Below are positions 1-64,000 of a stretch of DNA of 64,000 nucleotides, piece by piece (position 1 is the stretch's first letter; each line of letters starts with the position of its first letter). The translations under genes and the position numbers were made by a program. The notes under the pieces are model-generated. The model saw nothing but the letters and a program-made list of their open reading frames with translations, had not been told where the DNA came from and searched no databases. Origin of the DNA: Micromonospora sp. NBC_01813 (GTDB taxonomy: Bacteria; Actinomycetota; Actinomycetes; Mycobacteriales; Micromonosporaceae); assembly GCF_035917335.1 (NCBI RefSeq), contig NZ_CP109067.1, positions 7,253,001-7,317,000 of the forward strand, read 5' to 3'.

Positions 1-380
1 TCCAGCCGCCACTGGTCGAACCCGGCGGTACGGATCTCGGCGGCGATCCCGTCGGCCGCCGCGGCGGCGGTGAGCAGCGCCGGCAGCGGGTCCAGCGTGG
101 CGCTGCCGAGTACGGCGATCCGGGTGGCGGTCAGCCCGGCGCGCAGTTGGGCGGCGGCGCGGCCAGTGCGCAGCAGCGTGCCGGCCGCCTCCACGTCGAG
201 CGGGTCGGCCAGCTGGCCGAGCACCCGGCGGAGCTGTTCGACGTCCCCGGCGGCACCGGAGCGGATCAGTGTCCGCAGCTCGGTCAGTGGCCGCCGGTCG
301 CTGGCGGACCGCCCGGCACCGGCCGCCGGTGCGCCGGAACCGGCGACGGCGAGGCTGTCGACGGAACTGTCAACGGACAA
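1..380 (-). CDS. fkbH: FkbH-like glyceryl-carrier loading protein, N-terminal part (cut by window edge)
   Basis: Only the first 126 codons are inside the window. The TTG start at 380 is chosen because AGGAGG lies six bases upstream and the frame stays open to the edge; it overlaps the end of the KASIII gene by 11 bases, which suggests coupled translation. The visible part reads LRTLIRSGAAGDVEQLRRVL, then RIAVLGSATLDPLPALL and AGFDQWRLE, a pattern that resembles the N-terminal region of FkbH-family proteins. FkbH enzymes have a HAD-type phosphatase domain and move a glyceryl group from 1,3-bisphosphoglycerate onto a carrier protein. The HAD catalytic motif lies outside the window, so function rests on the N-terminal pattern and on the neighbouring KASIII gene, an order also seen in tetronate clusters such as abyssomicin (abyA1-abyA2). 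Confidence 0.65.
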   Translation of the reverse strand, partial: MSVDSSVDSLAVAGSGAPAAGAGRSASDRRPLTELRTLIRSGAAGDVEQLRRVLGQLADPLDVEAAGTLLRTGRAAAQLRAGLTATRIAVLGSATLDPLPALLTAAAAADGIAAEIRTAGFDQWRL

Positions 381-1440
381 CGCCGGCCTCCTCGGGTCGG
401 TGGTGCAGGGCCATGCCCGACAGCACCCACTTGGACGACTCGACGGTGGTGACCAGCAGCCGCCCGCCCACCCCGGTGCCGGTGGCGATGCGCCGCATCG
501 CCCGGTTCAGCTGGATGAACGGCAGCGCGTTGCCGTTGTTGCCGGTGTCCGCGACGCAGCACACCGCCTGATCGGTCCGTACTCCCAGGTACTTCCGGAT
601 CTTCTCGGTCATCACCCCGTTGAGCTGGGGGATCAGAATGTGCTCGACCTCGGCGGCGGGCCAGCCGGTGACCGCGACCAGCTCGTCGAGGATGGCCCGG
701 GCCGCCTCCGGCACGTGCTGCTCGATCGCCTTGTAGTCCTCTTCAGACATAGCTTCGCGGACCGGTTCGCCTCGGCTGCCGGTCACCATCGGGGCACCCT
801 GCGCGCCGTACCACCGGACGATCTGCGCCGGGGGGCGACCCTTGCCGACGGTCCGGGTGAACAGGTGCTCGACGACCAGCCCCGGCCCGTCGTCGTCGGC
901 CTCCACCACCGCCGCGCCGGCGCCGTCGCCGAACAGCGCGAAGTTGACCATCTCGACCGGGCGCAGGTGGGCGACGGTGCCGTCGGGCGGCCACAGGTTG
1001 CGGCAGGTGTCGGCGCCGATCACCAACCCGCGCCGCAGGCCGCCGCCGGTGAGCAGGGCACGGGCGGTGTAGAGGCCCTGCAGCGCGCCCGCGCAGCCCG
1101 AGGTGAGCTGGAACGCCGGGAGGTCGTCGAGTCCGAGCCGGTCGGCCACCAGGTTCACGGTGGCCGGCATCAGCTGATCAGGCGACGCGGTGGTCAGGAT
1201 GATGAAATCCAGGCTGGCCGGGTCCAGGCCGGACCGCAGCAGCGCCTGTTCGCCCGCGGCGGTGGCCAGGTCGCCGGTCGACCGGGGTACGCCCGGTGGG
1301 CTGTCCGGCCGGCAGAAGTACCGGGTCCGGTTGCCGGTCATCGCGTCCAGCCACTGCTCGTGCAGGCCGAACCGGTCGGCCATCTCCTGGTTGGTGACCG
1401 GATCGCCGGGAAGTACCTCGCTGAGGGATACCAGTCGCAC
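370..1440 (-). CDS. KASIII-like 3-oxoacyl-ACP synthase, catalytic His apparently missing
   Basis: A 356-residue FabH/KASIII-fold protein. The GTG start at 1440 gives the normal family length; an upstream extension would read into the SbnB intergenic region. The nucleophile region is QLTSGCAGALQ (Cys116), the FALFGDGAGA glycine motif is present at about 168, and the late GNNGNALP motif supplies the Asn (about 304). Where FabH has the IPHQAN motif this protein reads ILIPQLNGVMTEKI, so the catalytic His is not in place. That argues for an acyl-transfer or ring-forming role rather than ordinary decarboxylative condensation. Together with the FkbH-like gene just downstream it looks like the glyceryl-condensing pair of tetronate pathways; this is inference from gene order and family. 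Confidence 0.8.
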   Translation of the reverse strand: MRLVSLSEVLPGDPVTNQEMADRFGLHEQWLDAMTGNRTRYFCRPDSPPGVPRSTGDLATAAGEQALLRSGLDPASLDFIILTTASPDQLMPATVNLVADRLGLDDLPAFQLTSGCAGALQGLYTARALLTGGGLRRGLVIGADTCRNLWPPDGTVAHLRPVEMVNFALFGDGAGAAVVEADDDGPGLVVEHLFTRTVGKGRPPAQIVRWYGAQGAPMVTGSRGEPVREAMSEEDYKAIEQHVPEAARAILDELVAVTGWPAAEVEHILIPQLNGVMTEKIRKYLGVRTDQAVCCVADTGNNGNALPFIQLNRAMRRIATGTGVGGRLLVTTVESSKWVLSGMALHHRPEEAGVVR

Positions 1441-1486
1441 GGCTGAGTCCTTACGTCGAGGGGTTCGGGTCGGGGCGCGAGGGGGA

Positions 1487-2512
1487 TCAGCCGTACCGGC
1501 TGACGTCGTGGAAGAAGCCGGGAATCGTGTGCAGCCGCCCGGCCGCCGCGACGCTGGCGTGGATGTGCCTGGCCAGCACCAGATCCAGCACACCGAGGCC
1601 GAACGGGGAGAAGACGACCGGCCGGTCCACTGGTGGGGTGAACCCTCCGGTCAGGACGTCGTACAGGGTGCCGTCGACGAATCCGCGATGTCCGAGCTGC
1701 TGTTCGGTCAGGTGCACCGAGGTGTCCGCCTTCATGCAGTGCTCGACGTCGTCGACGACGTTGACGGCGGTCCGGATGATCTCCGGGGCCAGGTCACGCA
1801 GCGAGACGTGCAGGACGAGCGGGTTGTGTGCCAACAGTCGCGGGTCCGCCAGGTGCGGCCGGCCGGCGACGGTGGCGAAGACGATCAACGGGTGGGCGCG
1901 CACCAGGTCCTCGGCGTTGTCGTACAGCTCGATCTCGCCCTGCTGACCGCGGGCCAGATGCTCGCGGAAACCGGCGGCATGTGCGGCGGACACGTCGTAG
2001 ACGCCGACCGAGTCGAACTCGCATCCGTTGCCGACCAGATAGGTGTGGATGTAGCGGGCGATGAAGCCGGTCCCGACGTAGCCGACGCGGCGCGGCACCC
2101 CACCCCGACCGGCGCTGAGCGCAAGCGCCGCCAGGGCGGCGGACGCGGCGGTGCGTGCCGCGCTGATGATGGACGACTCGAGACAGGCGATGGGGTATCC
2201 GGTCTCGTAGTCGTTGAGGATCAGGACGGCCGACGCCCGTGGGATGCCGTTGGCGACGTTGTCCGGGAAGCTGGAGATCCACTTCATGCCGTGCACCTCG
2301 ACCTTGCCCCGCACCGAGGCCGGCAGCGCGATGATCCGGCTGGTGGGGCGGTCGGGGAAGCGCAGGAAGTACGAGTCGGGGTTGGTCGTCTCCCCGTCGC
2401 CGTGCAGCCGGTACGCGGTCTCGATCAGCTCGGTGACCTCCGGCTCACGGCCGTTGATGGTGTCGTGCACCTGGGCGCCGGAGATCACGGAGAAGGGGGG
2501 AATCGCTGACAT
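1487..2512 (-). CDS. sbnB: SbnB-like N-(2-amino-2-carboxyethyl)-L-glutamate dehydrogenase
   Basis: Ornithine-cyclodeaminase/mu-crystallin family protein of 341 residues. The start at 2512 is preferred over 2527 because GGAG lies nine bases before it. A Rossmann nucleotide-binding motif VGYVGTGFIARYIHTY sits near residue 150, preceded by the substrate-side segment SRIIALPASVRGKVEVHGMK with its conserved lysines. In siderophore (staphyloferrin B) and zwittermicin pathways SbnB oxidises the SbnA product and releases L-2,3-diaminopropionate and 2-oxoglutarate with NAD+. An SbnA homologue lies in the same operon, which makes the assignment to diaminopropionate supply strong. The product presumably feeds the adenylation-carrier protein encoded two genes upstream. 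Confidence 0.88.
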   Translation of the reverse strand: MSAIPPFSVISGAQVHDTINGREPEVTELIETAYRLHGDGETTNPDSYFLRFPDRPTSRIIALPASVRGKVEVHGMKWISSFPDNVANGIPRASAVLILNDYETGYPIACLESSIISAARTAASAALAALALSAGRGGVPRRVGYVGTGFIARYIHTYLVGNGCEFDSVGVYDVSAAHAAGFREHLARGQQGEIELYDNAEDLVRAHPLIVFATVAGRPHLADPRLLAHNPLVLHVSLRDLAPEIIRTAVNVVDDVEHCMKADTSVHLTEQQLGHRGFVDGTLYDVLTGGFTPPVDRPVVFSPFGLGVLDLVLARHIHASVAAAGRLHTIPGFFHDVSRYG

Positions 2513-2611
2513 GGTGGTCTGCTCCATCGGTGGGGACGCACGTCTGGGGTGTGCTGCTCGGTGGCCGACCGGCCGGGCCTCGCCTGGTGCCCGGCCGGTC
2601 GCCGGGAGGTG

Positions 2612-2815
2612 CTACCGCGCGGCCATCGCCCGGCGCAGCGAGAACGGACGCAGATCGGTCCACCGTTCGTCGACGTGGGCCATGCACTCGTCCTCGGAGC
2701 CTTCGAATCCGGCCGGTGCCCAGCCGCCGGGGACCGCCCTGTCGGCAGGGAAGAGCCCGTACTGCTCCTCGTGGTTGACCAGCACCGCCCAGCGGTCGGC
2801 CACGTCGCCGCTCAT
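2612..2815 (-). CDS. mbtH: MbtH-family NRPS chaperone
   Basis: A 67-residue MbtH-like protein. It has the family core NHEEQYGLFP at about 14 and VPGGWAPAGFEG followed by the C-terminal WTDLRP. MbtH proteins bind adenylation domains and are often needed for their folding and activity. The ATG overlaps the stop of the adenylation-carrier gene in an ATGA arrangement, so the two are translationally coupled and should be made together. Length and motif spacing are normal. Confidence 0.93.
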   Translation of the reverse strand: MSGDVADRWAVLVNHEEQYGLFPADRAVPGGWAPAGFEGSEDECMAHVDERWTDLRPFSLRRAMAAR

Positions 2816-4656
2816 GCCGGTGCCACCTGGTTGAGCCGGTCGTTGACCGCGGCGGTGAACGCGGCGAGGGTCGGGTTGCGGAACAGCAGCTGGGTGGGGA
2901 CCTTGATGCCGCCCAACTCGGCCCGCAACCGGCTGGCGACCTGCATCGCGCTCAACGAGTGACCGCCGATGTCGAAGAAGTCGTCACTGTCCTGGATGGT
3001 GTCGATCTTGAGAACCTCGCACCAGACGGTACGTACGGTCTCGGCGGCGTCCGCTCGCATCGGGATCTCCTCTTCGTTGTCCGGTGCCGTCGCGTCCGAT
3101 CCGGACGACAACCGGTTGATCAGCGCACCGCGGTCGGCCTTGCCGCCCACGGTCAGCGGAATGGTGTCGACAGCCGTGTAGCCGCTCGGTCGCATCCAGG
3201 ACGGCAGCTGGCTGGCCGCGTGCTCGCGTACCGCGTCGAGGTCGGCACCCGGGTGCAGCCGCAGCACCGCGCTGAGCTGGCCACCGTCGACGTCCGGCCG
3301 GTACAGCACCACCGCGCGGGCGACGCCGGGGTGGTCGGCGATCACCGCCTCGATCTCGCCCAGCTCCACCCGATGCCCACGGATCTTGATCTGGTCGTCG
3401 GTGCGGCCGAGGTAGCGGATCGTGCCGTCCGGTTGGCGCACGACCCGGTCGCCGGTGCGGTACATCCGCGCCCCGAGGTCGGACTCCGGGTCCGGCACGA
3501 ACTTGGCGGCGGTCAGTCCCGACCGTCCCGAGTAGCCACGGGCCAGGTACGGGCCGGCGACGCAGAGCTCGCCGGGGGTGCCGTCGGGCACCGGAGTCAG
3601 CGTCGCGTCGACGATCCGGGCCTCGACACCGGCCAGCGGTCGGCCGATGTGTGGCTGCTCGCCGGGCACGATCGGGGTCCCGGCCACGTTCACCGCCGCC
3701 TCGGTCGGCCCGTACAGGTTCATGGCCGTCAGCACGCCGTCGGAGATCAGCCGCTCCAGGGTGGCCCACAGTGGCGCCGGCACCGCCTCCCCGGCGATGA
3801 ACAACCGCAGGAACTGCCCGCCGGTGGCCACCTGCGCCAGGTCGTCGATCAGCATCTGGGCGTGCGACGGCGTCATGTCCGCCTCGCTGAGCTGATGCTC
3901 GACCATGAACTCGGCGAACGCCTCCGCGTCCCGGCGCATGTCGTCGGTGAGCACCGCGACGGTGTCGCCGCGGAACACCCGGACCCACTCCTGCACCGAG
4001 GCGTCGAAGGCGACCGAGGCGTTCCAGGCCAGCCGGGCGCCGGGCGGGCCGAAGAAGCCGCCCTGCTCCATCCCGTTGAGGAAGCTGACCAGCGCCCGGT
4101 GGGAGATCTCCACACCCTTCGGGCGGCCGGTCGAACCCGAGGTGAAGATGACGTACGCCAGGTTGTCCGGGTGCAGCGGCACCGGGTCGGCCCGCGGGTG
4201 GTCGTCCCAGCTGATCCGGTCGAGGACGACGGGCTGCCCGGCGTCGTCGTCCGGCACCGACCCGATCAGGTCGGCGTGGGTGATCGTCGTGATCAGGCCG
4301 GCGTCCCGGGCGATCCGGGACAGCCGCTGGGCCGGCTGCTCCGGGTCGAACGGAACGTAGACCGCACCGGCCTTCAGAATGCCGAGGATCGCCACCAGCA
4401 GATCGACGGAGCGGGGGAGCAGCACGCCGACGGCGCGCTCCGGGCCAGCCCCCCGACCGGTCAGGATCCCGGCGAGCCGGTCGCTGCGCTCGTCGAGCTG
4501 TGCGTAGCTGAGTCGTCCGTCTTCCGCGATGACGGCGTCCCGGTCGGGGTGGGCAGCGGCCACCTCACGGAAGGCGGCCACCGCCGATCCGTGCCACTCC
4601 GGGCGGGTACGCCGGTCGGCGTTGGCCGCCGTGGGCGCTGCAACTGTCTGGGTCAT
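2812..4656 (-). CDS. Stand-alone NRPS adenylation-carrier (A-PCP) didomain protein
   Basis: A 614-residue protein with one adenylation domain (about 20-520) and one carrier domain (about 530-605); there is no condensation, epimerisation or thioesterase domain. The A3 motif YVIFTSGSTGRPKG lies at 168-181; the binding-pocket region reads FDASVQEW, followed by NLYGPTEAAV, YRTGDRV and GRTDDQIKIRGHRVE. The carrier has DDFFDIGGHSL with the phosphopantetheine Ser near 567. Start at 4656 is the first ATG of the domain-bearing frame and follows the NTF2-like gene by 34 bases. It probably activates L-2,3-diaminopropionate made by the SbnA/SbnB pair; substrate choice is inferred from context, since the specificity code was not matched to a reference. 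Confidence 0.92.
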   Translation of the reverse strand: MTQTVAAPTAANADRRTRPEWHGSAVAAFREVAAAHPDRDAVIAEDGRLSYAQLDERSDRLAGILTGRGAGPERAVGVLLPRSVDLLVAILGILKAGAVYVPFDPEQPAQRLSRIARDAGLITTITHADLIGSVPDDDAGQPVVLDRISWDDHPRADPVPLHPDNLAYVIFTSGSTGRPKGVEISHRALVSFLNGMEQGGFFGPPGARLAWNASVAFDASVQEWVRVFRGDTVAVLTDDMRRDAEAFAEFMVEHQLSEADMTPSHAQMLIDDLAQVATGGQFLRLFIAGEAVPAPLWATLERLISDGVLTAMNLYGPTEAAVNVAGTPIVPGEQPHIGRPLAGVEARIVDATLTPVPDGTPGELCVAGPYLARGYSGRSGLTAAKFVPDPESDLGARMYRTGDRVVRQPDGTIRYLGRTDDQIKIRGHRVELGEIEAVIADHPGVARAVVLYRPDVDGGQLSAVLRLHPGADLDAVREHAASQLPSWMRPSGYTAVDTIPLTVGGKADRGALINRLSSGSDATAPDNEEEIPMRADAAETVRTVWCEVLKIDTIQDSDDFFDIGGHSLSAMQVASRLRAELGGIKVPTQLLFRNPTLAAFTAAVNDRLNQVAPA

Positions 4657-4690
4657 GGTCGGCTGGGCTCCTTGGGCTGGTCGGTCCGGT

Positions 4691-5260
4691 TCAGTGCGCC
4701 GCGCCGGCCGGCACCGGCACTGGCTGCGCGGCCTGCTGCTGGGCCTCCTTGTGCGCGGCGACCTGCGCCAGCAGGGCCTCGGTGTCCTGCAGCGGCCCGG
4801 CCTCGGTCTGCAGCACCACCCGCCACCGGTCGTGATCGCGCAACCAGCAGGTGACGTGGACGAAGGTGATGGTGGCGGCGGCCGAGTCGAACCGGACCAC
4901 CTCGAGGATCTGCCCGCTGACACAGTTCTGCACCACGGACTTGATCGGGGTGACCGCAAGGGTCCAGGTCGGCTCGTCGAAGTACTCGCGCAGGATCCGG
5001 CCCCACGCGTCCCGGTTCATTCCGACGGTGCCGTCGGCGCCGAGACCGGTCGCGTTCTCGTTGATGAAGAACGAGATGAACCGGTCGTAGTCGCGTTCGG
5101 CGAACGCCCGGTCGAACTCCTCCCCGGCGGCGGTCAACTCGGCGACGCACCTGGCACATCCCGCGTCACCGGCCCGGCCGGCGGTGAAGGCGGACTGTGG
5201 TGCGGCCTCGCCGCCGATCGGCGCCGCGTCCTGGTCGACAAGCGCGATTTTTTCCCGCAT
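4691..5260 (-). CDS. NTF2/SnoaL-like (DUF4440-type) protein
   Basis: A 189-residue protein whose centre reads as an alpha+beta-barrel NTF2-like domain: an N-terminal helix FDRAFAERDYDRFISFF, then WGRILREYFDEPTW, and the strand-rich stretch LEVVRFDSAAATITFVHVT ending in WRVVLQTEAGPL. Members act as isomerases, cyclases, dehydratases or non-catalytic subunits, so the exact role is open. The N-terminal 30 residues contain CxxC (GCARC), unusual for the family. It starts four bases after the GNAT stop with GGAG before the ATG, so it belongs to the biosynthetic operon. Confidence 0.7.
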   Translation of the reverse strand: MREKIALVDQDAAPIGGEAAPQSAFTAGRAGDAGCARCVAELTAAGEEFDRAFAERDYDRFISFFINENATGLGADGTVGMNRDAWGRILREYFDEPTWTLAVTPIKSVVQNCVSGQILEVVRFDSAAATITFVHVTCWLRDHDRWRVVLQTEAGPLQDTEALLAQVAAHKEAQQQAAQPVPVPAGAAH

Positions 5261-5263
5261 CGG

Positions 5264-5830
5264 TCACTCCCATTTCGCTGTGGTCTGCGGATCCGCCGTG
5301 GTCTGCGGATCCGGGGTGTGCCGCATCAGCAGCAGCACCCCGTCGGTGCACATCGGATCGGGAATCGTCCCGTCCGGCACGAAGCCCTCGGACCCGTACA
5401 GCGCCCGCCCCCGCACGTTGTCCGGCTTGACGTCGAGCCAGACCTGGCTCGCCCGGTGGACCCGGTACGCGCGGGACACCGCCGCCCGGAACAACCGTCG
5501 CCCGTGGCCCGCCCCCCGGTGCCGGTGCGACACCACGATGCGACGCAGCTCGACGACGCGGTCCGGCCGGCGCAGTCCCGCCAGTACGACGAAGCCCACC
5601 GGCGTCCCGTCGGCCGGCGCGACGATCTGTTCCTGGTCCGGATCGGCGAACGCCCGATCGTGGTACCGCCGGCCGGTCTCGGTGAGGTAGCGGGCCGTGT
5701 CCGGTCCCTGCTCCAACTCGACCAGCAGATCGAAGTCGTCGACCGTGGCCAGCCGGATGGGCGGCGTCGGGCCCGGGTCGGCGCGGCTGCCCGGGTCGGC
5801 CGGCCCGCCCGTCGTGGTCGTCCTCGACAT
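5264..5830 (-). CDS. GNAT-family N-acetyltransferase
   Basis: A 188-residue single-domain GNAT. The acetyl-CoA pyrophosphate loop is visible as VVSHRHRGAGHGRRLF (the R-x-x-G-x-G/A signature) at about 100-115, followed by the N-alkyl-binding YGSEGFVPDGT near the end. Inside the operon it could acylate an amine such as the free beta-amino group of diaminopropionate, either for self-protection or as a tailoring or amide-forming step. The last 10 residues contain a short repeated DPQTTADPQTTA, matching a tandem gatccgc/gtctgcg repeat in the DNA. Confidence 0.85.
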   Translation of the reverse strand: MSRTTTTGGPADPGSRADPGPTPPIRLATVDDFDLLVELEQGPDTARYLTETGRRYHDRAFADPDQEQIVAPADGTPVGFVVLAGLRRPDRVVELRRIVVSHRHRGAGHGRRLFRAAVSRAYRVHRASQVWLDVKPDNVRGRALYGSEGFVPDGTIPDPMCTDGVLLLMRHTPDPQTTADPQTTAKWE

Positions 5831-5837
5831 GTCGGTG

Positions 5838-6794
5838 CTACGGCTCGACCGGCGCGTCGGACGCCTCCGCCATCGCGATGGCGATCCGGCGAGGGCCGGT
5901 GTAGGGCTCGCGGCCGTGCGCGGTGAGCATGTTGTCGATGACGACCAGGTCGTCCGCGCGCCAGTCGAACCGGGTCAGCGCCGAGCGGTACGCGGCCTGC
6001 AGGTGCGCCATCACATCGTCGGGAATCCGTCCACCGTCGCCGTAGTAGCTGTTGGTGGGCAGGTTCTCCTCGCCGTACATCTCCAGCATCTCCTCCTGGT
6101 AGATCTGCGGCAGGGTGCTGATGTGGAAGAAGGTGGCGTGGTTGAACCAGACCGGTTCGCCGGTGACCGGGTGCGGGTGCACCGCGTCGCGTACCGCCCG
6201 GGTGCGCAACCCGTCGGCACCGATCCACTCGACGTCGATGCCCTGGCCGGCGCAGTACCGCTCGACCTGCGCCCGGTCGTCGGTGTCGTAGAAGTACTGC
6301 CAGCTGCCGCCCATCTCGCTGAACGTGCGCACGTACATCCACTTGCGCTGGATGAACTCCTGCGCGACGGCCGGATCGATGTTGCGGTAGACCTCGCGGA
6401 CGTCGGCGAACGGGGTCGCGCCCTGGGTGTGTGCCGGCTGGATGCAGTAGAAGAAGACCTTTTGCGGCCACTGCGCCTGGTACGAGCACTCGTTGTGTAG
6501 GAAGATCTCCTCGGTCGGCGGGTAGTCGGTCGAGGTGAAGACGTTGCCGGAGAGGCTGCTGCGCGGCGAGGTCCGCTCCGTGTAGTCCAGCGGGGCGCCG
6601 GACAGCGACCGGACCACGTCCTGTAGCCCGTCCACGCCGCCGACGTCGAAGCCGCGGAACATCACGGCTCCCGCCCGGGTGATGTGCGAGCGGATCTCCG
6701 CGCGGTTTCCCTTGATCACGTCGATGATGGACAGGTCGTCGTCCGGTTCGATGACCGCGGGCAGACTCTGCCCCGGCAGTTCGGATACCAGCAT
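5838..6794 (-). CDS. TauD/SyrP-like Fe(II)/2-oxoglutarate-dependent dioxygenase
   Basis: A 318-residue non-haem iron oxygenase. The metal-binding facial triad is HNE (His100, Glu102, in EIFLHNECSYQ) and the distal His293 in DNMLTAHGREPY, with the 2-oxoglutarate-binding Arg shortly after in GPRRIAIAM. HNE with a following SYQ and the WPQKVFFYCIQPA segment resembles SyrP-type enzymes that hydroxylate an amino acid while it is tethered to an NRPS carrier. A likely substrate is the diaminopropionyl or acyl group on the adjacent A-PCP protein. It lies between sbnA and the GNAT gene in the same leftward operon. Confidence 0.88.
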   Translation of the reverse strand: MLVSELPGQSLPAVIEPDDDLSIIDVIKGNRAEIRSHITRAGAVMFRGFDVGGVDGLQDVVRSLSGAPLDYTERTSPRSSLSGNVFTSTDYPPTEEIFLHNECSYQAQWPQKVFFYCIQPAHTQGATPFADVREVYRNIDPAVAQEFIQRKWMYVRTFSEMGGSWQYFYDTDDRAQVERYCAGQGIDVEWIGADGLRTRAVRDAVHPHPVTGEPVWFNHATFFHISTLPQIYQEEMLEMYGEENLPTNSYYGDGGRIPDDVMAHLQAAYRSALTRFDWRADDLVVIDNMLTAHGREPYTGPRRIAIAMAEASDAPVEP

Positions 6795-6812
6795 GTGTTT
6801 CCCCTTCGCTTT

Positions 6813-7823
6813 TCAGTGTCGACCGGCGGCGGCTATCCCGGACTCTTTCCACAGGTGCGAAACTTCGCCGAAGTTCTGGTGGACCCACTCGTCCGAGTAG
6901 ATCGTGTTGAGGTAGCGCTCGCCCCGGTCGGCGAAGACCAGGACGCAGGTCGATCCGGCCGGGATACGGTTGCGGAATCGTTCCAATGCCGATACCACGC
7001 CGCCGGATGATCCGCCGGCCAGAATTGCTTCCCGGGCCATCAGCCGCCGGCAGCCGACGACGCAGTCCAGGTCGGAGATGTGGACCACCGGGTACGAATC
7101 GCCGGCCGCCAGTAGCGGGGGACGGGCGGACGCACCGTGACCGGGAATCAACCGTCGGCGGCTTTCGTCGCCGAAGATGGCGCTGCCGACCGCGTCGACG
7201 GCGACCACCCGGGTGGGGAGCCGGTGATCCCGGACATGGTCGAGAATTCCGGTGAGGGTGCCGCAGGTGCTGGTCGCACAGAAGATGAAGTCCGGCGGAG
7301 CCGGCAGAGCGGCGATGATCTCCCGCATCGTGCGGTGGTGCGCCGCCGGGTTCAGCGGGTTGGCGTACTGGTTCGGCCAGTATCCCTCCGGGTGTACCGC
7401 CAGGAGTTCGCGCACCCGGCGGATGCGTTCCGGCAGGTACTCGCCGGTGGCCGGGTCCGGTTTGTCGATGATCTCGATCTCCGCCTGGAACGCCCGGAGA
7501 ATGGCGATGTTCTGACCGGTGGTCTTGGCGTCCACCACGCAGATGAAGCGCAGCCCGAAGTACCGGCAGACCTGGGCGATCCCGATTGCCAGATTTCCCG
7601 AGCTGGATTCGATGACCACTGAACGGTTCGGCACCAGCTCGGCCGCGTGAATCTTGTGTAGCAACATGTTCAGTGCGGTCCGGTCCTTGATGCTGCCGCC
7701 CGGATTTGCGAACTCCAGCTTCGCGAAGACCCGAGCCGGTATGTCGCGCAGCAGGCCGTTGAGCTCGACCAGCGGCGTATCCCCGATGCAGCCGAGAATC
7801 CCACTTACGGTGCGTTGGGTCAC
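6813..7823 (-). CDS. sbnA: SbnA-like N-(2-amino-2-carboxyethyl)-L-glutamate synthase
   Basis: A 336-residue fold-type II PLP enzyme of the cysteine-synthase family. The PLP lysine is in NPGGSIKDRTA (Lys46), the substrate-binding loop is IESSSGNLAIG, and ILAGGSSGGVVSA forms the cofactor phosphate cradle. SbnA condenses O-phospho-L-serine with L-glutamate. The GTG start at 7823 is preceded by GGGGGCAAG; the longer frame upstream would cross the predicted promoter and transcription start. It is the first gene of the leftward operon and pairs with sbnB five genes downstream to supply L-2,3-diaminopropionate. Confidence 0.9.
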   Translation of the reverse strand: MTQRTVSGILGCIGDTPLVELNGLLRDIPARVFAKLEFANPGGSIKDRTALNMLLHKIHAAELVPNRSVVIESSSGNLAIGIAQVCRYFGLRFICVVDAKTTGQNIAILRAFQAEIEIIDKPDPATGEYLPERIRRVRELLAVHPEGYWPNQYANPLNPAAHHRTMREIIAALPAPPDFIFCATSTCGTLTGILDHVRDHRLPTRVVAVDAVGSAIFGDESRRRLIPGHGASARPPLLAAGDSYPVVHISDLDCVVGCRRLMAREAILAGGSSGGVVSALERFRNRIPAGSTCVLVFADRGERYLNTIYSDEWVHQNFGEVSHLWKESGIAAAGRH

Positions 7824-7907
7824 CTTGCCCCCTTTGGTCGTGCCAATGGTGCCGACCGTTTCCGGCGGTGCGCAGACGAATCCGCGGTGCCAGCCTGAAC
7901 GGCACCG

Positions 7908-7939
7908 AGTCTTGCCGGGGGTGCTTGAGTGAGCCTTGA
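7908..7939 (-). promoter_or_regulatory. SARP box and promoter for the sbnA operon
   Basis: Read on the minus strand: TCAAGGC, four bases, TCAAGCA, eight bases, then AAGACT as the -10 hexamer. Two TCAAGNN heptamers 11 bp apart, eight bases before the -10, is the known layout of SARP-activated promoters. The same layout recurs twice more in this cluster. Transcription would start near 7901. Confidence 0.6.
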
Positions 7940-7984
7940 CGCCCGCGCAGGCGACGCGTCGTCCGGGCACCTGTCATCAGGTCC

Positions 7985-8016
7985 CCAAGGTGCACTCAAG
8001 TGCCGCCGGATACGTT
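7985..8016 (+). promoter_or_regulatory. SARP box and promoter for the PKS-thioesterase pair
   Basis: CCAAGGT, four bases, TCAAGTG, eight bases, then TACGTT as a -10 hexamer. The predicted transcription start near 8023 excludes the GTG at 8000 as the PKS start and supports the GTG at 8066. Confidence 0.6.
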
Positions 8017-8065
8017 CCGACCAGCTTCGATCACCCACCCCGGCCGACGGACATCGAGGATCGAC

Positions 8066-10561
8066 GTGGAGACGACAGACCTGCGTACGCTTGTCGAAGA
8101 TCAACTGCGGCTGTCACGCCAGCTGCGGGCGCGCATCCGTGAACTGGAGGCCGAGCGGTCCGCCCCGCTGGCCGTCGTGGGGACCGCGCTGCGGTTCCCC
8201 GGCGGCGTCAGCACGCCCGAGCAGTACTGGGAGCTGCTCACCGGGCCGGCCACCGGGCCGCGCGACATCCCGGCCGACCGCCCAGGGCTGCGCGCGGTCC
8301 ACGATCCGCAGGCCGGCCCCGGCCGGTCGTACGTCGACAAGGCGGGCTTCCTGGCCGATGTCGCCGGCTTCGACCCGGACTTCTTCGGGATCTCCCAACG
8401 GGAGGCCGAGTCGCTGGATCCGCAGCAGCGGCTCCTGCTGGAGACCTCGTGGGAAGCGCTCGAACGAGCCGGGGTCGCGGTACGCCGAACCGACCGGCTC
8501 GACGCCGGTGTCTTCGTCGGTCTGATGGCCGCCGAGTACGGCGACCGGTTCACCACCGACGACCCGGACCGGCTGGACCCGTACTTCGGCACCGGTGGCG
8601 GGCACTGCTTCGCGGCGGGGCGAATCAGCTACGCGCTCGGGCTGCGCGGCCCGGCCGTCACCCTCGACACGGCCTGCTCGTCGTCACTGGTCGCACTGCA
8701 CAGCGCGGCCCGCAGCCTGCGCGCCGGTGAGTGCCGGTACGCGTTGGTCGGCGGGGCGAATCTGATCTTCTCGCCCCGGCTGATGGTGTCGCTGTGCCAG
8801 AGCGGCGCACTCGCCCCCGACGGCAGGTCGAAGCCGTTCACCGCCGCCGCCGACGGCTACGGACGCGGGGAGGGCGTGGCCACCGTGGTCCTGATGCGAC
8901 TCGCCGACGCGGTCGCCGACGGTCGACCGGTGCTGGCGGTGGTCCGGGGGACGGCGGTCAACCACGACGGTGCGGCCTCCGGCCTGACGGTGCCCAGTGG
9001 CCCGGCCCAGCAGGAGGTGATCCGGGCGGCGCTGCGGGACGCGGCGGCCGATCCGGCCGACGTCAGCTATGTCGAGGCGCACGGCACCGGCACCGCACTC
9101 GGCGATCCGATCGAGGTCGCGGCGCTCGACGCGGTGTACGGCGAACCGCGCCCCGGCTCGCTGCCACCGCTGCCGGTCAGCAGCGTCAAGGGCCGGCTCG
9201 GTCACCTGGAGGCGGCCGCCGGCCTGGCAGGCCTGATCAAGCTGGTACTGATGTTGCGGCATGAGCGGATCGTCGTGGACGTGCCGGAGTCCGACGGGCC
9301 GCTCAACCCGCTGATCCCGTGGCCGGACATCCGGATCGAGGTGCCGCGCCGGCCGGCCGCCTGGACCGGAGCCGGCCGGATGGCGGGGATCAGCGCGTTC
9401 GGCCTCAGCGGCACCAACGCGCACGTGATCGTCGCGGCCGGCGACCCGGTGCCCGCACCGGAGCCGCCACTGGTGTCGGGGCCGTCGCCCACCGAGGGGC
9501 CGCCGCCCGCCGCCGGGTCGTCGCCGGCCCGGTCCGAGTTGTTGGTGCTCTCCGCCCGCAGCCCCGCCGCGCTGCACTCGCTCGCCGCCTCGGTCGGCAC
9601 CCAACTGTTCCGCAGCGATCCGGCGGACCTTCCCTCGGTGTGTCACACCCTGCGGGCCGGGCGGGCGGCGCTGCCGTACCGGCTGGCGGTCACCGGCGCG
9701 ACGCCACGGGAACTCGCCCGCAAGGTGAGCCTGGCGGTCGACGCCGTCGCGGCGCCGTGCGGCCCCGCCCCGCGTACGGTGCTGATCGTCGATCCGGCGG
9801 CATCCAGCGCCTTGGCCAAGGGCGTCGCGGCGATCGCGTCGGATCTTCCGCTGTGCCACGTCGACTCGCTCACCCCGGAACTGGATCCGACCGCCTGGCT
9901 CGCCGGTGTCCTCGACCAGTTGGGCGCACCGGTGGCCACCCGGACGACGCCCGACGCGCGGCAGCCGGCGGAGCTGGACCTCGGCGGGGAGCGGACCGTG
10001 CTCGTGCCGGCGGACCCCGAGCGGGCGACCGGTGCCTTCCTCGACGCGCTGGCGGTGCTCTTTCGCGCCGGCGCACAGCTGCGGATGGAACCGCTGCGCG
10101 CCCCGGGTGCCCGCTTCGTGGCCGACCTGCCGACGTATCCGTTCCAGCGGCGACGCTGCTGGGTGCCGGAGCCGGTGGCCAGTGTCCGGGCGGCCGGCGT
10201 GGCGGCCGAGCGGGTCGTGGCGGGGCAGGCGCCCGTGGCGGGGCAGGCGGTCCCGGAGGCGGCCGACCGTACCGCGGTGGAAGGTTTCCTGCATGCCGAA
10301 CTCGCCGAGGTGCTGAAGGCCAACGGTACGTTGGACCTGCGGTCGACCTTCGCCGAGCTCGGTGGTGACTCCTTCACCGCGATGCTGTTCCTGCGCCGGG
10401 TCCAGGAGTGTTATCCGTCCGTCCCGGACACGGTGGACCTGGTCGGGGACCGGCCGTTGTCCGCCCTGATCGCCGAGCTCGCGCGCGACGTCGCCCACCG
10501 GGCCGACGGGCCCGGCGCGGATCGGCCTGGCCCGCAGCAGCCAGCGGTGAGCCAACGGTGA
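8066..10561 (+). CDS. Type I PKS protein: KS, degenerate AT, ACP
   Basis: An 831-residue protein. GTG 8066 is chosen because GAGGA stands five bases before it. Residues 5-30 form a short N-terminal coiled coil like a docking helix. The ketosynthase (about 34-470) is complete: Cys204 in DTACSSSL, His339 in EAHGTGT, Lys375 and His380 in VKGRLGHLE. The region where an acyltransferase should be (about 490-690) is only about 200 residues, lacks GHSxG, yet keeps the post-AT linker LPTYPFQRRRCW. The ACP near the C-terminus has LGGDSFTAM with Ser769. There are no reductive domains. The extender or acyl unit must therefore come in trans, perhaps from the FkbH route or from the diaminopropionyl carrier. 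A GTGA overlap couples it to the thioesterase gene. Confidence 0.92.
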   Translation: METTDLRTLVEDQLRLSRQLRARIRELEAERSAPLAVVGTALRFPGGVSTPEQYWELLTGPATGPRDIPADRPGLRAVHDPQAGPGRSYVDKAGFLADVAGFDPDFFGISQREAESLDPQQRLLLETSWEALERAGVAVRRTDRLDAGVFVGLMAAEYGDRFTTDDPDRLDPYFGTGGGHCFAAGRISYALGLRGPAVTLDTACSSSLVALHSAARSLRAGECRYALVGGANLIFSPRLMVSLCQSGALAPDGRSKPFTAAADGYGRGEGVATVVLMRLADAVADGRPVLAVVRGTAVNHDGAASGLTVPSGPAQQEVIRAALRDAAADPADVSYVEAHGTGTALGDPIEVAALDAVYGEPRPGSLPPLPVSSVKGRLGHLEAAAGLAGLIKLVLMLRHERIVVDVPESDGPLNPLIPWPDIRIEVPRRPAAWTGAGRMAGISAFGLSGTNAHVIVAAGDPVPAPEPPLVSGPSPTEGPPPAAGSSPARSELLVLSARSPAALHSLAASVGTQLFRSDPADLPSVCHTLRAGRAALPYRLAVTGATPRELARKVSLAVDAVAAPCGPAPRTVLIVDPAASSALAKGVAAIASDLPLCHVDSLTPELDPTAWLAGVLDQLGAPVATRTTPDARQPAELDLGGERTVLVPADPERATGAFLDALAVLFRAGAQLRMEPLRAPGARFVADLPTYPFQRRRCWVPEPVASVRAAGVAAERVVAGQAPVAGQAVPEAADRTAVEGFLHAELAEVLKANGTLDLRSTFAELGGDSFTAMLFLRRVQECYPSVPDTVDLVGDRPLSALIAELARDVAHRADGPGADRPGPQQPAVSQR

Positions 10562-11373
10562 GCCACTTCGTCCGGCCCCGGCCGGCTGGCGACTATCCGT
10601 TGCGGTTCATCGCGCTGCACCACGCCGGCGGGTCGGCGGCCGGGTACCACCCGCTGGCGCGGGAGTTGCCGGCGGACTGGGAGGTGCTGCTGCTCGACCT
10701 GCCGGGCCGCGGCCGGCGGTACGCCGAGGCACCACATCGCGAGATGGCGGGCGTCGTCGACGAGGCGACCCGACTGATCGCCGATCAGACCGGGCGACCG
10801 TACGTTCTCTTCGGCCACAGCATGGGGGCGGTCGTCGCGGTCGAGGTGGGCCGTCGGCTGGCGGTGTCGCACTCGGCACCGGTCTGGGTGGGGGTGTCCG
10901 GGCGGGCGGCGCCGACCGCGCCCCCGCCGGTGGTGCCGGTGGTGCCCGGTGGCCGGCTGAGTGAGTTGGCCGACGACCGTCTGCTGGCGGCACTGCTGAG
11001 TCTCGGCGGTACGCCGCGGCGGCTGCTCGAGATACCGGAGATGCGGGCGCAGTTCCTGCGGGTGGCCCGCGCCGATCTGCTGGCGGTGGACTCGTACCGG
11101 GCCGCGCCGGGCCGCCTGCCGCTGCCGTGTCCGCTCACCGTGTTCGGTGGGCTGACCGACCCCTGGGCCCCGCTGGACCGCCTGCCGGCCTGGCAGGCGG
11201 AGAGCCGCCTGCCGCTGCGGCAGTGCTTCTTCCCCGGCGGGCACTTCTACTTCCAGGACGACGCGTTCGCGCGGCTGGCCCGGGAGATTCGCACCGAGGT
11301 CAGGGCGGCGCTGCGCGCCGACGCGGCCCCGGTCGGAACCGGGGGACATGAGTTCTTCACGGTCGGCGGGTGA
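10558..11373 (+). CDS. Type II (editing) thioesterase
   Basis: A 271-residue alpha/beta hydrolase typical of stand-alone thioesterases in PKS/NRPS clusters. The nucleophile elbow is FGHSMGA (Ser88), the acid is likely in GLTDPWAP, and the His is in FPGGHFYF. These enzymes clear mis-loaded carrier domains. The start codon overlaps the PKS stop by four bases, so both are translated from one message. Confidence 0.92.
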   Translation: MSHFVRPRPAGDYPLRFIALHHAGGSAAGYHPLARELPADWEVLLLDLPGRGRRYAEAPHREMAGVVDEATRLIADQTGRPYVLFGHSMGAVVAVEVGRRLAVSHSAPVWVGVSGRAAPTAPPPVVPVVPGGRLSELADDRLLAALLSLGGTPRRLLEIPEMRAQFLRVARADLLAVDSYRAAPGRLPLPCPLTVFGGLTDPWAPLDRLPAWQAESRLPLRQCFFPGGHFYFQDDAFARLAREIRTEVRAALRADAAPVGTGGHEFFTVGG

Positions 11374-11455
11374 TGGCGTCACTAGCCTGACAGCGCGATT
11401 CGTCGGAGACTGTTGTCAATAAGTTTTCAACTGATGGCGAATCGGGGCGAATGCC

Positions 11456-12253
11456 GTGCGCATCAACCTGTTGGGACCCTTGCACGCGACGATAAACAAC
11501 GTGTCGATCGTGCCGACTGCGGCAAAACCGTGTCAGATTCTGGCACTCCTCGCGATGAACAACGAGAGGGTCGTCTCCAAATCCGCGCTCTTTGAGGAGC
11601 TGTGGGAGAACAAACCCCCACACAGTGCCACCACCACCCTGCACACGTACATCCATCAGCTGCGGCGGCAGATCTCCCGGGCGCTCGCGGACGACCCGAC
11701 AGTCGACTCTCGCGATGTCCTGGTGACCGAGCGTAGCGGGTATTCGCTTCGGATGACCGGCGGGGACACCGACGTCCAGGAGTTCCGACGCCTCAGTCGG
11801 GCCGGTAGCGACGCCTTCGAGCGGCGCGACAACCGCACCGCGAGTGCGGTGTTGGCCGACGCGCTGGCGCTCTGGCGGGGACCGCTGCTGTCGGACATCC
11901 CGTTCGGCCCGCAACTCGCGCTGCACGCACTGTCCCTCGGAGACCTGCGGCTCGCCGCGTTGGGTCGGCGTATCGAGGCTGACCTGCGGATCGGTCGACA
12001 CCTGGAGGTACTGGGCGAATTGCGTACCCTTTCGGTGCGGCATCCGCTGAATGAAAGCTTCGCCGCGCACTACATGACCGCTTTGTATCTTTCCGGGGAC
12101 GTCGGCACGGCGTTGCGGGAGTTTCACCGGATCAGGACGGCCCTCATCGCCGAGCTTGGCGTCGAGCCGGCATCGCGGCTGCGGGAGTTGCAGCAGGTCA
12201 TCCTCGGTGGCGACCGTCTACCGGTCGACGCGGGTCTGCTCAGCGCCGCGTAG
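11456..12253 (+). CDS. SARP-family pathway activator
   Basis: A 265-residue AfsR/DnrI/RedD-type regulator. The N-terminal winged-helix (about 1-90) has the family look: ILALLAMNNERVVSKSALFEELW and TLHTYIHQLRRQI. A bacterial transcriptional activation domain follows (about 95-245, DVQEFRRLSRAG to LGVEPASRLRELQQ). No ATPase or TPR extension is present, so it is a small SARP. It should bind the TCAAG-type heptamer pairs found before sbnA, the PKS gene and the second KASIII gene. The GTG start at 11456 is preceded by GGGGCGA. Confidence 0.92.
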   Translation: MRINLLGPLHATINNVSIVPTAAKPCQILALLAMNNERVVSKSALFEELWENKPPHSATTTLHTYIHQLRRQISRALADDPTVDSRDVLVTERSGYSLRMTGGDTDVQEFRRLSRAGSDAFERRDNRTASAVLADALALWRGPLLSDIPFGPQLALHALSLGDLRLAALGRRIEADLRIGRHLEVLGELRTLSVRHPLNESFAAHYMTALYLSGDVGTALREFHRIRTALIAELGVEPASRLRELQQVILGGDRLPVDAGLLSAA

Positions 12254-12606
12254 CCCGCCCGGCCGCTGTCGGCTATCGGCCATCAGTTGCCGGTTCCCGA
12301 AGACGGACCAGCACAAATTCGGCATATTCCGACCCACCTGCTTCCGCTGCACTCGAATAGATTGATCGAAGGATGTACCCTATGCTTCGTCGCCGATCAG
12401 GGGCCTGGGAGCAATGCCCTGGATCTGATGTCGTTTGCAGAAGGGACAAGCAGGTGGGGATTCCTGACCGCCTCGATATACTGCCAAGCCATCGTGTCCG
12501 GAATGGTCGTCAGAATCGGATTGGGCCGCGATGCCCTGCGGTGACTCGTCGAACGTGGTGATCGTCGACCGAGGCGAGCGGACGTATGGGAGACAGGAAT
12601 CGAGTC
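12254..12606 (+). other. Intergenic region with no gene seen
   Basis: About 350 bases between the SARP and response-regulator genes, clearly lower in GC in its middle (12,300-12,480). Short open frames exist but none has a ribosome site with coding bias or a recognisable product. It most likely holds the promoter of the response-regulator gene. Confidence 0.4.
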
Positions 12607-13230
12607 ATGCAGACGCGGCCGTTGCAGGTCCTTCTGGCCGAGGACGTCAACATGGTACGTGGGGCGCTGGTCGCCCTGCTGGAGTTGCAGCCGGACATCC
12701 ACGTCGTCGTCCAGGTGGAGCGGGGCGACGCGATCCTTCCGGCGGCGTTGGCGTACCGCCCGGACGTGGCGATCCTCGACGTGCACCTGCCCGGGATCGA
12801 CGGACTGTCGGCGGCGATGCTGGTGCACGAGCAACTCCCGGCCTGTCGCACGTTGATCCTCACCGGCATCGACCGGCCCGGGATGCTGCGGCGCAGCCTC
12901 GAAGCCGGCGTCACCGGCCTGATGCTCAAGCACGCCCCGCCTGCGAGTCTCGCCGAGGCGGTCCGGGAGGTCGCCGCCGGTCGCCGGGTGGTCGATTCCC
13001 AGATCGCCCTCGCCGCGCTCAACGAGCAGGCCGCCAGTCCGCTGTCGCCGCGCGAGGGAGAGATCCTGCGGCTGACCGCCAACGGTCACTCGGCGAAGGA
13101 GATCGCCGCGATGCTCTACCTGTCGGCTGGCACGGTGCGCAACCATCTCACCTCGATCGCCACCAAGCTCGACGCCCGTACCCGGGTCGACGCCGTGCGG
13201 ATCGCCCGCGACGCCGGCTGGATTCTCTGA
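12607..13230 (+). CDS. NarL/FixJ-type response regulator (orphan)
   Basis: A 207-residue regulator: receiver domain (about 5-120) with the phosphoacceptor Asp in VAILDVHLPGIDG (Asp58) and the conserved Lys in GLMLKHAPP, then a LuxR-type HTH (SPLSPREGEILRLTANGHSAKEIAAML, about 140-205). The ATG at 12607 follows ACAGGAATCG; an in-frame ATG 21 bases upstream is possible. No histidine kinase gene is next to it, so it is an orphan, as is often the case in antibiotic clusters. It may sense phosphate-independent cues or be phosphorylated by a distant kinase. Confidence 0.9.
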   Translation: MQTRPLQVLLAEDVNMVRGALVALLELQPDIHVVVQVERGDAILPAALAYRPDVAILDVHLPGIDGLSAAMLVHEQLPACRTLILTGIDRPGMLRRSLEAGVTGLMLKHAPPASLAEAVREVAAGRRVVDSQIALAALNEQAASPLSPREGEILRLTANGHSAKEIAAMLYLSAGTVRNHLTSIATKLDARTRVDAVRIARDAGWIL

Positions 13231-13265
13231 CCCGGCCGGCGTCCGAACGTGCTCGCCACGCCGGC

Positions 13266-13297
13266 GACGTCCCGGGCCGCACCACGCCCGGGACGTC
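13266..13297. terminator. Bidirectional terminator hairpin
   Basis: Perfect 12-bp inverted repeat GACGTCCCGGGC / GCCCGGGACGTC with an 8-base loop, in the short gap between convergent genes. There is no T-tract on either side, which is common in actinomycetes. Confidence 0.7.
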
Positions 13298-13303
13298 CCC
13301 GGC

Positions 13304-14329
13304 TCAGACGAACTCCAGCACCGCAACCGTCCACATGAAGCCGATGCCGGCGCCGACCGTGATCAGCTTGTCGCCGGACCTGGGCCGGTTGGTCTCCACC
13401 AGGTGGTGGATGCCGGCGATCTGGTCGCTGTTGCCCATGTGTCCCAGGTCGCGGCCCCACTCGTAGGTCGTCTTGTCCGGGTCCAGCCCGAGCGACTTGT
13501 GGAAGCCCCACTCGGCGATCGGCAGGATCAGGTTCGCGTGTACGAACCACTCGGCGTCGGCCACACTGGTCCCTGCCTCGGACAGCGCCCAGTCCAGGAC
13601 GCTCGTCAACTTCTCGTTGACCAGCGCCAATGCATCGTCGTAGGCGTCCTCGTACCGCATCAGCCACTCGTCCTTGCGGGCGGTGAGGTCGACCGGCTTG
13701 CCGGTGTCGAAGGGTGCCCAGGTCCACGGCCCGCCGCCCCGGTAGAGCGGCTCCAGGCTCGGCTCGGTCGTGCTCGCCGTGGCCAGCAGCCGGGCGAAAC
13801 CGCCTCGCTTGGACAGCACCAGGGCGCTGCCGGCGTCACCGAAGATGGTCTGGTCGTCGCTGCGCCACCGGTCGATGTACGGCAGCCGGAACGCGTCGCC
13901 GGAGGTCAGCAGGGCGGCGGTGGTGTCCGCCCGGGCGGTCAGGTACGACGCCCCGAGCTCCAGCGCGGCGAGCGCCCCGTTGCAACCCTGGCGCATCTCG
14001 ATGGTCACCGACGGCCCGGCACCGACGGTCTCCTGCTGTACGTAGTGCGCCGGGCTCCACATCTCCCGGCCCTGGTGCGACACGTACGCGTGCAGCACCA
14101 GATCGATGTCCTGCGAGTCGTGCCCGGAGCGGGCCATCGCCTGCCGCCCCGCGGCGGCGGCCATCACCACGCCCGCCTCGTCGTCGTTGGCCACCCGGAC
14201 CGCCCGGATGCCGTTGGTCTCCGCGGCCGAGGCGTCGTACACGCCGTCGGCCACCGCCTGTGCTGCGGTGTACTGCTGCTCCGGGAGATACAACCCGGTG
14301 CCGGCAAGGTAGATGTCGTCCCAACGCAC
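13304..14329 (-). CDS. Second KASIII-family ketoacyl synthase-like protein
   Basis: A 341-residue protein of the divergent KASIII group found in many antibiotic clusters. Catalytic residues can be placed as Cys116 (EMRQGCNGAL), His264 (WFVHANLIL) and Asn300 (LGHMGNSD), so unlike the first KASIII-like protein here the triad is intact. The GTG start is preceded by AAGGAGG. Its own promoter carries a SARP box, so it belongs to the cluster regulon although it lies beyond the regulators. It may condense a starter with a carrier-bound unit or transfer an acyl group to an amine or hydroxyl. Confidence 0.85.
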   Translation of the reverse strand: MRWDDIYLAGTGLYLPEQQYTAAQAVADGVYDASAAETNGIRAVRVANDDEAGVVMAAAAGRQAMARSGHDSQDIDLVLHAYVSHQGREMWSPAHYVQQETVGAGPSVTIEMRQGCNGALAALELGASYLTARADTTAALLTSGDAFRLPYIDRWRSDDQTIFGDAGSALVLSKRGGFARLLATASTTEPSLEPLYRGGGPWTWAPFDTGKPVDLTARKDEWLMRYEDAYDDALALVNEKLTSVLDWALSEAGTSVADAEWFVHANLILPIAEWGFHKSLGLDPDKTTYEWGRDLGHMGNSDQIAGIHHLVETNRPRSGDKLITVGAGIGFMWTVAVLEFV

Positions 14330-14361
14330 GGTGCCTCCTTCAGCGAACTCGATCCACCAGA

Positions 14362-14393
14362 AGCAAAGCGGGTGTCACTCGACCGGTCCTTGA
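14362..14393 (-). promoter_or_regulatory. SARP box and promoter for the second KASIII gene
   Basis: On the minus strand: TCAAGGA, CCGG, TCGAGTG, eight bases, TTTGCT. Same spacing as the two boxes in the sbnA-PKS intergenic region; the second heptamer is a one-base variant (TCGAG). Confidence 0.55.
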
Positions 14394-14469
14394 GCGTGAT
14401 GGTCGGCGGCGGCCGGACGCCGCGATGGCGTCCGGCCGCTGCGCGTACCGTCGAGTCCCTGCCGCCGGC

Positions 14470-16044
14470 TCAGGGAGCCGCTGGTGCGGCGACCGGTGCC
14501 CCGGCGCGGTCCGTGGCCTTCTCGCCGGCCGGGTCTGGCCCACCCGGTGCCGCCCCGTCGCCGGCGTCCGGCGAAGATCCGTCCGCCGCTGCCGGCGGCG
14601 TCGCGGGCAGGCCGCGGAACCCGATCAGGCCGGTCAGCAGACTGAGCCCGACCCAGACGAACAGCGTGGCGATGCCCCAGTGCAGCGCCTCGTTCAACGC
14701 CGCCGGGCCGACCTGGCCCTGTTCGGCGAGGTCGGTCAGCCTGCCCTGCAGCACCGACGCCGAGATGGCCAGCGCCAGCGCCCCACCCACCTGGGTGGCG
14801 ACGTTGAGCAGCGCGGACGTCGTACCGGCGTCATCCTCGGTCGCCATCGAGGTCCCCACGGTAGGCGTCGGGATCAGGCAGAGGACCAGACCGACGCCGA
14901 GCAGCGTGGTGATCGGCAGCATGACCGTCCAGTAGGAGCCGCTGGTCGGCGTCCGGATCAGCAGGACGACCATCACACCGAGCAGTACGGTTCCGACGAC
15001 GTACGGCAGTTGCGCGCCGATCTTCGGGATCGCCTTGGACAACGGGCCGGCCACGATCATCATCGCGAGGGTCGTCGGCAGGTACGCGAGTCCGGTCTCC
15101 ATCGGCGAGTACCCGAGGACGGTCTGCATGTAGATGGGCAGCAGCATGAAGCACGGGATCATCAGGCCGGCGGTGAAGAACTCGCCGAGGCTGCCGGCCA
15201 CGACGCCGCGCAACCGGAACAGCCGCAGCGGCAGCAGCGGCGCTTCGGCCCGGTTCTCGATCACGATGAACGCGGGTAGCAGCACCAGCGCGACGAGGAA
15301 CGTCCCGAGGGTCCGTACGTCGGTCCAGCCGTGGTCGGTGACGCTGACGATGGCGAAGACCAATGCTCCCAGGCCGATGGTGCCGCTGATGCCACCGAGG
15401 ACATCTGCCTTCGGACGCGGCCCGCTCGGCGCGCCACCGCGGATGAGGAGCATCGCTCCGATGGTGAGCACCACCGCGATCGGGATGTTGATGTAGAAGG
15501 CCAGCCGCCAGTTCACGTCGACGATGGCCCCACCGAGCAGGGTGCCCAGGCCCGCGCCGACCCCGATGACCGCACCCCAGACCCCGAACGCCTTGGCCCG
15601 TTCGGCCGGGTCGCGGAAGGAGACGACCAGGATGCTCAGGCAGGCGGGGGAGAGGCCGGCCGCCGCCAGACCCTGGATCGCCCGGGCGATGAGGATCTGG
15701 TCGTCGGTCTGTGCCATCGCCGCCAGCAGCGACCCGGCGGTGAACAGGGCGAGGCTGCCGAGGAACATCCGGCGCCGGCCGATCACGTCGTTGAGCCGGC
15801 CACCGAGCAGCAGCAGGCCGCCGAAGAGAATGATGTAGTTGTTGAAGACCCACTGCAGTCCGATCGGGGACAGCCCCAGGTCGCGCTGCAGTTCCGGGCC
15901 CATCACGCTCGCCACGGTGGTGTCGAGCGCGATCATCAGCTGGCCCACCGAGACGACGACCAGCACCAGCCAGCGCTGCTTGTCGGGGGCGGGGATGCCG
16001 GACGCTCCAACCGGCGCCGCGGCCTTCTGATCCTGGCTTGTCAT
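14470..16044 (-). CDS. DHA2/EmrB-QacA-type MFS drug exporter
   Basis: A 524-residue membrane protein with about 14 predicted helices. The first helix bears LMIALDTTVASVMGPEL (motif D1 of 14-TM exporters) and the 2-3 loop motif A is GGRLNDVIGRRRM. The ATG at 16044 follows GAGGAAG. The C-terminal 50 residues are an Ala/Pro/Gly-rich cytoplasmic tail. It is divergent from a TetR gene and the shared upstream region holds a palindrome, the classical repressor-exporter pair, probably exporting the cluster product. Confidence 0.92.
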   Translation of the reverse strand: MTSQDQKAAAPVGASGIPAPDKQRWLVLVVVSVGQLMIALDTTVASVMGPELQRDLGLSPIGLQWVFNNYIILFGGLLLLGGRLNDVIGRRRMFLGSLALFTAGSLLAAMAQTDDQILIARAIQGLAAAGLSPACLSILVVSFRDPAERAKAFGVWGAVIGVGAGLGTLLGGAIVDVNWRLAFYINIPIAVVLTIGAMLLIRGGAPSGPRPKADVLGGISGTIGLGALVFAIVSVTDHGWTDVRTLGTFLVALVLLPAFIVIENRAEAPLLPLRLFRLRGVVAGSLGEFFTAGLMIPCFMLLPIYMQTVLGYSPMETGLAYLPTTLAMMIVAGPLSKAIPKIGAQLPYVVGTVLLGVMVVLLIRTPTSGSYWTVMLPITTLLGVGLVLCLIPTPTVGTSMATEDDAGTTSALLNVATQVGGALALAISASVLQGRLTDLAEQGQVGPAALNEALHWGIATLFVWVGLSLLTGLIGFRGLPATPPAAADGSSPDAGDGAAPGGPDPAGEKATDRAGAPVAAPAAP

Positions 16045-16153
16045 GACTTCCTCTCGTCCTGAGACGGATTCGGGATGGGTGTGCCGCGTGCGACGGCAGG
16101 ACCCGGCATGAGACGGCGGGCCCGGCGTTGGCGGTGATGTTCGATACGAGGCT

Positions 16154-16177
16154 GACAGGAGCACTGCTCTCTGTCAA
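16154..16177. promoter_or_regulatory. Likely TetR operator
   Basis: Near-perfect 24-bp palindrome (TGACAG at one end, CTGTCA at the other, with GAGCA/TGCTC inside) between the exporter and the TetR gene. On the exporter strand it overlaps a TTGACA that would serve as -35. Confidence 0.5.
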
Positions 16178-16183
16178 GACTGT

Positions 16184-16212
16184 TGCTCGTGACCAAGACC
16201 CATGCTCTAATT
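16184..16212 (+). promoter_or_regulatory. Promoter candidate for the TetR gene
   Basis: TTGCTC, 17 bases, TCTAAT, next to the palindrome on its right side, about 60 bases before the TTG start. Confidence 0.45.
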
Positions 16213-16273
16213 CGTGGTACCCGGTCGGGTAGGCTCGCCGGAACCGACGGGATCACTCGAAGGAGGAGAGGCC

Positions 16274-16975
16274 TTGGCTTCCGCACGCGCGCTGCGGGAA
16301 CGTGTCCGCAAGGAACTGACCGACGAGATCGTCGAGATCGCCAAGGCGCAGCTCGCCGACCGTGGCGCCGAGAACCTGTCTCTCCGTGCCATCGCCCGCG
16401 ACCTCGGGATGGTCTCCTCGGCGGTGTACCGCTACTTCCCGAGCCGCGACGACCTGCTGACCGCGCTCGTCATCGACGGCTACAACTCCATCGGGGCGGC
16501 TGTCGAGCAGGCCGACGAGGCCACCGCCAGCGACGACTTCCCCGGTCGATGGCGGGCCGTCGGTCAGGCCCTGCGCGCCTGGGCGACCGAACACCCGCAC
16601 GAGTACGCGCTGGTGTACGGATCGCCGGTGCGCGGATATCACGCGCCGGAGACCACCCTGCAGGCGTCGATGCGGGACAAGGTGGTCCTCGGCCGGATCA
16701 TCAGCGACGCACACCGGGCCGGTGTGCTGCGCGTCCCACCACCTGCCCAGCCAGCGCCGCAGGCCCTGGCCGGTGACCTACGACGGGTCCGCGAAGCTGT
16801 CCTGCCGGCTGTGCCGGACTCGGCGGTCGTCGCCGCGCTGACCGCGTGGAGCGGGCTGTTCGGCATGCTCAACCTGGAGCTGTTCGGCCACTTCAACAAC
16901 ATCATCGACGACCGTGCCGGGCTGTTCGACCAGGCCCTGGCCCGCCTCGCCGACCTGGCCGGCCTGCCGGCTTGA
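16274..16975 (+). CDS. TetR-family repressor
   Basis: A 233-residue regulator. The HTH reads LSLRAIARDLGMVSSAVYRYFPSRDDLL (about 37-65). The TTG start is chosen because GGAGGAGAGG stands just before it; a longer frame would start within the promoter. The C-terminal ligand domain (about 90-230) is of the TetR_C_13 sort judging by RWRAVGQALRAWATEHPHEYALVYG. It should repress the divergent exporter and itself, released by a ligand that may be the cluster product. Confidence 0.92.
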   Translation: MASARALRERVRKELTDEIVEIAKAQLADRGAENLSLRAIARDLGMVSSAVYRYFPSRDDLLTALVIDGYNSIGAAVEQADEATASDDFPGRWRAVGQALRAWATEHPHEYALVYGSPVRGYHAPETTLQASMRDKVVLGRIISDAHRAGVLRVPPPAQPAPQALAGDLRRVREAVLPAVPDSAVVAALTAWSGLFGMLNLELFGHFNNIIDDRAGLFDQALARLADLAGLPA

Positions 16976-17057
16976 CCTGACTCGATCCAATCGACCCATC
17001 CGGCTCACTCGACCCATCCGGCCTGTTCGACCGCGCCCGACCACTGGAGAACACCCC

Positions 17058-17417
17058 GTGCGGATCATCGTCATCATCTGCTCTGCCGTGCTCATCATGG
17101 AGTTCGTCCTGCACGGCCTCGCCATGTACATCGGCATGGAGGCCGGCATCCAGCCGCTGCAGAACCACTTTGGATTCCGACCCAGTCGGGCGTTGACGCT
17201 CCTGCTGGCGGTGCTCGACACGCTGGCCGCCGTCGGCCTGGTGATCGGCATCTGGCGGCCGGAGATCGGTGCCATCGCCGCCGGCTACACGGTCGCCTTC
17301 TTCGGTATGATGCTGATCCTGCGCTTCTACCGCAACCTCGGCGGGATCCTGCCGCCGGACTTCCCGCTGTTCTTCACCCTCGGTGTGGTCGTGCTGGTCC
17401 TGCAGCTGCTCCGCTAG
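17058..17417 (+). CDS. DoxX-like small membrane protein
   Basis: A 119-residue protein with four hydrophobic segments (about 3-22, 45-68, 72-92 and 103-118), the layout of DoxX/DUF-type proteins. The GTG start follows GGAGAACACCCC. It lies 80 bases after the TetR gene and could be co-transcribed. Function is unknown. Confidence 0.7.
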   Translation: MRIIVIICSAVLIMEFVLHGLAMYIGMEAGIQPLQNHFGFRPSRALTLLLAVLDTLAAVGLVIGIWRPEIGAIAAGYTVAFFGMMLILRFYRNLGGILPPDFPLFFTLGVVVLVLQLLR

Positions 17418-17880
17418 CCGGGCACCGCGACGCGGCCACCGGCCAACCGGACCGCGCCTGCGTCAGCCTCGTCCCGCTCGATCGAGACAGCTACACCGAT
17501 TTCTACCTGGGCGAAAGGCAGCTCGGCCAGTCCGGCAGGTGCACCGACGAGCTGGGCTCGATCGTCGTGGACGGGGTTGAGCGGGGCCGGTACCAGTTGT
17601 TCGTCGAGCCGTACTACGGACAGCAGTACGGCCAGCAGTGGGTCGGCGTGCGCGGCGGCACCGGGCAGCGACACCTCGCCGCCGTGGTGCGGGTCCGGTC
17701 CGGCCAGACCGCCACGCTGGACCAGACCCTGCGGGCGCCGACAATGGTGCGGGGCACCGTGCTCGTCGACGAGTTGCCCAGCTACAGCCCGGTGATCGCG
17801 TTCAACGCCGTCACCCGGCGGCACCGGTCTGGGTGGGCTGGAACCCGGTCACCGTCGACTTCGACATGACCACGACCGGC
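17418..17880 (+). pseudogene. Remnant of a secreted carboxypeptidase-regulatory-like-domain protein
   Basis: Directly after the DoxX stop a frame without start reads DAATGQPDRACVSLVPLDRD, then SGRCTDELGSIVVDGVERGR and YQLFVEPYYGQQYG, the usual pattern of Ig-like carboxypeptidase regulatory domains. Near 17,790-17,815 the sequence shifts frame and continues as PVWVGWNPVTVDFDMTTTG, the end of a next repeat. It lacks a start, signal peptide and frame continuity, so it is a decayed fragment, possibly fused here by a deletion. Confidence 0.6.
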
Positions 17881-18028
17881 CGACCACGCAACGCTCCATG
17901 TTTTCAGCTGATCCCAGTACGGAGTCTTGCGCGTTGCTGCAACGACTTTGATCGACACCTTTGACATTCCGCGACGGGCAGGATGATCCTTTGGCGATCA
18001 CCCAAGTGGGCCTGGCGGGGAGTGCAAA

Positions 18029-21019
18029 GTGCTGTTCGGACTAAGTCGCGTACCTGGACGACGTGCGGGAAAATCCATCCGATGGTCGGCGGCGACGCTG
18101 GCCGTTCTGCTGGGCGGCACCGTGCCGGTCGTCCTGGCCGCGGAACCGGGCACGGCTGCGCCATCCACCGTGGTGGCGCCGGACACAGATTCCGCCACCG
18201 CCTCCGGCCCAGCCTCAGCCGCGACCGAGGACAACTGCGCCGCCGCCTCGGCGCGGACGGAGGCGGCGGCGATAGCGGCGGCCGGCGAATGTGGACATCA
18301 GATCGAGGTGCTCGACGCCCGTACCGAGTATTCGCAGGTCTTCGCCGATCCGGCCGGCACCCGCACCCTGGTGAGCGCGTCCACCCCGCAACGGGTGCAG
18401 CGCGACGACGGGAGCTGGGCCGACGTCGACGCGTCGCTGCGGCCGACCGACGGGATGATCGCGCCGGTGGCGACCCTCGCCGACGTGCGGTTCTCCGCCG
18501 GTGGCGCGGGCCCGTTCGTGACCTGGCGGGAGCAGGACGAAACCTTCACCCTCTCCTGGCCGGAGCCACTGCCGGCACCGGTCCTCGACGGGGACACCGC
18601 CGTCTACTCCGACGTCCACCCCGACGTCGACCTGCACGTGATCGCCACCGTCGACGGATTCCGCCATGCCCTGGTCGTCAACAGCCGGACGGCTGCGGCC
18701 GACCCTGCGCTGCGGGAGATCCGCTACCACGCCGGCGGCACCATGCGGCTTGAGCGGACCGACGACGGGGTGCTCCGGCTGGTCGACTCCACTGGTGTCT
18801 TCGTCGCCGAGAGCTCCGGCGCCCGGATGTGGGACTCGTCGGCCGACCCCACCGCCGCCGGTGAGGTGCTTCCCGAGGTGACGGCCGGTCGAGCGGCCGC
18901 TGCGGCCAAGGGCTGGACGGCGGCCAGCTCCGAGCTGCCGGCCGCGTTGCGGTCGACCTCGGCCGCTCCCGGAGCCGGTGCCAACTCCGCCGAGATCGGC
19001 GTCGCCGCCTCCAGCACCGAACTGGTCCTCACCCCCGCAGCAGGCATGCTCGACGACCCCGACGCGGTGCTGCCGATCTTTATCGACCCGCCGCTGAACA
19101 AACTGCGCACCCTCTGGCAGTACGCCAGCAGCAACAACGAGAACAACGACGACTCCAACGCCCGGGTCGGCAAGCAGCCACCGGACCAGTGGAGCAGCAA
19201 CGGGCAGCTCTACCGGTCGTACTTCAACTTCAGCGTCTCGGCCATGCACGGCGCGCAGATCCTCGCCGCCGAGATCACCATGGAACTGGACCATTCCTGG
19301 TCCTGCGGTCCGACTTGGGTACACCTCTACCGGACCACCGCCATGTCGGGCACCAGCGGATCCCGGCTGGCGTGGAGCGCGAAACCTCTCGGCTCGGGCG
19401 CTGTTTACCTGGACGCCTGGGCGGGCAACGCCAACGAGGCCGGCGGCTGCGGTTCCGTCCAACCGAACGCCGACGCCGTCTTCGAAGGCCAGAACCTTGT
19501 CGATGACCTGCAGTACTACGCGAACGGCAACTGGAGCAACTACAGCGTCGGCCTCTGCGCCTGCAACAGCTCCAACGAGTACGAGTCCACCACCGACCGG
19601 TGGAAGCAGTTCCGCACCAACCAGACGTACCTGATCGCCACGTACGACAAACCGCCGAACCCGCCGGTGGCCCAGCCGTTCTCCACCACCACCGACTGCT
19701 ACCAGCGTTGCGTCAGCCCGGCGATCGTCCGGACCACCCGTCCGGTACTTCGGGCCAACGTCTCCGATCCGTTCGACGGCACCGGCCCGACCATCTTCGA
19801 GGTGCGTACCGCGCAATCCGACACCGCGACCGTGGTGACCGACAACCGGCCCGGCATGACCTGGACCGCGCTGCCTGCCACTGCCGCCTGGCAGGTCCCC
19901 GCCGGAGCGTTCGTGAACGGCGGCACCTACCACTGGCGGGCCAAGTCCCGGGACGAGAACTTCCTCTGGGGTGACTGGTCCACCTGGCAGACCCTGACCG
20001 TCGACACCACGCCGCCGGGAATCTCACCGCCCACCTCCACCGACTACCCGCAGGAGAGCTGGGGCGCAGAGGTCGGCACCGCCGGCACCTTCACCCTGAC
20101 CGGCACCTCGGACGTCGCAGACTTCATCTGGTGGGTCGGCACCGGCCCGGCGACCACGGTCACCGGCACCGGCACCGGCACGCGGACCGCGACCATCAGC
20201 CACACCCCGACCACCGACATGGTGCACACCCTGTACGCCCGGGCGCTCGACCTGGCCGGCAACAGCGCCGGCACGGTGGAGCACCAGTTCTGGGTCTCGC
20301 CACCACCGAACAAGTACGCCCACTGGCGGCTGGACGAGACCTCGGGCACCGTCGCGGCGGACGCCGGAAACGCCCAGGGCAGCGCACTGTCCACCGGCAC
20401 GCTCGCCGGCCCGGCCAGCTTCGGCCCCGGCTACCTCGGTCGGGCGCTCACACTGGCCGGCCCCGGCGCGCAGATGACCAGCAACGGCCCGGTGCTCGAC
20501 ACCACCCGCAGTTTCACCGTGATGGCCTGGGTCCGGGCCAGCGACCTCACTGCCGGCAGTGTGCAGACCATCCTCAGCCAGGACGGTGACACCGCCAGCC
20601 GATTCGAGCTGCAGTACCGGGCGGACGCCAACGGTGGTGCGGGCGGCTGGTGCTTCACCATGCGGGCACAGGAGACCTCCGCGACGCCCGTGTCGGCCTG
20701 CGCCGAGGGCATCCTGCAGGCGCTGCCGGCCGAGGACGCCTGGGTCCACCTGGCCGGCGCGTACGACCCGGTGTCCGGGCTGATCTCCGCCTACGTCATG
20801 GGCGACACCCTCACCTGCGCGGGTGAGACCGCGCAGGCATCGTTCGCCGGCAGCTGGGCGGCGACCGGATCGTTCGTCATCGGCCGCGGTCGCGCCGCCG
20901 GCGCGAACACCGGCCAGTGGCACGGCGCCGTCGACGACGTCTTCGCCTATCAACGACTGCTGTCGAGCTACGAGATCTGCCAGCAGGCCCTGCGGCCGAG
21001 TGACCCTGGACCGTCCTGA
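18029..21019 (+). CDS. Secreted LamG-domain protein upstream of an RHS protein
   Basis: A 996-residue exported protein. Residues 1-40 form a signal peptide (RRAGKSIRW, then a hydrophobic stretch ending LAAEPG). The middle has TolB/DNRLRE-like beta segments: VQRDDGSWADVDASLRP and YFNFSVSAMHGAQILAAEI, where a tandem of Trp-rich strands precedes FN3-like modules (DTTPPGI at about 660). A concanavalin-like LamG domain covers about 770-990 (HWRLDETSGTVAADAGN, FTVMAWVRASD). The pair LamG-protein then RHS-protein is common in actinomycetes, which suggests a surface complex. GTG 18029 is used; the protein is 60 bases upstream of the RHS ATG. Confidence 0.85.
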   Translation: MLFGLSRVPGRRAGKSIRWSAATLAVLLGGTVPVVLAAEPGTAAPSTVVAPDTDSATASGPASAATEDNCAAASARTEAAAIAAAGECGHQIEVLDARTEYSQVFADPAGTRTLVSASTPQRVQRDDGSWADVDASLRPTDGMIAPVATLADVRFSAGGAGPFVTWREQDETFTLSWPEPLPAPVLDGDTAVYSDVHPDVDLHVIATVDGFRHALVVNSRTAAADPALREIRYHAGGTMRLERTDDGVLRLVDSTGVFVAESSGARMWDSSADPTAAGEVLPEVTAGRAAAAAKGWTAASSELPAALRSTSAAPGAGANSAEIGVAASSTELVLTPAAGMLDDPDAVLPIFIDPPLNKLRTLWQYASSNNENNDDSNARVGKQPPDQWSSNGQLYRSYFNFSVSAMHGAQILAAEITMELDHSWSCGPTWVHLYRTTAMSGTSGSRLAWSAKPLGSGAVYLDAWAGNANEAGGCGSVQPNADAVFEGQNLVDDLQYYANGNWSNYSVGLCACNSSNEYESTTDRWKQFRTNQTYLIATYDKPPNPPVAQPFSTTTDCYQRCVSPAIVRTTRPVLRANVSDPFDGTGPTIFEVRTAQSDTATVVTDNRPGMTWTALPATAAWQVPAGAFVNGGTYHWRAKSRDENFLWGDWSTWQTLTVDTTPPGISPPTSTDYPQESWGAEVGTAGTFTLTGTSDVADFIWWVGTGPATTVTGTGTGTRTATISHTPTTDMVHTLYARALDLAGNSAGTVEHQFWVSPPPNKYAHWRLDETSGTVAADAGNAQGSALSTGTLAGPASFGPGYLGRALTLAGPGAQMTSNGPVLDTTRSFTVMAWVRASDLTAGSVQTILSQDGDTASRFELQYRADANGGAGGWCFTMRAQETSATPVSACAEGILQALPAEDAWVHLAGAYDPVSGLISAYVMGDTLTCAGETAQASFAGSWAATGSFVIGRGRAAGANTGQWHGAVDDVFAYQRLLSSYEICQQALRPSDPGPS

Positions 21020-21094
21020 CCCCTCCGGCACCAGCCACTGGCCGGACCACCGTCCAATCCGCGTCGTCGCTGTACACACATGGGGAGTAATGCG

Positions 21095-24000
21095 ATGAGA
21101 ACAGGTGCCGCTGGCCCACTGAGGCCCGTTGCGGTAGCCCGACGTACCCGTTGGGTGACCGTGCCCTTGTCCGCGGTCCTGGTGGCGACCCTGCTCGGGG
21201 TGCCGGCCACGGCCAGGGAACCCGACTGGCAGCCGCCCGCCCCGGACGAAGTAACCGGCGTCGCGGTCCAGGACCGCACGCCGCAGGCCGCCCGGCCGGC
21301 CTGGACGGCAGAGCAGCACGCGGTCCGTGGCGCGGCGGACGTGACCTGGCCGGCGGCCGGCACCGCCCGGGTCGACCTGGACGGCGGTACGGCCGCCCGG
21401 ATCGCCGCCGACGGACTGGCACCCGCCGGCGCCCTGCCCGTACGAGTCGGCGCGGTGACTCCCGACGACCTGCCGCCCAAGGCCCGAACCAGGCACGGTG
21501 CGGTCTCGGTTACCGTGCACGACCGGGAGGCCACCGAGCGGGCCGGGGTGGACGGCGCGTTGATCAGCCTCAGCCGGTCAGGCCGTGGCAGCGGTAGCGG
21601 CCAGGTCGCCGTGCAGGTGGACTACGCCGGCTTCGCCGCCGCGTACGGCGGTGACTGGGCGTCCCGGCTGCGACTGGTCAGCCGCCCAGTCTGTGCGCTG
21701 ACCACCCCCGACGACCCGGACTGCCAGACCCGCACCCCGGTGGCCACCACCAACGACGCCCGCGCCGGCACCCTGTCGGCGACGGTTCCGCTCGCCGCCA
21801 CCGGCGTGACCCTGCTGGCCACCGAATCCGGCCCGAGCGGCGACAACGGCGACTACACCGCCACCGACCTGTCGCCCGCCGGCAGCTGGCAGGTTTCCGC
21901 CCAGACAGGTAACTTCACCTGGTCCTACCCGCTGCGGACACCACCCGGCCTGGGAGGTCCAGAGCCATCGCTGGCCCTGAACTACTCCTCCGGCAGCGTG
22001 GACGGACGGACCGGGGCCACCAACAACCAGGGTGGCTGGGTCGGCGACGGCTGGTCGATGTGGCCGGGATACATCGAACGCAAGTACGCGTCCTGCAGTG
22101 ACGACAACCCGAGCCGCGAAACCGGAGACCTCTGCTGGTTCAGCGACAACGCCACGCTTTCGCTCAACGGCAAGTCCAACGAACTGATTCGCTCCGGCAA
22201 CGTCTGGCGGCTGAAGAACGACGACGGCACCAAGATCGAGCGATCGTCTGCCGCCGCGCGCGACAACGGCGACAACGACAACGAACACTGGAAGGTCACC
22301 ACCACCGACGGGGTGATCTACTACTTCGGCTATCACAAGCTGCCTGGGTGGAGTTCCGGCAAGCCGGTGACCGACTCCACCTGGACGGTGCCGGTCTACG
22401 GCAACAACGTCGACGAGCCCTGCGAAAACGGTGCGTTCGCCAACTCGTGGTGCCGGCAGGCATGGCGGTGGAACCTCGACTACGTCGTCGACCCGAACAA
22501 CAACGCGATGGCCTACTACTACGGCAAGGAAACCGGGGGGTACGGCCGGAACCTCAGCCAGACCGCGAGGGAGACCTACCACCGCGGCGGCTGGCTGCAA
22601 CGCATCGAGTACGGCATGCGCAGCGACACGATCTTTACCCAGACCGCGCCGCTGCGGGTGGTCTTCGGCACCGAGGAGCGCTGCCTGACGGGTTGTTGGA
22701 GCGGCACCGCCTGGCAGTCAGATCCGGTGAAGTCGGCCTGGCGGGACACCCCCTGGGATCTGTACTGCACCGAGGCGCCGTGTGAGGGGGTCCTGTCGCC
22801 GAGCTTCTGGTCCGCGCGGCGGCTGACTGGTGTCACCACCCAGGTCCGCAACGGCACTTCGACCTACCGGACCGTCGAGTCCTGGTCACTCAATCAGGAA
22901 TTTCTCAGCGCGGGCACGGGCGAGGGCATCCCGATGTGGCTGCGCGGCATCACCCGTACCGGGCATGTCACCACCGCCGGTGGCGCGGCGGTGACCGACC
23001 CGGAAATCACCTTCAACCCTGGCGCGGAGCCGTTACCGAACCGGGTGGATGGGCCGCAGGACCAGCGCACCGCACTGAACCGGTGGCGGATCAAGCAGGT
23101 CCGTACCGAGTCAGGCGGCGACATCCTGATCACTTACTCCGATCCAGAGTGCGTCCGGTCGGCACTGCCTACCCCACACACCAACACCAAGCGCTGCATG
23201 CCGGCCTACTTCTCCTGGCCGGGCACCGGTGCCCCGACCATCGACTGGTTCCATAAGTACGTGGTCAGCGAGGTCAACCTCGATGACCTGGTGACTGATC
23301 AACCGACCCAGACCACCTACTACGACTATCTGGACACCCCGGCCTGGCATTACAGCCAGGACGAGATCACCAAGGACAAGCACCGCACCTGGGGGGAGTG
23401 GCGCGGTTACGGCCGGGTCCGCGTCCGGCAGGGACACGCCACCGGCCAGCAGACCGCCGTCGAATACCGCTACCTGCGCGGCATGCACGGCGACCGGCTG
23501 CTCAACAACGCGACCAGGTCGGTGTCGGTGCCTGACACCTGGGGCGGCAGCATCACCGACCACGAGGCGCTCGCCGGGTTCCTCCGCCAGGAAATCACCT
23601 TCAACGGTCCGGGCGGCGCCGAGGTCTCCTCGACCCGCAACGACCCGTGGCAGGTCGGCCCGACCGCGACCCGGACCCGTAACAGCATCACCACCAACGC
23701 CTACAAGGTCGACACCGGCACCGTGCGGACCCGTACCGCTCTGGCCGCCGGCGGGTATCGCGCCACGAAGGTGACCACCGGGTTCAACACCGACGGCCTA
23801 CCGACAACTGTCGACGACGCTGGCGATGAGAACGTCACCGGCGACGAGACCTGCACCCGTCTCAGCTATGCGCGCAACGACGGTGCCTGGCTGATCGATC
23901 GGGTCTCCCAGGCCGAGTCGCTCTCGGTGAGCTGCGGCAACGCTGCCAATCCGGCGGTGCCCTCGAGCGTCCTGTCCCGGGTTCGTACCTTCTACGACAC

Positions 24001-27000
24001 CTACGTCGACGGTGGGTCGTTCGGCGCCGCCGCGACCCGAGGCAACCCGGTGCGAACCGAGGAACTCGACCGTTGGAACGGCAGCACACCGGTCTACACC
24101 CGAACCAGCACGATGGCGTACGACGCCCACGGAAGGGCAACCGCCGTCACCGACGCCCGCGGTCACACCACCGATACCGAGTACACGACAGCACACGGGG
24201 GCCTGGTCACCCAGACCAAGGTCACCAACCCGCTGGGGCACGAGACCACTGCGGTCCAGGAACCGGCGTGGGCGTCGCCGACAAAGGTGACTGACCCGAA
24301 CGGGGTGGCTACCGACCTCACCTACGATGGCCTTGGCCGGTTGACCAACGTGTGGCTGCCCGGCCGGCTGAAGGCCACCCAGTCGGCTAGCATGAAGTTC
24401 GCGTACGCGATACGTGGGACCAACGGCCCGACTGCGGTGACGACCCAGACGCTGCTGCCAACCGGCACCGCCTACCGGACATCGATCGACCTGCACGACG
24501 GGTTCCTTCGGCTCAGGCAGAACCAGCTGCAGGCCACCGGTGGCGGCCGGCTCCTCACCGAGACGTTCCACACCGCGTCCGGCGCGGTGGACTGGACCTC
24601 CCAGCAGTACTACGACACCACCGACTCCTCGCCAGGCACCACGTTGGGCGCGCCCGAAGGAGCCATTCCATCCGTCACCGACCATGTTTACGACGGTGCG
24701 GGACGAGAGACCGCCACCATCTTCAAGGCCAACGGAGTGGAGCAGTGGCGGACCACAATGACTTACGGCGGGGACCGGGTACACACCACGCCGCCTGACG
24801 GTGGCACCGCGACGACAGCGATCTTCGATGTACGCAACCGCACCACAGCTCTGCGCCAGTACGTCTCGGCAGCCGTGGTCGGCAGCACCAATCCCGCCAA
24901 CTATCACCAGACCAGCTACACCTACACGTTGCTGGATCAGATCAAGACGGTCGTCGACGCGCAGTCCAACGCCTGGTCCTACACCTACGATCTGCGGAAC
25001 CGGCAAATCGAGACCAGTGATCCGGACAGCGGCACCACGACGACGACCTTCGACGCGGCGGGCAATGTACTGACGACGTCCAGTCCAGTCGGTAGCACCG
25101 TGGAGACGGTGGCCTACACCTACGATGAACTGGGTCGTCGGACGAGCATGCGGGACGACGGGGTCGCCGGTCCAATGCGGGCACAGTGGACCTATGATGC
25201 CACGCCCATGGCTTCGGGCACCGCGACAGCCAAAGGGCTACCCACCGCCTCGATCCGCTATGAGGGCGGCAGCGCCTACAGCAGTCGGATCAACTCCTAC
25301 GACGGCTTCGGTAGGCCGACGTCCAACTCGACGGTGCTGCCGTCAGCTCAGGCTGACCTGTGCGTGGCGGCGGGGCCCGACCCGTGCGTCTACACCTCGA
25401 CCACGGCCTACTGGCCCAACGGCAAACCGTTGCGTACGACGTTGCCGGCCGCTGGGGGCCTACCGTTGGAGCAGTTGACCCACAGCACCAATGACATCGG
25501 TGGCGACGCCGGGCTTTTCTCCTCTGCAGCGGTCTACGCTGAAGCCACCTACACCAAGTACGGCATGCTGGATCAGCGGATGTCTGGCCCGTTCGGATCC
25601 CGACTGGTGGTCGACTTCGACACGGACGAGCCGACCCGGCGACGCACCGGAATGAACGTGGTGCCCGAGGGAAAAAACGAGATCGCTGACTATTCATACA
25701 GCTATGACGATGCCGGTAACGTCCTGAGAATCCGGGAAGAACCGGAGGGCCAGACCGCTGACACACAGTGCTACGAGTACGATCACTTGCGGCAGTTGGT
25801 TGAGGCCTGGACGCCCACTTCGGGTCTGTGTGAAATCGCACCGAGCCTTGCCGGACTGGGCGGCCAGGCACCCTACTGGCGGAGTTGGGACGTGGACGAG
25901 ATCGGCAATCGCCGGTCGGAGACGAAGCACGGCGCGACGAACATCATCTACCAGTACGCCTATCCGGAGTCCGGGCCCGGCGCGGTGCGCCCGCACGCGG
26001 TGAACAGCGTAACCGCCTCGGGCGCGGAGTCCTGGAGCCGGACTTACGCCTACGACGACGGTGGCAACATGAAGAGCCGGCCGGGTGGTTCTGGCGGTAC
26101 CCAGACTCTGACCTGGAACCGCGAGGGGAAGTTGGTCTCCCAGGAGCAGGGCACTGCGAGCACCAGCTACCTCTATGACGCGGACGGTAACCGTCTCATG
26201 CGTACCGATCCAACTGGCAAGACGCTTTACCTCCCGAACGGGATGGAAATCCGGAAAGACAACGGTGCGGGCGCAGCGAAGGCGACTCGCTACTATCGCC
26301 ATGTGGGCGAAGTGGTTGCGGTTCGAACGGCGTCGGCACTGCATTGGATCGTTTCCGACCATCACGGCACGGCAGAGTTGACCATCGACGCCGCGACCCT
26401 GGTAGTGGCAAAGCGACGTACCCTGCCGTACGGCGAGTACCGGGGCTCGGCCACCGGATCGTGGCCGGCAGCGATGGACAAGGGGTTCGTTGGCGGCACC
26501 GCCGACGGTACGGGGTTGACTCATCTGGGCGCCCGGGAATATGACCCATTCCTCGGTCGCTTCATCAGTGTCGACCCGTTGATGGATCTGACGAATCCGC
26601 AGCAGTGGCACGGGTATTCTTACGCAAGAAACTCTCCTGTCACTTATGTTGACCCAGACGGTCTGCGCCCGCTCATCACCAACACTGAGCGGGAGGATGA
26701 AGAGTGGTATAAGGAAACTGGCGAGAAGGTAGTGGCGTCGGCAAAGGGTGGCTTCACGACCAGAAACGACAGTAAGCGCACCAAGCGATATGACTGTAAC
26801 AGTCAAGTAAAGTGTGAGATTGGCGGCGGCGGGTCAACTGTAAAGCGCAACCCGATCGTCTTCGACTGCAATGCTCCTGGTGCGTGTGTGATCCACAACC
26901 GAGGTGTGGGGCAGAATGCCACCTACAATTGTAATGTTCCCGGAGCGTGTCACGTTGACGCCGACTGTGGTGCCGATGGCAAGTGTTACGTAGGCCCCTC

Positions 27001-27364
27001 GGCTGTCGATGGCGACTTGCAGTGCCGAGTGAAGGGCGCCTGCATCTTCTATCGATACATCCCGAAGTACCCTAAAGATGTGGGGCCGGAGAAGCTCGTG
27101 GACTGGGGTGATGTGTGGGCAAGGGCAGACAAGAGTGCCAGCCGGTTCGGTTTGGCAGGTCAGCCCATCGGCGCTGGAATCGGGTCCTTCTGGGGTCCGC
27201 CGGGTGCCGCAGCTGGTGTTGGGATCGGGGCCGGGATTGGTATCTACATCGGAACTGCTGTCTCTTTGTGGCAAGATTTCATCAGTGCATGGAACAGGCG
27301 TGACGAGCCTCGATCTGGAGCGATTTGGGTGACGTACGAGAAGCAGGAGATTGGGCGGATCTAG
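21095..27364 (+). CDS. RHS/YD-repeat protein with an unusual cysteine-rich tip (candidate polymorphic toxin)
   Basis: 2,089 residues. The ATG at 21095 is preferred over 21080 because GGGGAG stands before it. A signal peptide (RRTRWVTVPLSAVLVATLLG) is followed by an SpvB-like region (SPAGSWQVSAQTGNFTWSYP), then YD repeats over about 900-1,800 and the RHS core HLGAREYDPFLGRFISVDPL and YARNSPVTYVDPDG. After the DPDG junction (about residue 1,858) a 230-residue tip begins. It has five CX5C units (for example FDCNAPGACVI and YNCNVPGACHV), then GSFWGPPGAAAGVGIGAGIG, a glycine-zipper hydrophobic segment. The DNA of the tip is visibly poorer in GC than the core, as expected of a swapped toxin domain. 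I do not recognise the tip family. No cognate immunity gene is obvious on the same strand downstream. Confidence 0.9.
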   Translation: MRTGAAGPLRPVAVARRTRWVTVPLSAVLVATLLGVPATAREPDWQPPAPDEVTGVAVQDRTPQAARPAWTAEQHAVRGAADVTWPAAGTARVDLDGGTAARIAADGLAPAGALPVRVGAVTPDDLPPKARTRHGAVSVTVHDREATERAGVDGALISLSRSGRGSGSGQVAVQVDYAGFAAAYGGDWASRLRLVSRPVCALTTPDDPDCQTRTPVATTNDARAGTLSATVPLAATGVTLLATESGPSGDNGDYTATDLSPAGSWQVSAQTGNFTWSYPLRTPPGLGGPEPSLALNYSSGSVDGRTGATNNQGGWVGDGWSMWPGYIERKYASCSDDNPSRETGDLCWFSDNATLSLNGKSNELIRSGNVWRLKNDDGTKIERSSAAARDNGDNDNEHWKVTTTDGVIYYFGYHKLPGWSSGKPVTDSTWTVPVYGNNVDEPCENGAFANSWCRQAWRWNLDYVVDPNNNAMAYYYGKETGGYGRNLSQTARETYHRGGWLQRIEYGMRSDTIFTQTAPLRVVFGTEERCLTGCWSGTAWQSDPVKSAWRDTPWDLYCTEAPCEGVLSPSFWSARRLTGVTTQVRNGTSTYRTVESWSLNQEFLSAGTGEGIPMWLRGITRTGHVTTAGGAAVTDPEITFNPGAEPLPNRVDGPQDQRTALNRWRIKQVRTESGGDILITYSDPECVRSALPTPHTNTKRCMPAYFSWPGTGAPTIDWFHKYVVSEVNLDDLVTDQPTQTTYYDYLDTPAWHYSQDEITKDKHRTWGEWRGYGRVRVRQGHATGQQTAVEYRYLRGMHGDRLLNNATRSVSVPDTWGGSITDHEALAGFLRQEITFNGPGGAEVSSTRNDPWQVGPTATRTRNSITTNAYKVDTGTVRTRTALAAGGYRATKVTTGFNTDGLPTTVDDAGDENVTGDETCTRLSYARNDGAWLIDRVSQAESLSVSCGNAANPAVPSSVLSRVRTFYDTYVDGGSFGAAATRGNPVRTEELDRWNGSTPVYTRTSTMAYDAHGRATAVTDARGHTTDTEYTTAHGGLVTQTKVTNPLGHETTAVQEPAWASPTKVTDPNGVATDLTYDGLGRLTNVWLPGRLKATQSASMKFAYAIRGTNGPTAVTTQTLLPTGTAYRTSIDLHDGFLRLRQNQLQATGGGRLLTETFHTASGAVDWTSQQYYDTTDSSPGTTLGAPEGAIPSVTDHVYDGAGRETATIFKANGVEQWRTTMTYGGDRVHTTPPDGGTATTAIFDVRNRTTALRQYVSAAVVGSTNPANYHQTSYTYTLLDQIKTVVDAQSNAWSYTYDLRNRQIETSDPDSGTTTTTFDAAGNVLTTSSPVGSTVETVAYTYDELGRRTSMRDDGVAGPMRAQWTYDATPMASGTATAKGLPTASIRYEGGSAYSSRINSYDGFGRPTSNSTVLPSAQADLCVAAGPDPCVYTSTTAYWPNGKPLRTTLPAAGGLPLEQLTHSTNDIGGDAGLFSSAAVYAEATYTKYGMLDQRMSGPFGSRLVVDFDTDEPTRRRTGMNVVPEGKNEIADYSYSYDDAGNVLRIREEPEGQTADTQCYEYDHLRQLVEAWTPTSGLCEIAPSLAGLGGQAPYWRSWDVDEIGNRRSETKHGATNIIYQYAYPESGPGAVRPHAVNSVTASGAESWSRTYAYDDGGNMKSRPGGSGGTQTLTWNREGKLVSQEQGTASTSYLYDADGNRLMRTDPTGKTLYLPNGMEIRKDNGAGAAKATRYYRHVGEVVAVRTASALHWIVSDHHGTAELTIDAATLVVAKRRTLPYGEYRGSATGSWPAAMDKGFVGGTADGTGLTHLGAREYDPFLGRFISVDPLMDLTNPQQWHGYSYARNSPVTYVDPDGLRPLITNTEREDEEWYKETGEKVVASAKGGFTTRNDSKRTKRYDCNSQVKCEIGGGGSTVKRNPIVFDCNAPGACVIHNRGVGQNATYNCNVPGACHVDADCGADGKCYVGPSAVDGDLQCRVKGACIFYRYIPKYPKDVGPEKLVDWGDVWARADKSASRFGLAGQPIGAGIGSFWGPPGAAAGVGIGAGIGIYIGTAVSLWQDFISAWNRRDEPRSGAIWVTYEKQEIGRI

Positions 27365-27707
27365 CGCTGTTTTCGTCCTGACGATTTCAGCGCGCTGATT
27401 CCAGTGCGGTCTGATCCGGCCAGCGACAAGGGTTAGCCGACGACGGGTCGGTCCAACTGGACCGACCCGTCCGCTTGTCTGTCCGGACCGGACGCCAGAC
27501 GAACGACCGCGTCCCGGGCGCTACCGACCGGCAAGCCGCTGGATTCGGACGCGGCCCGCGCCGCGCTCGATGCAGACCACTGCTGTCGCCGCAGAACCAT
27601 ACCGACGGCGACCTGGTCGGCCTGAAACCGCTGTGGACTGCGGTGGGACGGCCCGTACACTGCCACACCTGGGCGACGGCGAACCGATCCTGGTAGGCGG
27701 TTCGGTC
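27365..27707. other. Convergent intergenic region
   Basis: Between the RHS gene and the WXG100 gene. It holds a strong terminator and otherwise no frame I can support; in particular no convincing immunity gene for the RHS tip. Confidence 0.45.
27442..27471. terminator. Bidirectional terminator hairpin
   Basis: Perfect 13-bp arms (GACGGGTCGGTCC / GGACCGACCCGTC) with an AACT loop, between the converging RHS and WXG100 genes. Confidence 0.8.
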
Positions 27708-28004
27708 CTACTTGCGCAGCGCCTTGGCCAGCTCCTCGTCGGCCTCCTGGAAGGTGTCGGCGGCGGTGGTGAGGTACTTCCCCATCCCCTCCAGCCCTTC
27801 GGTCATCTTGGTCGCACCCTCGTTGAACTCGGTGTACGACTCGTCGAACTGCTTGCTGGAGGAGTCGGTAACGTACCCGCCGTCGACCAGGTTGTTGACC
27901 ATGCTGCGCAGCTCCACGAGCTTGCTCATGATCTTTTCCTTGCCGCGGGTGAGCCGGTTGGCCGCGTCCCGCATCTCCTGATACGTGACGTTGACGTTCG
28001 CCAT
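27708..28004 (-). CDS. WXG100/ESAT-6-like protein
   Basis: A 98-residue all-helical protein: helix NVTYQEMRDAANRLTRGKEKI, a turn NNLVDGGYV where WXG usually stands, then FDESYTEFNEGATKMTEGLEG. Size and helix-turn-helix layout are those of WXG100 proteins, secreted by type VII systems as dimers; the Trp of WXG is replaced (DGG). The ATG at 28004 follows AAGGGATC. No ESX core genes are visible in the window. Confidence 0.8.
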   Translation of the reverse strand: MANVNVTYQEMRDAANRLTRGKEKIMSKLVELRSMVNNLVDGGYVTDSSSKQFDESYTEFNEGATKMTEGLEGMGKYLTTAADTFQEADEELAKALRK

Positions 28005-28883
28005 GTCGGATCCCTTCTGCCAGTCGCCGGTGGCCCATCTGGGTTCCGCCGGTGGCAACTAGGACACGGCCTAGCTGCCGGTGCCCTCGGGGGCGGTGAT
28101 GTCCTCCACTGCCCGGATGCGGGGGATCCCGACGTCGACGTGCTCGACACCGGACCGCCCCGCCCGATCTGCCGTTCCCGTACGTCAACCAGGTCTGGCT
28201 GATCTCACCAGATGATGTTGAAACGGCTGTATGAGTGGCGATGACTATCCGTGATCGCCTAGCTGCATGTCGTCGCAGTTCGCGGCGAGGAGTGCTCAGA
28301 CGCTCAGGATCACGTCCATCCGGCTATGCCGGCCGCCGGGCGTGGAGGGGAAGACCAGGAATGTCGACCTTGGTAGGAGTTGCGTTGGCGGCGTTGGCTG
28401 GACTTGACGTTGGCTTCTTTACATCCCGGTTGAAGCAGCGGTGGCGTCCGCCATGATGGGCAGCCTCGGGTGGATCCGGTCGGGTGTGCCGCGTACCGCC
28501 GCGATCTGGTCGGTGCGGAGCTGGCGGTTGTCGGCGGTAGGCCATGTGGCGCGGCGGGGGATCGGGGCGGCGTTGCTGGCGGCGCATCATGCCAGGTCGG
28601 ATCGGATCGGGATGCCGGCGGTGGCGGAGGCGAGCAGCGTCCGGTGCGGTGACCCGGTCGATCAACCACCGATGGCAGCAAGCCCTACGGGCCGGCTGAA
28701 CCGGTCTGCCTGATTCCTGCGTGTGCCAGATGCCGCCAGGTGCCCGCTTTGCACCGCATGGACAGCACTGCACAGACCGCAGCGCGAGCCCGTGACCTCG
28801 ATGTGTAGCGGGAACGCAATAGATCACTAACCGCGCCGCAACACCGGGGGCCACTTGATCGAAACAAGGTCTACCTACTGTCG
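28005..28883. other. Gene-poor region with decayed fragments
   Basis: About 880 bases without an intact gene. On the minus strand near 28,080-28,210 a broken frame reads VEHVDVGIPRIRAVEDITAPEG and, in another frame, DVRERQIGRGGPV; this may be the end of a lost gene upstream of the WXG100 gene. A GNAT-like fragment lies at 28,528-28,644. The last 100 bases hold the promoter and operator of the ABC operon. Confidence 0.4.
28528..28644 (+). pseudogene. GNAT acetyltransferase fragment
   Basis: A short stretch reads GHVARRGIGAALLAAHHA then RIGMPAVAEASS, close to the acetyl-CoA loop and following helix of GNAT proteins (R-G-x-G-x-x-LL and LEASS). Neither the first half nor the C-terminal strand of the fold can be found, so it is at best a remnant. 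Confidence 0.3.
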
Positions 28884-28900
28884 TCTCTAGTCTATAGAGA
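28884..28900. promoter_or_regulatory. Palindromic operator before the ABC operon
   Basis: TCTCTA and TAGAGA arms around a GTCTA spacer, with the inner palindrome TCTATAGA, ten bases before the ABC ATPase ATG. Its core resembles the TCTGTAGA centre of the palindrome before the GntR gene. Confidence 0.5.
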
Positions 28901-28910
28901 AGGGAGTGAG

Positions 28911-30116
28911 ATGACCGTGACGCAGAGCGCGCCTCTCGCCGAGGTGGCAGAACCTGTCAACGAGGTGTCGGTGCCCAGTGCCCCCGAATTCGCGCCGATG
29001 GTGTCGATCGTCGATCTCCACAAGCACTACCGCACCACCGACGGCGAGGTGCACGCCGTGCGGGGGGTCAGCCTCGACATCGCCAAGGGTGAGTTCGTCA
29101 CCTTGCTCGGCCCCAGTGGCTGCGGCAAGACGACGATCCTGCGCTCGGTAGCCGGGCTGGAGACCCCCACATCCGGCGACATCTCCATCGGTGGGCGGGT
29201 CGTCTACTCATCCGACCGTCGAATCCGGCTGACACCCGCGCAGCGCCAGATCGGCATGGTGTTCCAGTCGTACGCGATCTGGCCGCACATGTCGGTCTTC
29301 GACAACGTTGCCTACCCCCTTCGGCGCCGCAAGCTGCCGAAGGCCGAAATCATTGCCCGGACCACCGAGGTACTGGAGATGCTGGGGCTCGCGCACGCGG
29401 CGCAGCGCTCGGCCACCAAGCTCAGCGGAGGACAGCAGCAGCGCGTGGCGGTCGCCCGCGCGCTGGTGTCGCGTTCCGAACTCATTCTCTTCGACGAACC
29501 ACTGTCGAACCTCGACGCGAAGCTGCGCAAAGAGGTCCGCCAGGAGATCCGCGACCTGCAGCAGCGACTCGGGATCACCGTCCTCTACGTCACCCACGAC
29601 CAAGAGGAGGCGATGGCGGTCTCGGACCGGATCCTGGTCCTCGAGGGCGGCGAGATCAAGGACCAGGGTACGCCGGCCCGGGTGTACTCGCGGCCCGCCG
29701 ACGTGTTCGCGGCGAACTTCGTCGGCGAGAGCGAAACGCTCGACGGCACCGTCGTCGAGGCCGACGACGACCACTGGCTGGTGCAGACCGACATCGGGCG
29801 GCTCCAGGTGGCGCGGCGACCGCACGACACCGTGCGGGTCTCCGAAGCCGTCGTGCTGACCGTACGCCCGGAGCACCTGCAACTGAGGGAACCGGTGCCG
29901 GACACCGCGACCCTGACCATCGCCGGATCGGTGCGGTCGACGTCGTTCCTCGGCCCGTTCGCCGAACTGATCGTCGAACTCGAATCGGGCCACCTGGTCA
30001 CGGCCCGGGTGAGCGGCAGCGCGGGTGCCGCCCCCGGCGCCCCGGTCCAGGTGCGGATCGAGCCGCACCACGTCGTGCTGCACCCGGTCCGCCCACAGCC
30101 GACCGAAGCCGCGTAG
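28911..30116 (+). CDS. ABC transporter ATPase (FbpC/PotA type)
   Basis: A 401-residue importer ATPase. Walker A is LLGPSGCGKTT (about 64-74), the Q-loop MVFQSYAIWPHMSV, signature LSGGQQQRVAVARAL, Walker B ELILFDEPLSNLDAKL and the switch VTHDQEEAM. A TOBE-type regulatory domain fills about 290-395. First gene of a block with the substrate-binding protein and the fused permease, between which two isochorismatase-fold genes are inserted, so the transporter is likely dedicated to the substrate of those enzymes. ATG follows GAAGGGAGTGAG. Confidence 0.95.
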   Translation: MTVTQSAPLAEVAEPVNEVSVPSAPEFAPMVSIVDLHKHYRTTDGEVHAVRGVSLDIAKGEFVTLLGPSGCGKTTILRSVAGLETPTSGDISIGGRVVYSSDRRIRLTPAQRQIGMVFQSYAIWPHMSVFDNVAYPLRRRKLPKAEIIARTTEVLEMLGLAHAAQRSATKLSGGQQQRVAVARALVSRSELILFDEPLSNLDAKLRKEVRQEIRDLQQRLGITVLYVTHDQEEAMAVSDRILVLEGGEIKDQGTPARVYSRPADVFAANFVGESETLDGTVVEADDDHWLVQTDIGRLQVARRPHDTVRVSEAVVLTVRPEHLQLREPVPDTATLTIAGSVRSTSFLGPFAELIVELESGHLVTARVSGSAGAAPGAPVQVRIEPHHVVLHPVRPQPTEAA

Positions 30117-30201
30117 CGGCAGGCGCGACGCCGCGCCGCGGTGCCAGCGCGGCGCGGCCGCGTAGCGACAAAGACGCAAGCAACCAGAGGAGAGCAGACG
30201 C

Positions 30202-30963
30202 ATGTCCTACAACCAGGTGCACCCGAAGAGCCACGCCGTCGAGGTCGTCGACCGCAGCGAGACGCTCGCCAGGATGAACGACGCCTTGGAGATCGACTTC
30301 ACGAAGACCGCCGTCGTGCAGATCGACATGCACGTCCGGCAGATCGACAAGGACTGGTCCTCGTTCCCGCAGAACGTGGCCGACCGGATCCTGCCGAACG
30401 CGGCCGCGTTCCTGGACGCCGGCCGCGAGCTCGGGCTACCGGTAATCCACGTGATGGTCTACCAGCGCCTGGTCGAGCGGGGTATGCAGCCGCGTACCGC
30501 GATCATCCAGAGCACCGGTCGGCCCGGCACACCGTACGGCTCGCCGCCCAAGCCCGGCTACCACCCGGACGCCCCCGAAGGCTACTTCGAGTGGGACGTC
30601 ATGCCGGTCCTCGGGCCGAAGAAGGGCGACTACATCATCAACACCAAGCGGCAGATGACCAGCAGCTTCCTGTCGACGGACGTGGAGCACCTGATCCGTT
30701 GCCTGGGCGTCGACACCTTCTTCGTCGTCGGCATCAACACCAACAACTGCGTCTCCAACTTCTCCTTCGACGCCTACAACCGGATGTGGACGCCGATCAT
30801 CGTGACCGACGCGGTGGGCTCCACCCACGGTAAGGACCTGCACGAGTTCGCGCTGCAGAACTACCCCCGCACGATCGGCTTCGCGATGTCCGCGGCCGAA
30901 TCCGTCGAGCGGCTCACCGCCGCCAAGGCCGCAGCTGGTGTCCCTGCCATGGCGAGCATCTGA
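30202..30963 (+). CDS. Isochorismatase-fold cysteine hydrolase (intact triad)
   Basis: A 253-residue member of the isochorismatase/nicotinamidase-like superfamily. The triad is complete: Asp42 in VVQIDMHV, Lys149 in IINTKRQMTSSF, Cys183 in INTNNCVSNFSFDA. Members hydrolyse amides, carbamoyl groups or biuret-like bonds. GGAGAGCAGACGC precedes the ATG. It is followed 68 bases later by a paralogue lacking the nucleophile, and both sit inside an importer operon, so the pair probably processes the imported compound. Confidence 0.9.
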   Translation: MSYNQVHPKSHAVEVVDRSETLARMNDALEIDFTKTAVVQIDMHVRQIDKDWSSFPQNVADRILPNAAAFLDAGRELGLPVIHVMVYQRLVERGMQPRTAIIQSTGRPGTPYGSPPKPGYHPDAPEGYFEWDVMPVLGPKKGDYIINTKRQMTSSFLSTDVEHLIRCLGVDTFFVVGINTNNCVSNFSFDAYNRMWTPIIVTDAVGSTHGKDLHEFALQNYPRTIGFAMSAAESVERLTAAKAAAGVPAMASI

Positions 30964-31031
30964 CCTTCCGCCCAGCTGACCGACCCATCCATGCCAGCTG
31001 ACCGCTTGACACTTCGAAGGGACCGCCCAAC

Positions 31032-31754
31032 ATGCTTACCGGACCCACCATCGACGTCTACGATCGCGCAGAGTTCCTCCAGGTCATCAACGACGCCGTT
31101 CCGATCATCCCGGCCAGGTCCGCGGTGGTCACGGTCGAGATGACCCGGCGGCGGCTCACCCCGACCGCGCCGTTCCCGCCCGGCGTACGCGACGAGTTGC
31201 TCGCCAACACCGAAAAGCTCCTCACCCTGGCCCGCGAGACCGGCACAGCGGTCATCCATGTCCTGTCCGCGCTGCGGCCGGTCGAGGCGCAGGCCAGCGC
31301 CAACACCCGGGTCAACCGGGCGTGGGCCGCGATCGGCGAGTCGCCGAGCCCGTACGGCCCGGTGCCCGACGAGTCGGTCGACGTGCAGGACGGCACGTTC
31401 GAACCGGACTTCGCGGTCTCGGTCGCCGACAGCGACTACATCATCAAGACCAAGAAGTCGTTGAGCGCCTTCTACCAGACCGACCTGGAGTGGCTCACCA
31501 AGGCGCTCGGCGTCGACACGCTGATTCTCGCCGGCGCGAACACCAACGCGGACATCCAGTCCACGGCCTACGACGCGAGCTGCAAGGCGTACAAGGTGAT
31601 CACGGTCAGCGACTGTGTCGCGACCTGGTTCGGTGAGGACCTGCAGGAACTTGGCCTCCAGCAGCTGGGCCGCTGCCAGGGCTGGGCTTTCCCGCTGGCG
31701 CAACTCGCGACCAAGCTCGCGTCCGCTCCCGCCCCGACGGAGGTGCCGGCATGA
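31032..31754 (+). CDS. Isochorismatase-fold protein without catalytic Cys (pseudoenzyme)
   Basis: A 240-residue paralogue of the previous protein. Aligning the shared blocks, the catalytic Asp is replaced by Glu36 (VTVEMTRR), the Lys is kept (Lys141, IIKTKKSLSAF), but the Cys position is Asp174 (ANTNADIQSTAYDA). It therefore should not act as a cysteine hydrolase. It could form hetero-oligomers with the active paralogue or bind the substrate. Its stop overlaps the lipoprotein ATG by four bases. Confidence 0.85.
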   Translation: MLTGPTIDVYDRAEFLQVINDAVPIIPARSAVVTVEMTRRRLTPTAPFPPGVRDELLANTEKLLTLARETGTAVIHVLSALRPVEAQASANTRVNRAWAAIGESPSPYGPVPDESVDVQDGTFEPDFAVSVADSDYIIKTKKSLSAFYQTDLEWLTKALGVDTLILAGANTNADIQSTAYDASCKAYKVITVSDCVATWFGEDLQELGLQQLGRCQGWAFPLAQLATKLASAPAPTEVPA

Positions 31755-32866
31755 GACGGACCACCAGCACGCTGCGGATCGTCGCTCCGCTGACCGCGCT
31801 GTCCCTGGTGCTGGCGGCGTGTGGCGGCGACGACGCCGATGCCGCGGCGACGGCACTGCCCGAGGAGCTCGCGGTGGCCTCGACCGTCGACATGACCGAC
31901 GAGGAGTACGCCGAGTACCTGACGAAGCTGGCGGAGGCGTCGGAGGCCGAGGGTGGGGTCCTCAAGTACTACTTCAGCGCCCCCGCCGCCGCCGCGGAGA
32001 ACCAGATCAACGCCTTCATCGAGAAGTACCCGTGGGTGGAGTTGGAGTACACCTCCGGCGGCACGCTCGAGCTCATCGAGCGCATCATCACCGAGAACGC
32101 GGCCGGCCGGCCTAGCGCGGACGTCATCCAGGGCGGCCCCCTGGAGGACAACACCCTGTGCCGCGACGAGGGTCTCTGCCTGGCGTACAACCCGCGAGGG
32201 GAGGGCGGCCTGCCGGCGGACCGCGCCTATCCGGACTGCGTCTGCTCGGTGGCGGACTTCTTCACCTTCCACATCGTCTACAACAACGACAAGGTCACCG
32301 AGGCAGAGGCACCCAAGACCTACGAAGACCTCACCGACCCGAAGTGGAAGGGCCGGTTCGGCATCAACATCGACCAGCTCGACTGGTTCGCCGGGATGCT
32401 GGCGGAGCGGGGCGAGGAGCCCGGCCTGGCGCTCATGGAGGCGATCGCCGCCAACGAGCCCGTGGTCTACTCGGGCGCCGACGGACTGGAGAAACTCGCG
32501 GCGGGCGAGTTCGACGTCGCACTTCCGCAGACCGCGACGCGGACGATCCGGGACATGATCGCCGACGGGGCGCCGATCGACATCGTCACCACGCCGGTGA
32601 CCATCGCCCAGCCGGACATGTACTTCCCGCTGGCGAACGCGCCACATCCGGCCACCACCCGGCTGTACATGGAGTGGCTGATGAGCGACGACTGGCAGGA
32701 CAAGGTCGGCGAGCTCGTGGTGAAGATTCCGATCAAGCCGGGGTCGCCGATCCCCTCGTCGGCAGAGGGCATCCTGGAGAGCGAACTGTTCTTCGAGACC
32801 ACCGACAACTTCGGTGACTACGACACCCGGGTGGAGCAGCATCAGTCGATCTTTGTGACGGGCTGA
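31751..32866 (+). CDS. Extracellular solute-binding lipoprotein (FbpA/PotD class)
   Basis: A 371-residue binding protein. The signal peptide ends in a lipobox LVLAACGG (Cys about 22), so the mature protein is lipid-anchored outside the membrane. The body has the periplasmic-binding features YTSGGTLELIERI, ADVIQGG and FFTFHIVYNNDKV of the iron/spermidine-type family. It overlaps the previous gene (ATGA) and ends six bases before the permease gene. It presents the ligand to the permease and is the specificity subunit of the ABC system. Confidence 0.92.
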   Translation: MRRTTSTLRIVAPLTALSLVLAACGGDDADAAATALPEELAVASTVDMTDEEYAEYLTKLAEASEAEGGVLKYYFSAPAAAAENQINAFIEKYPWVELEYTSGGTLELIERIITENAAGRPSADVIQGGPLEDNTLCRDEGLCLAYNPRGEGGLPADRAYPDCVCSVADFFTFHIVYNNDKVTEAEAPKTYEDLTDPKWKGRFGINIDQLDWFAGMLAERGEEPGLALMEAIAANEPVVYSGADGLEKLAAGEFDVALPQTATRTIRDMIADGAPIDIVTTPVTIAQPDMYFPLANAPHPATTRLYMEWLMSDDWQDKVGELVVKIPIKPGSPIPSSAEGILESELFFETTDNFGDYDTRVEQHQSIFVTG

Positions 32867-32871
32867 TCGAC

Positions 32872-34641
32872 ATGACCACCCTCGTGGAAGGCCGGGCCCC
32901 GTTCACGACCGGCCGGACCACCCGCTTCTCCGCTCTGCGGGGGGCGCTGTCCCTCCGCAGAGCGGTCTACGGACTGGTCCTGGTCATCCTGCTGGCCCAG
33001 GTCGCGCTGCCGATCGCCATCCTGCTGTTCACGAGCTTCAAGGATGCCCGACCCACCGATGCCGACTTCTTCTCCCTCAGTTTCACCCTGGAGAACTTCC
33101 GCGACGCGTTCAGCTCCGGCCGGCTGCTGAGCGTCACCTGGACGACGGTGCAGTTCGCGGTCGGTTCCACGCTCGTCGCCCTGGTGCTGGGTACGTTCCT
33201 GGCCTGGATCGTCGCCCGGACGAACGTGCCGTTGCGCAACCTCGTGGGGGTGCTCACGATCGTCCAGATGGCGGTGCCGGGGATCCTGGTCCCCATCGCC
33301 TGGACATTCCTGGCCAGCCCGAACATCGGGGCGATCAACGTGGCCTGGCGCAACATCACCGGCACCGAGGGCACCCTGTTCAACGTCTATTCGATGCAGG
33401 GCCTGATCCTCGTCAACGGGCTGACGATGGTGCCGATGGTCTACCTCTTCGTGGTCACCGTCTTCTCCTCGATGAACTCCTCGCTCGAGGAGGCCGCCGA
33501 GGTGTCGGGGTCCTCGAAGCTGCGGGCGGTGCGTGACATCTCGCTCCCGCTGGCGGCGCCCGGCATCGCCGCCGTCGCGATCATGGCGCTGATGCGGGCC
33601 TGGGAGGCGTTCGAGATCCCCTGGTTCCTGGGGGTCAACGAGCGGATCTTCACCTACGCCTCGGAGATCTACCTGCGGACCAGCACGCCGCCGAGCAACG
33701 TCGGTCTCGTCTCCACCTACGCGGTCTTCATGCTGGTCGGAGCCGTGCTGATGATCTGGTGGTACGACCGCTTCAACCAGGCAGGGGAGCGGTACGCCGT
33801 GATCAGCGGCAAGAACTTCTCATCCGTACGGATGGATCTGGGCCGGTGGCGGGTGCCGGTGGCCATCCTCGCGTTCGCCGTTCTGACGGTGGTGATCCTG
33901 CTTCCGCTGCTGATGCTGCTGTGGATGTCGCTCAACCCGTTCTTCCGCCAGTTCAGCTGGGAAGCGGTCACCTCGCTGTCGGTGGAGTCCTACGTGTCCG
34001 CAGTGCAGGCGCCGAACATCCTGCAGGGGTTCGCCAACAGCCTCCTGGTCGGAGTGCTCGCGAGTGTCGGCGTCCTCACGCTGTCGACCCTGGCCGCGTG
34101 GTACTCGGCCCGCCGGGTCGCTGGCGGTCGGCTGCTCTACCTGCTGACGGCGGTGCCGATGGCCCTGCCGAACGTGATCGTCGGGGTCAGCTTCCTGTGG
34201 ATCTTCCTCATCCTGCCGCTGCCGATCTACTCGACACACACGGCGCTGGTGATCGCGTACATCACCCTGATCATCGCGGTGGTGTCGCGGCTGGTCAGCG
34301 CCCGCATGCTGCAGATCAGCTCCGAGTTGGAGGAGGCCGCGCAGGTGGCGGGGGCCAGCTTCCTCCGGGCGATCTGGACGATCGTCGTCCCCCTGCTGTC
34401 CCCGGCCCTGCTCGCGGGTGCCCTGATCACGATGGTGATGAGCTTCCGCGAACTGCAGACCACGCTCTACCTCGCCGGTCCGCAGACCCGTACCGCCGCG
34501 GTCGTGATGTTCGACATGGCCGGCGACGGACAGTTCTCCACCGTGGCCGCGTTCGGCATCGTCACGTTCGCCGTACTGCTCGTGGGGCTGGTCGGCTACA
34601 ACCGCCTCAACGCCCGGATGGGACTCGAGGGCGGCCTCTAG
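32872..34641 (+). CDS. Fused double-domain ABC permease (FbpB type)
   Basis: A 589-residue membrane protein made of two permease domains. Each has the EAA loop that docks the ATPase: EEAAEVSGSSKLRAVRDIS (about 205) and EEAAQVAGASFLRAIWTIV (about 485). Twelve or so hydrophobic segments are evident. A fused permease is typical of Fe3+/2-aminoethylphosphonate/thiamine-like importers and means one gene provides the whole channel. It is six bases after the lipoprotein gene. Confidence 0.93.
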   Translation: MTTLVEGRAPFTTGRTTRFSALRGALSLRRAVYGLVLVILLAQVALPIAILLFTSFKDARPTDADFFSLSFTLENFRDAFSSGRLLSVTWTTVQFAVGSTLVALVLGTFLAWIVARTNVPLRNLVGVLTIVQMAVPGILVPIAWTFLASPNIGAINVAWRNITGTEGTLFNVYSMQGLILVNGLTMVPMVYLFVVTVFSSMNSSLEEAAEVSGSSKLRAVRDISLPLAAPGIAAVAIMALMRAWEAFEIPWFLGVNERIFTYASEIYLRTSTPPSNVGLVSTYAVFMLVGAVLMIWWYDRFNQAGERYAVISGKNFSSVRMDLGRWRVPVAILAFAVLTVVILLPLLMLLWMSLNPFFRQFSWEAVTSLSVESYVSAVQAPNILQGFANSLLVGVLASVGVLTLSTLAAWYSARRVAGGRLLYLLTAVPMALPNVIVGVSFLWIFLILPLPIYSTHTALVIAYITLIIAVVSRLVSARMLQISSELEEAAQVAGASFLRAIWTIVVPLLSPALLAGALITMVMSFRELQTTLYLAGPQTRTAAVVMFDMAGDGQFSTVAAFGIVTFAVLLVGLVGYNRLNARMGLEGGL

Positions 34642-34729
34642 GCCGCCCTCGGGCCCCGGGCCCTGCCACTGCTCGACGCACCACACCTCTTGCCGATGCA
34701 CACTCACCCCTCGATAGGTAAGGATCGCG

Positions 34730-35920
34730 ATGACCACCACCGTTCAGGAGTCGCTCACCGACCGCGACTACCCCACGTTCTCCGCCGCGGAGTTCGCTCG
34801 GCGTGACGCCGAGATCCTGGCCCGGATGGACGCCCTCGACCTGCAACTCGTCGTCGTCTGCGGCCGTGGCGGCCGCGACCCGAACGTGCTGTACCTCAGC
34901 GACTGGTGGTCGACCCGGGAGGCCTGGGTGCTCTACCCGCGCCACGGCGAACCGACGATGCTGATCCAGCTCTCCAACCACCTGCCGCTGGCCCGGCGGA
35001 TGTCGCGGTTTCCCGACGTCCGCTTCGGCGGCTCGGCCCCGACGGGCTCGGTGGACACCGTCCCCACCCTCATCGACTGCCTGCGGGAACGCGGCATCTC
35101 GACCGGCCGGGTGGGGTTGGCCGGGACGATCACCTGGCGAGAGCACGCCCGCCTCAGCGCGGCCTTCCCCGCAGTGCAGTGGGTGGAGTTCGGTGGACAG
35201 CTCGTCGACCAGCGCCAGGTCAAGAGCGCCGAGGAGCTGGACCGGCTGGCCGTGTCGGCCCGGATGTGCGACGCCTCGGCGATGGCGCTCGCCGAGCAGG
35301 CCCGGCCGGGGATGACCGAGCACGAACTGGCCAGGATCGTGGAGGACAGCTACCTGGCCGACGGCGGGATCAACGGCATCCACTTCATGGTCGCCACCCA
35401 GATGTCGGACCCGCGTGGCGGCATCCCGTGCCAGCACCACTCCGACCGCCGACTCCAGGCCGGCGACGCTCTGGTGGTCGAGCTCAGCACGAACTACGCC
35501 GGATACTCCGCCCAGGTCCTGCGCAGCTACACGATCGGTGCAGACCCGACACCGCTGTACGCCCGGATGCACGACGCCGCGCTCGAAGTCTTCGACGCGG
35601 TCTGTTCGGCGATCAGACCCGGGTCCACGGTGTCCGACATCCTCGACGCGGCGGAGGTTGCCCAGCGGCTGGGTTTCACGATCTACGACGACCTGGTGCA
35701 CGGCTGCGCACAACTGCCGGCGATCGTCCGGACCCGCCAAACCTACCGTGGCGAGCCCGAGGGCTTCGAGTACCAGGAGGGGATGTGCCTGGTGGTGCAG
35801 CCGAACGTGGTGACCCCCGACGGACTGGCCGGCGTCCAGTACGGCGAGATGTTCCGGGTCACCGCGTCCGGTCTGGCGCCGTTGCACTCGGTGCCGCGCG
35901 AGTTCTTCCGGTGCGGCTGA
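34730..35920 (+). CDS. M24-fold protein (creatinase/Xaa-Pro peptidase family) lacking metal ligands
   Basis: 396 residues with the two-domain M24B layout: a creatinase N-terminal-like domain (about 15-160) and a pita-bread domain (about 165-396). The five metal ligands of the peptidases (D, D, H, E, E) read Glu251, Gln262, His324, Gln357 and Glu373, so only two are kept. This excludes a normal dinuclear aminopeptidase and recalls creatinase, which uses the same fold without metal. It may hydrolyse a guanidino or amide compound delivered by the ABC system. ATG 34730 follows GGTAAGGATCGCG; it ends four bases before the next gene. Confidence 0.85.
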   Translation: MTTTVQESLTDRDYPTFSAAEFARRDAEILARMDALDLQLVVVCGRGGRDPNVLYLSDWWSTREAWVLYPRHGEPTMLIQLSNHLPLARRMSRFPDVRFGGSAPTGSVDTVPTLIDCLRERGISTGRVGLAGTITWREHARLSAAFPAVQWVEFGGQLVDQRQVKSAEELDRLAVSARMCDASAMALAEQARPGMTEHELARIVEDSYLADGGINGIHFMVATQMSDPRGGIPCQHHSDRRLQAGDALVVELSTNYAGYSAQVLRSYTIGADPTPLYARMHDAALEVFDAVCSAIRPGSTVSDILDAAEVAQRLGFTIYDDLVHGCAQLPAIVRTRQTYRGEPEGFEYQEGMCLVVQPNVVTPDGLAGVQYGEMFRVTASGLAPLHSVPREFFRCG

Positions 35921-35924
35921 CCGC

Positions 35925-37271
35925 GTGACGGCCACGGACAACCAGGGGCGTACGGGCCGCGGGCCGGTCCGTCGCCGCCTGGTCATCGACCTCACCCCGC
36001 TGCGTGAGTCGCCGGACTACCGGCGGCTCTGGACCGGGCACGCCATCGCGATCCTGGGTACGCAGATGACCCGGGTCGCGGTGCCGTACCAGGTCTACGT
36101 ACTGACCGATTCGACGTTGATGGTCGGGCTGGCGAGTCTGGCGCAGCTGATTCCCCTGATGGTCTGCTCGCTGTTCGGCGGCTCGGTCGCGGACGCGGTC
36201 GACCGCCGCAAGCTGCTGCTGGTCACCGAGGGTCTGCTCGCGGTCGTGGTCGGCGGCCTGGCGCTGCTGGCCTTGCTCGACAGCCCGCCGATCTGGGGCA
36301 TCTTCCTGCTGGTGGCCATCACCGCCGGGCTGTCGGCGTTGGACGGACCGGCGCGCAGCGCCTCGGTCGCGGGCCTGGTCCGTCGGGAGATCCTGCCGTC
36401 CGCCTTCGCGTTGAACCAGACACTGACCCAGGTGGGCGCGATCGTGGGGCCCGCTGTCGCCGGTGTCATCATCGCGGCGCTCGGGCTGTCGATGACGTAC
36501 GGGTTGAACGTCCTCACCTTCGTCCTGTCCATCATGGTGCTGAGCCGGATGCGGCCAATGCCGCCCTCGCACATCGTCACCAGGCCCGGGCTCACGTCGG
36601 TGATCGAAGGATTGACCTACCTCAAGGGCAAGCGCGCGGTGATGGGGTGCTTCCTTGCCGACCTGAATGCGATGTTCTTCGGCATGCCCCGGGCGCTGTT
36701 CCCGGCGATCGCCCTCGACCAGCTCGGTGGGGACGCCATGACGGTCGGCCTGCTCCATGCGGCGCCGGGGGCGGGTGCCCTGATCGGAGCCCTCACCTCG
36801 GGCTGGGTCGGTTCTGTCACCCGGCAAGGACGAGCCGTGATCATCTCGATCACCGTGTGGGGGCTGGCGATCGCGGGCTTCGGCCTGTCGCAGTGGCTGC
36901 CGTTGACGCTGCTCCTGCTCATGGTCGCCGGCGTCGCGGACGTGGTGTCGGCGGTGTTCCGCCAGACCGTCCTGCAGCTCAGTGTCCCGGATCACCTGCG
37001 CGGACGGTTGTCCGCGGTGCACATCGGTGTGGTGACGGGAGGGCCACTGCTGGGGGACGCCCGGGCCGGGGCGACGGCGAGCATCACCAGCCCGGCGTTC
37101 GCGATGGTCTCCGGCGGGCTGGCCAGCGCGATCATCATGGTGCTGCTCGGCTGGCGGCTGACGGCGCTGCGGCGGTGGACGCTCGCCGACGCGGAATCGG
37201 ATTCGGACGCAGACCGGGACCGGGACCGGGACCGGGATCGCGAGTCTCAGCGTCGAGAGGACCGGACCTGA
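35925..37271 (+). CDS. MFS transporter (EntS/H+ antiporter-like)
   Basis: A 448-residue, twelve-helix MFS protein. After an N-terminal SPDYRRLWTGHAIAILGTQMTRVAV, motif A is present as FGGSVADAVDRRKLL. This subgroup includes enterobactin and macrolide exporters, so direction is likely outward. The C-terminus ends in a charged tail with alternating Asp-Arg coded by a hexamer repeat. It follows the M24 gene by four bases. Confidence 0.88.
   Translation: MTATDNQGRTGRGPVRRRLVIDLTPLRESPDYRRLWTGHAIAILGTQMTRVAVPYQVYVLTDSTLMVGLASLAQLIPLMVCSLFGGSVADAVDRRKLLLVTEGLLAVVVGGLALLALLDSPPIWGIFLLVAITAGLSALDGPARSASVAGLVRREILPSAFALNQTLTQVGAIVGPAVAGVIIAALGLSMTYGLNVLTFVLSIMVLSRMRPMPPSHIVTRPGLTSVIEGLTYLKGKRAVMGCFLADLNAMFFGMPRALFPAIALDQLGGDAMTVGLLHAAPGAGALIGALTSGWVGSVTRQGRAVIISITVWGLAIAGFGLSQWLPLTLLLLMVAGVADVVSAVFRQTVLQLSVPDHLRGRLSAVHIGVVTGGPLLGDARAGATASITSPAFAMVSGGLASAIIMVLLGWRLTALRRWTLADAESDSDADRDRDRDRDRESQRREDRT
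37212..37241 (+). repeat. GACCGG hexamer repeat at the 3' end of the MFS gene
   Basis: Four exact copies of GACCGG then one variant GATCGC; it adds alternating Asp-Arg to the end of the transporter. Likely slippage-prone. Confidence 0.8.
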
Positions 37272-37312
37272 CATGGTGGAGCACACAGCATCCCGCAGCC
37301 ACCCAACCTTTC

Positions 37313-37332
37313 CTCGATTCTGTAGAATCGAG
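37313..37332. promoter_or_regulatory. Palindromic operator before the GntR gene
   Basis: CTCGATTCTGTAGAATCGAG: nine-base arms, perfect, around GT. It lies between the MFS stop and the GntR start, about 60 bases before the GTG, and is the best candidate for autoregulation. A terminator role is less likely because the hairpin is weak in GC for this genome. Confidence 0.6.
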
Positions 37333-37390
37333 TGGTTGGAGGGCGCGTCGGACGGCGCGCCCCGGCGCGAGGAGAATCGAGGGCAGGACA

Positions 37391-38074
37391 GTGGCGTTCG
37401 GGGACCACGAGGTGACGTCCTTCGCCGGTATCTCCGGGACCGTCCACGAACGCGTCCGGGACTGGATGCGTTCGGCGATCGTCAATGGCACCCTCAAGCC
37501 TGGGTCGCGGATCGTTCAGATCGACATCGCGCGGATGCTGGGGGTGAGTCCCACGCCGGTACGCGAGGCGATGCGCGATCTGGCCGCCGAGGGTCTGATC
37601 AAGGTCCATGCCCGCAAGGTGGCGACGGTCACAGCCATCGACGCCAACGAATTGCGCGACATCCGGCTGCTGCGCGAGACACTCGAGGCGTTGGCGGCGC
37701 GCCTGTGCGCCGAGCGGATCACCGAAGCGGAGCTGGCGGAGGCCGAACGGATGCAGGAGGAGATGGAGCGCGATCCGGATCTCAGCAAGTACGTCGAGCT
37801 GAACCGGGCATTCCACGTGTTCCTCTACAACGCGGCCCGGTCGCCGCGCCTGACCCAGATGCTGCTGTCACTGCGTACCGCGACACCGGGCATGCTCTCG
37901 GTGGCGTTCACTCGATCCAAGGAGCGTCGCCTCGACGGCCTCGACGAGCACCGGCGCTTCCTGAAGGCCTGCGGAGACCGAGACCTCGACGCGGCCGAGG
38001 CGATCTTCCGTACGCACTCGTCCGTTGCCTTCGACGAGATGGAAGCCTTCCTGGAGCACCGGCCGATCGACTGA
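37391..38074 (+). CDS. GntR-family (FCD/FadR-type) regulator
   Basis: A 227-residue regulator with an N-terminal winged helix (VHERVRDWMRSAIVNGTLKPGSRI and IARMLGVSPTPVREAMRDL, about 13-75) and an FCD all-helical ligand domain (about 85-215; RLLRETLEALAARL, NRAFHVFLYNAA). FCD regulators bind carboxylic acids and often a metal ion. The GTG at 37391 is used; it follows GGGCAGGACA. It is located within the transport/catabolic block and likely controls it through the palindromes before its own gene and before the ABC operon. Confidence 0.9.
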   Translation: MAFGDHEVTSFAGISGTVHERVRDWMRSAIVNGTLKPGSRIVQIDIARMLGVSPTPVREAMRDLAAEGLIKVHARKVATVTAIDANELRDIRLLRETLEALAARLCAERITEAELAEAERMQEEMERDPDLSKYVELNRAFHVFLYNAARSPRLTQMLLSLRTATPGMLSVAFTRSKERRLDGLDEHRRFLKACGDRDLDAAEAIFRTHSSVAFDEMEAFLEHRPID

Positions 38075-38135
38075 GGCCACGCCGGCCCCAGCTGTTTCAT
38101 CGGCCCTGCCGGCCGTGCCTGGCGGGGGTCGGGCG

Positions 38136-39365
38136 GTGACGCGCGACGAGGACCACCCGCCGGCCCGGACGCGGCTGGCGGGCGCCGTCCCGCCGCTGCT
38201 GGTGTTCTTCAACCCGCTCACCCAGCTCGCGTACATCCCGATCTCGGTAGGGCTGGGGCGCAGCCTCGACCTCAGCGCCGCGCAGATCGGAATCACCATC
38301 GGCGTGCACAGCGTGGCCACTGCGGCCGCCGGCGTGTTCGCCGGACCGCTGCTCGACCTGGTTCCGGTCCGCCGGATCCTGCTACCCGGCATGATCGTCA
38401 ACGTCGTCGTGTCGATCCTGCTGTGCCTGTACCAGAGCTACGCCGTCCTCACCGTCGGCCGGCTGCTCACCGGCTTCGCCAGCGGCGCCATCGCGCTCTG
38501 CGGCCAGGCGATCGTGGCGGACCTGACCCGCGGCGACCCGAAGGCCCGCGACCGGGGCTACTCGCTGCTGCAGACGTTCGTCAGTATGGGAGCCGCCTCG
38601 GCGCTCGCCCTGGGCGCGTTCGCGGCGGCGCTGGAGCGCCCGGTCCTGGTCTTCGCGGTCGGTGCGGCGTACGCGACCGTCCTGCTGGGGGTCGTCGTGG
38701 TGGCCCGGCTGGGGCGGGAACGCCCGCCCACCGGGCACGCGGCCGACATCCCGTTTCCCCGCCGGATCGCACTGACCGGGTCGGCGATCCGCGCGATGCT
38801 GCGGGAGCCGCGGCGCCAGTGGCTGATCCTGTCCAGCGTCGGGATCGGGATGATCATGCAGGGCAGCCACTTCGGCGTCAGCGTGCTGCTCGACCGGCTC
38901 GCCGACGACCTGAGCACCCTTGCCCGGGTCGGCGTGTCCATCCTCATCCCCTGCGGCGTCTTCACCGGCAGCTTCATCAACCGGATGTCGCTGAAGCGGA
39001 TCACCCGCGAGCAGCTCTTCACCCGGATCTACCTGATCATCCCGCTCGCGGCCACCGCCTACGCCGCAGTCGCCCTGGCAGGGCTGGACGTCGCTGCCGT
39101 CGCCCTGACGCTCGTCCTGCTCGGGACCTGCCTGGGCGCACTCATGCCGCTGTCCATGGCGATCAGCGTGAACTGGAATCCGGAGTTGCGGGCAAGCGCC
39201 GCCGCGACCGAGACCCTCTCCCGCAGCGTGGGCCAGACCACCGGTCCGATCGCCGTGGGCGTCCTGGTGGCGATCGGCGGCGTCGGCACGGTGGGCGTGG
39301 TCGTCGTCGTCGCGACCGTGCTCGGGCTGGCGGCCTCCCGCAACATCTTCACCGCCAGGTCCTGA
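38136..39365 (+). CDS. MFS transporter
   Basis: A 409-residue, twelve-helix MFS protein; motif A-like region is FAGPLLDLVPVRRILLPG and the central loop holds FPRRIALTGSAIRAMLREPRRQ. GTG 38136 follows GGGGGTCGGGCG. It is downstream of the GntR gene with a 60-base gap and could be a second transporter for the same substrate or for its product. Substrate unknown. Confidence 0.85.
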   Translation: MTRDEDHPPARTRLAGAVPPLLVFFNPLTQLAYIPISVGLGRSLDLSAAQIGITIGVHSVATAAAGVFAGPLLDLVPVRRILLPGMIVNVVVSILLCLYQSYAVLTVGRLLTGFASGAIALCGQAIVADLTRGDPKARDRGYSLLQTFVSMGAASALALGAFAAALERPVLVFAVGAAYATVLLGVVVVARLGRERPPTGHAADIPFPRRIALTGSAIRAMLREPRRQWLILSSVGIGMIMQGSHFGVSVLLDRLADDLSTLARVGVSILIPCGVFTGSFINRMSLKRITREQLFTRIYLIIPLAATAYAAVALAGLDVAAVALTLVLLGTCLGALMPLSMAISVNWNPELRASAAATETLSRSVGQTTGPIAVGVLVAIGGVGTVGVVVVVATVLGLAASRNIFTARS

Positions 39366-39375
39366 CCTGCGGCGG

Positions 39376-42153
39376 CTAGCCCGCGCCGAAGCAGACGAAC
39401 GCCGCGGCGGTGGCGTGCACCGCCGCAGCGTTCGTCGCGTCCCGGCCGGCCAGGAGGGCGGCTTGTCGGGTGCCGGCTTGGAAGGCCTGCTGGGCGCCGG
39501 CCAGGGCCACCGCCGGCCCGTCGCCGGCCCGCATCCGGCGGTGCAGCTCCAGCATCAGCGCGGTGGTCAGGTCGGCCGGCACCGGCAGCACCGTCGCGAT
39601 CAGACAGCGGGTGCCCAGCGCCAGCAGCACCGCCGTGAAGCCCATCACCTCGTCGCCTGGGCGGACCCCGGCCAGTCCGGAGTCGCAGGCCGACAGCACG
39701 ACCAGACCAGGTGGGCGGGTCAGCCGTTCCAGCTCGTAGGCGGTCAACGGCCCGTCAGCCAGGTCCAGCGTCGAGAAGAGCGGGTTGTCCGCGCGGAACC
39801 GCCCGTGCGCGGCGATGTGCGCCAGTGCCGCGCCGTTGAGCGCGCCGGTCACCGCGTCGGCGGTCGCGGCGGCCCCGGTGAGGGCGCGGGAGCCGGGCAG
39901 CGCCGCACCGAGTTGCCGTACCTCGGTCTCGGCGGCCGGCAGCCGAGGCCCGGCGACCAGTACCGCCGGCCCGTCGGCCGCCGGAGCGTCCGGCCCACCG
40001 GTCTGCCGGCCGGCGGCCCGCAGCCACGCCGTCGCCGACGGCGCCACGGTCACCGCCCGGCCCGCGCAGGTCGGCAGACCCGACCACGGTACGGCGTGCA
40101 ACTCGCCGATCGGCACGATCACCAGTGGCCGGTCGGCGAGCCGGTCGCGTACCGGATCGAAGATCTGCCGGTCCAACGCGCTGGCGGTGTGTACGACCCC
40201 GGCCCGCACGTCGGCTCCGACCCCGGACCGGTCGGCGGCACCGACCCCGGCCCGCGCGTCGGGGCTGTCGCCGGTGGTGACCAGCCGGCGTAGTCCGAAC
40301 CGGTGCAGCCGGGCCACCCGGACCGCCTCGGCCAGCGGCCCGAGGTCGTGCAGCGTCGGCTGGCCGTCGCGGACCAGTACGGCGAGCAACCGTTCGCCGT
40401 GCGCGACCAGTTCCAGCAGTACGGCGTCGTCCAGCGCCGTGGCGATCTCGGCCACCCCCGGAGGTGCGAGCAGCTCACCGCCGCCGTTGACCTCCCTGGC
40501 CAGCTCCCGGATCCGCTGTTCCAGGCGGGCCTGGCTGCCGCGCAGTGCCTGCACCGGGTTACCGGCCAGCAGGGCGTCCTCCAGTGCGGTGCTGACCATC
40601 CGCAGCTCGGTCAGGGCGGTGGCCAGGTCCGGGTCGGGCGGCGGGGAGACCCGTCGCATCCGCAGCGCGTTGGCCCGCCACCGTTCCGCCCAGGTCAGCA
40701 CCTGCGCCGGTGCGCGGCGCCGGATGGCGATGTCCAGCCCTTCGGCGGCGAGTTCCTGGCCGAACGTGCCGCTGTGCGCCCGCAACTCGGTCGCGCCGAG
40801 AGAGGCGCGGTGCCCGTCGAGCACCGCCAGGCCGTGGCGTAGCGCCCGGGCCGCGCCGGACTCGTCGCCGGCCAGCCGGTGGCGCAGCGCGAGGGCGTAC
40901 CACCCTTGGGCCCGCCGGGGTGCGGTGCCGCGCCGCCGGGCCTCCGACGCGACGGTGAGCAGCTCCACCGCCCGGCCGTGCCGGCCCAGTGCGACGGCCA
41001 GCCGGGCCGCCTCGATCCTGGTGGTCAGCGCCGGTCCGGGCCAGCCGGTGGCGTCGAGCTGGTCGGCGGTGCGCACCATCGAGGTGAACAACGCCGCCGA
41101 ACGATTGCCCTGGGCGTACCCGGCCCGTAGCTCGACGTGCCGGGCGAGCGTCGCCCAGGTGCGCCGGCCCTGCCGGCGGAACCGGCTGCGGGCGGCCGCA
41201 GCGGTCTCGGCCGCGGTGGCCGGGTCGCCGGCCAACAGCGCGGCCCGGGCCTGGGCGAGCAACGCCTCGGCCAGGTCGGAGGCCATCCCCAGGCGGCGCA
41301 GCTCGGTCACGGCGGAGCCGGCCACCGCCACCGCCTCGTCGATCAGCGGTACGGACAGCAGCAGCTCGAAGCGGTCCAGCAGCAGCGCGGGGCGGGGCAC
41401 GGCCAGCCGGCGGTACTCGGCGTCCACCTCGGCGAAGCAGTGCAGTGCGCCGGCCACGTCACCGCGTTGCCCGGTGGCGATGCCGCTGTTCCAGCGGGCG
41501 TCGGCGGCGGCCAGGTCCAGCCCGAGCTGGCTGAAGATCGCCGCGGCGCGGTGCAGGTCGTCGTCGAGGACCCGGCCGGCCCCCCGGTGCCCGTCCGGAG
41601 GACCGTCGAGCCGGCCGTTGAGATGGGCGTCGAGGTGGGCGTCGAGGTGGGCGTTGAGCAGACCCCGGTTGTTGCGGGCCCGTGCCTCCAGCAGTTGGTC
41701 GCCCTCCCGTTGGGCGATCTCCACGGCCAGGTCGTAGTCGCGGACCGCTTCGTCGAACCGGCCCCGGTAGTGCAGCACCACCCCACGTTGCATCCGGGCC
41801 CGGCCGGCATCGGCGCCGGTCAGCTGCGGCAGGGCCAGGGTGACCGCGCGCAGCGCGGCGGTCGTCCGGCCGGCGCTGGCCAGCACGTACCCGAGGCTCA
41901 TCCGGGCCAGCGCCCGCAGCCGGGCGTCGTCGCCGGCGCGTACCGCCCGGCGCAGATGGCGTGCCGCGCCGGGCAGGTCGTTGAGCTCGCGCAGCGCCAG
42001 GCCGATGGCGCGTTCCGCGGTGGACCGGGCACGGGCGTCCGGCGCGTCGGCGAGCACCTGACGGGCGATCGAGATGGCCTCGTGCGGGTAGCGTTGTACG
42101 GTGTCCAGAGCCCGCTGCGCCGGGTCGACACCGGAATCGGCGGGTTCGGCCAT
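39376..42153 (-). CDS. TPR-CHAT protein (caspase-like protease)
   Basis: A 925-residue protein with TPR-like helical repeats over about 1-470 and a CHAT domain over about 640-925. The caspase-like dyad is visible as His783 (AHIAAHGRFRADNPLFS) and Cys823 (LVVLSACDSGLAG). Residues near 170-185 hold a short run of AHLD repeats coded by 12-base tandem repeats. CHAT proteases cleave specific partner proteins on a signal sensed by their repeats. The gene is divergent from an exported subtilisin whose operon carries a sigma factor. Confidence 0.92.
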   Translation of the reverse strand: MAEPADSGVDPAQRALDTVQRYPHEAISIARQVLADAPDARARSTAERAIGLALRELNDLPGAARHLRRAVRAGDDARLRALARMSLGYVLASAGRTTAALRAVTLALPQLTGADAGRARMQRGVVLHYRGRFDEAVRDYDLAVEIAQREGDQLLEARARNNRGLLNAHLDAHLDAHLNGRLDGPPDGHRGAGRVLDDDLHRAAAIFSQLGLDLAAADARWNSGIATGQRGDVAGALHCFAEVDAEYRRLAVPRPALLLDRFELLLSVPLIDEAVAVAGSAVTELRRLGMASDLAEALLAQARAALLAGDPATAAETAAAARSRFRRQGRRTWATLARHVELRAGYAQGNRSAALFTSMVRTADQLDATGWPGPALTTRIEAARLAVALGRHGRAVELLTVASEARRRGTAPRRAQGWYALALRHRLAGDESGAARALRHGLAVLDGHRASLGATELRAHSGTFGQELAAEGLDIAIRRRAPAQVLTWAERWRANALRMRRVSPPPDPDLATALTELRMVSTALEDALLAGNPVQALRGSQARLEQRIRELAREVNGGGELLAPPGVAEIATALDDAVLLELVAHGERLLAVLVRDGQPTLHDLGPLAEAVRVARLHRFGLRRLVTTGDSPDARAGVGAADRSGVGADVRAGVVHTASALDRQIFDPVRDRLADRPLVIVPIGELHAVPWSGLPTCAGRAVTVAPSATAWLRAAGRQTGGPDAPAADGPAVLVAGPRLPAAETEVRQLGAALPGSRALTGAAATADAVTGALNGAALAHIAAHGRFRADNPLFSTLDLADGPLTAYELERLTRPPGLVVLSACDSGLAGVRPGDEVMGFTAVLLALGTRCLIATVLPVPADLTTALMLELHRRMRAGDGPAVALAGAQQAFQAGTRQAALLAGRDATNAAAVHATAAAFVCFGAG

Positions 42154-42218
42154 GGTGGAGAGAATTCCCCACCCGTGCGCCCCGGGTCAACGTCGGCCTT
42201 CGGGCGCCAGTCACTTAA

Positions 42219-42248
42219 TTGACTTCTAACTATGCTTTGAAATAATCG
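42219..42248 (+). promoter_or_regulatory. Promoter candidate for the subtilisin-sigma operon
   Basis: TTGACT, 17-18 bases, ATAATC/TAATCG, in the most AT-rich stretch of the CHAT-subtilisin intergenic region, 70-100 bases before the subtilisin GTG. Confidence 0.5.
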
Positions 42249-42318
42249 TGTCGGACCCGTAACCTTCAGTGGTCGCCCTCCGTGGTGTCGACCCCGTCTC
42301 CCACCGCCTGGAGGTCAG

Positions 42319-43671
42319 GTGTCGCCCGACCACCACCCCGTCGTGCCGGGTCCGCCCGGGCAGATCTCCCGCCGGCGTCTGATGGGGTGGTCCGCGCTGG
42401 CCGCCGCAGCGCTGCCACTCGGGCCCATCGGGTCGCCCGGCCCGACCGGACCGCCCGGCCCGCCCGGACCGCCGCCGTCGAGCGGCGGCGACCGGTCTCT
42501 CGACGAGAGCTACCAGCGGGCGTTCCTGGAGGTCGTGGCCACCCATCCGGCCGTACGGCGGCACACCGCCGCCGGCAAGGAGTTCCTCTACCGCCCCCGG
42601 CAACTGCTGGTCGCCCCGGCCGACGTCCAACGGGTGACGGCCCGGCTGCGCGCCGACGGCCACCAGGTCACCGAGGACGTCGGCTTCGGCCGGGTGAGCC
42701 GGCTGCGCTTCCAGCAGGAGACCGACATCCCGGCGGTGGTCGACAAGCTCCGCGACCCGCGCCAGTGGCCGGGCGGGCGGGCCCCGCAGGTGCAGCCACA
42801 CCACGTACTGATCGGCTTCGGCAACATCATGGGCAACCCGGGCGGGCCGCCCCGCGTCGCGCCGGCACTGCCCCCGCCGGACCCGGCCCGGCTCGGTGAA
42901 GGCGCCGGCGTCACCGTCGGTGTCTGCGACACCGGCATCTGGCGGCTGGCCGGCGACGTGCACCCGCTGTGGCTCGGCGGCAGCTACCTGCCGGAACCCG
43001 ACGACGAGGACCCGCTCTACCTCAGCGGCACCCAACTGGCCCTGCAGGGCGGGCACGGCACCTTCGTCGCCGGCGTCGTGCGCCAGGCCGCCCCCGGGGT
43101 ACGCGTCGACCCGGAGTCGGCACTGGACGCCAACGGCATCGGCGACGAGGAGAGCCTGGTCGGCGCGATCAGCCGACTCGGCCCGCAGGTGACCATCGTC
43201 AACCTGTCCCTCGGCTACTTCACCCAGCACGACCAGCCGCCGCTGCCACTGGCCAACACGCTCGCGGCGCTGCCCAAGACGATGGTGGTGGTGGCCGCGG
43301 CCGGCAACGCCGGCACCAACCGCCCATCCTGGCCGGCGGCGCTGACCGGGGTGCTGGCCGTCGCGGCGGTCGAACCGGGCGACAAAGGCCCGGCGCCAGC
43401 CGGCTACAGCAGCCACGGATCGTGGGTGGACGCCAGCACCTACGGCGACCGCACCAGCACGTACGTCGACGGTCAGCTGATCCTGCCCGGCCAGCCGATC
43501 CTGCCGTTCCAGGGCTTCGCCGCCTGGGCCGGCACCTCGTTCGCCACCGGCCACGTCTCCGGTCGGATCGCCGCCCTGATGAGCGGGGCCGGGCTGGACG
43601 CCCCCGCCGCCGCGGCTGCCCTGACCGCCGGTCCGGCGTGGCATCCCGACTACGGCGTGCTGATCGGTTGA
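42319..43671 (+). CDS. Tat-type exported S8 (subtilisin-like) serine protease
   Basis: A 450-residue protease with all catalytic residues: Asp204 (VCDTGI), His246 (GGHGTFVAG), oxyanion Asn330 (AAAGN) and Ser407 (AGTSFATGHVSG). The N-terminus has twin arginines (ISRRRLMGWSALAAAALPL), so Tat export is likely, followed by a short collagen-like Gly-X-Y run (GPTGPPGPPGPP). Residues 60-190 form a non-canonical prodomain. GTG 42319 follows GGAGGTCAG. It is divergent from the CHAT gene and upstream of the sigma-factor gene, from which it is now separated by an IS relic. Confidence 0.93.
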   Translation: MSPDHHPVVPGPPGQISRRRLMGWSALAAAALPLGPIGSPGPTGPPGPPGPPPSSGGDRSLDESYQRAFLEVVATHPAVRRHTAAGKEFLYRPRQLLVAPADVQRVTARLRADGHQVTEDVGFGRVSRLRFQQETDIPAVVDKLRDPRQWPGGRAPQVQPHHVLIGFGNIMGNPGGPPRVAPALPPPDPARLGEGAGVTVGVCDTGIWRLAGDVHPLWLGGSYLPEPDDEDPLYLSGTQLALQGGHGTFVAGVVRQAAPGVRVDPESALDANGIGDEESLVGAISRLGPQVTIVNLSLGYFTQHDQPPLPLANTLAALPKTMVVVAAAGNAGTNRPSWPAALTGVLAVAAVEPGDKGPAPAGYSSHGSWVDASTYGDRTSTYVDGQLILPGQPILPFQGFAAWAGTSFATGHVSGRIAALMSGAGLDAPAAAAALTAGPAWHPDYGVLIG

Positions 43672-44267
43672 CAATCCTCCCCGCACCAAAGGACGGGGAT
43701 TCCCTTGGTCACCCAAGGGGTTTCCTGTTTCACCGACGACCGCCCCGTCCGAGAGGAGGACTCCCGTTGAGGTCTTACACCGCCTCCACAGGCAATCACG
43801 GAGAGCCCCTCCGCGAGAATGTTGCGGGCCGCGTTGACGTCCCGGTCATGGGTCCGCCCGCATCGGCAGGTCCACGACCGGACCGTCAACCGCAGGTGTT
43901 CAGCCCGTGCGCCACAGGCCGAGCACCGTCGGGTCGACGGGAACCAGCGGTCCACGACCACCAGGTCCCGGCCGTACCAGTCGGCCTTGTTTTCACGAAC
44001 GAGTCGAGTGGTCAGTTTGTGCAGGTGGTCGCGGCGGCGGTCGGCGATCCGGGCATGAACCCGGGCCACCGTCAGCCGTGCCTTGGCCGGGTTCGCCGAA
44101 CCTCTGGCCTTGCGCGCGAGGTTCCGCTGGGTCCACGCCTGCGTGCGGGCGGCCAGCGCCATGTTGTAGACCAACCGGACACAACCGAACGTCCGGGCAA
44201 GCTCGACCGCCTGCCCGGGAGTGGGGTGGAAGCAGTACTTGAACGCCCGCTTCACGGTCCTGGACAC
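43650..44267 (-). pseudogene. tnpB: Doubly deleted TnpB (IS200/IS605 OrfB)
   Basis: About 205 codons where a full TnpB has about 380-400. Present: the N-terminal helix-turn region (KRAFKYCFHPTPGQAVELAR, LVYNMALAARTQAW), a helix block (ARVHARIADRRRDHLHKLT), the zinc ribbon (RRCSACGA then WTCRCG) and RuvC-III (THDRDVNAARNI). Missing: the segment with the RuvC-I Asp (expected after QRNL) and the segment with the RuvC-II Glu (REN runs straight into KADWYGRDLVVVDRW). It is therefore nuclease-dead. The frame runs 22 bases into the subtilisin 3' end. The start is uncertain; GTG 44267 or 44255. Confidence 0.8.
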
Positions 44268-44422
44268 AGTCCACAGGCCAACAATCCGGTCGGGAGCCCA
44301 GGGGGTGACATGTGGATGAACGTCGATCCGCCCCGGCGGCAGACCGGCTATCCCTGCCCCGCTTCGCAGGAGTTCCGTTTCCTCCCCGGTCTGAAGACCG
44401 GAGTATCCACGGAAGGAACCCG
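43672..44422. mobile_element. IS200/IS605-family relic
   Basis: Approximate limits of an element holding the broken tnpB and no tnpA. Ends have the subterminal hairpins expected of the family: TCCCCG/CGGGGA (43678-43699) and CCCTTGG/CCAAGGG (43702-43719) on the right, and CCGGTC-TGAA-GACCGG (44386-44401) on the left. It separates the subtilisin from the sigma-factor gene and reaches to within a few bases of the sigma start codon. Single-stranded insertion leaves no target duplication, so exact borders cannot be set by eye. Confidence 0.65.
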
Positions 44423-45139
44423 ATGAGCCAGCCCGCCACCGCCGGGGGCAGCCGCGACGCCACCCCAGGCGGGCACCAGGACGCCGCATCTGGTGGGCGC
44501 CGTGACGCCGTACCCGATCTGGTGTCGGCCGCCGCGGCGGGTGACGAGACCGCGTGGGCCGGCCTGGTCCACCGCTACACCCCGCTGGTGGCGACGGTGA
44601 TCCGCAGCTACGGACTCGGCGCAGCCGACGCCGCCGACGTCAACCAGACGGTCTGGCTGCGGCTGGTCGAGCATCTGGGCCGGCTGCGGGAGTCACACGC
44701 GCTGCCCGCCTGGCTGGTGACCACCACCCGCCGGGAATGCCTCCGGATGCTGCGGCTCGGCCGGCGCACCCAACCGTTCGACCCGTACGACGAGTCGATC
44801 GACGCGCACGTCGGCGCCCTGCTGCTGGCCGATTCGTCCACTCCCGACGAGAGTCTGCTGCGGGCCGAGCGGAGCCAGGCGCTGCGGGACGCGTTCGCCG
44901 AATTACCGTTGCGCTGCCGGGAACTACTCACACTACTCGTCGCGGACCCGCCGGCCAGCTACCGTGAGATCGGCGAGCAACTCGGCATGCCGACCGGCAG
45001 CGTCGGTCCGACCCAGGCCCGATGCTTGGCGAAGCTGCGCAACTGCGCGGCCCTCGCCCGCTACATCGGCCGCGTACCAGATGAGGCGCTACCGGGCAAC
45101 GGAGGTGAACGCGATGCGGCAGTGGCCACCAGACAGTGA
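44423..45139 (+). CDS. Sigma-70 family (ECF-like) sigma factor
   Basis: A 238-residue sigma factor: region 2 (LVHRYTPLVATVIRSYGL, ADAADVNQTVWLRLVEHLGRL, about 50-115) and region 4 (AFAELPLRCRELLTLLVADPPASYREIGEQLGM, about 155-215). The first 35 residues are a Gly/Asp/Ala-rich tail. The ATG at 44423 follows GGAAGGAACC, which lies within or at the edge of the IS relic, so its translation signal or promoter may have been altered by the insertion. It overlaps the following gene by 26 bases. Confidence 0.9.
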   Translation: MSQPATAGGSRDATPGGHQDAASGGRRDAVPDLVSAAAAGDETAWAGLVHRYTPLVATVIRSYGLGAADAADVNQTVWLRLVEHLGRLRESHALPAWLVTTTRRECLRMLRLGRRTQPFDPYDESIDAHVGALLLADSSTPDESLLRAERSQALRDAFAELPLRCRELLTLLVADPPASYREIGEQLGMPTGSVGPTQARCLAKLRNCAALARYIGRVPDEALPGNGGERDAAVATRQ

Positions 45140-45578
45140 CGACGAGCTGCTGATCGAGCTGGGTGCCGCCCTGCGCGAGTCCGGTCCGGTGTCGGAGCAG
45201 TTCATCGATGCGGCGCTGGCAGCGTTCAGCTGGCGGACCGTCGACGCGGAGCTGGCAGTCGCGGAGTTGATCTTCGACTCGGCCTGCGACCGTGAGCCGG
45301 TCGGGCTGACCCGCTCCGCCGGCACCGACCGGAGGCTGACCTTCCGTTCCGGCCCGGTGGTACTCGCGATCGAGGTCACCGCCTCCGGGGTGGTCGGCCA
45401 ACTTTCCCCCGCCGGACCCGGCCGGCTCAGTGCCCGCTCCGCCGCCGGGCAGTACGAGGACGTGCCGGTCGACGAGGTCGGCTTCTTCTCGATGGGCGTG
45501 CCGCCGGCCGGCCCGGTGCAACTGCGGGCCACCAGCGCGACGTACAAGGTCCGGACCTGCTGGGTCAGCCTGCGCTGA
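45114..45578 (+). CDS. Unknown protein coupled to the sigma factor
   Basis: A 154-residue soluble protein I cannot assign to a named family. It starts within the sigma gene (26-base overlap) with GGAGGTGAACGCG before the ATG. It has FIDAALAAFSWRTVDAELA near the N-terminus, then an all-beta-looking second half (RLTFRSGPVVLAIEVTA, VRTCWVSLR). The overlap and the helical head suggest a partner or antagonist of the sigma factor (anti-sigma-like). That role is inference. Confidence 0.6.
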   Translation: MRQWPPDSDDELLIELGAALRESGPVSEQFIDAALAAFSWRTVDAELAVAELIFDSACDREPVGLTRSAGTDRRLTFRSGPVVLAIEVTASGVVGQLSPAGPGRLSARSAAGQYEDVPVDEVGFFSMGVPPAGPVQLRATSATYKVRTCWVSLR

Positions 45579-45656
45579 GCCAGCAGATCCGGACCTGCCC
45601 GGAGCGTCAGGTCGCGGGTCCCGAACGCGACCTGACGCCCCTGCCCTACGAGATGG

Positions 45657-46700
45657 CTACTGTTGCCGCTTGCCGACCGTCACGTCGTAGCGGACACCGC
45701 CCAGGTCGGCCCGCTCCTTGCCGGTGATGTCCGGGCCGACCTGCGTCACCAGGACGGCGATCGGCTTGTCCGTCGGCGTGGTGGCGCTGAACAGCAGCCG
45801 CATCGTCAGCCGCTCGTTGCCCCGCAGCGTCAGGTTGTCCAGACTGGCCTGGCCCGGCTCGACGATCTCGACCTGGTTGCGGCCCACTTCCCGGATGCCC
45901 TTGCCGGCCTTGCCACCCTCGACCCAGCGCGCGAACAGCGTCGGCCCGAGATCCACCACGAGCCGTCCACCGGCGGTACGCAGCGGGGCACCGTCCTCGG
46001 CGAAGACCACGCTGTTGCGGGTCGGCTCCCGCAGGACGTTGCCGATCGCGAACGGCCGTTCCTCGGTCTGCCCGTTACCCGGCAACGCCACCGAGTTGAC
46101 GTTGCGCCAGGCGATGTTGTTGTTGTTCCGGGTGTTCTGCGGGGTGTCCGGGCCTTCGACGGTCATCGGATCGTTGGCCGAGACCCAACGGGTCAGCAGG
46201 CAGAAGTGCCCCGGTCCGGGGACCCCGGTCCACGGAATGGTGACCGTGGTGACCCCGGGGGCGACGGACACCGACGTCCAGCCGATCTCGGTCCAGTGGG
46301 TGGGCCAGGACGCGCCACCACCGGGGGTGGTCCGGTAGACGTGGAGCTCGCCCTGCTCGGTCACCGAGTTGCCGTACGGCCCGGGGTTGCGCAGCTTGAC
46401 GAAGATGTAGTTGGTCTGCCCGATGATCGGGTTCTGGCTGACCGCACACTCCACGGCGGTGTTGCAGACCTTGATGTCGGGGCTCTGCCAGATCGAGCCG
46501 AGGTTGTGTGGCTGGAGCCCGACGTCGCTCGAGTTGTCCATCATCCAGACGTCGGCGGCCGTGGTGACGGCGCCGCCGCCGGTCGAGCGGTCGAGAGCCG
46601 CCGCCGTGGCCGAGGTGACCGGGAGCAGCAGCGCCATGGCTGCCACGCCGATCAGGGCGAGCGTGGAGCGGCGTACGCGTTGTGTCAGACGCGTGGACAA
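45657..46700 (-). CDS. Secreted protein of unknown function (CARDB-like segment)
   Basis: 347 residues with a clear signal peptide (RRSTLALIGVAAMALLLPVTSATA). The N-terminal half reads as a beta-sandwich: DVWMMDNSSDVGLQP, NYIFVKLRNPGPYGNS and TVTIPWTG, similar to CARDB-type adhesion modules. The C-terminal half is unassigned. A TTG start with GGGAGGAAACC in front is used. It converges with the sigma-factor operon. Confidence 0.65.
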   Translation of the reverse strand: MSTRLTQRVRRSTLALIGVAAMALLLPVTSATAAALDRSTGGGAVTTAADVWMMDNSSDVGLQPHNLGSIWQSPDIKVCNTAVECAVSQNPIIGQTNYIFVKLRNPGPYGNSVTEQGELHVYRTTPGGGASWPTHWTEIGWTSVSVAPGVTTVTIPWTGVPGPGHFCLLTRWVSANDPMTVEGPDTPQNTRNNNNIAWRNVNSVALPGNGQTEERPFAIGNVLREPTRNSVVFAEDGAPLRTAGGRLVVDLGPTLFARWVEGGKAGKGIREVGRNQVEIVEPGQASLDNLTLRGNERLTMRLLFSATTPTDKPIAVLVTQVGPDITGKERADLGGVRYDVTVGKRQQ

Positions 46701-46870
46701 GGTTTCCTCCCGAAGGTAGGAGTGTGGCGACCGGCGTGGTGCCGACGGTCACCGAGGTGGACACTCATACCGAGCGGGATCGACGCTCAAAAATACCTTG
46801 GGCGGTCGGGACTCGTTGTCAGATGGCGCACATCAGCCCGAAACCGGGATGTAAGGCCCTGGTCGGCCAC

Positions 46871-47344
46871 TCAGGAGCCGGTGCCGGAGGCATCCGGGTC
46901 GCCGGCCGGTGCCGCCAACTCGGCGGCGAGCCCGTCCAGAAACGCATCCACCTGCCACCGGTCGTATCCGCGCAGGGCGATCGGGAACCTTGTGTCCTGG
47001 ATCCTGCCTGCGGTGGTGACCCGCCGCTGGTCGCCCGGTGACAACGACAACGCGTCGCGGCTCACGCGTACCAGCTCGTCGACGGCAGCCGGGTCGTACC
47101 CCCGCAGGACCACGGTGAAGTCCGGGTCCGCAACGTTGTCCACGCCGACCTGGGGTGCCAGCCTGCCGGCGGCCTCGGACGGCCGGACCGTACGGACGAT
47201 CAGTACGCCAAGGACCAGCGCCCCGCCGACCCACAGCAGGATCCGGATCGGCCCGTCGACCGGCAGGCACAGCAGCACGAACGCGCCGACAACGAACAGG
47301 ATGAGACCCAGTACGAGTCCGCCGCGACGCTTGTGCAGCTCCAT
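46871..47344 (-). CDS. Small membrane protein with two DivIVA-type RGYD motifs
   Basis: 157 residues. Two adjacent membrane helices (about 10-27 and 32-50) are followed by two copies of the DivIVA-domain signature, VVLRGYDPAAVDELV and IALRGYDRWQVDAFLD. Such proteins are usual in actinobacteria and may be involved in polar or septal membrane organisation. It is tandem to the secreted protein but with a 170-base gap. Confidence 0.75.
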   Translation of the reverse strand: MELHKRRGGLVLGLILFVVGAFVLLCLPVDGPIRILLWVGGALVLGVLIVRTVRPSEAAGRLAPQVGVDNVADPDFTVVLRGYDPAAVDELVRVSRDALSLSPGDQRRVTTAGRIQDTRFPIALRGYDRWQVDAFLDGLAAELAAPAGDPDASGTGS

Positions 47345-47528
47345 GCCAACCTCCTGCGACGCCCCGCAGGGCTGGGTGCACTTCGGAGGATGCTCAGCCT
47401 AGAAGGTACGGGCAAGATCCCCGGCGACTGCGCAGTTTCTGCTGGGACCCGGCGTCACCGATCGAGGACAATGAGTGAGTTCGCGTACGGCACCCCGCCG
47501 GCCGACGTGCTGCTCACCGGAGGTGCGC

Positions 47529-49235
47529 GTGTACCGTCCGATCCTGGATCCGCTCGCCGACTCGCTGGCGTTGAGCGCCCTTGTCGCCGGGCTGCCGATC
47601 GTCACCCTGTTCCTGCTGCTCGGTGTGTTCCGGGTCCGCGCCTGGTTGGCCGCGCTCGGCGCACTCACCGTCGCCCTGCTGGTGTCCATCGTGGCGTACG
47701 CGATGCCGACCGGCCAGGCGCTGCTCACCGCGAGCCAGGGCGCGACGTTCGCGCTGTTCCCCCTCGCGTGGACGTTCGGCACCGCCATCTGGATCTACCG
47801 GATGACCGTGACCAGCGGACACTTCGACGTACTCCGGCGCTCGTTCGCCCGGGTCAGCGACGACCAGCGGGTACAGGCGCTGGTGATCGCGTTCTGCTTC
47901 GGATCCTTGCTGGAAGGACTGGCCGGCCAGGGCACCCCGGTCGCGATCACCACCGTGATGCTGCTGGCGCTGGGCTTCGGTCCGATGAAGGCGGCCACCG
48001 TGGCGCTGGTGGCCAACACCGTACCGGCCGCGTTCGGGCCGCTCGGACTGCCGATCACCACACTGGCTCGGGTCACCGAACTGCCGGCGGACGAACTGGG
48101 CGCGATGGCCGGGCGCCAGGTGCCGGTGATCGCGCTGTTCATTCCGCTGCTGCTGGTCTTCATGGTCGGCGGTCGCCGAGGGCTGCGCGGGACCTGGCAC
48201 ATCGCCCTCGCCTGCGGGGTGTCGTTCGCCCTGGCCCAGTTCCTCACCTCGAACTACTTCTCGGTGGCCCTGGCCGACATCGTCGCCGGACTGGTCAGCG
48301 CCGTCGTCGTGGCCGTTGCCGCGCGGTTGTGGCCGCCGCGCCGCGCCGAGGACCCAGTGATCGACACCGCGTCCACAGCAGATCCGGCCGGACCCGGACG
48401 CACAGCCGCGCCGGCCGGGCCAGCGGGATCGGGCGCGCCGGAGCGTGGGGTGGCCCTCGCCAGCCGTACGGCGGTGGCACCGGACCGGCCGGACACTGCG
48501 GTCGAGGTCTGGCGGGCGTACGCCCCGTACCTGGTGATCGTGGCGATCTTCGGCCTGTCGCAGGTGCCCGCGATCGCGGCCGCGCTCGACGCGGTCACCG
48601 TGACGTTCGACTGGCCGGGGTTGCACCTGCTGACCGTGTCCGGTGAGCCGTCGTCGTTGCCGGTCTTCCGGCTCAACTGGCTCTCCTCGACCGGCACCCT
48701 GCTGGTGCTGGCCGGCCTGATCACGATGGCGATCCTGCGGGTCACCCCGCGCGCCGCGATCATCGCGTACGGGCAGACCCTGGCGTCGCTGCGCTGGGCG
48801 ATCCTCACCGTCTGCGGGCTGCTGGCGTTGGCGTTCGTGATGAACGGCAGCGGGCAGACCGCGACGCTGGGCACCTGGATGGCCGGTGCCGGTGGCCTGT
48901 TCGCGTTGCTCTCGCCGATCCTCGGCTGGCTGGGCGTGGCGCTCACCGGCTCGGACACCTCGTCCAACTCGCTGTTCGGCGCGCTGCAGGTCACCGCCGC
49001 GCAGCGGGCCGGCCTGGACCCGGTGCTGCTCGCCGCCGCCAACGCCTCCGGCGGCGTGGTCGGGAAAATGATCTCGTTGCAGAACCTGACGATCGCGGCG
49101 AGCGCGGTCGGGCTCAGCGGCCGTGAGGGCGATCTGTTCCGCCGGATGTTCGGCTGGAGTGTGGTGCTCATCTGCGCGATGGCGTTGCTGGTCGGCCTGC
49201 AGGCGACCCCGGTGCTCAGCTGGATGGTGCCGTAG
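47529..49235 (+). CDS. lctP: L-lactate permease family transporter
   Basis: 568 residues with about 13 hydrophobic helices. Family landmarks: FCFGSLLEGLAGQGTPVAITTVM, TVPAAFGPLGLPI and the C-terminal GSDTSSNSLFGALQV. The loop of about 45 residues near 290-330 is Ala/Gly/Pro-rich. GTG 47529 follows GGAGGTGCGC. It imports lactate or glycolate with protons. No lactate dehydrogenase gene is adjacent, so it stands alone. Confidence 0.92.
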   Translation: MYRPILDPLADSLALSALVAGLPIVTLFLLLGVFRVRAWLAALGALTVALLVSIVAYAMPTGQALLTASQGATFALFPLAWTFGTAIWIYRMTVTSGHFDVLRRSFARVSDDQRVQALVIAFCFGSLLEGLAGQGTPVAITTVMLLALGFGPMKAATVALVANTVPAAFGPLGLPITTLARVTELPADELGAMAGRQVPVIALFIPLLLVFMVGGRRGLRGTWHIALACGVSFALAQFLTSNYFSVALADIVAGLVSAVVVAVAARLWPPRRAEDPVIDTASTADPAGPGRTAAPAGPAGSGAPERGVALASRTAVAPDRPDTAVEVWRAYAPYLVIVAIFGLSQVPAIAAALDAVTVTFDWPGLHLLTVSGEPSSLPVFRLNWLSSTGTLLVLAGLITMAILRVTPRAAIIAYGQTLASLRWAILTVCGLLALAFVMNGSGQTATLGTWMAGAGGLFALLSPILGWLGVALTGSDTSSNSLFGALQVTAAQRAGLDPVLLAAANASGGVVGKMISLQNLTIAASAVGLSGREGDLFRRMFGWSVVLICAMALLVGLQATPVLSWMVP

Positions 49236-49258
49236 CAGCGGCGGGTTACGGTGACGGT

Positions 49259-49403
49259 ATGCGTTTCGAGCGGAGTTGCCGGACCTGACGGTTGATGACG
49301 TCCGGGAGGCGCTGCGCCTCGCAGCCGAGGCTGTCCGGGAACGGGAACTGCCGTTGCGTCACCCGGCATGAGTTTCCTGGTCGACGACAAAGGTGGGTCG
49401 TAA
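49259..49403 (+). pseudogene. Remnant of a DUF433/DUF5615-type toxin-antitoxin pair
   Basis: A frame without start reads ELPDLTVDDVREALRLAAEA to HPA and stops, the usual C-terminus of DUF433 antitoxins; its TGA overlaps ATGAGTTTCCTGGTCGACGA (MSFLVDD), the start of a DUF5615-type PIN-like toxin, which stops after 11 codons. Both genes are truncated. Confidence 0.6.
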
Positions 49404-49405
49404 CC

Positions 49406-49726
49406 GTGTCCCAGCGGACAGCCGTTCCGTTGCGTAGCACTCGGGCGTATTGGCTCCTCGTCTGGGCCTTCCGCTGCCAGCTACTTGCCTTTGGTGGGTG
49501 GGGGCTGTTGATGGCATCGACTCTTGTTGAGGCGCCAGTCTTGATGGCCGTTCTGGCCGCCTGCACGGCGGCCGTCCTGCTGCCCGCAGCGGTCCTCGGG
49601 TTCACCGGGATGACTATGTTGTACGTAGGCGGGTTGATGCCGCGTGACCTGGCTCGTCGGCAGGCGATGACGGGCATGATGTGGCGAGACGTGGTGAGAC
49701 CTCTCAAGCGCGGGTCGTCCCGCTGA
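49406..49726 (+). CDS. Small membrane protein, unknown
   Basis: 106 residues from GTG 49406. Two hydrophobic helices (about 13-35 and 40-70), then MPRDLARRQAMTGMMWRD. No family recognised. It starts directly after the toxin remnant, which may have brought its promoter. Confidence 0.5.
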   Translation: MSQRTAVPLRSTRAYWLLVWAFRCQLLAFGGWGLLMASTLVEAPVLMAVLAACTAAVLLPAAVLGFTGMTMLYVGGLMPRDLARRQAMTGMMWRDVVRPLKRGSSR

Positions 49727-49768
49727 CCTCTGCTTGGTCCTCGGACGTCTTTGTCCTTAATAGACCTG

Positions 49769-50053
49769 TCAGCGATGCGGTCGGCGATCTCTTGCCTCGA
49801 CCTGGGCACGCCGTTCCATGCGCAACCCAACGATTCCGTAGGCCAGGAGCGGAATCGAGGCCAGGAGTAAGCAGCAGGCCGCAGCGATCAACCATTCCAT
49901 GGTCGAGTTCCACTGCGCTTGTTCGGCGGCCGGGTCACGCCACGGCGGCTGAGGCTCAAAAAGGACCGGAGCGCAGCAGGAGGCTACTGTCGCCGAGGCG
50001 AGCAGCAGCGCGCCGAAGGTGAGGGCGAGGCGCGGCCGAGACATCCTCCGCAT
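49769..50053 (-). CDS. Small membrane or exported protein, unknown
   Basis: 94 residues. An N-terminal hydrophobic stretch (LALTFGALLLASATVASCC) is signal-like and could be a lipobox variant; a second helix is WLIAAACCLLLASIPLLAYG, followed by a basic tail. An alternative ATG at 50044 is possible. Coding evidence is moderate only. Confidence 0.4.
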   Translation of the reverse strand: MRRMSRPRLALTFGALLLASATVASCCAPVLFEPQPPWRDPAAEQAQWNSTMEWLIAAACCLLLASIPLLAYGIVGLRMERRAQVEARDRRPHR

Positions 50054-50119
50054 ATTCGCAGGATTCGGCGTCCAGGTCGACTCGTCCACGATCCGCCAGG
50101 CACCGGCACTGGTCCGAGG

Positions 50120-50167
50120 TTGACAAGTGGAGACTGTCTCCATATTTTGGATGTGGAGACAGTCTCC
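50120..50167 (+). promoter_or_regulatory. Strong promoter with two identical-type operators
   Basis: TTGACA (50120-50125), 17 bases, TATTTT (50143-50148). Two perfect 13-bp palindromes of the form GGAGACNGTCTCC sit at 50129-50141 (within the spacer) and 50155-50167 (around the start of transcription), centres 26 bp apart. A repressor bound here would block the promoter. The layout is typical of TetR-type control. Confidence 0.75.
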
Positions 50168-50190
50168 GATTGTCGGGCATGGGGTGCCGC

Positions 50191-51138
50191 GTGAAGATCT
50201 TGATGTTCGGCCGAGGCGTGATCGCTGCGGCGTACGGGTGGGCCCTGGAACGGGCCGGGCACCACGTCGAGTTCTACGTCCGGCCGGGGCGGGCGGCCGC
50301 GTACGGTGAGGTCGTTGATCTTGATCTGCTCGACGCACGGCGGCGGCCGTGGGGAAAGCGGGTCACCGAGAGATGGGCGGTCCGCTACCGCGAGTCGCTG
50401 GAGTCGGACCACGACTTCGATCTGATCGTGCTGAGCGTGCAGCACTACGGCTTCGCGGAGGCCGCCGCCTTCCTGGGGCCGCGCGCAGGCGGGGCCACGA
50501 TACTCGTCTTCAACAACCTGTGGGTCGAGCCGCTGACCGCGACAGAGCACCTCCCCGCCGACCAGATCGCCTTGGGTTTCCCCGGCGCCGGCGGTGGCTT
50601 CGGCGACGACGGTGTGCTGCGCGCAGCGCTACTGCCCATGGTCTTTTTTGGCACTCTCGACCGGCCGCCGACCGAGCGAGAGCGGGCCGTGCGCCAGGTG
50701 TTTCGCGAGGCGGGGTTCAGGATCCAGGAGAACTCCGACTTCCGAGGCTGGCTGGCCGTCCACTTCGTCCAGAACGCCGGCCTGCACACGCAGAGCCTGA
50801 AGCTGGGCTCCCTGTCCGGGCTGACGCCGGGCCATCTGCGCGAGGCGATCCTCGCCACCCGCGAGTTGCTGCCGCTCGTCGAGGCCCGTGGCATCGATCT
50901 AAGGCGGCATCGGAAGGAGTTGCTGCCGTTCAGGGCTCCCGTCTGGCTGGCGGCACCGGCACTCGCCTGGCTGTTCCGCAACTTCCCGCCGGCCCGGGTG
51001 GTGACGGAAGCGCACGCCAACCCCGAGGAACTGCGCGCGGTCTGCCGCGACACCCTCGCGGAAGCGCGCCGGCGGGGTGTGCCGGTGCCCCGGCTGGAGG
51101 CAGCCGAGCCCTACTTCACCGGCGAGAGAACGATCTAG
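50191..51138 (+). CDS. Ketopantoate reductase-like (ApbA/PanE family) oxidoreductase
   Basis: 315 residues. The Rossmann motif is in KILMFGRGVIAAAYGWAL, with the PanE-like core DLIVLSVQHYGFAEAA and FNNLWVEP, and the C-terminal ApbA domain from about 180. GTG 50191 gives the family N-terminus (MKIL...); an ATG 12 bases upstream is also possible. It is behind the twin-operator promoter, but no regulator gene is adjacent. The family also includes enzymes that reduce 2-oxo acids or aldehydes outside pantothenate synthesis. Confidence 0.85.
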   Translation: MKILMFGRGVIAAAYGWALERAGHHVEFYVRPGRAAAYGEVVDLDLLDARRRPWGKRVTERWAVRYRESLESDHDFDLIVLSVQHYGFAEAAAFLGPRAGGATILVFNNLWVEPLTATEHLPADQIALGFPGAGGGFGDDGVLRAALLPMVFFGTLDRPPTERERAVRQVFREAGFRIQENSDFRGWLAVHFVQNAGLHTQSLKLGSLSGLTPGHLREAILATRELLPLVEARGIDLRRHRKELLPFRAPVWLAAPALAWLFRNFPPARVVTEAHANPEELRAVCRDTLAEARRRGVPVPRLEAAEPYFTGERTI

Positions 51139-51291
51139 CGGTCGACGTGCATCCTCCTGATGCCGAGCACATCAGGCGACTCGGCGACCACAGCAAAGGG
51201 CCACCCGCGCTTGACACGGAGTCGCCGTACCAGTTCTCTTATGAGATTGATTGAAATCGATCACTGGGTTGGCATCAATGGAGGAACAGTC

Positions 51292-52770
51292 GTGCGTATC
51301 CCGCCCCGCTGGCGCGGCGCCGCCGCACTCGTCGCCGTCATCCTGCTCGGTGCATCCCCCGCCGCCGCGCGGTACGGCGGACCGACCGACCCGGCGACCC
51401 CGACCGCGCTCTGGGCCAGTACCAACGGCACCGCGATCAGCCTGACCTGGCAGCAACCGCCCACCGGGCCACGGGTCCACTCCTTCCGGGTGTACGAGGG
51501 CGGAGACGTGGTCGCCCGCACCACCACCACGTCGGCGACGATGAACGTGCCCTTCGGTTCGTCGCACGCGTACACCGTCGCCGCCGTCGACCGGCACGGG
51601 CGGGAGTCGGTGCCGACCGACCCGGTGACCGGCCGCTCCTGGCTCTCCGGGGTCAACCCTGAGTGCCTGCCGACCCCGACCCTGCCGATCACCGTCACCG
51701 CCGCCACTGCGTCGGCGGTCTCGCTCTCCTGGCCACGGCACCCGCTCGGCGGCGAACTGGAACTGCGGGTGGACGGCGTCAGCCTGGGCTGGACGTCGCT
51801 GACCAGCGCCCGGGTCGGCGGTCTGGCGCCCGCCACCGATCACCAGATCGAGCTCTACCGGCTCAACCAGTGCGGTCCCGGATCCACCGAACCGGTCGGC
51901 TCGACCAGCGCCACGACCGCCGCCGGCGATCCCGCGCGGCCCGCCCCGCCTGCCGGACTCACCGTCACCGGGCGCACCGACACCATCATCAGCCTGGCCT
52001 GGACCGCACCGGCCGGACCGCCGCCGGCCCGGTACGCGGTCTACGCGGGCGGCACCCGGGTCGCCGTCAGCGTCGGCACCACGGCCACCGTCCAGCGGCT
52101 CTTCCACGCCACCTGGCACCGCTTCACCATCGCCGCGCTCGATTCCGCCGGCAACGAGTCGACGCACAGCCCAGCGGTGTCGGCCAGTACCGAGACCTGC
52201 CTGAGTAGCGCGCCCCAGCCGGTCGGGCTGACGGCGACCGCGCTCTCCCCGTCGTCGGTGCGGCTGGGCTGGACCTTCGACGCCACCGCCACCTCGTACA
52301 CCATCTGGGACGGTGACACGGCGGTCGCCACCTCCCGCTACCCGGAGACGGTCGTCTCCGGTCTGCCGTCCGCGTCCCGGCACGTCTACCGGGTCAGCGC
52401 GACCCTGCCCCAGTCCTGCGGCGAGACACCGCGCTCCGCCCAGGCGCGGGTCACCACCGCACCCGGTCCCGCCGCTCGGCCGGCGGCACCGGCGTCGCTC
52501 GAGGTGATCGGCAACGCCCCCGGCAACTGGCCCACCGACGCTCGGCTCACCCTGGCGTGGTCTGCCTCCACCGGAGGCGAGCCGGCCGTCAGCTACCGGG
52601 TGTACGAGGGCGCGACCGTCGCCGGAGCGGCCGACGGGACCGGGCTGACGCTGGCGGTGGGCGGGGCGACCTGGCACACGTACACGGTGGTCGCCGTCGA
52701 TGCCGCCGGCAACGAGTCGGCGGCTAGTCCGCCGGTGACCGCGCAGGGCATGTTCTTTCCGCCACCGTAG
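51292..52770 (+). CDS. Secreted multi-FN3 protein
   Basis: 492 residues: signal peptide (WRGAAALVAVILLGASPAAA), then about five fibronectin type III modules (ATPTALWASTNGTAISLTWQ; PAPPAGLTVTGRTDTIISLA; PVGLTATALSPSSVRLGWTF; PASLEVIGN...). Recurrent HTYTVVAVDAAGNES-type ends mark module borders. No catalytic domain is attached, so it is probably a wall- or matrix-associated protein. GTG 51292 follows GGAGGAACAGTC. Confidence 0.85.
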   Translation: MRIPPRWRGAAALVAVILLGASPAAARYGGPTDPATPTALWASTNGTAISLTWQQPPTGPRVHSFRVYEGGDVVARTTTTSATMNVPFGSSHAYTVAAVDRHGRESVPTDPVTGRSWLSGVNPECLPTPTLPITVTAATASAVSLSWPRHPLGGELELRVDGVSLGWTSLTSARVGGLAPATDHQIELYRLNQCGPGSTEPVGSTSATTAAGDPARPAPPAGLTVTGRTDTIISLAWTAPAGPPPARYAVYAGGTRVAVSVGTTATVQRLFHATWHRFTIAALDSAGNESTHSPAVSASTETCLSSAPQPVGLTATALSPSSVRLGWTFDATATSYTIWDGDTAVATSRYPETVVSGLPSASRHVYRVSATLPQSCGETPRSAQARVTTAPGPAARPAAPASLEVIGNAPGNWPTDARLTLAWSASTGGEPAVSYRVYEGATVAGAADGTGLTLAVGGATWHTYTVVAVDAAGNESAASPPVTAQGMFFPPP

Positions 52771-52964
52771 GGCAGGCGATGCCGCCCAAGGGGGGTCCGG
52801 CCGCGGTTTGGGCGGCCGCCCCCGCCAGCCGGGCGGGTTCGGCGGTAGTCGGGGGAGAGTCTTTGCTGATCACGCCGTGATCAGGTACGCCGCTCGGCGA
52901 AAGCTAGTGGGCTTCGGTCTCCCGCGAAACGCTAGGCGGCTGATGGAAGCCGTCGCCCGGGACC

Positions 52965-53066
52965 GAGCAGGCGGTGAGGCGGGTCGATGACGAACACCGC
53001 CTCGTGTGCCGGGCCGACGAGAAGGAAGTGAAGATCATCAAGGCCCGGTATCACTACAGCGACTGA
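52965..53066 (+). pseudogene. YoeB/Txe-type toxin C-terminal remnant
   Basis: A frame ending at TGA 53064 reads [20 protein letters not shown] then [11 protein letters not shown], close to the C-terminus of YoeB/Txe toxins. The N-terminal two thirds and the antitoxin are missing. It abuts the tRNA-Arg fragment. Confidence 0.65.
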
Positions 53067-53095
53067 CCGGCACTGCAGAGTTCGGTGACCTCTGG

Positions 53096-53139
53096 GGTGC
53101 CCCCGGCAGGATTCGAACCTGCGACACACGGTTTAGGAA
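53096..53139 (-). other. 3' half of tRNA-Arg(CCT), likely attachment-site copy
   Basis: On the minus strand TTCCTAAACC (anticodon loop and 3' stem) runs through the T-arm CGCAGGTTCGAATCCTGCG-like segment to GGGGGCACC. The 5' half of the tRNA is absent. Identity starting at the anticodon loop and ending at the acceptor is the usual outcome of integrase-mediated insertion, so this is taken as one end (att) of an element extending rightward. Confidence 0.7.
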
Positions 53140-53445
53140 TGGACTTCGGATCAGATGGCGTCTGGGGCGTTGACCTGCGGCTGCGTGACGAACTCAGCCA
53201 CCGACGTTCAAGATCAGTCCGCGCATAGTCCGTATCACCGCGACTCGGACTACGTTCATCGAGGGCAAGCCGCGAAGCGGCGCGGCAGCCGATCGCCCCG
53301 CCCTCGGCGGCGGCCAACCACCCGCGCGATCGTCACGGCGTCCAGTTAGGGGCGCTGCGGATCGCCCGAGGACGGCCGGAGGCCGCGCGCAGGGCGGGCC
53401 GCACGCGCGCGTCGACCTGTTGTACCGTGCACATGCGGATAGGGT
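53140..53445. other. No gene seen
   Basis: About 300 bases between the two tRNA fragments; only short unsupported frames and GC-rich sequence. Confidence 0.5.
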
Positions 53446-53498
53446 CGGGCTGTAAATCCGTCGCGAAAGCTACAGAGGTTCGAATCTTCTACCCGCCA
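53446..53498 (+). other. tRNA-Tyr(GTA) 3' fragment
   Basis: The anticodon loop CTGTAAA, a class II variable arm (CGCGAAAGC) and a complete T-arm (AGAGG-TTCGAAT-CTTCT) are followed by ACCCGCCA. The D-arm and normal 5' acceptor strand are missing, so it should not be functional. It looks like a second integration scar, in the opposite orientation to the tRNA-Arg fragment. Confidence 0.6.
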
Positions 53499-53510
53499 TG
53501 ATGGATCGGC

Positions 53511-53548
53511 AAGGCCTTTGACCTGCGGAAACGCAGGTCAAGGGCCTT
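53511..53548. terminator. Long hairpin after the tRNA-Tyr fragment
   Basis: 17-bp arms with a single G-T mismatch (AAGGCCTTTGACCTGCG / CGCAGGTCAAGGGCCTT) and a GAAA tetraloop. Probably the terminator carried along with the tRNA fragment. Confidence 0.65.
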
Positions 53549-53629
53549 CGTTGTGCTCTGCTCTCGTCGACCGCTGTTAACCGTGATCGCCCGTCCCGTC
53601 GGGCACGTAATGGGCACGGAGGTTTCGTC

Positions 53630-54247
53630 ATGGAACTTGCCTCGATCCTGGGTGTGGTTCTCGCTACCACAGGTACGTCCATGGCGAGCTTCGTGACGGC
53701 ATGGCTGGCAAGCCGACAATCACGCCGGGCTGATCAGCAGGCATCGCAGGCGGCTGAGGCGGCAGCCGCCGTGGTCCAGGACCTAGACGCAGCCGCGAGC
53801 ACTACCAAGGTGAGCAAGACGGTCAGGTTATCTTGGAACACTGAGGCAGGGATTCCAGCCAACGTTGATGATCGTGTGACCCGCCTGACCGAATCGCTGC
53901 GGGAGGCTGAGTCGATCATCGCCGAGCTCCAAGCCGAGATGGGTGTCCGCCATGCCGCTGTTGCCCGGCTACGAGCCGAGGAGGAAGAGAGTCGTCAACT
54001 CGCTGCTTTGAAGGCTGAGGAAGCTAAGGCGGTCAGGACCATCATCGACACGGCTATAGCGTCAGCGCATACCAACCTTCAGCAGAAGATATCGGACGAG
54101 CAGTCGGAGCTTCGTGCACGTCTGATCGTGCTGCAGAAGGAACTTCAGAAGGCTCAGGGCAAGGGTCGCAAGGAGCAAGCCCTGTTCTTCACGGCTGGTG
54201 CGTTGCTTTCGATTCCGATCGGGTTCCTGGTGAACGCCTTCTCGTAG
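53630..54247 (+). CDS. Coiled-coil protein with hydrophobic ends, unknown
   Basis: 205 residues. A hydrophobic segment at each end (about 3-27, ILGVVLATTGTSMASFVTAW; about 183-203, FFTAGALLSIPIGFLVNAF) brackets a long Ala/Glu/Arg-rich coiled coil (about 30-175). The layout suits a membrane-anchored spacer or sensor. It is the first gene inside the presumed island. No family recognised; GGAGGTTTCGTC precedes the ATG. Confidence 0.6.
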   Translation: MELASILGVVLATTGTSMASFVTAWLASRQSRRADQQASQAAEAAAAVVQDLDAAASTTKVSKTVRLSWNTEAGIPANVDDRVTRLTESLREAESIIAELQAEMGVRHAAVARLRAEEEESRQLAALKAEEAKAVRTIIDTAIASAHTNLQQKISDEQSELRARLIVLQKELQKAQGKGRKEQALFFTAGALLSIPIGFLVNAFS

Positions 54248-54267
54248 GCACCAGCTAATCGATAAGC

Positions 54268-54401
54268 GGATCTCCTCGTCAGGCAGTCACTGACCGACCG
54301 GTCTCCCCGGACCGGGACAAGGTGGAGCGCCCAACCGGACGAACGACCTTGTCCCGGTCCGGGGAGACCGGTAGCCCTTGCGGTACCCGATGAGGAGATC
54401 C
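54268..54401. repeat. Nested inverted repeats with perfect 27-bp arms
   Basis: Inner arms at 54297-54323 and 54346-54372 are exact reverse complements over 27 bases (begin ACCGGTCTCC, end GACAAGGT) around a 22-base loop. Outer arms at 54268-54280 and 54389-54401 (GGATCTCCTCGTC) match in 12 of 13 positions. The structure is too long and nested for an ordinary terminator and could be a recombination site, an IS scar or an origin-type element. Confidence 0.85.
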
Positions 54402-54875
54402 ACCCCGGCCGATCTCCGAGGAGGGTCGGGGTTCGGGGCGGAGCCCCGAGGTCTTCAAGGTTCTGTGTCCGCTCAGCGATGCCGGCCGGCCCGGCCGATG
54501 CCGGCCGGAGGTCGCCAGCAGGCCGGGGTCGGGCCGGCGCGGCCCGCTTGCGGGCCGCCTTGATCCAGAAGAGGACAACTCGGCAATAGGTGAGGAACGG
54601 TGTTCGTAACCTTCGAGACCACGACCTTTTTGCTCACGCGTTCTATATGCCCCGTCCTTCGTAATCCGACAGGTGCTCCGGGGCCATCGTGGTTGCTCTT
54701 ACCGCTGCTGTCGCAGAATTTACACTGGATTCGATACATTTCCGACACTACGGATCTCTCCGCATACTGAACCCGCTGTGGCTGGCAGGTCAACCGGCGT
54801 CCAGCGGAACGTGCGCCCGCGTCAGCAAAGTTTGCGCTAGAGTGACGGGCTCGGTCGGACCCTGGGAGGATAAGC
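54402..54875. other. Gene-free region before the ATPase gene
   Basis: Contains several smaller GC-rich inverted repeats (54,440-54,570, such as GGGGCGGAGCCCC), then an AT-richer stretch (54,580-54,760) that probably holds the promoter of the ATPase gene. No gene seen. Confidence 0.45.
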
Positions 54876-56372
54876 GTGAGCGGCGAAGGTAGGCGCATCG
54901 GTGGACCTCAGGAGCACTTACTTAAGCAACTCGTCTTTCCGTCGCGGTTCGAGGTGCTAGAGAAGTACATCGGTGCAGAGATCGCACGCCTAGTTGTCGA
55001 GCCCCCAGCGGAAACGCGCGACGCACTTGAGGCGGCCAGTCAAGCGGCGAAGGCCCGCAGTGAGGGGATATTCCTCCCCTTCTACGCCGACTCTGGAACC
55101 GGCAAAACCACACTAGCAAATAGTCTGACCACATTTTTCCCGGCCGACTTCACCCCCACAGAGAACCTCGAAGGAACGGTTACCTTTGAAGACCTGAAAA
55201 GTGCCGCACGCTCGGCGGTGAGCAGCCTGCCGGCAAACGATGGTCGTATCATCCCGGTCAACATTGACCATCGGGAGAGTGATCCGCCGAGCCCGACTGA
55301 GCTTTCGCACATAAAGCGGTTTCTTCGAGAATCGACCGTAGGCCATCGCACAGCTCTCCTGTGGCCGGAGACATCAGAGGATATCGCACGCAAAATGGCG
55401 GCCGACTTCAAGAAGATCGCGGGCACCCCGGCCATCCCGATTCCGATACAGATTGACGGTCCGCCGCGAGAGACCTGGGTCGCGATTGCGCAAAGTACCC
55501 TTCAGCTTGCCAACAGTGTTGACTCGCTTGAGCTTCTTGGTGTCAACCCGAAGGATTACAGTCCCGGGGAGTTCCCGTCGATCGGGGAGTTCCTTCGAAA
55601 AATATCGGACGACTTCAGTAATCGCCGACTAGAGATGCTGCGTGAAACCCGTAAGCCCATTCGCCTTGCTGTCATCTTCGTTTCTGAATCTCCAGATGCG
55701 GGCGTCCTAATGCAGCTTACCAATAGCAGTAAGTTCGGATTGATGGACGGAAACGCACTTCTTGATGCGACCCGCGAGAGTGTGGTTGGTCGTTGGTGGA
55801 GTGAACGTCGTGGTCTCTTGACGCAGATGATCGTCCAGCTGGATGCTCGCCTATTCGGCATGCCTCCACAGACCACAATTCCGATTCTGCGACGCTTTGG
55901 ATCGGAATCCATCGTTCAAGACCTGATCGACTTAGATGTCGGATCTGCCCGGCCGTCCGATATCAAGACTTCGTTCAGGCGATCAGATTTCGGTAAGTAT
56001 CTAAATGGAACTGCTCGGCCGACATATGAAACGAGGGGAACCCCGGCCGCCATTTCTTCGCCGGCCTTCGCCCTTTTGGCTGATAAAGGATTTACTGGTG
56101 GTCAAGATAAGGCGTTCAATCGATCAATGCTCGAAGCGGTTCGAATTTATCTCGACGGTGAGGGTATTTCTGTAGTCGACAGTGCTGCAGAGCAGAGACT
56201 GAGCTTCTGCCCCCTGATTCCCGACAATTACTTCGAAGTCGATGGTGACGTGATCTGTGTGGAATACACCTGGCGTAAGGGTCTGTTCTTGACAAATACG
56301 AATCGAGGAAATATTGCACAATATGTATTGAGTAAGCTGCAGAACTATGCGCGAGAACTCGGCAGGGCGTAG
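54876..56372 (+). CDS. P-loop ATPase next to a restriction-modification pair, unknown family
   Basis: 498 residues. Walker A is ADSGTGKTTLAN (about 71-82); a hydrophobic strand IRLAVIFVSESPD (about 255) may be Walker B or sensor 1. The rest (VGRWWSERRGLLTQ, CVEYTWRKGLFLTN near the C-terminus) is not recognised. Codon use is less GC-rich than the rest of the window, as in the two genes that follow, so the three probably arrived together. It may be an accessory (NTP-dependent) part of the defence locus, but this is inference. GTG/ATG context: GAGGATAAGC before GTG 54876. Confidence 0.7.
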   Translation: MSGEGRRIGGPQEHLLKQLVFPSRFEVLEKYIGAEIARLVVEPPAETRDALEAASQAAKARSEGIFLPFYADSGTGKTTLANSLTTFFPADFTPTENLEGTVTFEDLKSAARSAVSSLPANDGRIIPVNIDHRESDPPSPTELSHIKRFLRESTVGHRTALLWPETSEDIARKMAADFKKIAGTPAIPIPIQIDGPPRETWVAIAQSTLQLANSVDSLELLGVNPKDYSPGEFPSIGEFLRKISDDFSNRRLEMLRETRKPIRLAVIFVSESPDAGVLMQLTNSSKFGLMDGNALLDATRESVVGRWWSERRGLLTQMIVQLDARLFGMPPQTTIPILRRFGSESIVQDLIDLDVGSARPSDIKTSFRRSDFGKYLNGTARPTYETRGTPAAISSPAFALLADKGFTGGQDKAFNRSMLEAVRIYLDGEGISVVDSAAEQRLSFCPLIPDNYFEVDGDVICVEYTWRKGLFLTNTNRGNIAQYVLSKLQNYARELGRA

Positions 56373-56710
56373 TTTCACCTGTTTCCCGGGGTCCGGACAC
56401 CTCGTCGAAGGCGGAACCTAAGCGCTGCCACTCATCGCTGCGGCCTGCGTGCTTCCTATGGCATGCGGCATGCGGCGGCTCGGCCCGGCTGTCTGCGTCA
56501 AGTCACAAGCTGTGGCAGCTGCGGAGCGACGTCGGGCGTGCCTAGGTGTCAGCGCGTGGCTGGGCGCGATTGCGGCCGTCTTGAGGCGGCGATGAAGGTT
56601 CCTCGTTTCCTCCCTGCTGCTGCGGGCATGGTGTTGGCGAGTAGCCTCGTGGCTAGATCCGACCGTGGTGGGCTCGGCTGTCAGGGCGAAGGTGGCCTAC
56701 GCTTACCGGT
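56373..56710. other. Intergenic region, no gene seen
   Basis: About 340 bases between the ATPase and methyltransferase genes. No open frame with coding support; it should hold a promoter for the restriction-modification pair. Confidence 0.45.
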
Positions 56711-58384
56711 GTGTCTACGATTGTTGCTGTTCAAGGTGAGCATGTACGTACGTTCGGTGACGTGTTTACGCGTCGATGGGTGGCGGAGGTGCTGCTTGAC
56801 CTGTCCGGTTACGCCGTAGATCGGGACCTGACTGTGCTCAGACTTGTAGAGCCGGCAGCGGGAGCGGGCGCCTTCCTGCTTCCGGCGGTCATGCGCCTAC
56901 TGGAAAGCGCGCGGGCGCACGATCGTGCGACCCATGATCTCGGCGAGTGTATTCAGGCCTGGGAAGTGCAGCCCCAGCTTGCGTCGGATCTACGCGAGCG
57001 GATCGTCAGTGTGCTGGAGGGTCAGGGGGTTGCTCCAGACGACGCGCATAGCCTGGCAAGCCGGTGGGTTGTCGTCGGCGATTACCTGTTGGGCGGCAAC
57101 GCTCGCTCGGTGCTTGCGACGGATCGGGCAGATATTGTGATCGGCAATCCGCCATACATTCGACTTGAGCAGATTCCAGATGAGCTTGCAAATGAGTACC
57201 GGAGGCGCTGGCCGGCTATGGGTGGGCGGGCAGACGCCTATATTGGCTTCTTGGAGCGCTCCCTGTCGATCTTGCGCCCGGAAGGGCGAGTAGCGTTCAT
57301 TTGTGCCGATAGATGGATGCGTAATCAGTATGGCCAAACCATCCGCAAGATCATTGCAACCAGTTACGCTGTTGATCACGTATGGGTCATGCACGACGTG
57401 GATGCCTTTGAGCAGCAGGTTTCAGCTTATCCGGCAATCACTGTGATTCGAAACGGTCAGCAGAGTGGCGTTATCACTGCTGATACTACGGCGGATTTCA
57501 ACGAATATTCTGCAGCGCAGCTATTGAAGTGGAGCGCGACTCCCCAGGAGTCACGCTTCGCGGGCCCTGGGGTCAGCGCGCATAGGTTGCCGCACTGGTT
57601 CGGGGGCGATGAATCGTGGCCGACAGGAAGTCCTGACAGGCTGAGGTTGATTGAGAAGTTGAACGATGAGTTCTACCCCCTTCATGATGCAGTGACGGGG
57701 ACGAAGGTGAGTATCGGGGTGGCAACAGGGGCGGACGGCGTCTTCGTGACGACCAACCCGCATTGCGTTGAGCCGGATCGGCTGATCCCGTTGGCAATGG
57801 TCCGTGACTTGCGATCGGGGATCTTTGTTTGGTCGGGCAGCTACTTGGTGAATCCTTGGGCTGCAAACGGCTCGCTTGTCGACTTGGATAGCTATCCGAG
57901 GCTGCGTTCCTACTTCGGTTCGCATGGAACGAAGTTGCGCGGACGATTCGTGGCGAAAAAATCGCCGTCGGCCTGGTATCGTACAATTGATAAAGTTGAT
58001 CATGGCCTAACGGGGCGAGCCAAGTTGTTACTGCAGGATATGAAGTCAACGATCCATCCAGTACTCGAACCGGGTGGGCACTATCCGCACCATAACGTTT
58101 ACTACGTCGTATCGGATAAGTGGGATCTAGATGTTCTTGGGGGATTGCTGCTGTCTCGGATCTCGCAGGCCTTCATTGAGGCGTATTGCGTGCGCATGAA
58201 TGGCAACACGCTGCGATTCCAGGCGCAGTATTTGAAGAAGATTCGTGTCCCCAGGCCCGGTAGTATCGGGGCCAGTACTTGCGCTCTACTGGCGCAGGCA
58301 TTTCGCAATCGAGACGTTGAATCGGCAACTTTGGCGGCCGCCGACGCGTATGGAATCGACCTCAAGGAATATGATCTTGTCTGA
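56711..58384 (+). CDS. Type II N6-adenine DNA methyltransferase (PaeR7I/XhoI-like)
   Basis: 557 residues of the gamma-class: SAM-binding motif I EPAAGAGAFL (47-56), catalytic motif IV NPPY (146-149, in IVIGNPPYIRLEQ), then ADAYIGFLERSLSILRPEGRVAF. The C-terminal half is the target-recognition region. GTG 56711 is used. The downstream gene encodes a PaeR7I-like nuclease and overlaps it by 14 bases. It protects the host by methylating the adenine of the recognition site, expected to be CTCGAG if the pairing is right. Low-GC codon use relative to the window. Confidence 0.88.
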   Translation: MSTIVAVQGEHVRTFGDVFTRRWVAEVLLDLSGYAVDRDLTVLRLVEPAAGAGAFLLPAVMRLLESARAHDRATHDLGECIQAWEVQPQLASDLRERIVSVLEGQGVAPDDAHSLASRWVVVGDYLLGGNARSVLATDRADIVIGNPPYIRLEQIPDELANEYRRRWPAMGGRADAYIGFLERSLSILRPEGRVAFICADRWMRNQYGQTIRKIIATSYAVDHVWVMHDVDAFEQQVSAYPAITVIRNGQQSGVITADTTADFNEYSAAQLLKWSATPQESRFAGPGVSAHRLPHWFGGDESWPTGSPDRLRLIEKLNDEFYPLHDAVTGTKVSIGVATGADGVFVTTNPHCVEPDRLIPLAMVRDLRSGIFVWSGSYLVNPWAANGSLVDLDSYPRLRSYFGSHGTKLRGRFVAKKSPSAWYRTIDKVDHGLTGRAKLLLQDMKSTIHPVLEPGGHYPHHNVYYVVSDKWDLDVLGGLLLSRISQAFIEAYCVRMNGNTLRFQAQYLKKIRVPRPGSIGASTCALLAQAFRNRDVESATLAAADAYGIDLKEYDLV

Positions 58385-59087
58385 CCAGCTGACCCCTGAC
58401 CCCACGAGTGCGGCAGTTTCGCTGTTCTGGACCAAGCGTGCCGATCAGATGGCGGCATTGGCTGACGGTGGTGCTTCCGGCGGTGGTGCTCGCGCTGGAG
58501 GGCACATGAACGGTGTTCGTGATCTCGTTGCATCAATTTTTATCGAATCTGGAATGCCCAAGGATGCAATCGTTAAAGAGCCGTATCTCCCTGGCTACTA
58601 CCGTGTTCGTAAGAAGTGGGATTTAGCGATTCGATACAAAGGTGCACTTGTTGCTGCGCTCGAATTCAAAAGTCAAGTCGGTAGCGTTGGCAAGAACATC
58701 AATAATCGTTTTGAGGAGGCTCTTGGTACTGGGACTGATACGAACGCTGCGCAGCGCAAACTTGAAGCGTTCGGGGACGTTCCGCCCTGGCTTGGCTATG
58801 TATTCGTCTTGCGAGAAGACTCGGAGACAGAGCAGTCTCGTCATGATACGTCAGCTCTGTTCCCGACTGACCCAACGTTTCATGGGCTTTCCTACAACCA
58901 GCGATACCAAGAGATGATTCGCCGTTTCATGGGTGATAACGTCTATCAACTCGGATGGTTTATTACTACTTGCGTCGACGGTCAGGGTGTTGTTTCTTAC
59001 AATGAGCCTCTTGCTACCGCGACCGGCAAGGCGTTCCGAGCGGCTGTACAGGGTCGTGTGAATTATGTCTTGGAGGTTCTCGGTTGA
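58371..59087 (+). CDS. PaeR7I-family type II restriction endonuclease
   Basis: 238 residues (PaeR7I itself is about 246). A PD-(D/E)xK nuclease core is visible: RKKWDLAIRY (Asp84) and AALEFKSQVG (Glu98, Lys100). Features such as FWTKRADQ, NNRFEEALG, and FHGLSYNQRYQ fit the PaeR7I/XhoI group, which cuts CTCGAG. The ATG lies inside the end of the methyltransferase gene, coupling their expression. The locus contains no controller (C) protein gene. Confidence 0.85.
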   Translation: MILSDQLTPDPTSAAVSLFWTKRADQMAALADGGASGGGARAGGHMNGVRDLVASIFIESGMPKDAIVKEPYLPGYYRVRKKWDLAIRYKGALVAALEFKSQVGSVGKNINNRFEEALGTGTDTNAAQRKLEAFGDVPPWLGYVFVLREDSETEQSRHDTSALFPTDPTFHGLSYNQRYQEMIRRFMGDNVYQLGWFITTCVDGQGVVSYNEPLATATGKAFRAAVQGRVNYVLEVLG

Positions 59088-59195
59088 GGCGTTTGGGTGT
59101 GGCCACTTGAAATCGGTAGCTTGTTCGCTTGACCCTAGCGGAACAGGCTTAGGGCTACCTGGGTAGATCGTAGTGTCGAACCGGAAACCGACCTT

Positions 59196-59540
59196 CTAGT
59201 CGTTTCCTTCGAAACTGTCGACCAGCGTTTGCAAGCGTTCTGCTGCAACGTGGATGCTCTGTTCAGATCCGGGCCGGCTGGGGAACCAGACCCTGGATGC
59301 GGGCCGGATGGTTGTGGCTATGGCCGTGAGGTGGTCTGTGCTGGTGGGGTCGGGTAGTGCGTCGAGTGCCGCGCATGCGTCAACCGTCGTGCGGTAGCGG
59401 TGTTGGTTGGTGGGGGTGTCTTGCCAGTGTGGGGAGTTGCGCCATTCGTGGACGCGGGCCAGCAGTTCGACGGCTGCGGCGCGGATGGCTGCGGCGTGGT
59501 TGGCGAGGCGTTGCGCGTCCGGGGTGGGGTCGTCTCGCAT
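59196..59540 (-). CDS. Small helical protein, unknown
   Basis: 114 residues, predicted helical (RLANHAAAIRAAAVELLARVHEW and ATTIRPASRVWFPSRPGSEQ). Last gene of the leftward XRE-GNAT operon; ATG 59540. No family recognised. Confidence 0.5.
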   Translation of the reverse strand: MRDDPTPDAQRLANHAAAIRAAAVELLARVHEWRNSPHWQDTPTNQHRYRTTVDACAALDALPDPTSTDHLTAIATTIRPASRVWFPSRPGSEQSIHVAAERLQTLVDSFEGND

Positions 59541-59614
59541 GCCGTGATGGTACCGGCGTGGCGACTGGGGGTGATCTTGTGGTCGCTGGCCCTGGTCCGG
59601 TTGTCCGGCCGGTT

Positions 59615-60166
59615 CTACGGCTGGTCGGCTGTGAGTGTCCACTCTGGGGCGAGGATGGAGTAGAGCAGGGAGTCTCGCCAGGCGCCGTTGGTGTGGACGT
59701 GGTCGCGTAGGCGGCCTTCGTAAGTCATGCCGAGTCGTTTGGCGACGGTGATGGATGCGGTGTTGTCGGGTCCGATGGCGGCGGTGATGCGGTGTAGTCC
59801 GAGTGTTCGGAAGCCGTGGGTGATGAGGGTGTGGGCGGCGTCGGTGGCGTAGCCGTGGCCCCAGTGGTCGGCGTGGATGGCGTAGCCGAGTTTGGCGGCC
59901 TGTACGCCGCTGAGTCCGAGGCGGCCGAACCCGATCATCCGGTCGTGCTTGTCGACGACGGCTAGGTAGTACTCGGTGCGCGGTTGGTGCTGGGCGCGGC
60001 TGATCGCGCCGTCGATCATGGCGCCGGTCTGGTCCTGGTCGCGGGCGTCGAAGGACAGCCAGCGGGTGACGCGTTCGTCTCCGACGATTCCGGCCGCGTC
60101 GGGGATGTCGCTGGTGCGGAAGTCGCGTAGGTCGACGAGTTGGCCGGTGAGGTGGATCGGGTCCAT
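59615..60166 (-). CDS. RimJ/RimL-type GNAT acetyltransferase
   Basis: 183 residues of the RimJ/RimL group: N-terminal LVDLRDFRTSDIPDAAGIVG, the acetyl-CoA region IHADHWGHGYATDAAHTLI and the IGPDNTASITVAKRLGMTYEG stretch. These acetylate N-terminal amines or small amines. It begins 15 bases after the XRE gene's stop and likely is controlled by it. Confidence 0.88.
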   Translation of the reverse strand: MDPIHLTGQLVDLRDFRTSDIPDAAGIVGDERVTRWLSFDARDQDQTGAMIDGAISRAQHQPRTEYYLAVVDKHDRMIGFGRLGLSGVQAAKLGYAIHADHWGHGYATDAAHTLITHGFRTLGLHRITAAIGPDNTASITVAKRLGMTYEGRLRDHVHTNGAWRDSLLYSILAPEWTLTADQP

Positions 60167-60181
60167 GTCGCTGATGGTGCC

Positions 60182-61498
60182 TTACCGGGGCAGGGCGTTG
60201 GCGGGGGTGTGGGTGAAGTGTTCGATGCCGTCGACCAGGTCGCGGGCGTCGGTGGCGAATCCGGCGCGGGTGATGGCCTGGTGCACGCGGCGGACGGAGT
60301 GCACGATGCCGCTGATGCGCTGTTCGGCGGGCAGCTCCAGCACGGGCGCGATGGCGTCGGCGGCGGCGTCGAGGTCCCGGCCGGCGACGCGGGCAATGGC
60401 GAGGTCGGCATGGCTGCCGGCCTGGTCGCCGAAGGCCCACGCGGGGTCGTGCGGGTCGGCGTAGGCAGCGACGGCCTGGGCGGCGTACTCCTCGGCGGTG
60501 GCGGCTTCGCCGGGTAGCCAGGCGAGGGCGTCGGCGGCGTAGTAGAGGGTGCGCGGGTGGGAGAAGGTGCAGATGCCGCCCATCTCGTCCATCTCGTCTG
60601 GCTGGACGCGGGTCCATGCCTGTTCAGCTTCGGTGATGGCGGCCTTGGCCTGTTCGGCGTTGCCGAGGGCGGCGTAGGCGCGGGCGGCGCTTATCGGGAG
60701 CCACACGGAGGTGGTGCCGCCGGTCTGCTGGGCGTACTGGGCGCCGGTGTTGGCGTAGCGGACGGCTTCGGCGTAGCGGCCGGCCCAGTAGGCGACCAAC
60801 GATTGGAGGCCGCGGAGCCAGGCTTGCAGTCCGGGGTGTCCGGCCTGGTCGGCGCAGAGCACGGCGGTACGGGCTTGCAGCATCGCCGAGTGTGGGTCGG
60901 CGAGGTCCTGGGACACCTTGGCGAGTAGGCCGCTGGTGATGCCGGCGAGGAAGTGCAGGTCTCGCGACTGGGTGGGGGGTTGGCGGCGTTCCAGGAGGGT
61001 GAACAGGCTGTCCTGGGTTTCGGCGAGGTCGCCGATGATGTGGCTGACGGGTTGCTGCGGGTAGGCCAGGGCGAGGCGTTGCACGTCTTCGGCGAGGCTG
61101 GTGATGGCGGCGGGGGTGGTGGCTTCGGCGGCGAGCAGGGCGTAGCGGCGGGCGCGTTCGGCGGCCATGGCGAGGAGGTTCCTTTCGGTTCCGGTGCCGG
61201 GCAGCGGCTGAGGGGTGATCGGGGTGCGCTGCGCGGGGAGTGCGGGGTGGTTGCCGGTCCAGGGGCGTTGGAGTTCGTCGACGGGCCGGCCGAACATGGC
61301 TTGCAGGGCGCGGCGGGTGGCGGGGTTGGCTCCGGTGAGGTCGCGTTCGCCTCGGGCGAGGCGGCCGAGGTGGCGGGCGCTGATCACGGCGTGGGGGTCG
61401 TGGCGGGTGAACTCGTCGGCGAGTTCTTCGTAGGTGCGGTCACTGCGCTGGATGAGGTACTCCAGCACGGTTCGGGGTTCGCGCCGTGGTGCTGCCAT
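60182..61498 (-). CDS. XRE-type HTH protein with TPR-like C-terminus
   Basis: 438 residues. An N-terminal helix-turn-helix of the cro/XRE sort (RTYEELADEFTRHDPHAVISARHLGRLARGER, about 18-55) is followed by a long helical repeat region (about 110-430, with ATERARRYALLAAEA-like helices and AARAYAALGNAEQAKAAI). Size and layout match TPR-type regulators that bind a peptide in many actinomycetes. ATG 61498 follows AGGAAGG. Divergent from a small zinc-finger-like gene. Confidence 0.85.
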   Translation of the reverse strand: MAAPRREPRTVLEYLIQRSDRTYEELADEFTRHDPHAVISARHLGRLARGERDLTGANPATRRALQAMFGRPVDELQRPWTGNHPALPAQRTPITPQPLPGTGTERNLLAMAAERARRYALLAAEATTPAAITSLAEDVQRLALAYPQQPVSHIIGDLAETQDSLFTLLERRQPPTQSRDLHFLAGITSGLLAKVSQDLADPHSAMLQARTAVLCADQAGHPGLQAWLRGLQSLVAYWAGRYAEAVRYANTGAQYAQQTGGTTSVWLPISAARAYAALGNAEQAKAAITEAEQAWTRVQPDEMDEMGGICTFSHPRTLYYAADALAWLPGEAATAEEYAAQAVAAYADPHDPAWAFGDQAGSHADLAIARVAGRDLDAAADAIAPVLELPAEQRISGIVHSVRRVHQAITRAGFATDARDLVDGIEHFTHTPANALPR

Positions 61499-61656
61499 CC
61501 GATGCGCCTTCCTGGACGGTGGGGCTCTGCTGTCAAGGCTGGTCCGGTAGATGTCCGGACGGCAAGCCATGTCCTCATGTGGTCCTGCTGAGGTCCGTCT
61601 GATGTGCCGGGCCGGGTCCTCGATCTGTCCTGTTAGACCGGTACACGATCATTGTC

Positions 61657-62028
61657 GTGAACCGGTTACGGATTGCTACGCCTGATGACGTGAGGCTATC
61701 TCGGACGGGATCGGGTGCTGTCTGCCCGACCGGCGGGCTGCTGGCCGCGCCCCGGCTGGTAGGTGTCGGCGCGGCGGTGTTCGCCGGGGGCCGGGTCCCG
61801 ATCGTGTTTTGCAAGACAGACACGAGCACCCCTGACCCGTCGGCGTCCGAGCCGGCCGGCTCGGGGTGTCCGGCGTGTGAGGGGCGGGGCTGGAAGCTGG
61901 CGTCTCCGCGTCGAACGCTACGCGCTCCGGGCGACCCGCACCGGTTGCAGCGGCGGACATGTCCGGACTGCGGCGGGCACGGCACGACCGGCGGCGGCAC
62001 ACCTGGGAGCACATCGGCTACCAGGTGA
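61657..62028 (+). CDS. Small protein with DnaJ-like CxxCxGxG units
   Basis: 123 residues. Two metal-binding-like motifs: CPACEGRGWK and CPDCGGHG, as in DnaJ zinc-finger repeats. The region before them is not recognised. GTG 61657 has no strong ribosome site. Such proteins are common near XRE regulators in actinomycete mobile elements. Confidence 0.5.
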   Translation: MNRLRIATPDDVRLSRTGSGAVCPTGGLLAAPRLVGVGAAVFAGGRVPIVFCKTDTSTPDPSASEPAGSGCPACEGRGWKLASPRRTLRAPGDPHRLQRRTCPDCGGHGTTGGGTPGSTSATR

Positions 62029-62157
62029 CTCAGACAGGGCGCCGGGCTGGGTGCCGGGTAGGTGGTTCCTTGCCCGACCGGCAGAACGACACGGGCTGTC
62101 AGGAACTGCTGATCCCCGCCCGGCTCGGCGCCCATCCAACCAATCCGGGGCAGGTCG

Positions 62158-62490
62158 ATGGTGGATCCGAAGGTCGGTGACGTGTTGCACATCGGTGCGC
62201 AGGCGTCGGTGCAGTTCGCCGGTACCCGGTCGCTGATCCTGCGGGTGACGGCCGTACGGAAGAAGCCGACGTATGAGGGTTGGTGCTGGTTGACCGGCTA
62301 CGTCCTGGACCTGCACGGCGATGCGGTCGAGCGGCGTGAGGTGTTCGTCCAGCGGGCGGGGCTGCGCCGGATGGTCCTTCACGATCAGCGACCCGGCATC
62401 GGGGGACAACGGCCGGCGTCGGGGATGGCGCCGGCAGGCGTGAGGATGGAGGAGAACCGTGGCGTTCGATATCCGGGTCAAGCTCGGTGA
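62158..62490 (+). CDS. Small hypothetical protein
   Basis: 110 residues; the first 85 (DVLHIGAQASVQFAGTRSLI then LRVTAVRKKPTYEGWCWLTG) look like a beta-barrel. Overlaps the next gene. Family unknown; typical of actinomycete integrative elements. Confidence 0.5.
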   Translation: MVDPKVGDVLHIGAQASVQFAGTRSLILRVTAVRKKPTYEGWCWLTGYVLDLHGDAVERREVFVQRAGLRRMVLHDQRPGIGGQRPASGMAPAGVRMEENRGVRYPGQAR

Positions 62491-62698
62491 CACGATCCGG
62501 CTGCAACCGGTGGACCGGTACCGGCCGGCGGACGGGCCGACCGCGATGCGGCTGACCGGCGTACGACTGATCACGAACCGACCGGACAGCGACGAGTGGA
62601 TCTGGCTGGAAGGCGTCAAACTCAACGATGACGGCTCATGGGGTGATCACGCGTTGGTGATGGCGCGGGCGTCACTACTGGCACCCGAGCCGAATTGA
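62459..62698 (+). CDS. Small hypothetical protein, partner of the preceding gene
   Basis: 79 residues with a similar layout to the previous protein (DTIRLQPVDRYRPADGPTAM then LTGVRLITNRPDSDEWIWLEG). A GTG start at 62459 follows GAGGAGAACC and lies within the preceding gene; the two are probably a duplicated or paired set. Confidence 0.55.
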   Translation: MAFDIRVKLGDTIRLQPVDRYRPADGPTAMRLTGVRLITNRPDSDEWIWLEGVKLNDDGSWGDHALVMARASLLAPEPN

Positions 62699-62702
62699 GT
62701 CG

Positions 62703-62894
62703 ATGGTGCGACTGGCGTACGTCCGGGACCAGCTACGGGCGGCGCAACGGCTCCTTGACCGGCACCCCGGACCTGACCGTGATGGTCGGTGTCCGGGGTG
62801 CGGTCTGACGGACTGCGGGTGGCGGCGGACCGCGCTGCGGGTGTTCGGCCGGCACGGCTACCTGCCGCGACGTTGGCCGAATGGCCGGACGTGA
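62703..62894 (+). CDS. Small Cys-containing hypothetical protein
   Basis: 63 residues; ends with CPGCGLTDCGWRRTALRVFG, a possible metal-binding knuckle. Four bases after the preceding stop; likely part of the same message. Confidence 0.45.
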   Translation: MVRLAYVRDQLRAAQRLLDRHPGPDRDGRCPGCGLTDCGWRRTALRVFGRHGYLPRRWPNGRT

Positions 62895-62942
62895 GGCACC
62901 CGGCGGTGATGGACAGATCGTCACCTACCTGGATAGCCTCTT

Positions 62943-62958
62943 GACAAGCTGAGTTGTC
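62943..62958. promoter_or_regulatory. Inverted repeat before the GntR gene
   Basis: GACAA-GCTGAG-TTGTC, overlapping a TTGACA that could be a -35 element. KorSA/TraR-type GntR regulators of actinomycete elements bind similar TTGTC/GACAA palindromes. Confidence 0.45.
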
Positions 62959-62976
62959 GTCTTGGGGGTGGGTTGG

Positions 62977-63705
62977 GTGCCGATCGAAGTCGCGCAACCC
63001 AAGTACGTCGTGATCGTCAACGCGATGCAACAGCGCATCGATGACGGCACCTACCCGCCGGGCGCGATGCTGCCCAGTGAAACCGAACTGGTACGGGAGT
63101 TCCGTGCGTCCCGGCCGGTTGTCGTGCGAGCGCTGGACATGTTGCGCCAAGACGGCTGGATCGACTCCCGTCAGGGCAAGGGCAGGTTCGTCATCGGCCG
63201 TCCCGGTAGCGCGTCGACCAGGGCCCGCGAGCGGTACGCCGCTCTCGACCAGCCGGAACCGGCCGGCTCCACCGTCCTGGCTGCTGAGGTCATCCCGGCA
63301 CCACCACGGGCGGCTGCCGCGCTCGACATCGAACCGGGAACGCCGGTCGTCGCGCGTCGTCGACTGATCGCGGTCGACGACCTGGGGCCGGTGGAGCTGG
63401 CCACCGCGTACCTTCCCGTTGATCTCGCCGCCGGCACCGACGTCGGCGGTACGGCGGTGCTCTCCGATGGGCTGCTGCGGCACCTGGCGACCCGTAAGGG
63501 CGTCAAGTTCGATCACGTCGCCGAACGGATCTCGGCCCGGCTGCCCCGCGACGACGAAGCATCCCTGTTGAAGGTCAGCCCGACTGATCCCGTGGTAACG
63601 GCCCTGCTGTCCATCTGCGACCGCACGGCAACCCCGCTGTTCGCGGTCGACGTGGTGCTTCCTGCTTCCCGCCACGACCTGGAAGACGTCTACCCCCTCG
63701 ACTGA
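62977..63705 (+). CDS. GntR-family (HutC/UTRA type) regulator
   Basis: 242 residues: winged helix (YVVIVNAMQQRIDDGTYPPG, ETELVREFRASRPVVVRALDML, about 9-72) and a UTRA ligand domain (about 90-235). GTG 62977 follows TTGGGGGTGGG. It resembles KorSA/TraR-like regulators that keep integrative elements silent, judged by position and class only. An inverted repeat lies 20-35 bases upstream. Confidence 0.88.
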   Translation: MPIEVAQPKYVVIVNAMQQRIDDGTYPPGAMLPSETELVREFRASRPVVVRALDMLRQDGWIDSRQGKGRFVIGRPGSASTRARERYAALDQPEPAGSTVLAAEVIPAPPRAAAALDIEPGTPVVARRRLIAVDDLGPVELATAYLPVDLAAGTDVGGTAVLSDGLLRHLATRKGVKFDHVAERISARLPRDDEASLLKVSPTDPVVTALLSICDRTATPLFAVDVVLPASRHDLEDVYPLD

Positions 63706-63855
63706 CATGGTTCAGGTCGTCGAGAAGCGAGTATTTTTCGAGTCGAGTAAGAGCGTGACCTGCCACTTCGGTTCCAAGCCTGCGCCCACTACAGTGTTGC
63801 TCGCGAGTGCCAATCAGCCTTCGTGGCCGTGATGTGCTGTCGTCTCCGGGTGCAC

Positions 63856-63874
63856 GGGAGGCGAATGCCCTCCC
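63856..63874. terminator. Short hairpin after the GntR gene
   Basis: GGGAGG / CCTCCC arms around a seven-base loop. Weak (6 bp); may end the GntR message or be part of the leader of the next gene. Confidence 0.35.
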
Positions 63875-63890
63875 GGCTAGGGGGTGTTTG

Positions 63891-64000
63891 GTGCCGACAT
63901 CGCAGGACCCAAACGGCCAGGTTGGCCGAGGCGCCGGGCGGGCTGACACCAGTCGGTGGAAGTCCGCAGGCGAAGCAGGCGTCTTGATCCTAAAGATCCT
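63891..64000 (+). CDS. Start of an unidentified gene (cut by window edge)
   Basis: A GTG with AGGGGG six bases before it opens a frame to the window edge (MPTSQDPNGQVGRGAGRADT, then SRWKSAGEAGVLILKI). Too short to identify; the good ribosome site suggests it is real. Confidence 0.5.
   Translation, partial: MPTSQDPNGQVGRGAGRADTSRWKSAGEAGVLILKI

What the first reader, a model, noticed from the sequence alone, without database searches (positions are those of the whole stretch)
26670..27364. RHS tip with five CX5C units and a glycine-zipper segment
After the DPDG junction the protein switches to CX5C motifs (CNSQVKC, CNAPGAC, CNVPGAC, CGADGKC, CRVKGAC) and then a Gly/Ala hydrophobic stretch with W and P. 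The DNA is poorer in GC than the RHS core. This looks like a newly swapped toxin domain, perhaps a disulfide- or metal-stabilised solenoid that inserts in membranes. I cannot place it in a known RHS tip family.
Basis: partly seen in the sequence, partly recalled or inferred. Interest (0 to 1): 0.72.

Follow-up and report, generated by a model that had tools for sequence, protein, structure and literature searches.

The report
Disulfide-repeat glycine-zipper RHS toxin tip
A secreted bacterial protein ends in a rare tip of paired-cysteine repeats followed by a membrane-loving helix segment, most likely a warhead that punctures the membrane of rival bacteria; this has not been tested in the laboratory.

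Summary
The 2094-aa RHS protein (21080-27364 +) ends in five consecutive CX5C pairs, then a Gly/Ala zipper. Shuffles do not reproduce the Cys pattern (0 of 20000). The swapped part starts near 26780, not at DPDG: the ~40 residues between are a linker that other RHS proteins carry before different tips. Three relatives were found: full tips in Micromonospora gifhornensis and genome G139, and a broken orphan tip in G335 (4 of 354 family genomes, window included); none in the other samples searched. In G139 the Cys pairs recur exactly every 21 residues, so the module is a true repeat. The zipper pattern matches membrane-depolarising toxins (TelE, EsxX); CDI ionophores are the nearest two-domain design. 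These relatives' tips, and two other zipper-ended proteins, are followed by small hydrophobic ORFs (5 of 5), as expected of immunity to membrane toxins. The window's own gene is not, but its genome carries homologues of the G335 neighbour elsewhere. Best reading: a Sec-exported membrane-inserting tip with a disulfide-clamped entry domain; a new variant of a known kind. Toxicity is untested and the fold unresolved (pLDDT 41-45).

The parts
21080..27364 (+). RHS protein gene, 2094 aa
   Evidence: ORF; RHS_repeat 81.7 bits and SpvB 26 bits, both above Pfam cut-off; Rhs_assc_core 57.7 bits, cut-off 32.5
21080..21217 (+). signal-peptide-like N-terminus (about residues 1-46)
   Evidence: read by eye from the translation printed; no predictor was run
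26426..26665 (+). RHS-associated core end with the Asp pair D1832/D1858 (DPLM...DPDG)
   Evidence: TIGR03696 residues 1783-1862; Asp spacing 26
26663..26779 (+). post-core linker shared with RHS proteins that carry other tips
   Evidence: G310 two genes, 56% over residues 2-44 and 46% over 2-53, with different sequence after it; weaker in G003
26795..26815 (+). CX5C unit 1 (CNSQVKC)
26867..26887 (+). CX5C unit 2 (CNAPGAC)
26930..26950 (+). CX5C unit 3 (CNVPGAC)
26966..26986 (+). CX5C unit 4 (CGADGKC); CX6C in M. gifhornensis, absent in G139
27023..27043 (+). CX5C unit 5 (CRVKGAC)
27149..27265 (+). glycine zipper segment, about residues 168-206 of P0001
   Evidence: GxxxGxxxG motifs; sub-threshold matches to DUF6861 and a phage protein family; low-confidence helices in the model
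27266..27361 (+). C-terminal tail, about 32 residues; its last eight residues are the same in the G335 orphan piece
27442..27471 (+). strong hairpin after the stop codon, terminator-like; no immunity-like ORF before it
   Evidence: -33.4 kcal/mol for 27430-27485, z -4.07; no long T run; the consensus scan finds only a short version, within chance
18029..21019 (+). upstream gene with a LamG-like domain, probable partner in the locus
   Evidence: PF13385 57.8 bits, cut-off 27.6

Best explanation
The tip is the warhead of a Sec-exported actinobacterial RHS polymorphic toxin. The RHS protein leaves the cell through its signal peptide (inferred by eye). Outside, the CX5C module folds into disulfide-clamped beta repeats and acts as a rigid entry or docking domain (inferred). 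The C-terminal glycine zipper then inserts into the target membrane, oligomerises and depolarises it (inferred from TelE, EsxX and CDI ionophores). Protection would come from small hydrophobic membrane proteins, encoded beside the tip in relatives and possibly in trans in this genome (inferred). Shown here: the architecture, its modular distribution, its conservation pattern and the neighbouring ORFs.
For: Non-random Cys pairing and GxxxG spacing. The same two-part tip on RHS proteins of M. gifhornensis (43-44%) and G139 (27%), and as an orphan piece behind another RHS gene in G335, as in polymorphic toxin loci. Exact 21-residue Cys period in G139 (1 of 20000 shuffles). The zipper fits the definition quoted for EsxX and TelE. 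Small ORFs with at least one hydrophobic segment follow 5 of 6 zipper-ended proteins against 0 of 5 RHS genes with other tips (Fisher 0.013; framed after part of the data was seen). The ORFs behind the two ALF-type proteins are 60% identical over 48 residues. A 67% homologue of the G335 neighbour lies in the window's own genome; of 89 genomes only G335 and the own genome have close members.
Against: No toxicity data. The window's own gene is the one zipper-ended gene without a hydrophobic ORF within 300 nt and is followed by a strong hairpin. The M. gifhornensis neighbour has no convincing homologue in the window's genome (best E 0.18); the three neighbour types are not related to one another. 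More distant members of the G335-neighbour family occur in two other genomes of the window's genus, so its presence here may be ancestry, not pairing. The zipper is the least conserved part (28% and 17%), and similar zippers end proteins of other kinds. The canonical autoproteolysis motif is altered. Structure models are poor.
Confidence: 0.58

Rival explanations
1. Non-toxic or decayed tip: the zipper anchors or aggregates the RHS protein at a membrane or cell surface, and the CX5C module is an adhesive or structural cap. No immunity gene is then needed.
For: No immunity-like ORF beside the window's gene; hairpin directly after it; similar C-terminal zippers on secreted proteins that show no other toxin feature.
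Against: Relatives' tips have small hydrophobic neighbours; the tip behaves as an exchangeable cassette; the CX5C part is as conserved as the core or more against M. gifhornensis (56% against 45%, though 35% against 39% for G139).
Confidence: 0.2
2. The zipper is a translocation device, as shown for Tde1, and the CX5C module is the actual toxin, acting by binding or by an unrecognised activity after entry.
For: Tde1's zipper governs entry rather than its DNase activity (PMC10240207, abstract). The CX5C part is better conserved than the zipper. In G335's main RHS a hydrophobic Gly/Ala stretch precedes a further C-terminal domain (by eye).
Against: In the window only about 32 residues follow the zipper, and the CX5C part precedes it; no enzyme family matches. 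Small hydrophobic neighbours suit a membrane target.
Confidence: 0.14
3. The CX5C pairs bind metal rather than form disulfides, giving a metal-stabilised domain.
Against: The protein appears exported (by eye); CX5C is not a usual zinc-ribbon spacing (recalled); spacing drifts to CX6C and CX4C in relatives; no metal-binding family match.
Confidence: 0.04

Closest known systems
TelE (S. gallolyticus) and EsxX (S. aureus) T7SS glycine-zipper toxins (PMC10434224, PMC12744356; passages read)
   Same: C-terminal GxxxGxxxG zipper on an exported carrier; membrane depolarisation or destabilisation; EsxX has membrane-protein immunity that also occurs as orphans
   Different: LXG carriers exported by T7SS; no cysteine repeat; additional soluble immunity
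CDI ionophore toxins, CdiA-CT (PMC11630599; passages read)
   Same: Two-domain tip, entry domain then ionophore domain with a putative glycine zipper; small hydrophobic immunity proteins of 72-100 residues
   Different: CdiA carrier in Gram-negatives; entry domains without CX5C repeats as far as read; larger ionophore domain
Tse5, RHS pore-forming effector of P. aeruginosa (PMC10684867; abstract, outline and passages read)
   Same: RHS protein whose C-terminal tip forms membrane pores
   Different: T6SS; canonical DPXG motifs and cleavage; no CX5C module mentioned in what was read
CdzC/CdzD of Caulobacter (PMC5380434; passages read)
   Same: Surface-associated glycine-zipper proteins that kill on contact; small membrane immunity protein CdzI
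   Different: Small two-protein bacteriocin, type I secretion, no RHS

Membership tests
RHS polymorphic toxin | RHS repeats and RHS-associated core | tested here: met
   Above curated cut-offs
RHS polymorphic toxin | Variable C-terminal tip after a conserved core | tested here: met
   Three RHS genes found in the own genome have three tips; same linker before other tips in G310
RHS polymorphic toxin | DPXGX18DPXG aspartyl-protease motif (as given in PMC10684867) | tested here: not met
   DPLM...DPDG, Asp-Asp spacing 26 where the motif gives 22; both Asp present; the relatives read show the same form
RHS polymorphic toxin | Immunity gene next to the tip | tested here: not met
   No hydrophobic ORF within 300 nt in the window; possible homologues in trans. 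A soluble immunity protein among the listed ORFs is not excluded
Glycine-zipper pore-forming toxins (TelE/EsxX type) | C-terminal (G/A/S)xxxGxxxG or GxxxGxxx(G/S/T) zipper | tested here: met
   definition in PMC12744356
Glycine-zipper pore-forming toxins (TelE/EsxX type) | N-terminal LXG domain | tested here: not met
   No such match in Pfam or NCBIfam scans of the whole protein at E up to 1
Glycine-zipper pore-forming toxins (TelE/EsxX type) | Membrane depolarisation | not testable with these tools
   Needs expression
CDI ionophore toxins | Entry domain plus ionophore domain | tested here: inconclusive
   Two parts by sequence; models too poor to compare folds
CDI ionophore toxins | CdiA carrier | tested here: not met
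   The carrier is an RHS protein; no CdiA-type match
Tox-WTIP pore-forming domain | RxxR and Wx[ST]IP motifs (PMC3482391) | tested here: not met
   No Wx[ST]IP in the tip translation, read by eye
DUF6861 (PF21724) | Score at or above the gathering cut-off 28 | tested here: not met
   18.3 bits, zipper residues 169-205 only

The most novel reading that the evidence does not exclude
A two-part membrane warhead for Gram-positive targets, not found described: 21-residue disulfide-clamped repeats serve as a wall-crossing entry domain for a glycine-zipper ionophore, carried on Sec-exported RHS proteins; the same kind of zipper rides on ALF-repeat polymorphic-toxin stalks, and immunity can be kept in trans in an island that has lost its RHS gene.
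Probability: 0.3. Interest if true: 0.68.

Novelty: new variant of a known kind. Interest (0 to 1): 0.5.

Why it matters
How secreted actinobacterial RHS proteins pass a thick wall and what their tips do is, to my knowledge (recalled), little characterised. A disulfide-clamped repeat fused to a short zipper would be a small, testable two-domain system, and would extend membrane-depolarising tips, known from T6SS, T7SS and CDI, to Sec-exported RHS and perhaps ALF proteins. If it holds in larger samples, the link between zipper tips and small hydrophobic neighbours gives a rule for finding more.

Tried and rejected
Family and structure libraries gave no tip family above cut-off: Pfam, NCBIfam, PHROGs and PADLOC for the window's tip (best PHROG E 0.0013, zipper region, unknown function), Pfam and NCBIfam for two relatives (sub-threshold only, among them a Gly-zipper family for M. 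gifhornensis, 14.9 bits against 28.9), PDB sequences (only a tape-measure protein over the zipper, E 0.039 and 0.002), Foldseek on a poor model (best E 2.2, not interpreted). The second model was not searched. Plasmid, phage and IMG/VR searches found nothing. The first genome-contig scan found nothing; the second found only M. gifhornensis. A profile that included the zipper matched 16 of 397 order genomes; the matches other than the window's fall on zipper columns (query 95-188) and I dropped them as tip members; L024 and L025 come from these. Marginal hits (G012, G076, G151, G247 and a second G189 site, E 0.02-0.05) read as unrelated proteins or anti-frames. My first list of downstream ORFs used a GC3 filter that hid the G139 neighbour; one search repeated it without the filter. 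In some searches I read several minus-strand loci on the wrong strand; re-read most of them (not L033 and L038) and no conclusion uses the wrong readings. An idea that a 31-aa hydrophobic ORF at 28363-28456 is a remnant of an immunity gene was dropped: no homology. A metal-binding reading was ranked low.
Full report
What is there. The window holds a 2094-codon RHS gene at 21080-27364 (+), with RHS repeats, an SpvB-like N-terminal match and the RHS-associated core and a signal-peptide-like N-terminus (by eye). After the core come a linker, five CX5C pairs, a spacer, a Gly/Ala zipper and a tail of about 32 residues. All ten cysteines of the tip belong to the five pairs. Shuffled tips never reach the observed count (0 of 20000), and G-x3-G spacing in the zipper is in the top 0.06% of shuffles, although a looser Gly/Ala count is not clearly unusual (5.9%). 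GC falls from 0.667 to 0.579 and GC3 from 0.834 to 0.629.

Where the tip starts. Two RHS genes of genome G310 share residues 2-44 (56%) and 2-53 (46%) with the window's post-core region and then diverge; by eye they run into a pretoxin region, a HINT domain and another tip (recalled labels). Residues after DPDG up to about 44 are therefore a common linker, and the exchangeable part is about 26780-27361. The two other RHS genes that the core-and-linker query found in the same genome have different tips.

Relatives. A single-sequence search of 354 family genomes gave six genomes: the window's own, a full-length relative in G189 (43%), two pieces in G335, the linker only in G310, and G024 and G097 with zipper-region matches that I did not count (G024 reads as an oxidoreductase-like frame). 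A profile search of the same 354 genomes gave eight at E up to 0.05, of which four are real by reading: own, G189, G139 and G335. The second genome-contig scan found one locus, in Micromonospora gifhornensis; contig length and coordinates equal those of G189's contig, which puts the window in the family of Micromonospora (inferred). Samples of 394 class genomes and 396 phylum genomes returned only the window's own; 16 of 397 order genomes matched a profile with the zipper, and besides the window these are zipper-region matches. All ten Cys are kept in M. gifhornensis, with one CX6C; G139 keeps four units, one CX4C; the G335 piece keeps six Cys. Against M. gifhornensis the core is 45% identical, the CX5C part 56% and the zipper 28%; against G139 the figures are 39%, 35% and 17%.

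A real repeat. In G139 the first Cys of the four units are at 10, 31, 52 and 73, spaced 21, 21 and 21; 1 of 20000 shuffles of that module reaches this. In the window units 2 and 3 are 21 apart, and unit 4 is an insertion that G139 lacks. The AlphaFold models are poor (mean pLDDT 40.9 and 45.0). The module model puts strands on both sides of the first three CX5C turns, the whole-tip model on both sides of units 2 and 3, with helices over the zipper. I treat this as a hint only.

The zipper. The pattern fits the published definition quoted in PMC12744356. A variant with C-x10-C inside the zipper occurs in M. gifhornensis, G139 and several other actinobacterial proteins, but not in the window. 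L024 and L025 are two of those, alike by eye; L024 matches the ALF repeat (PF03752, E 4.8e-39; L025 was not scanned), a stalk type listed among polymorphic toxins in PMC3482391 (passages). In both the zipper is the C-terminus. Other zipper-ended proteins found are of other kinds (L026, L028, L030, L034, L042), so a zipper alone does not make a toxin.

Neighbours. For ten RHS or tip ends in six genomes I listed ORFs of at least 40 codons starting from 60 nt before to 300 nt after the stop on the same strand, and likewise for L024, L025 and L034. Small ORFs with at least one hydrophobic segment follow the tips of M. gifhornensis (L013:9614-9865, 83 aa, listed as 106 aa from an earlier start; one segment by my threshold), G139 (L043:8819-9022, 67 aa, two segments), the G335 orphan (105 aa, one), L024 (49 aa or more, one) and L025 (two). 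The last two are 60% identical over 48 residues; over 30 aligned codons differences fall 6, 3 and 11 on codon positions 1, 2 and 3. Five RHS genes with other tips have none (G000 twice, G310 twice, G003 once); one is followed by a 333-aa ORF with one segment near its N-terminus, not counted as small. The window has none. That is 5 of 6 against 0 of 5, Fisher 0.013. I left out two genes: G335's main RHS, whose tip has a hydrophobic stretch plus a further domain and which is followed by a 124-aa ORF with three segments, and L034, not toxin-like, with no such neighbour. The test was framed after part of the data was seen.

Immunity in trans. The G335 neighbour has a 67% homologue in the window's genome, G000:2399081-2399365, and a 36% one at 2401240-2401494. 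They lie beside a LamG-type gene related to the M. gifhornensis gene upstream of its RHS (35-44%) and to the window's own LamG gene (32%), with no RHS or tip sequence detected in that 18-kb stretch and a Mutator transposase match nearby. Among 89 genomes, 4 had matches at 1e-5: G335 and the window's own were close, and two other members of the window's genus had distant ones. G139 and G189 were not in that sample. The window and G335 zippers are 52% alike. The M. gifhornensis neighbour, by contrast, has no convincing homologue in the window's genome (best E 0.18), and the G139 neighbour was not searched there. An orphan immunity island protecting against this tip is possible but unproven; shared ancestry in the genus is an alternative.

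Mechanism and comparison. TelE and EsxX show that C-terminal zippers on exported carriers depolarise or break membranes, and EsxX is countered by membrane proteins (passages). CDI ionophores join an entry domain to an ionophore domain and pair with 72-100-residue hydrophobic immunity proteins (passages). Tse5 shows that an RHS shell can deliver a pore-forming tip. Tde1 shows that a zipper can instead serve translocation (abstract). The window's tip fits the first logic with a different, cysteine-paired first domain. It is not a member of the LXG, CDI or WTIP families by the features tested. In print: searches for Rhs with glycine zipper, polymorphic toxin with glycine zipper, CX5C with toxin or glycine zipper (12 of 84 papers listed), Rhs with Actinobacteria, disulfide and polymorphic toxin, Rhs with Streptomyces and YD-repeat and Micromonospora with Rhs listed no paper whose title or abstract opening describes such a tip; I read listings, not those papers in full.

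Verdict. The strongest contrary facts are the missing immunity neighbour and the hairpin after the window's own gene, the presence of similar zippers on other kinds of protein, and the absence of any functional test.

Noticed in passing
window 370-16164: A biosynthetic-looking cluster: by eye an ornithine-cyclodeaminase-like and a cysteine-synthase-like pair (SbnB/SbnA-like), an adenylation protein, a ketosynthase, a thioesterase, KAS III-like proteins, regulators and an exporter. Labels are recalled, not searched.
   Followed up: no
window 27708-28058 (-): A WXG100 protein gene (PF06013, 64.5 bits) lies downstream of the RHS gene on the other strand.
   Followed up: partly
L024 and L025, C-termini: Two actinobacterial proteins (L024 with ALF repeats) end in a C-x10-C glycine zipper and are followed by a conserved small hydrophobic ORF: candidate toxin-immunity pairs.
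   Followed up: partly
L061:6243-12653 (G000 about 2.40 Mb): LamG-type gene followed by several small hydrophobic ORFs, two of them homologous to the G335 tip neighbour, and a transposase match, with no RHS gene detected: looks like an orphan immunity island.
   Followed up: partly
L044 / L007 (G335): An RHS gene with another tip, then a broken orphan CX5C-zipper tip whose upstream piece runs on from transposase-like sequence (by eye), then a small hydrophobic ORF.
   Followed up: partly
window about 55100-59400: A second stretch of GC as low as the RHS tip (down to 0.50 in 582-nt windows).
   Followed up: no
L026, L028, L030, L034, L042: Secreted-looking proteins from other families of the order end in similar glycine zippers; their role is unknown to me.
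   Followed up: no
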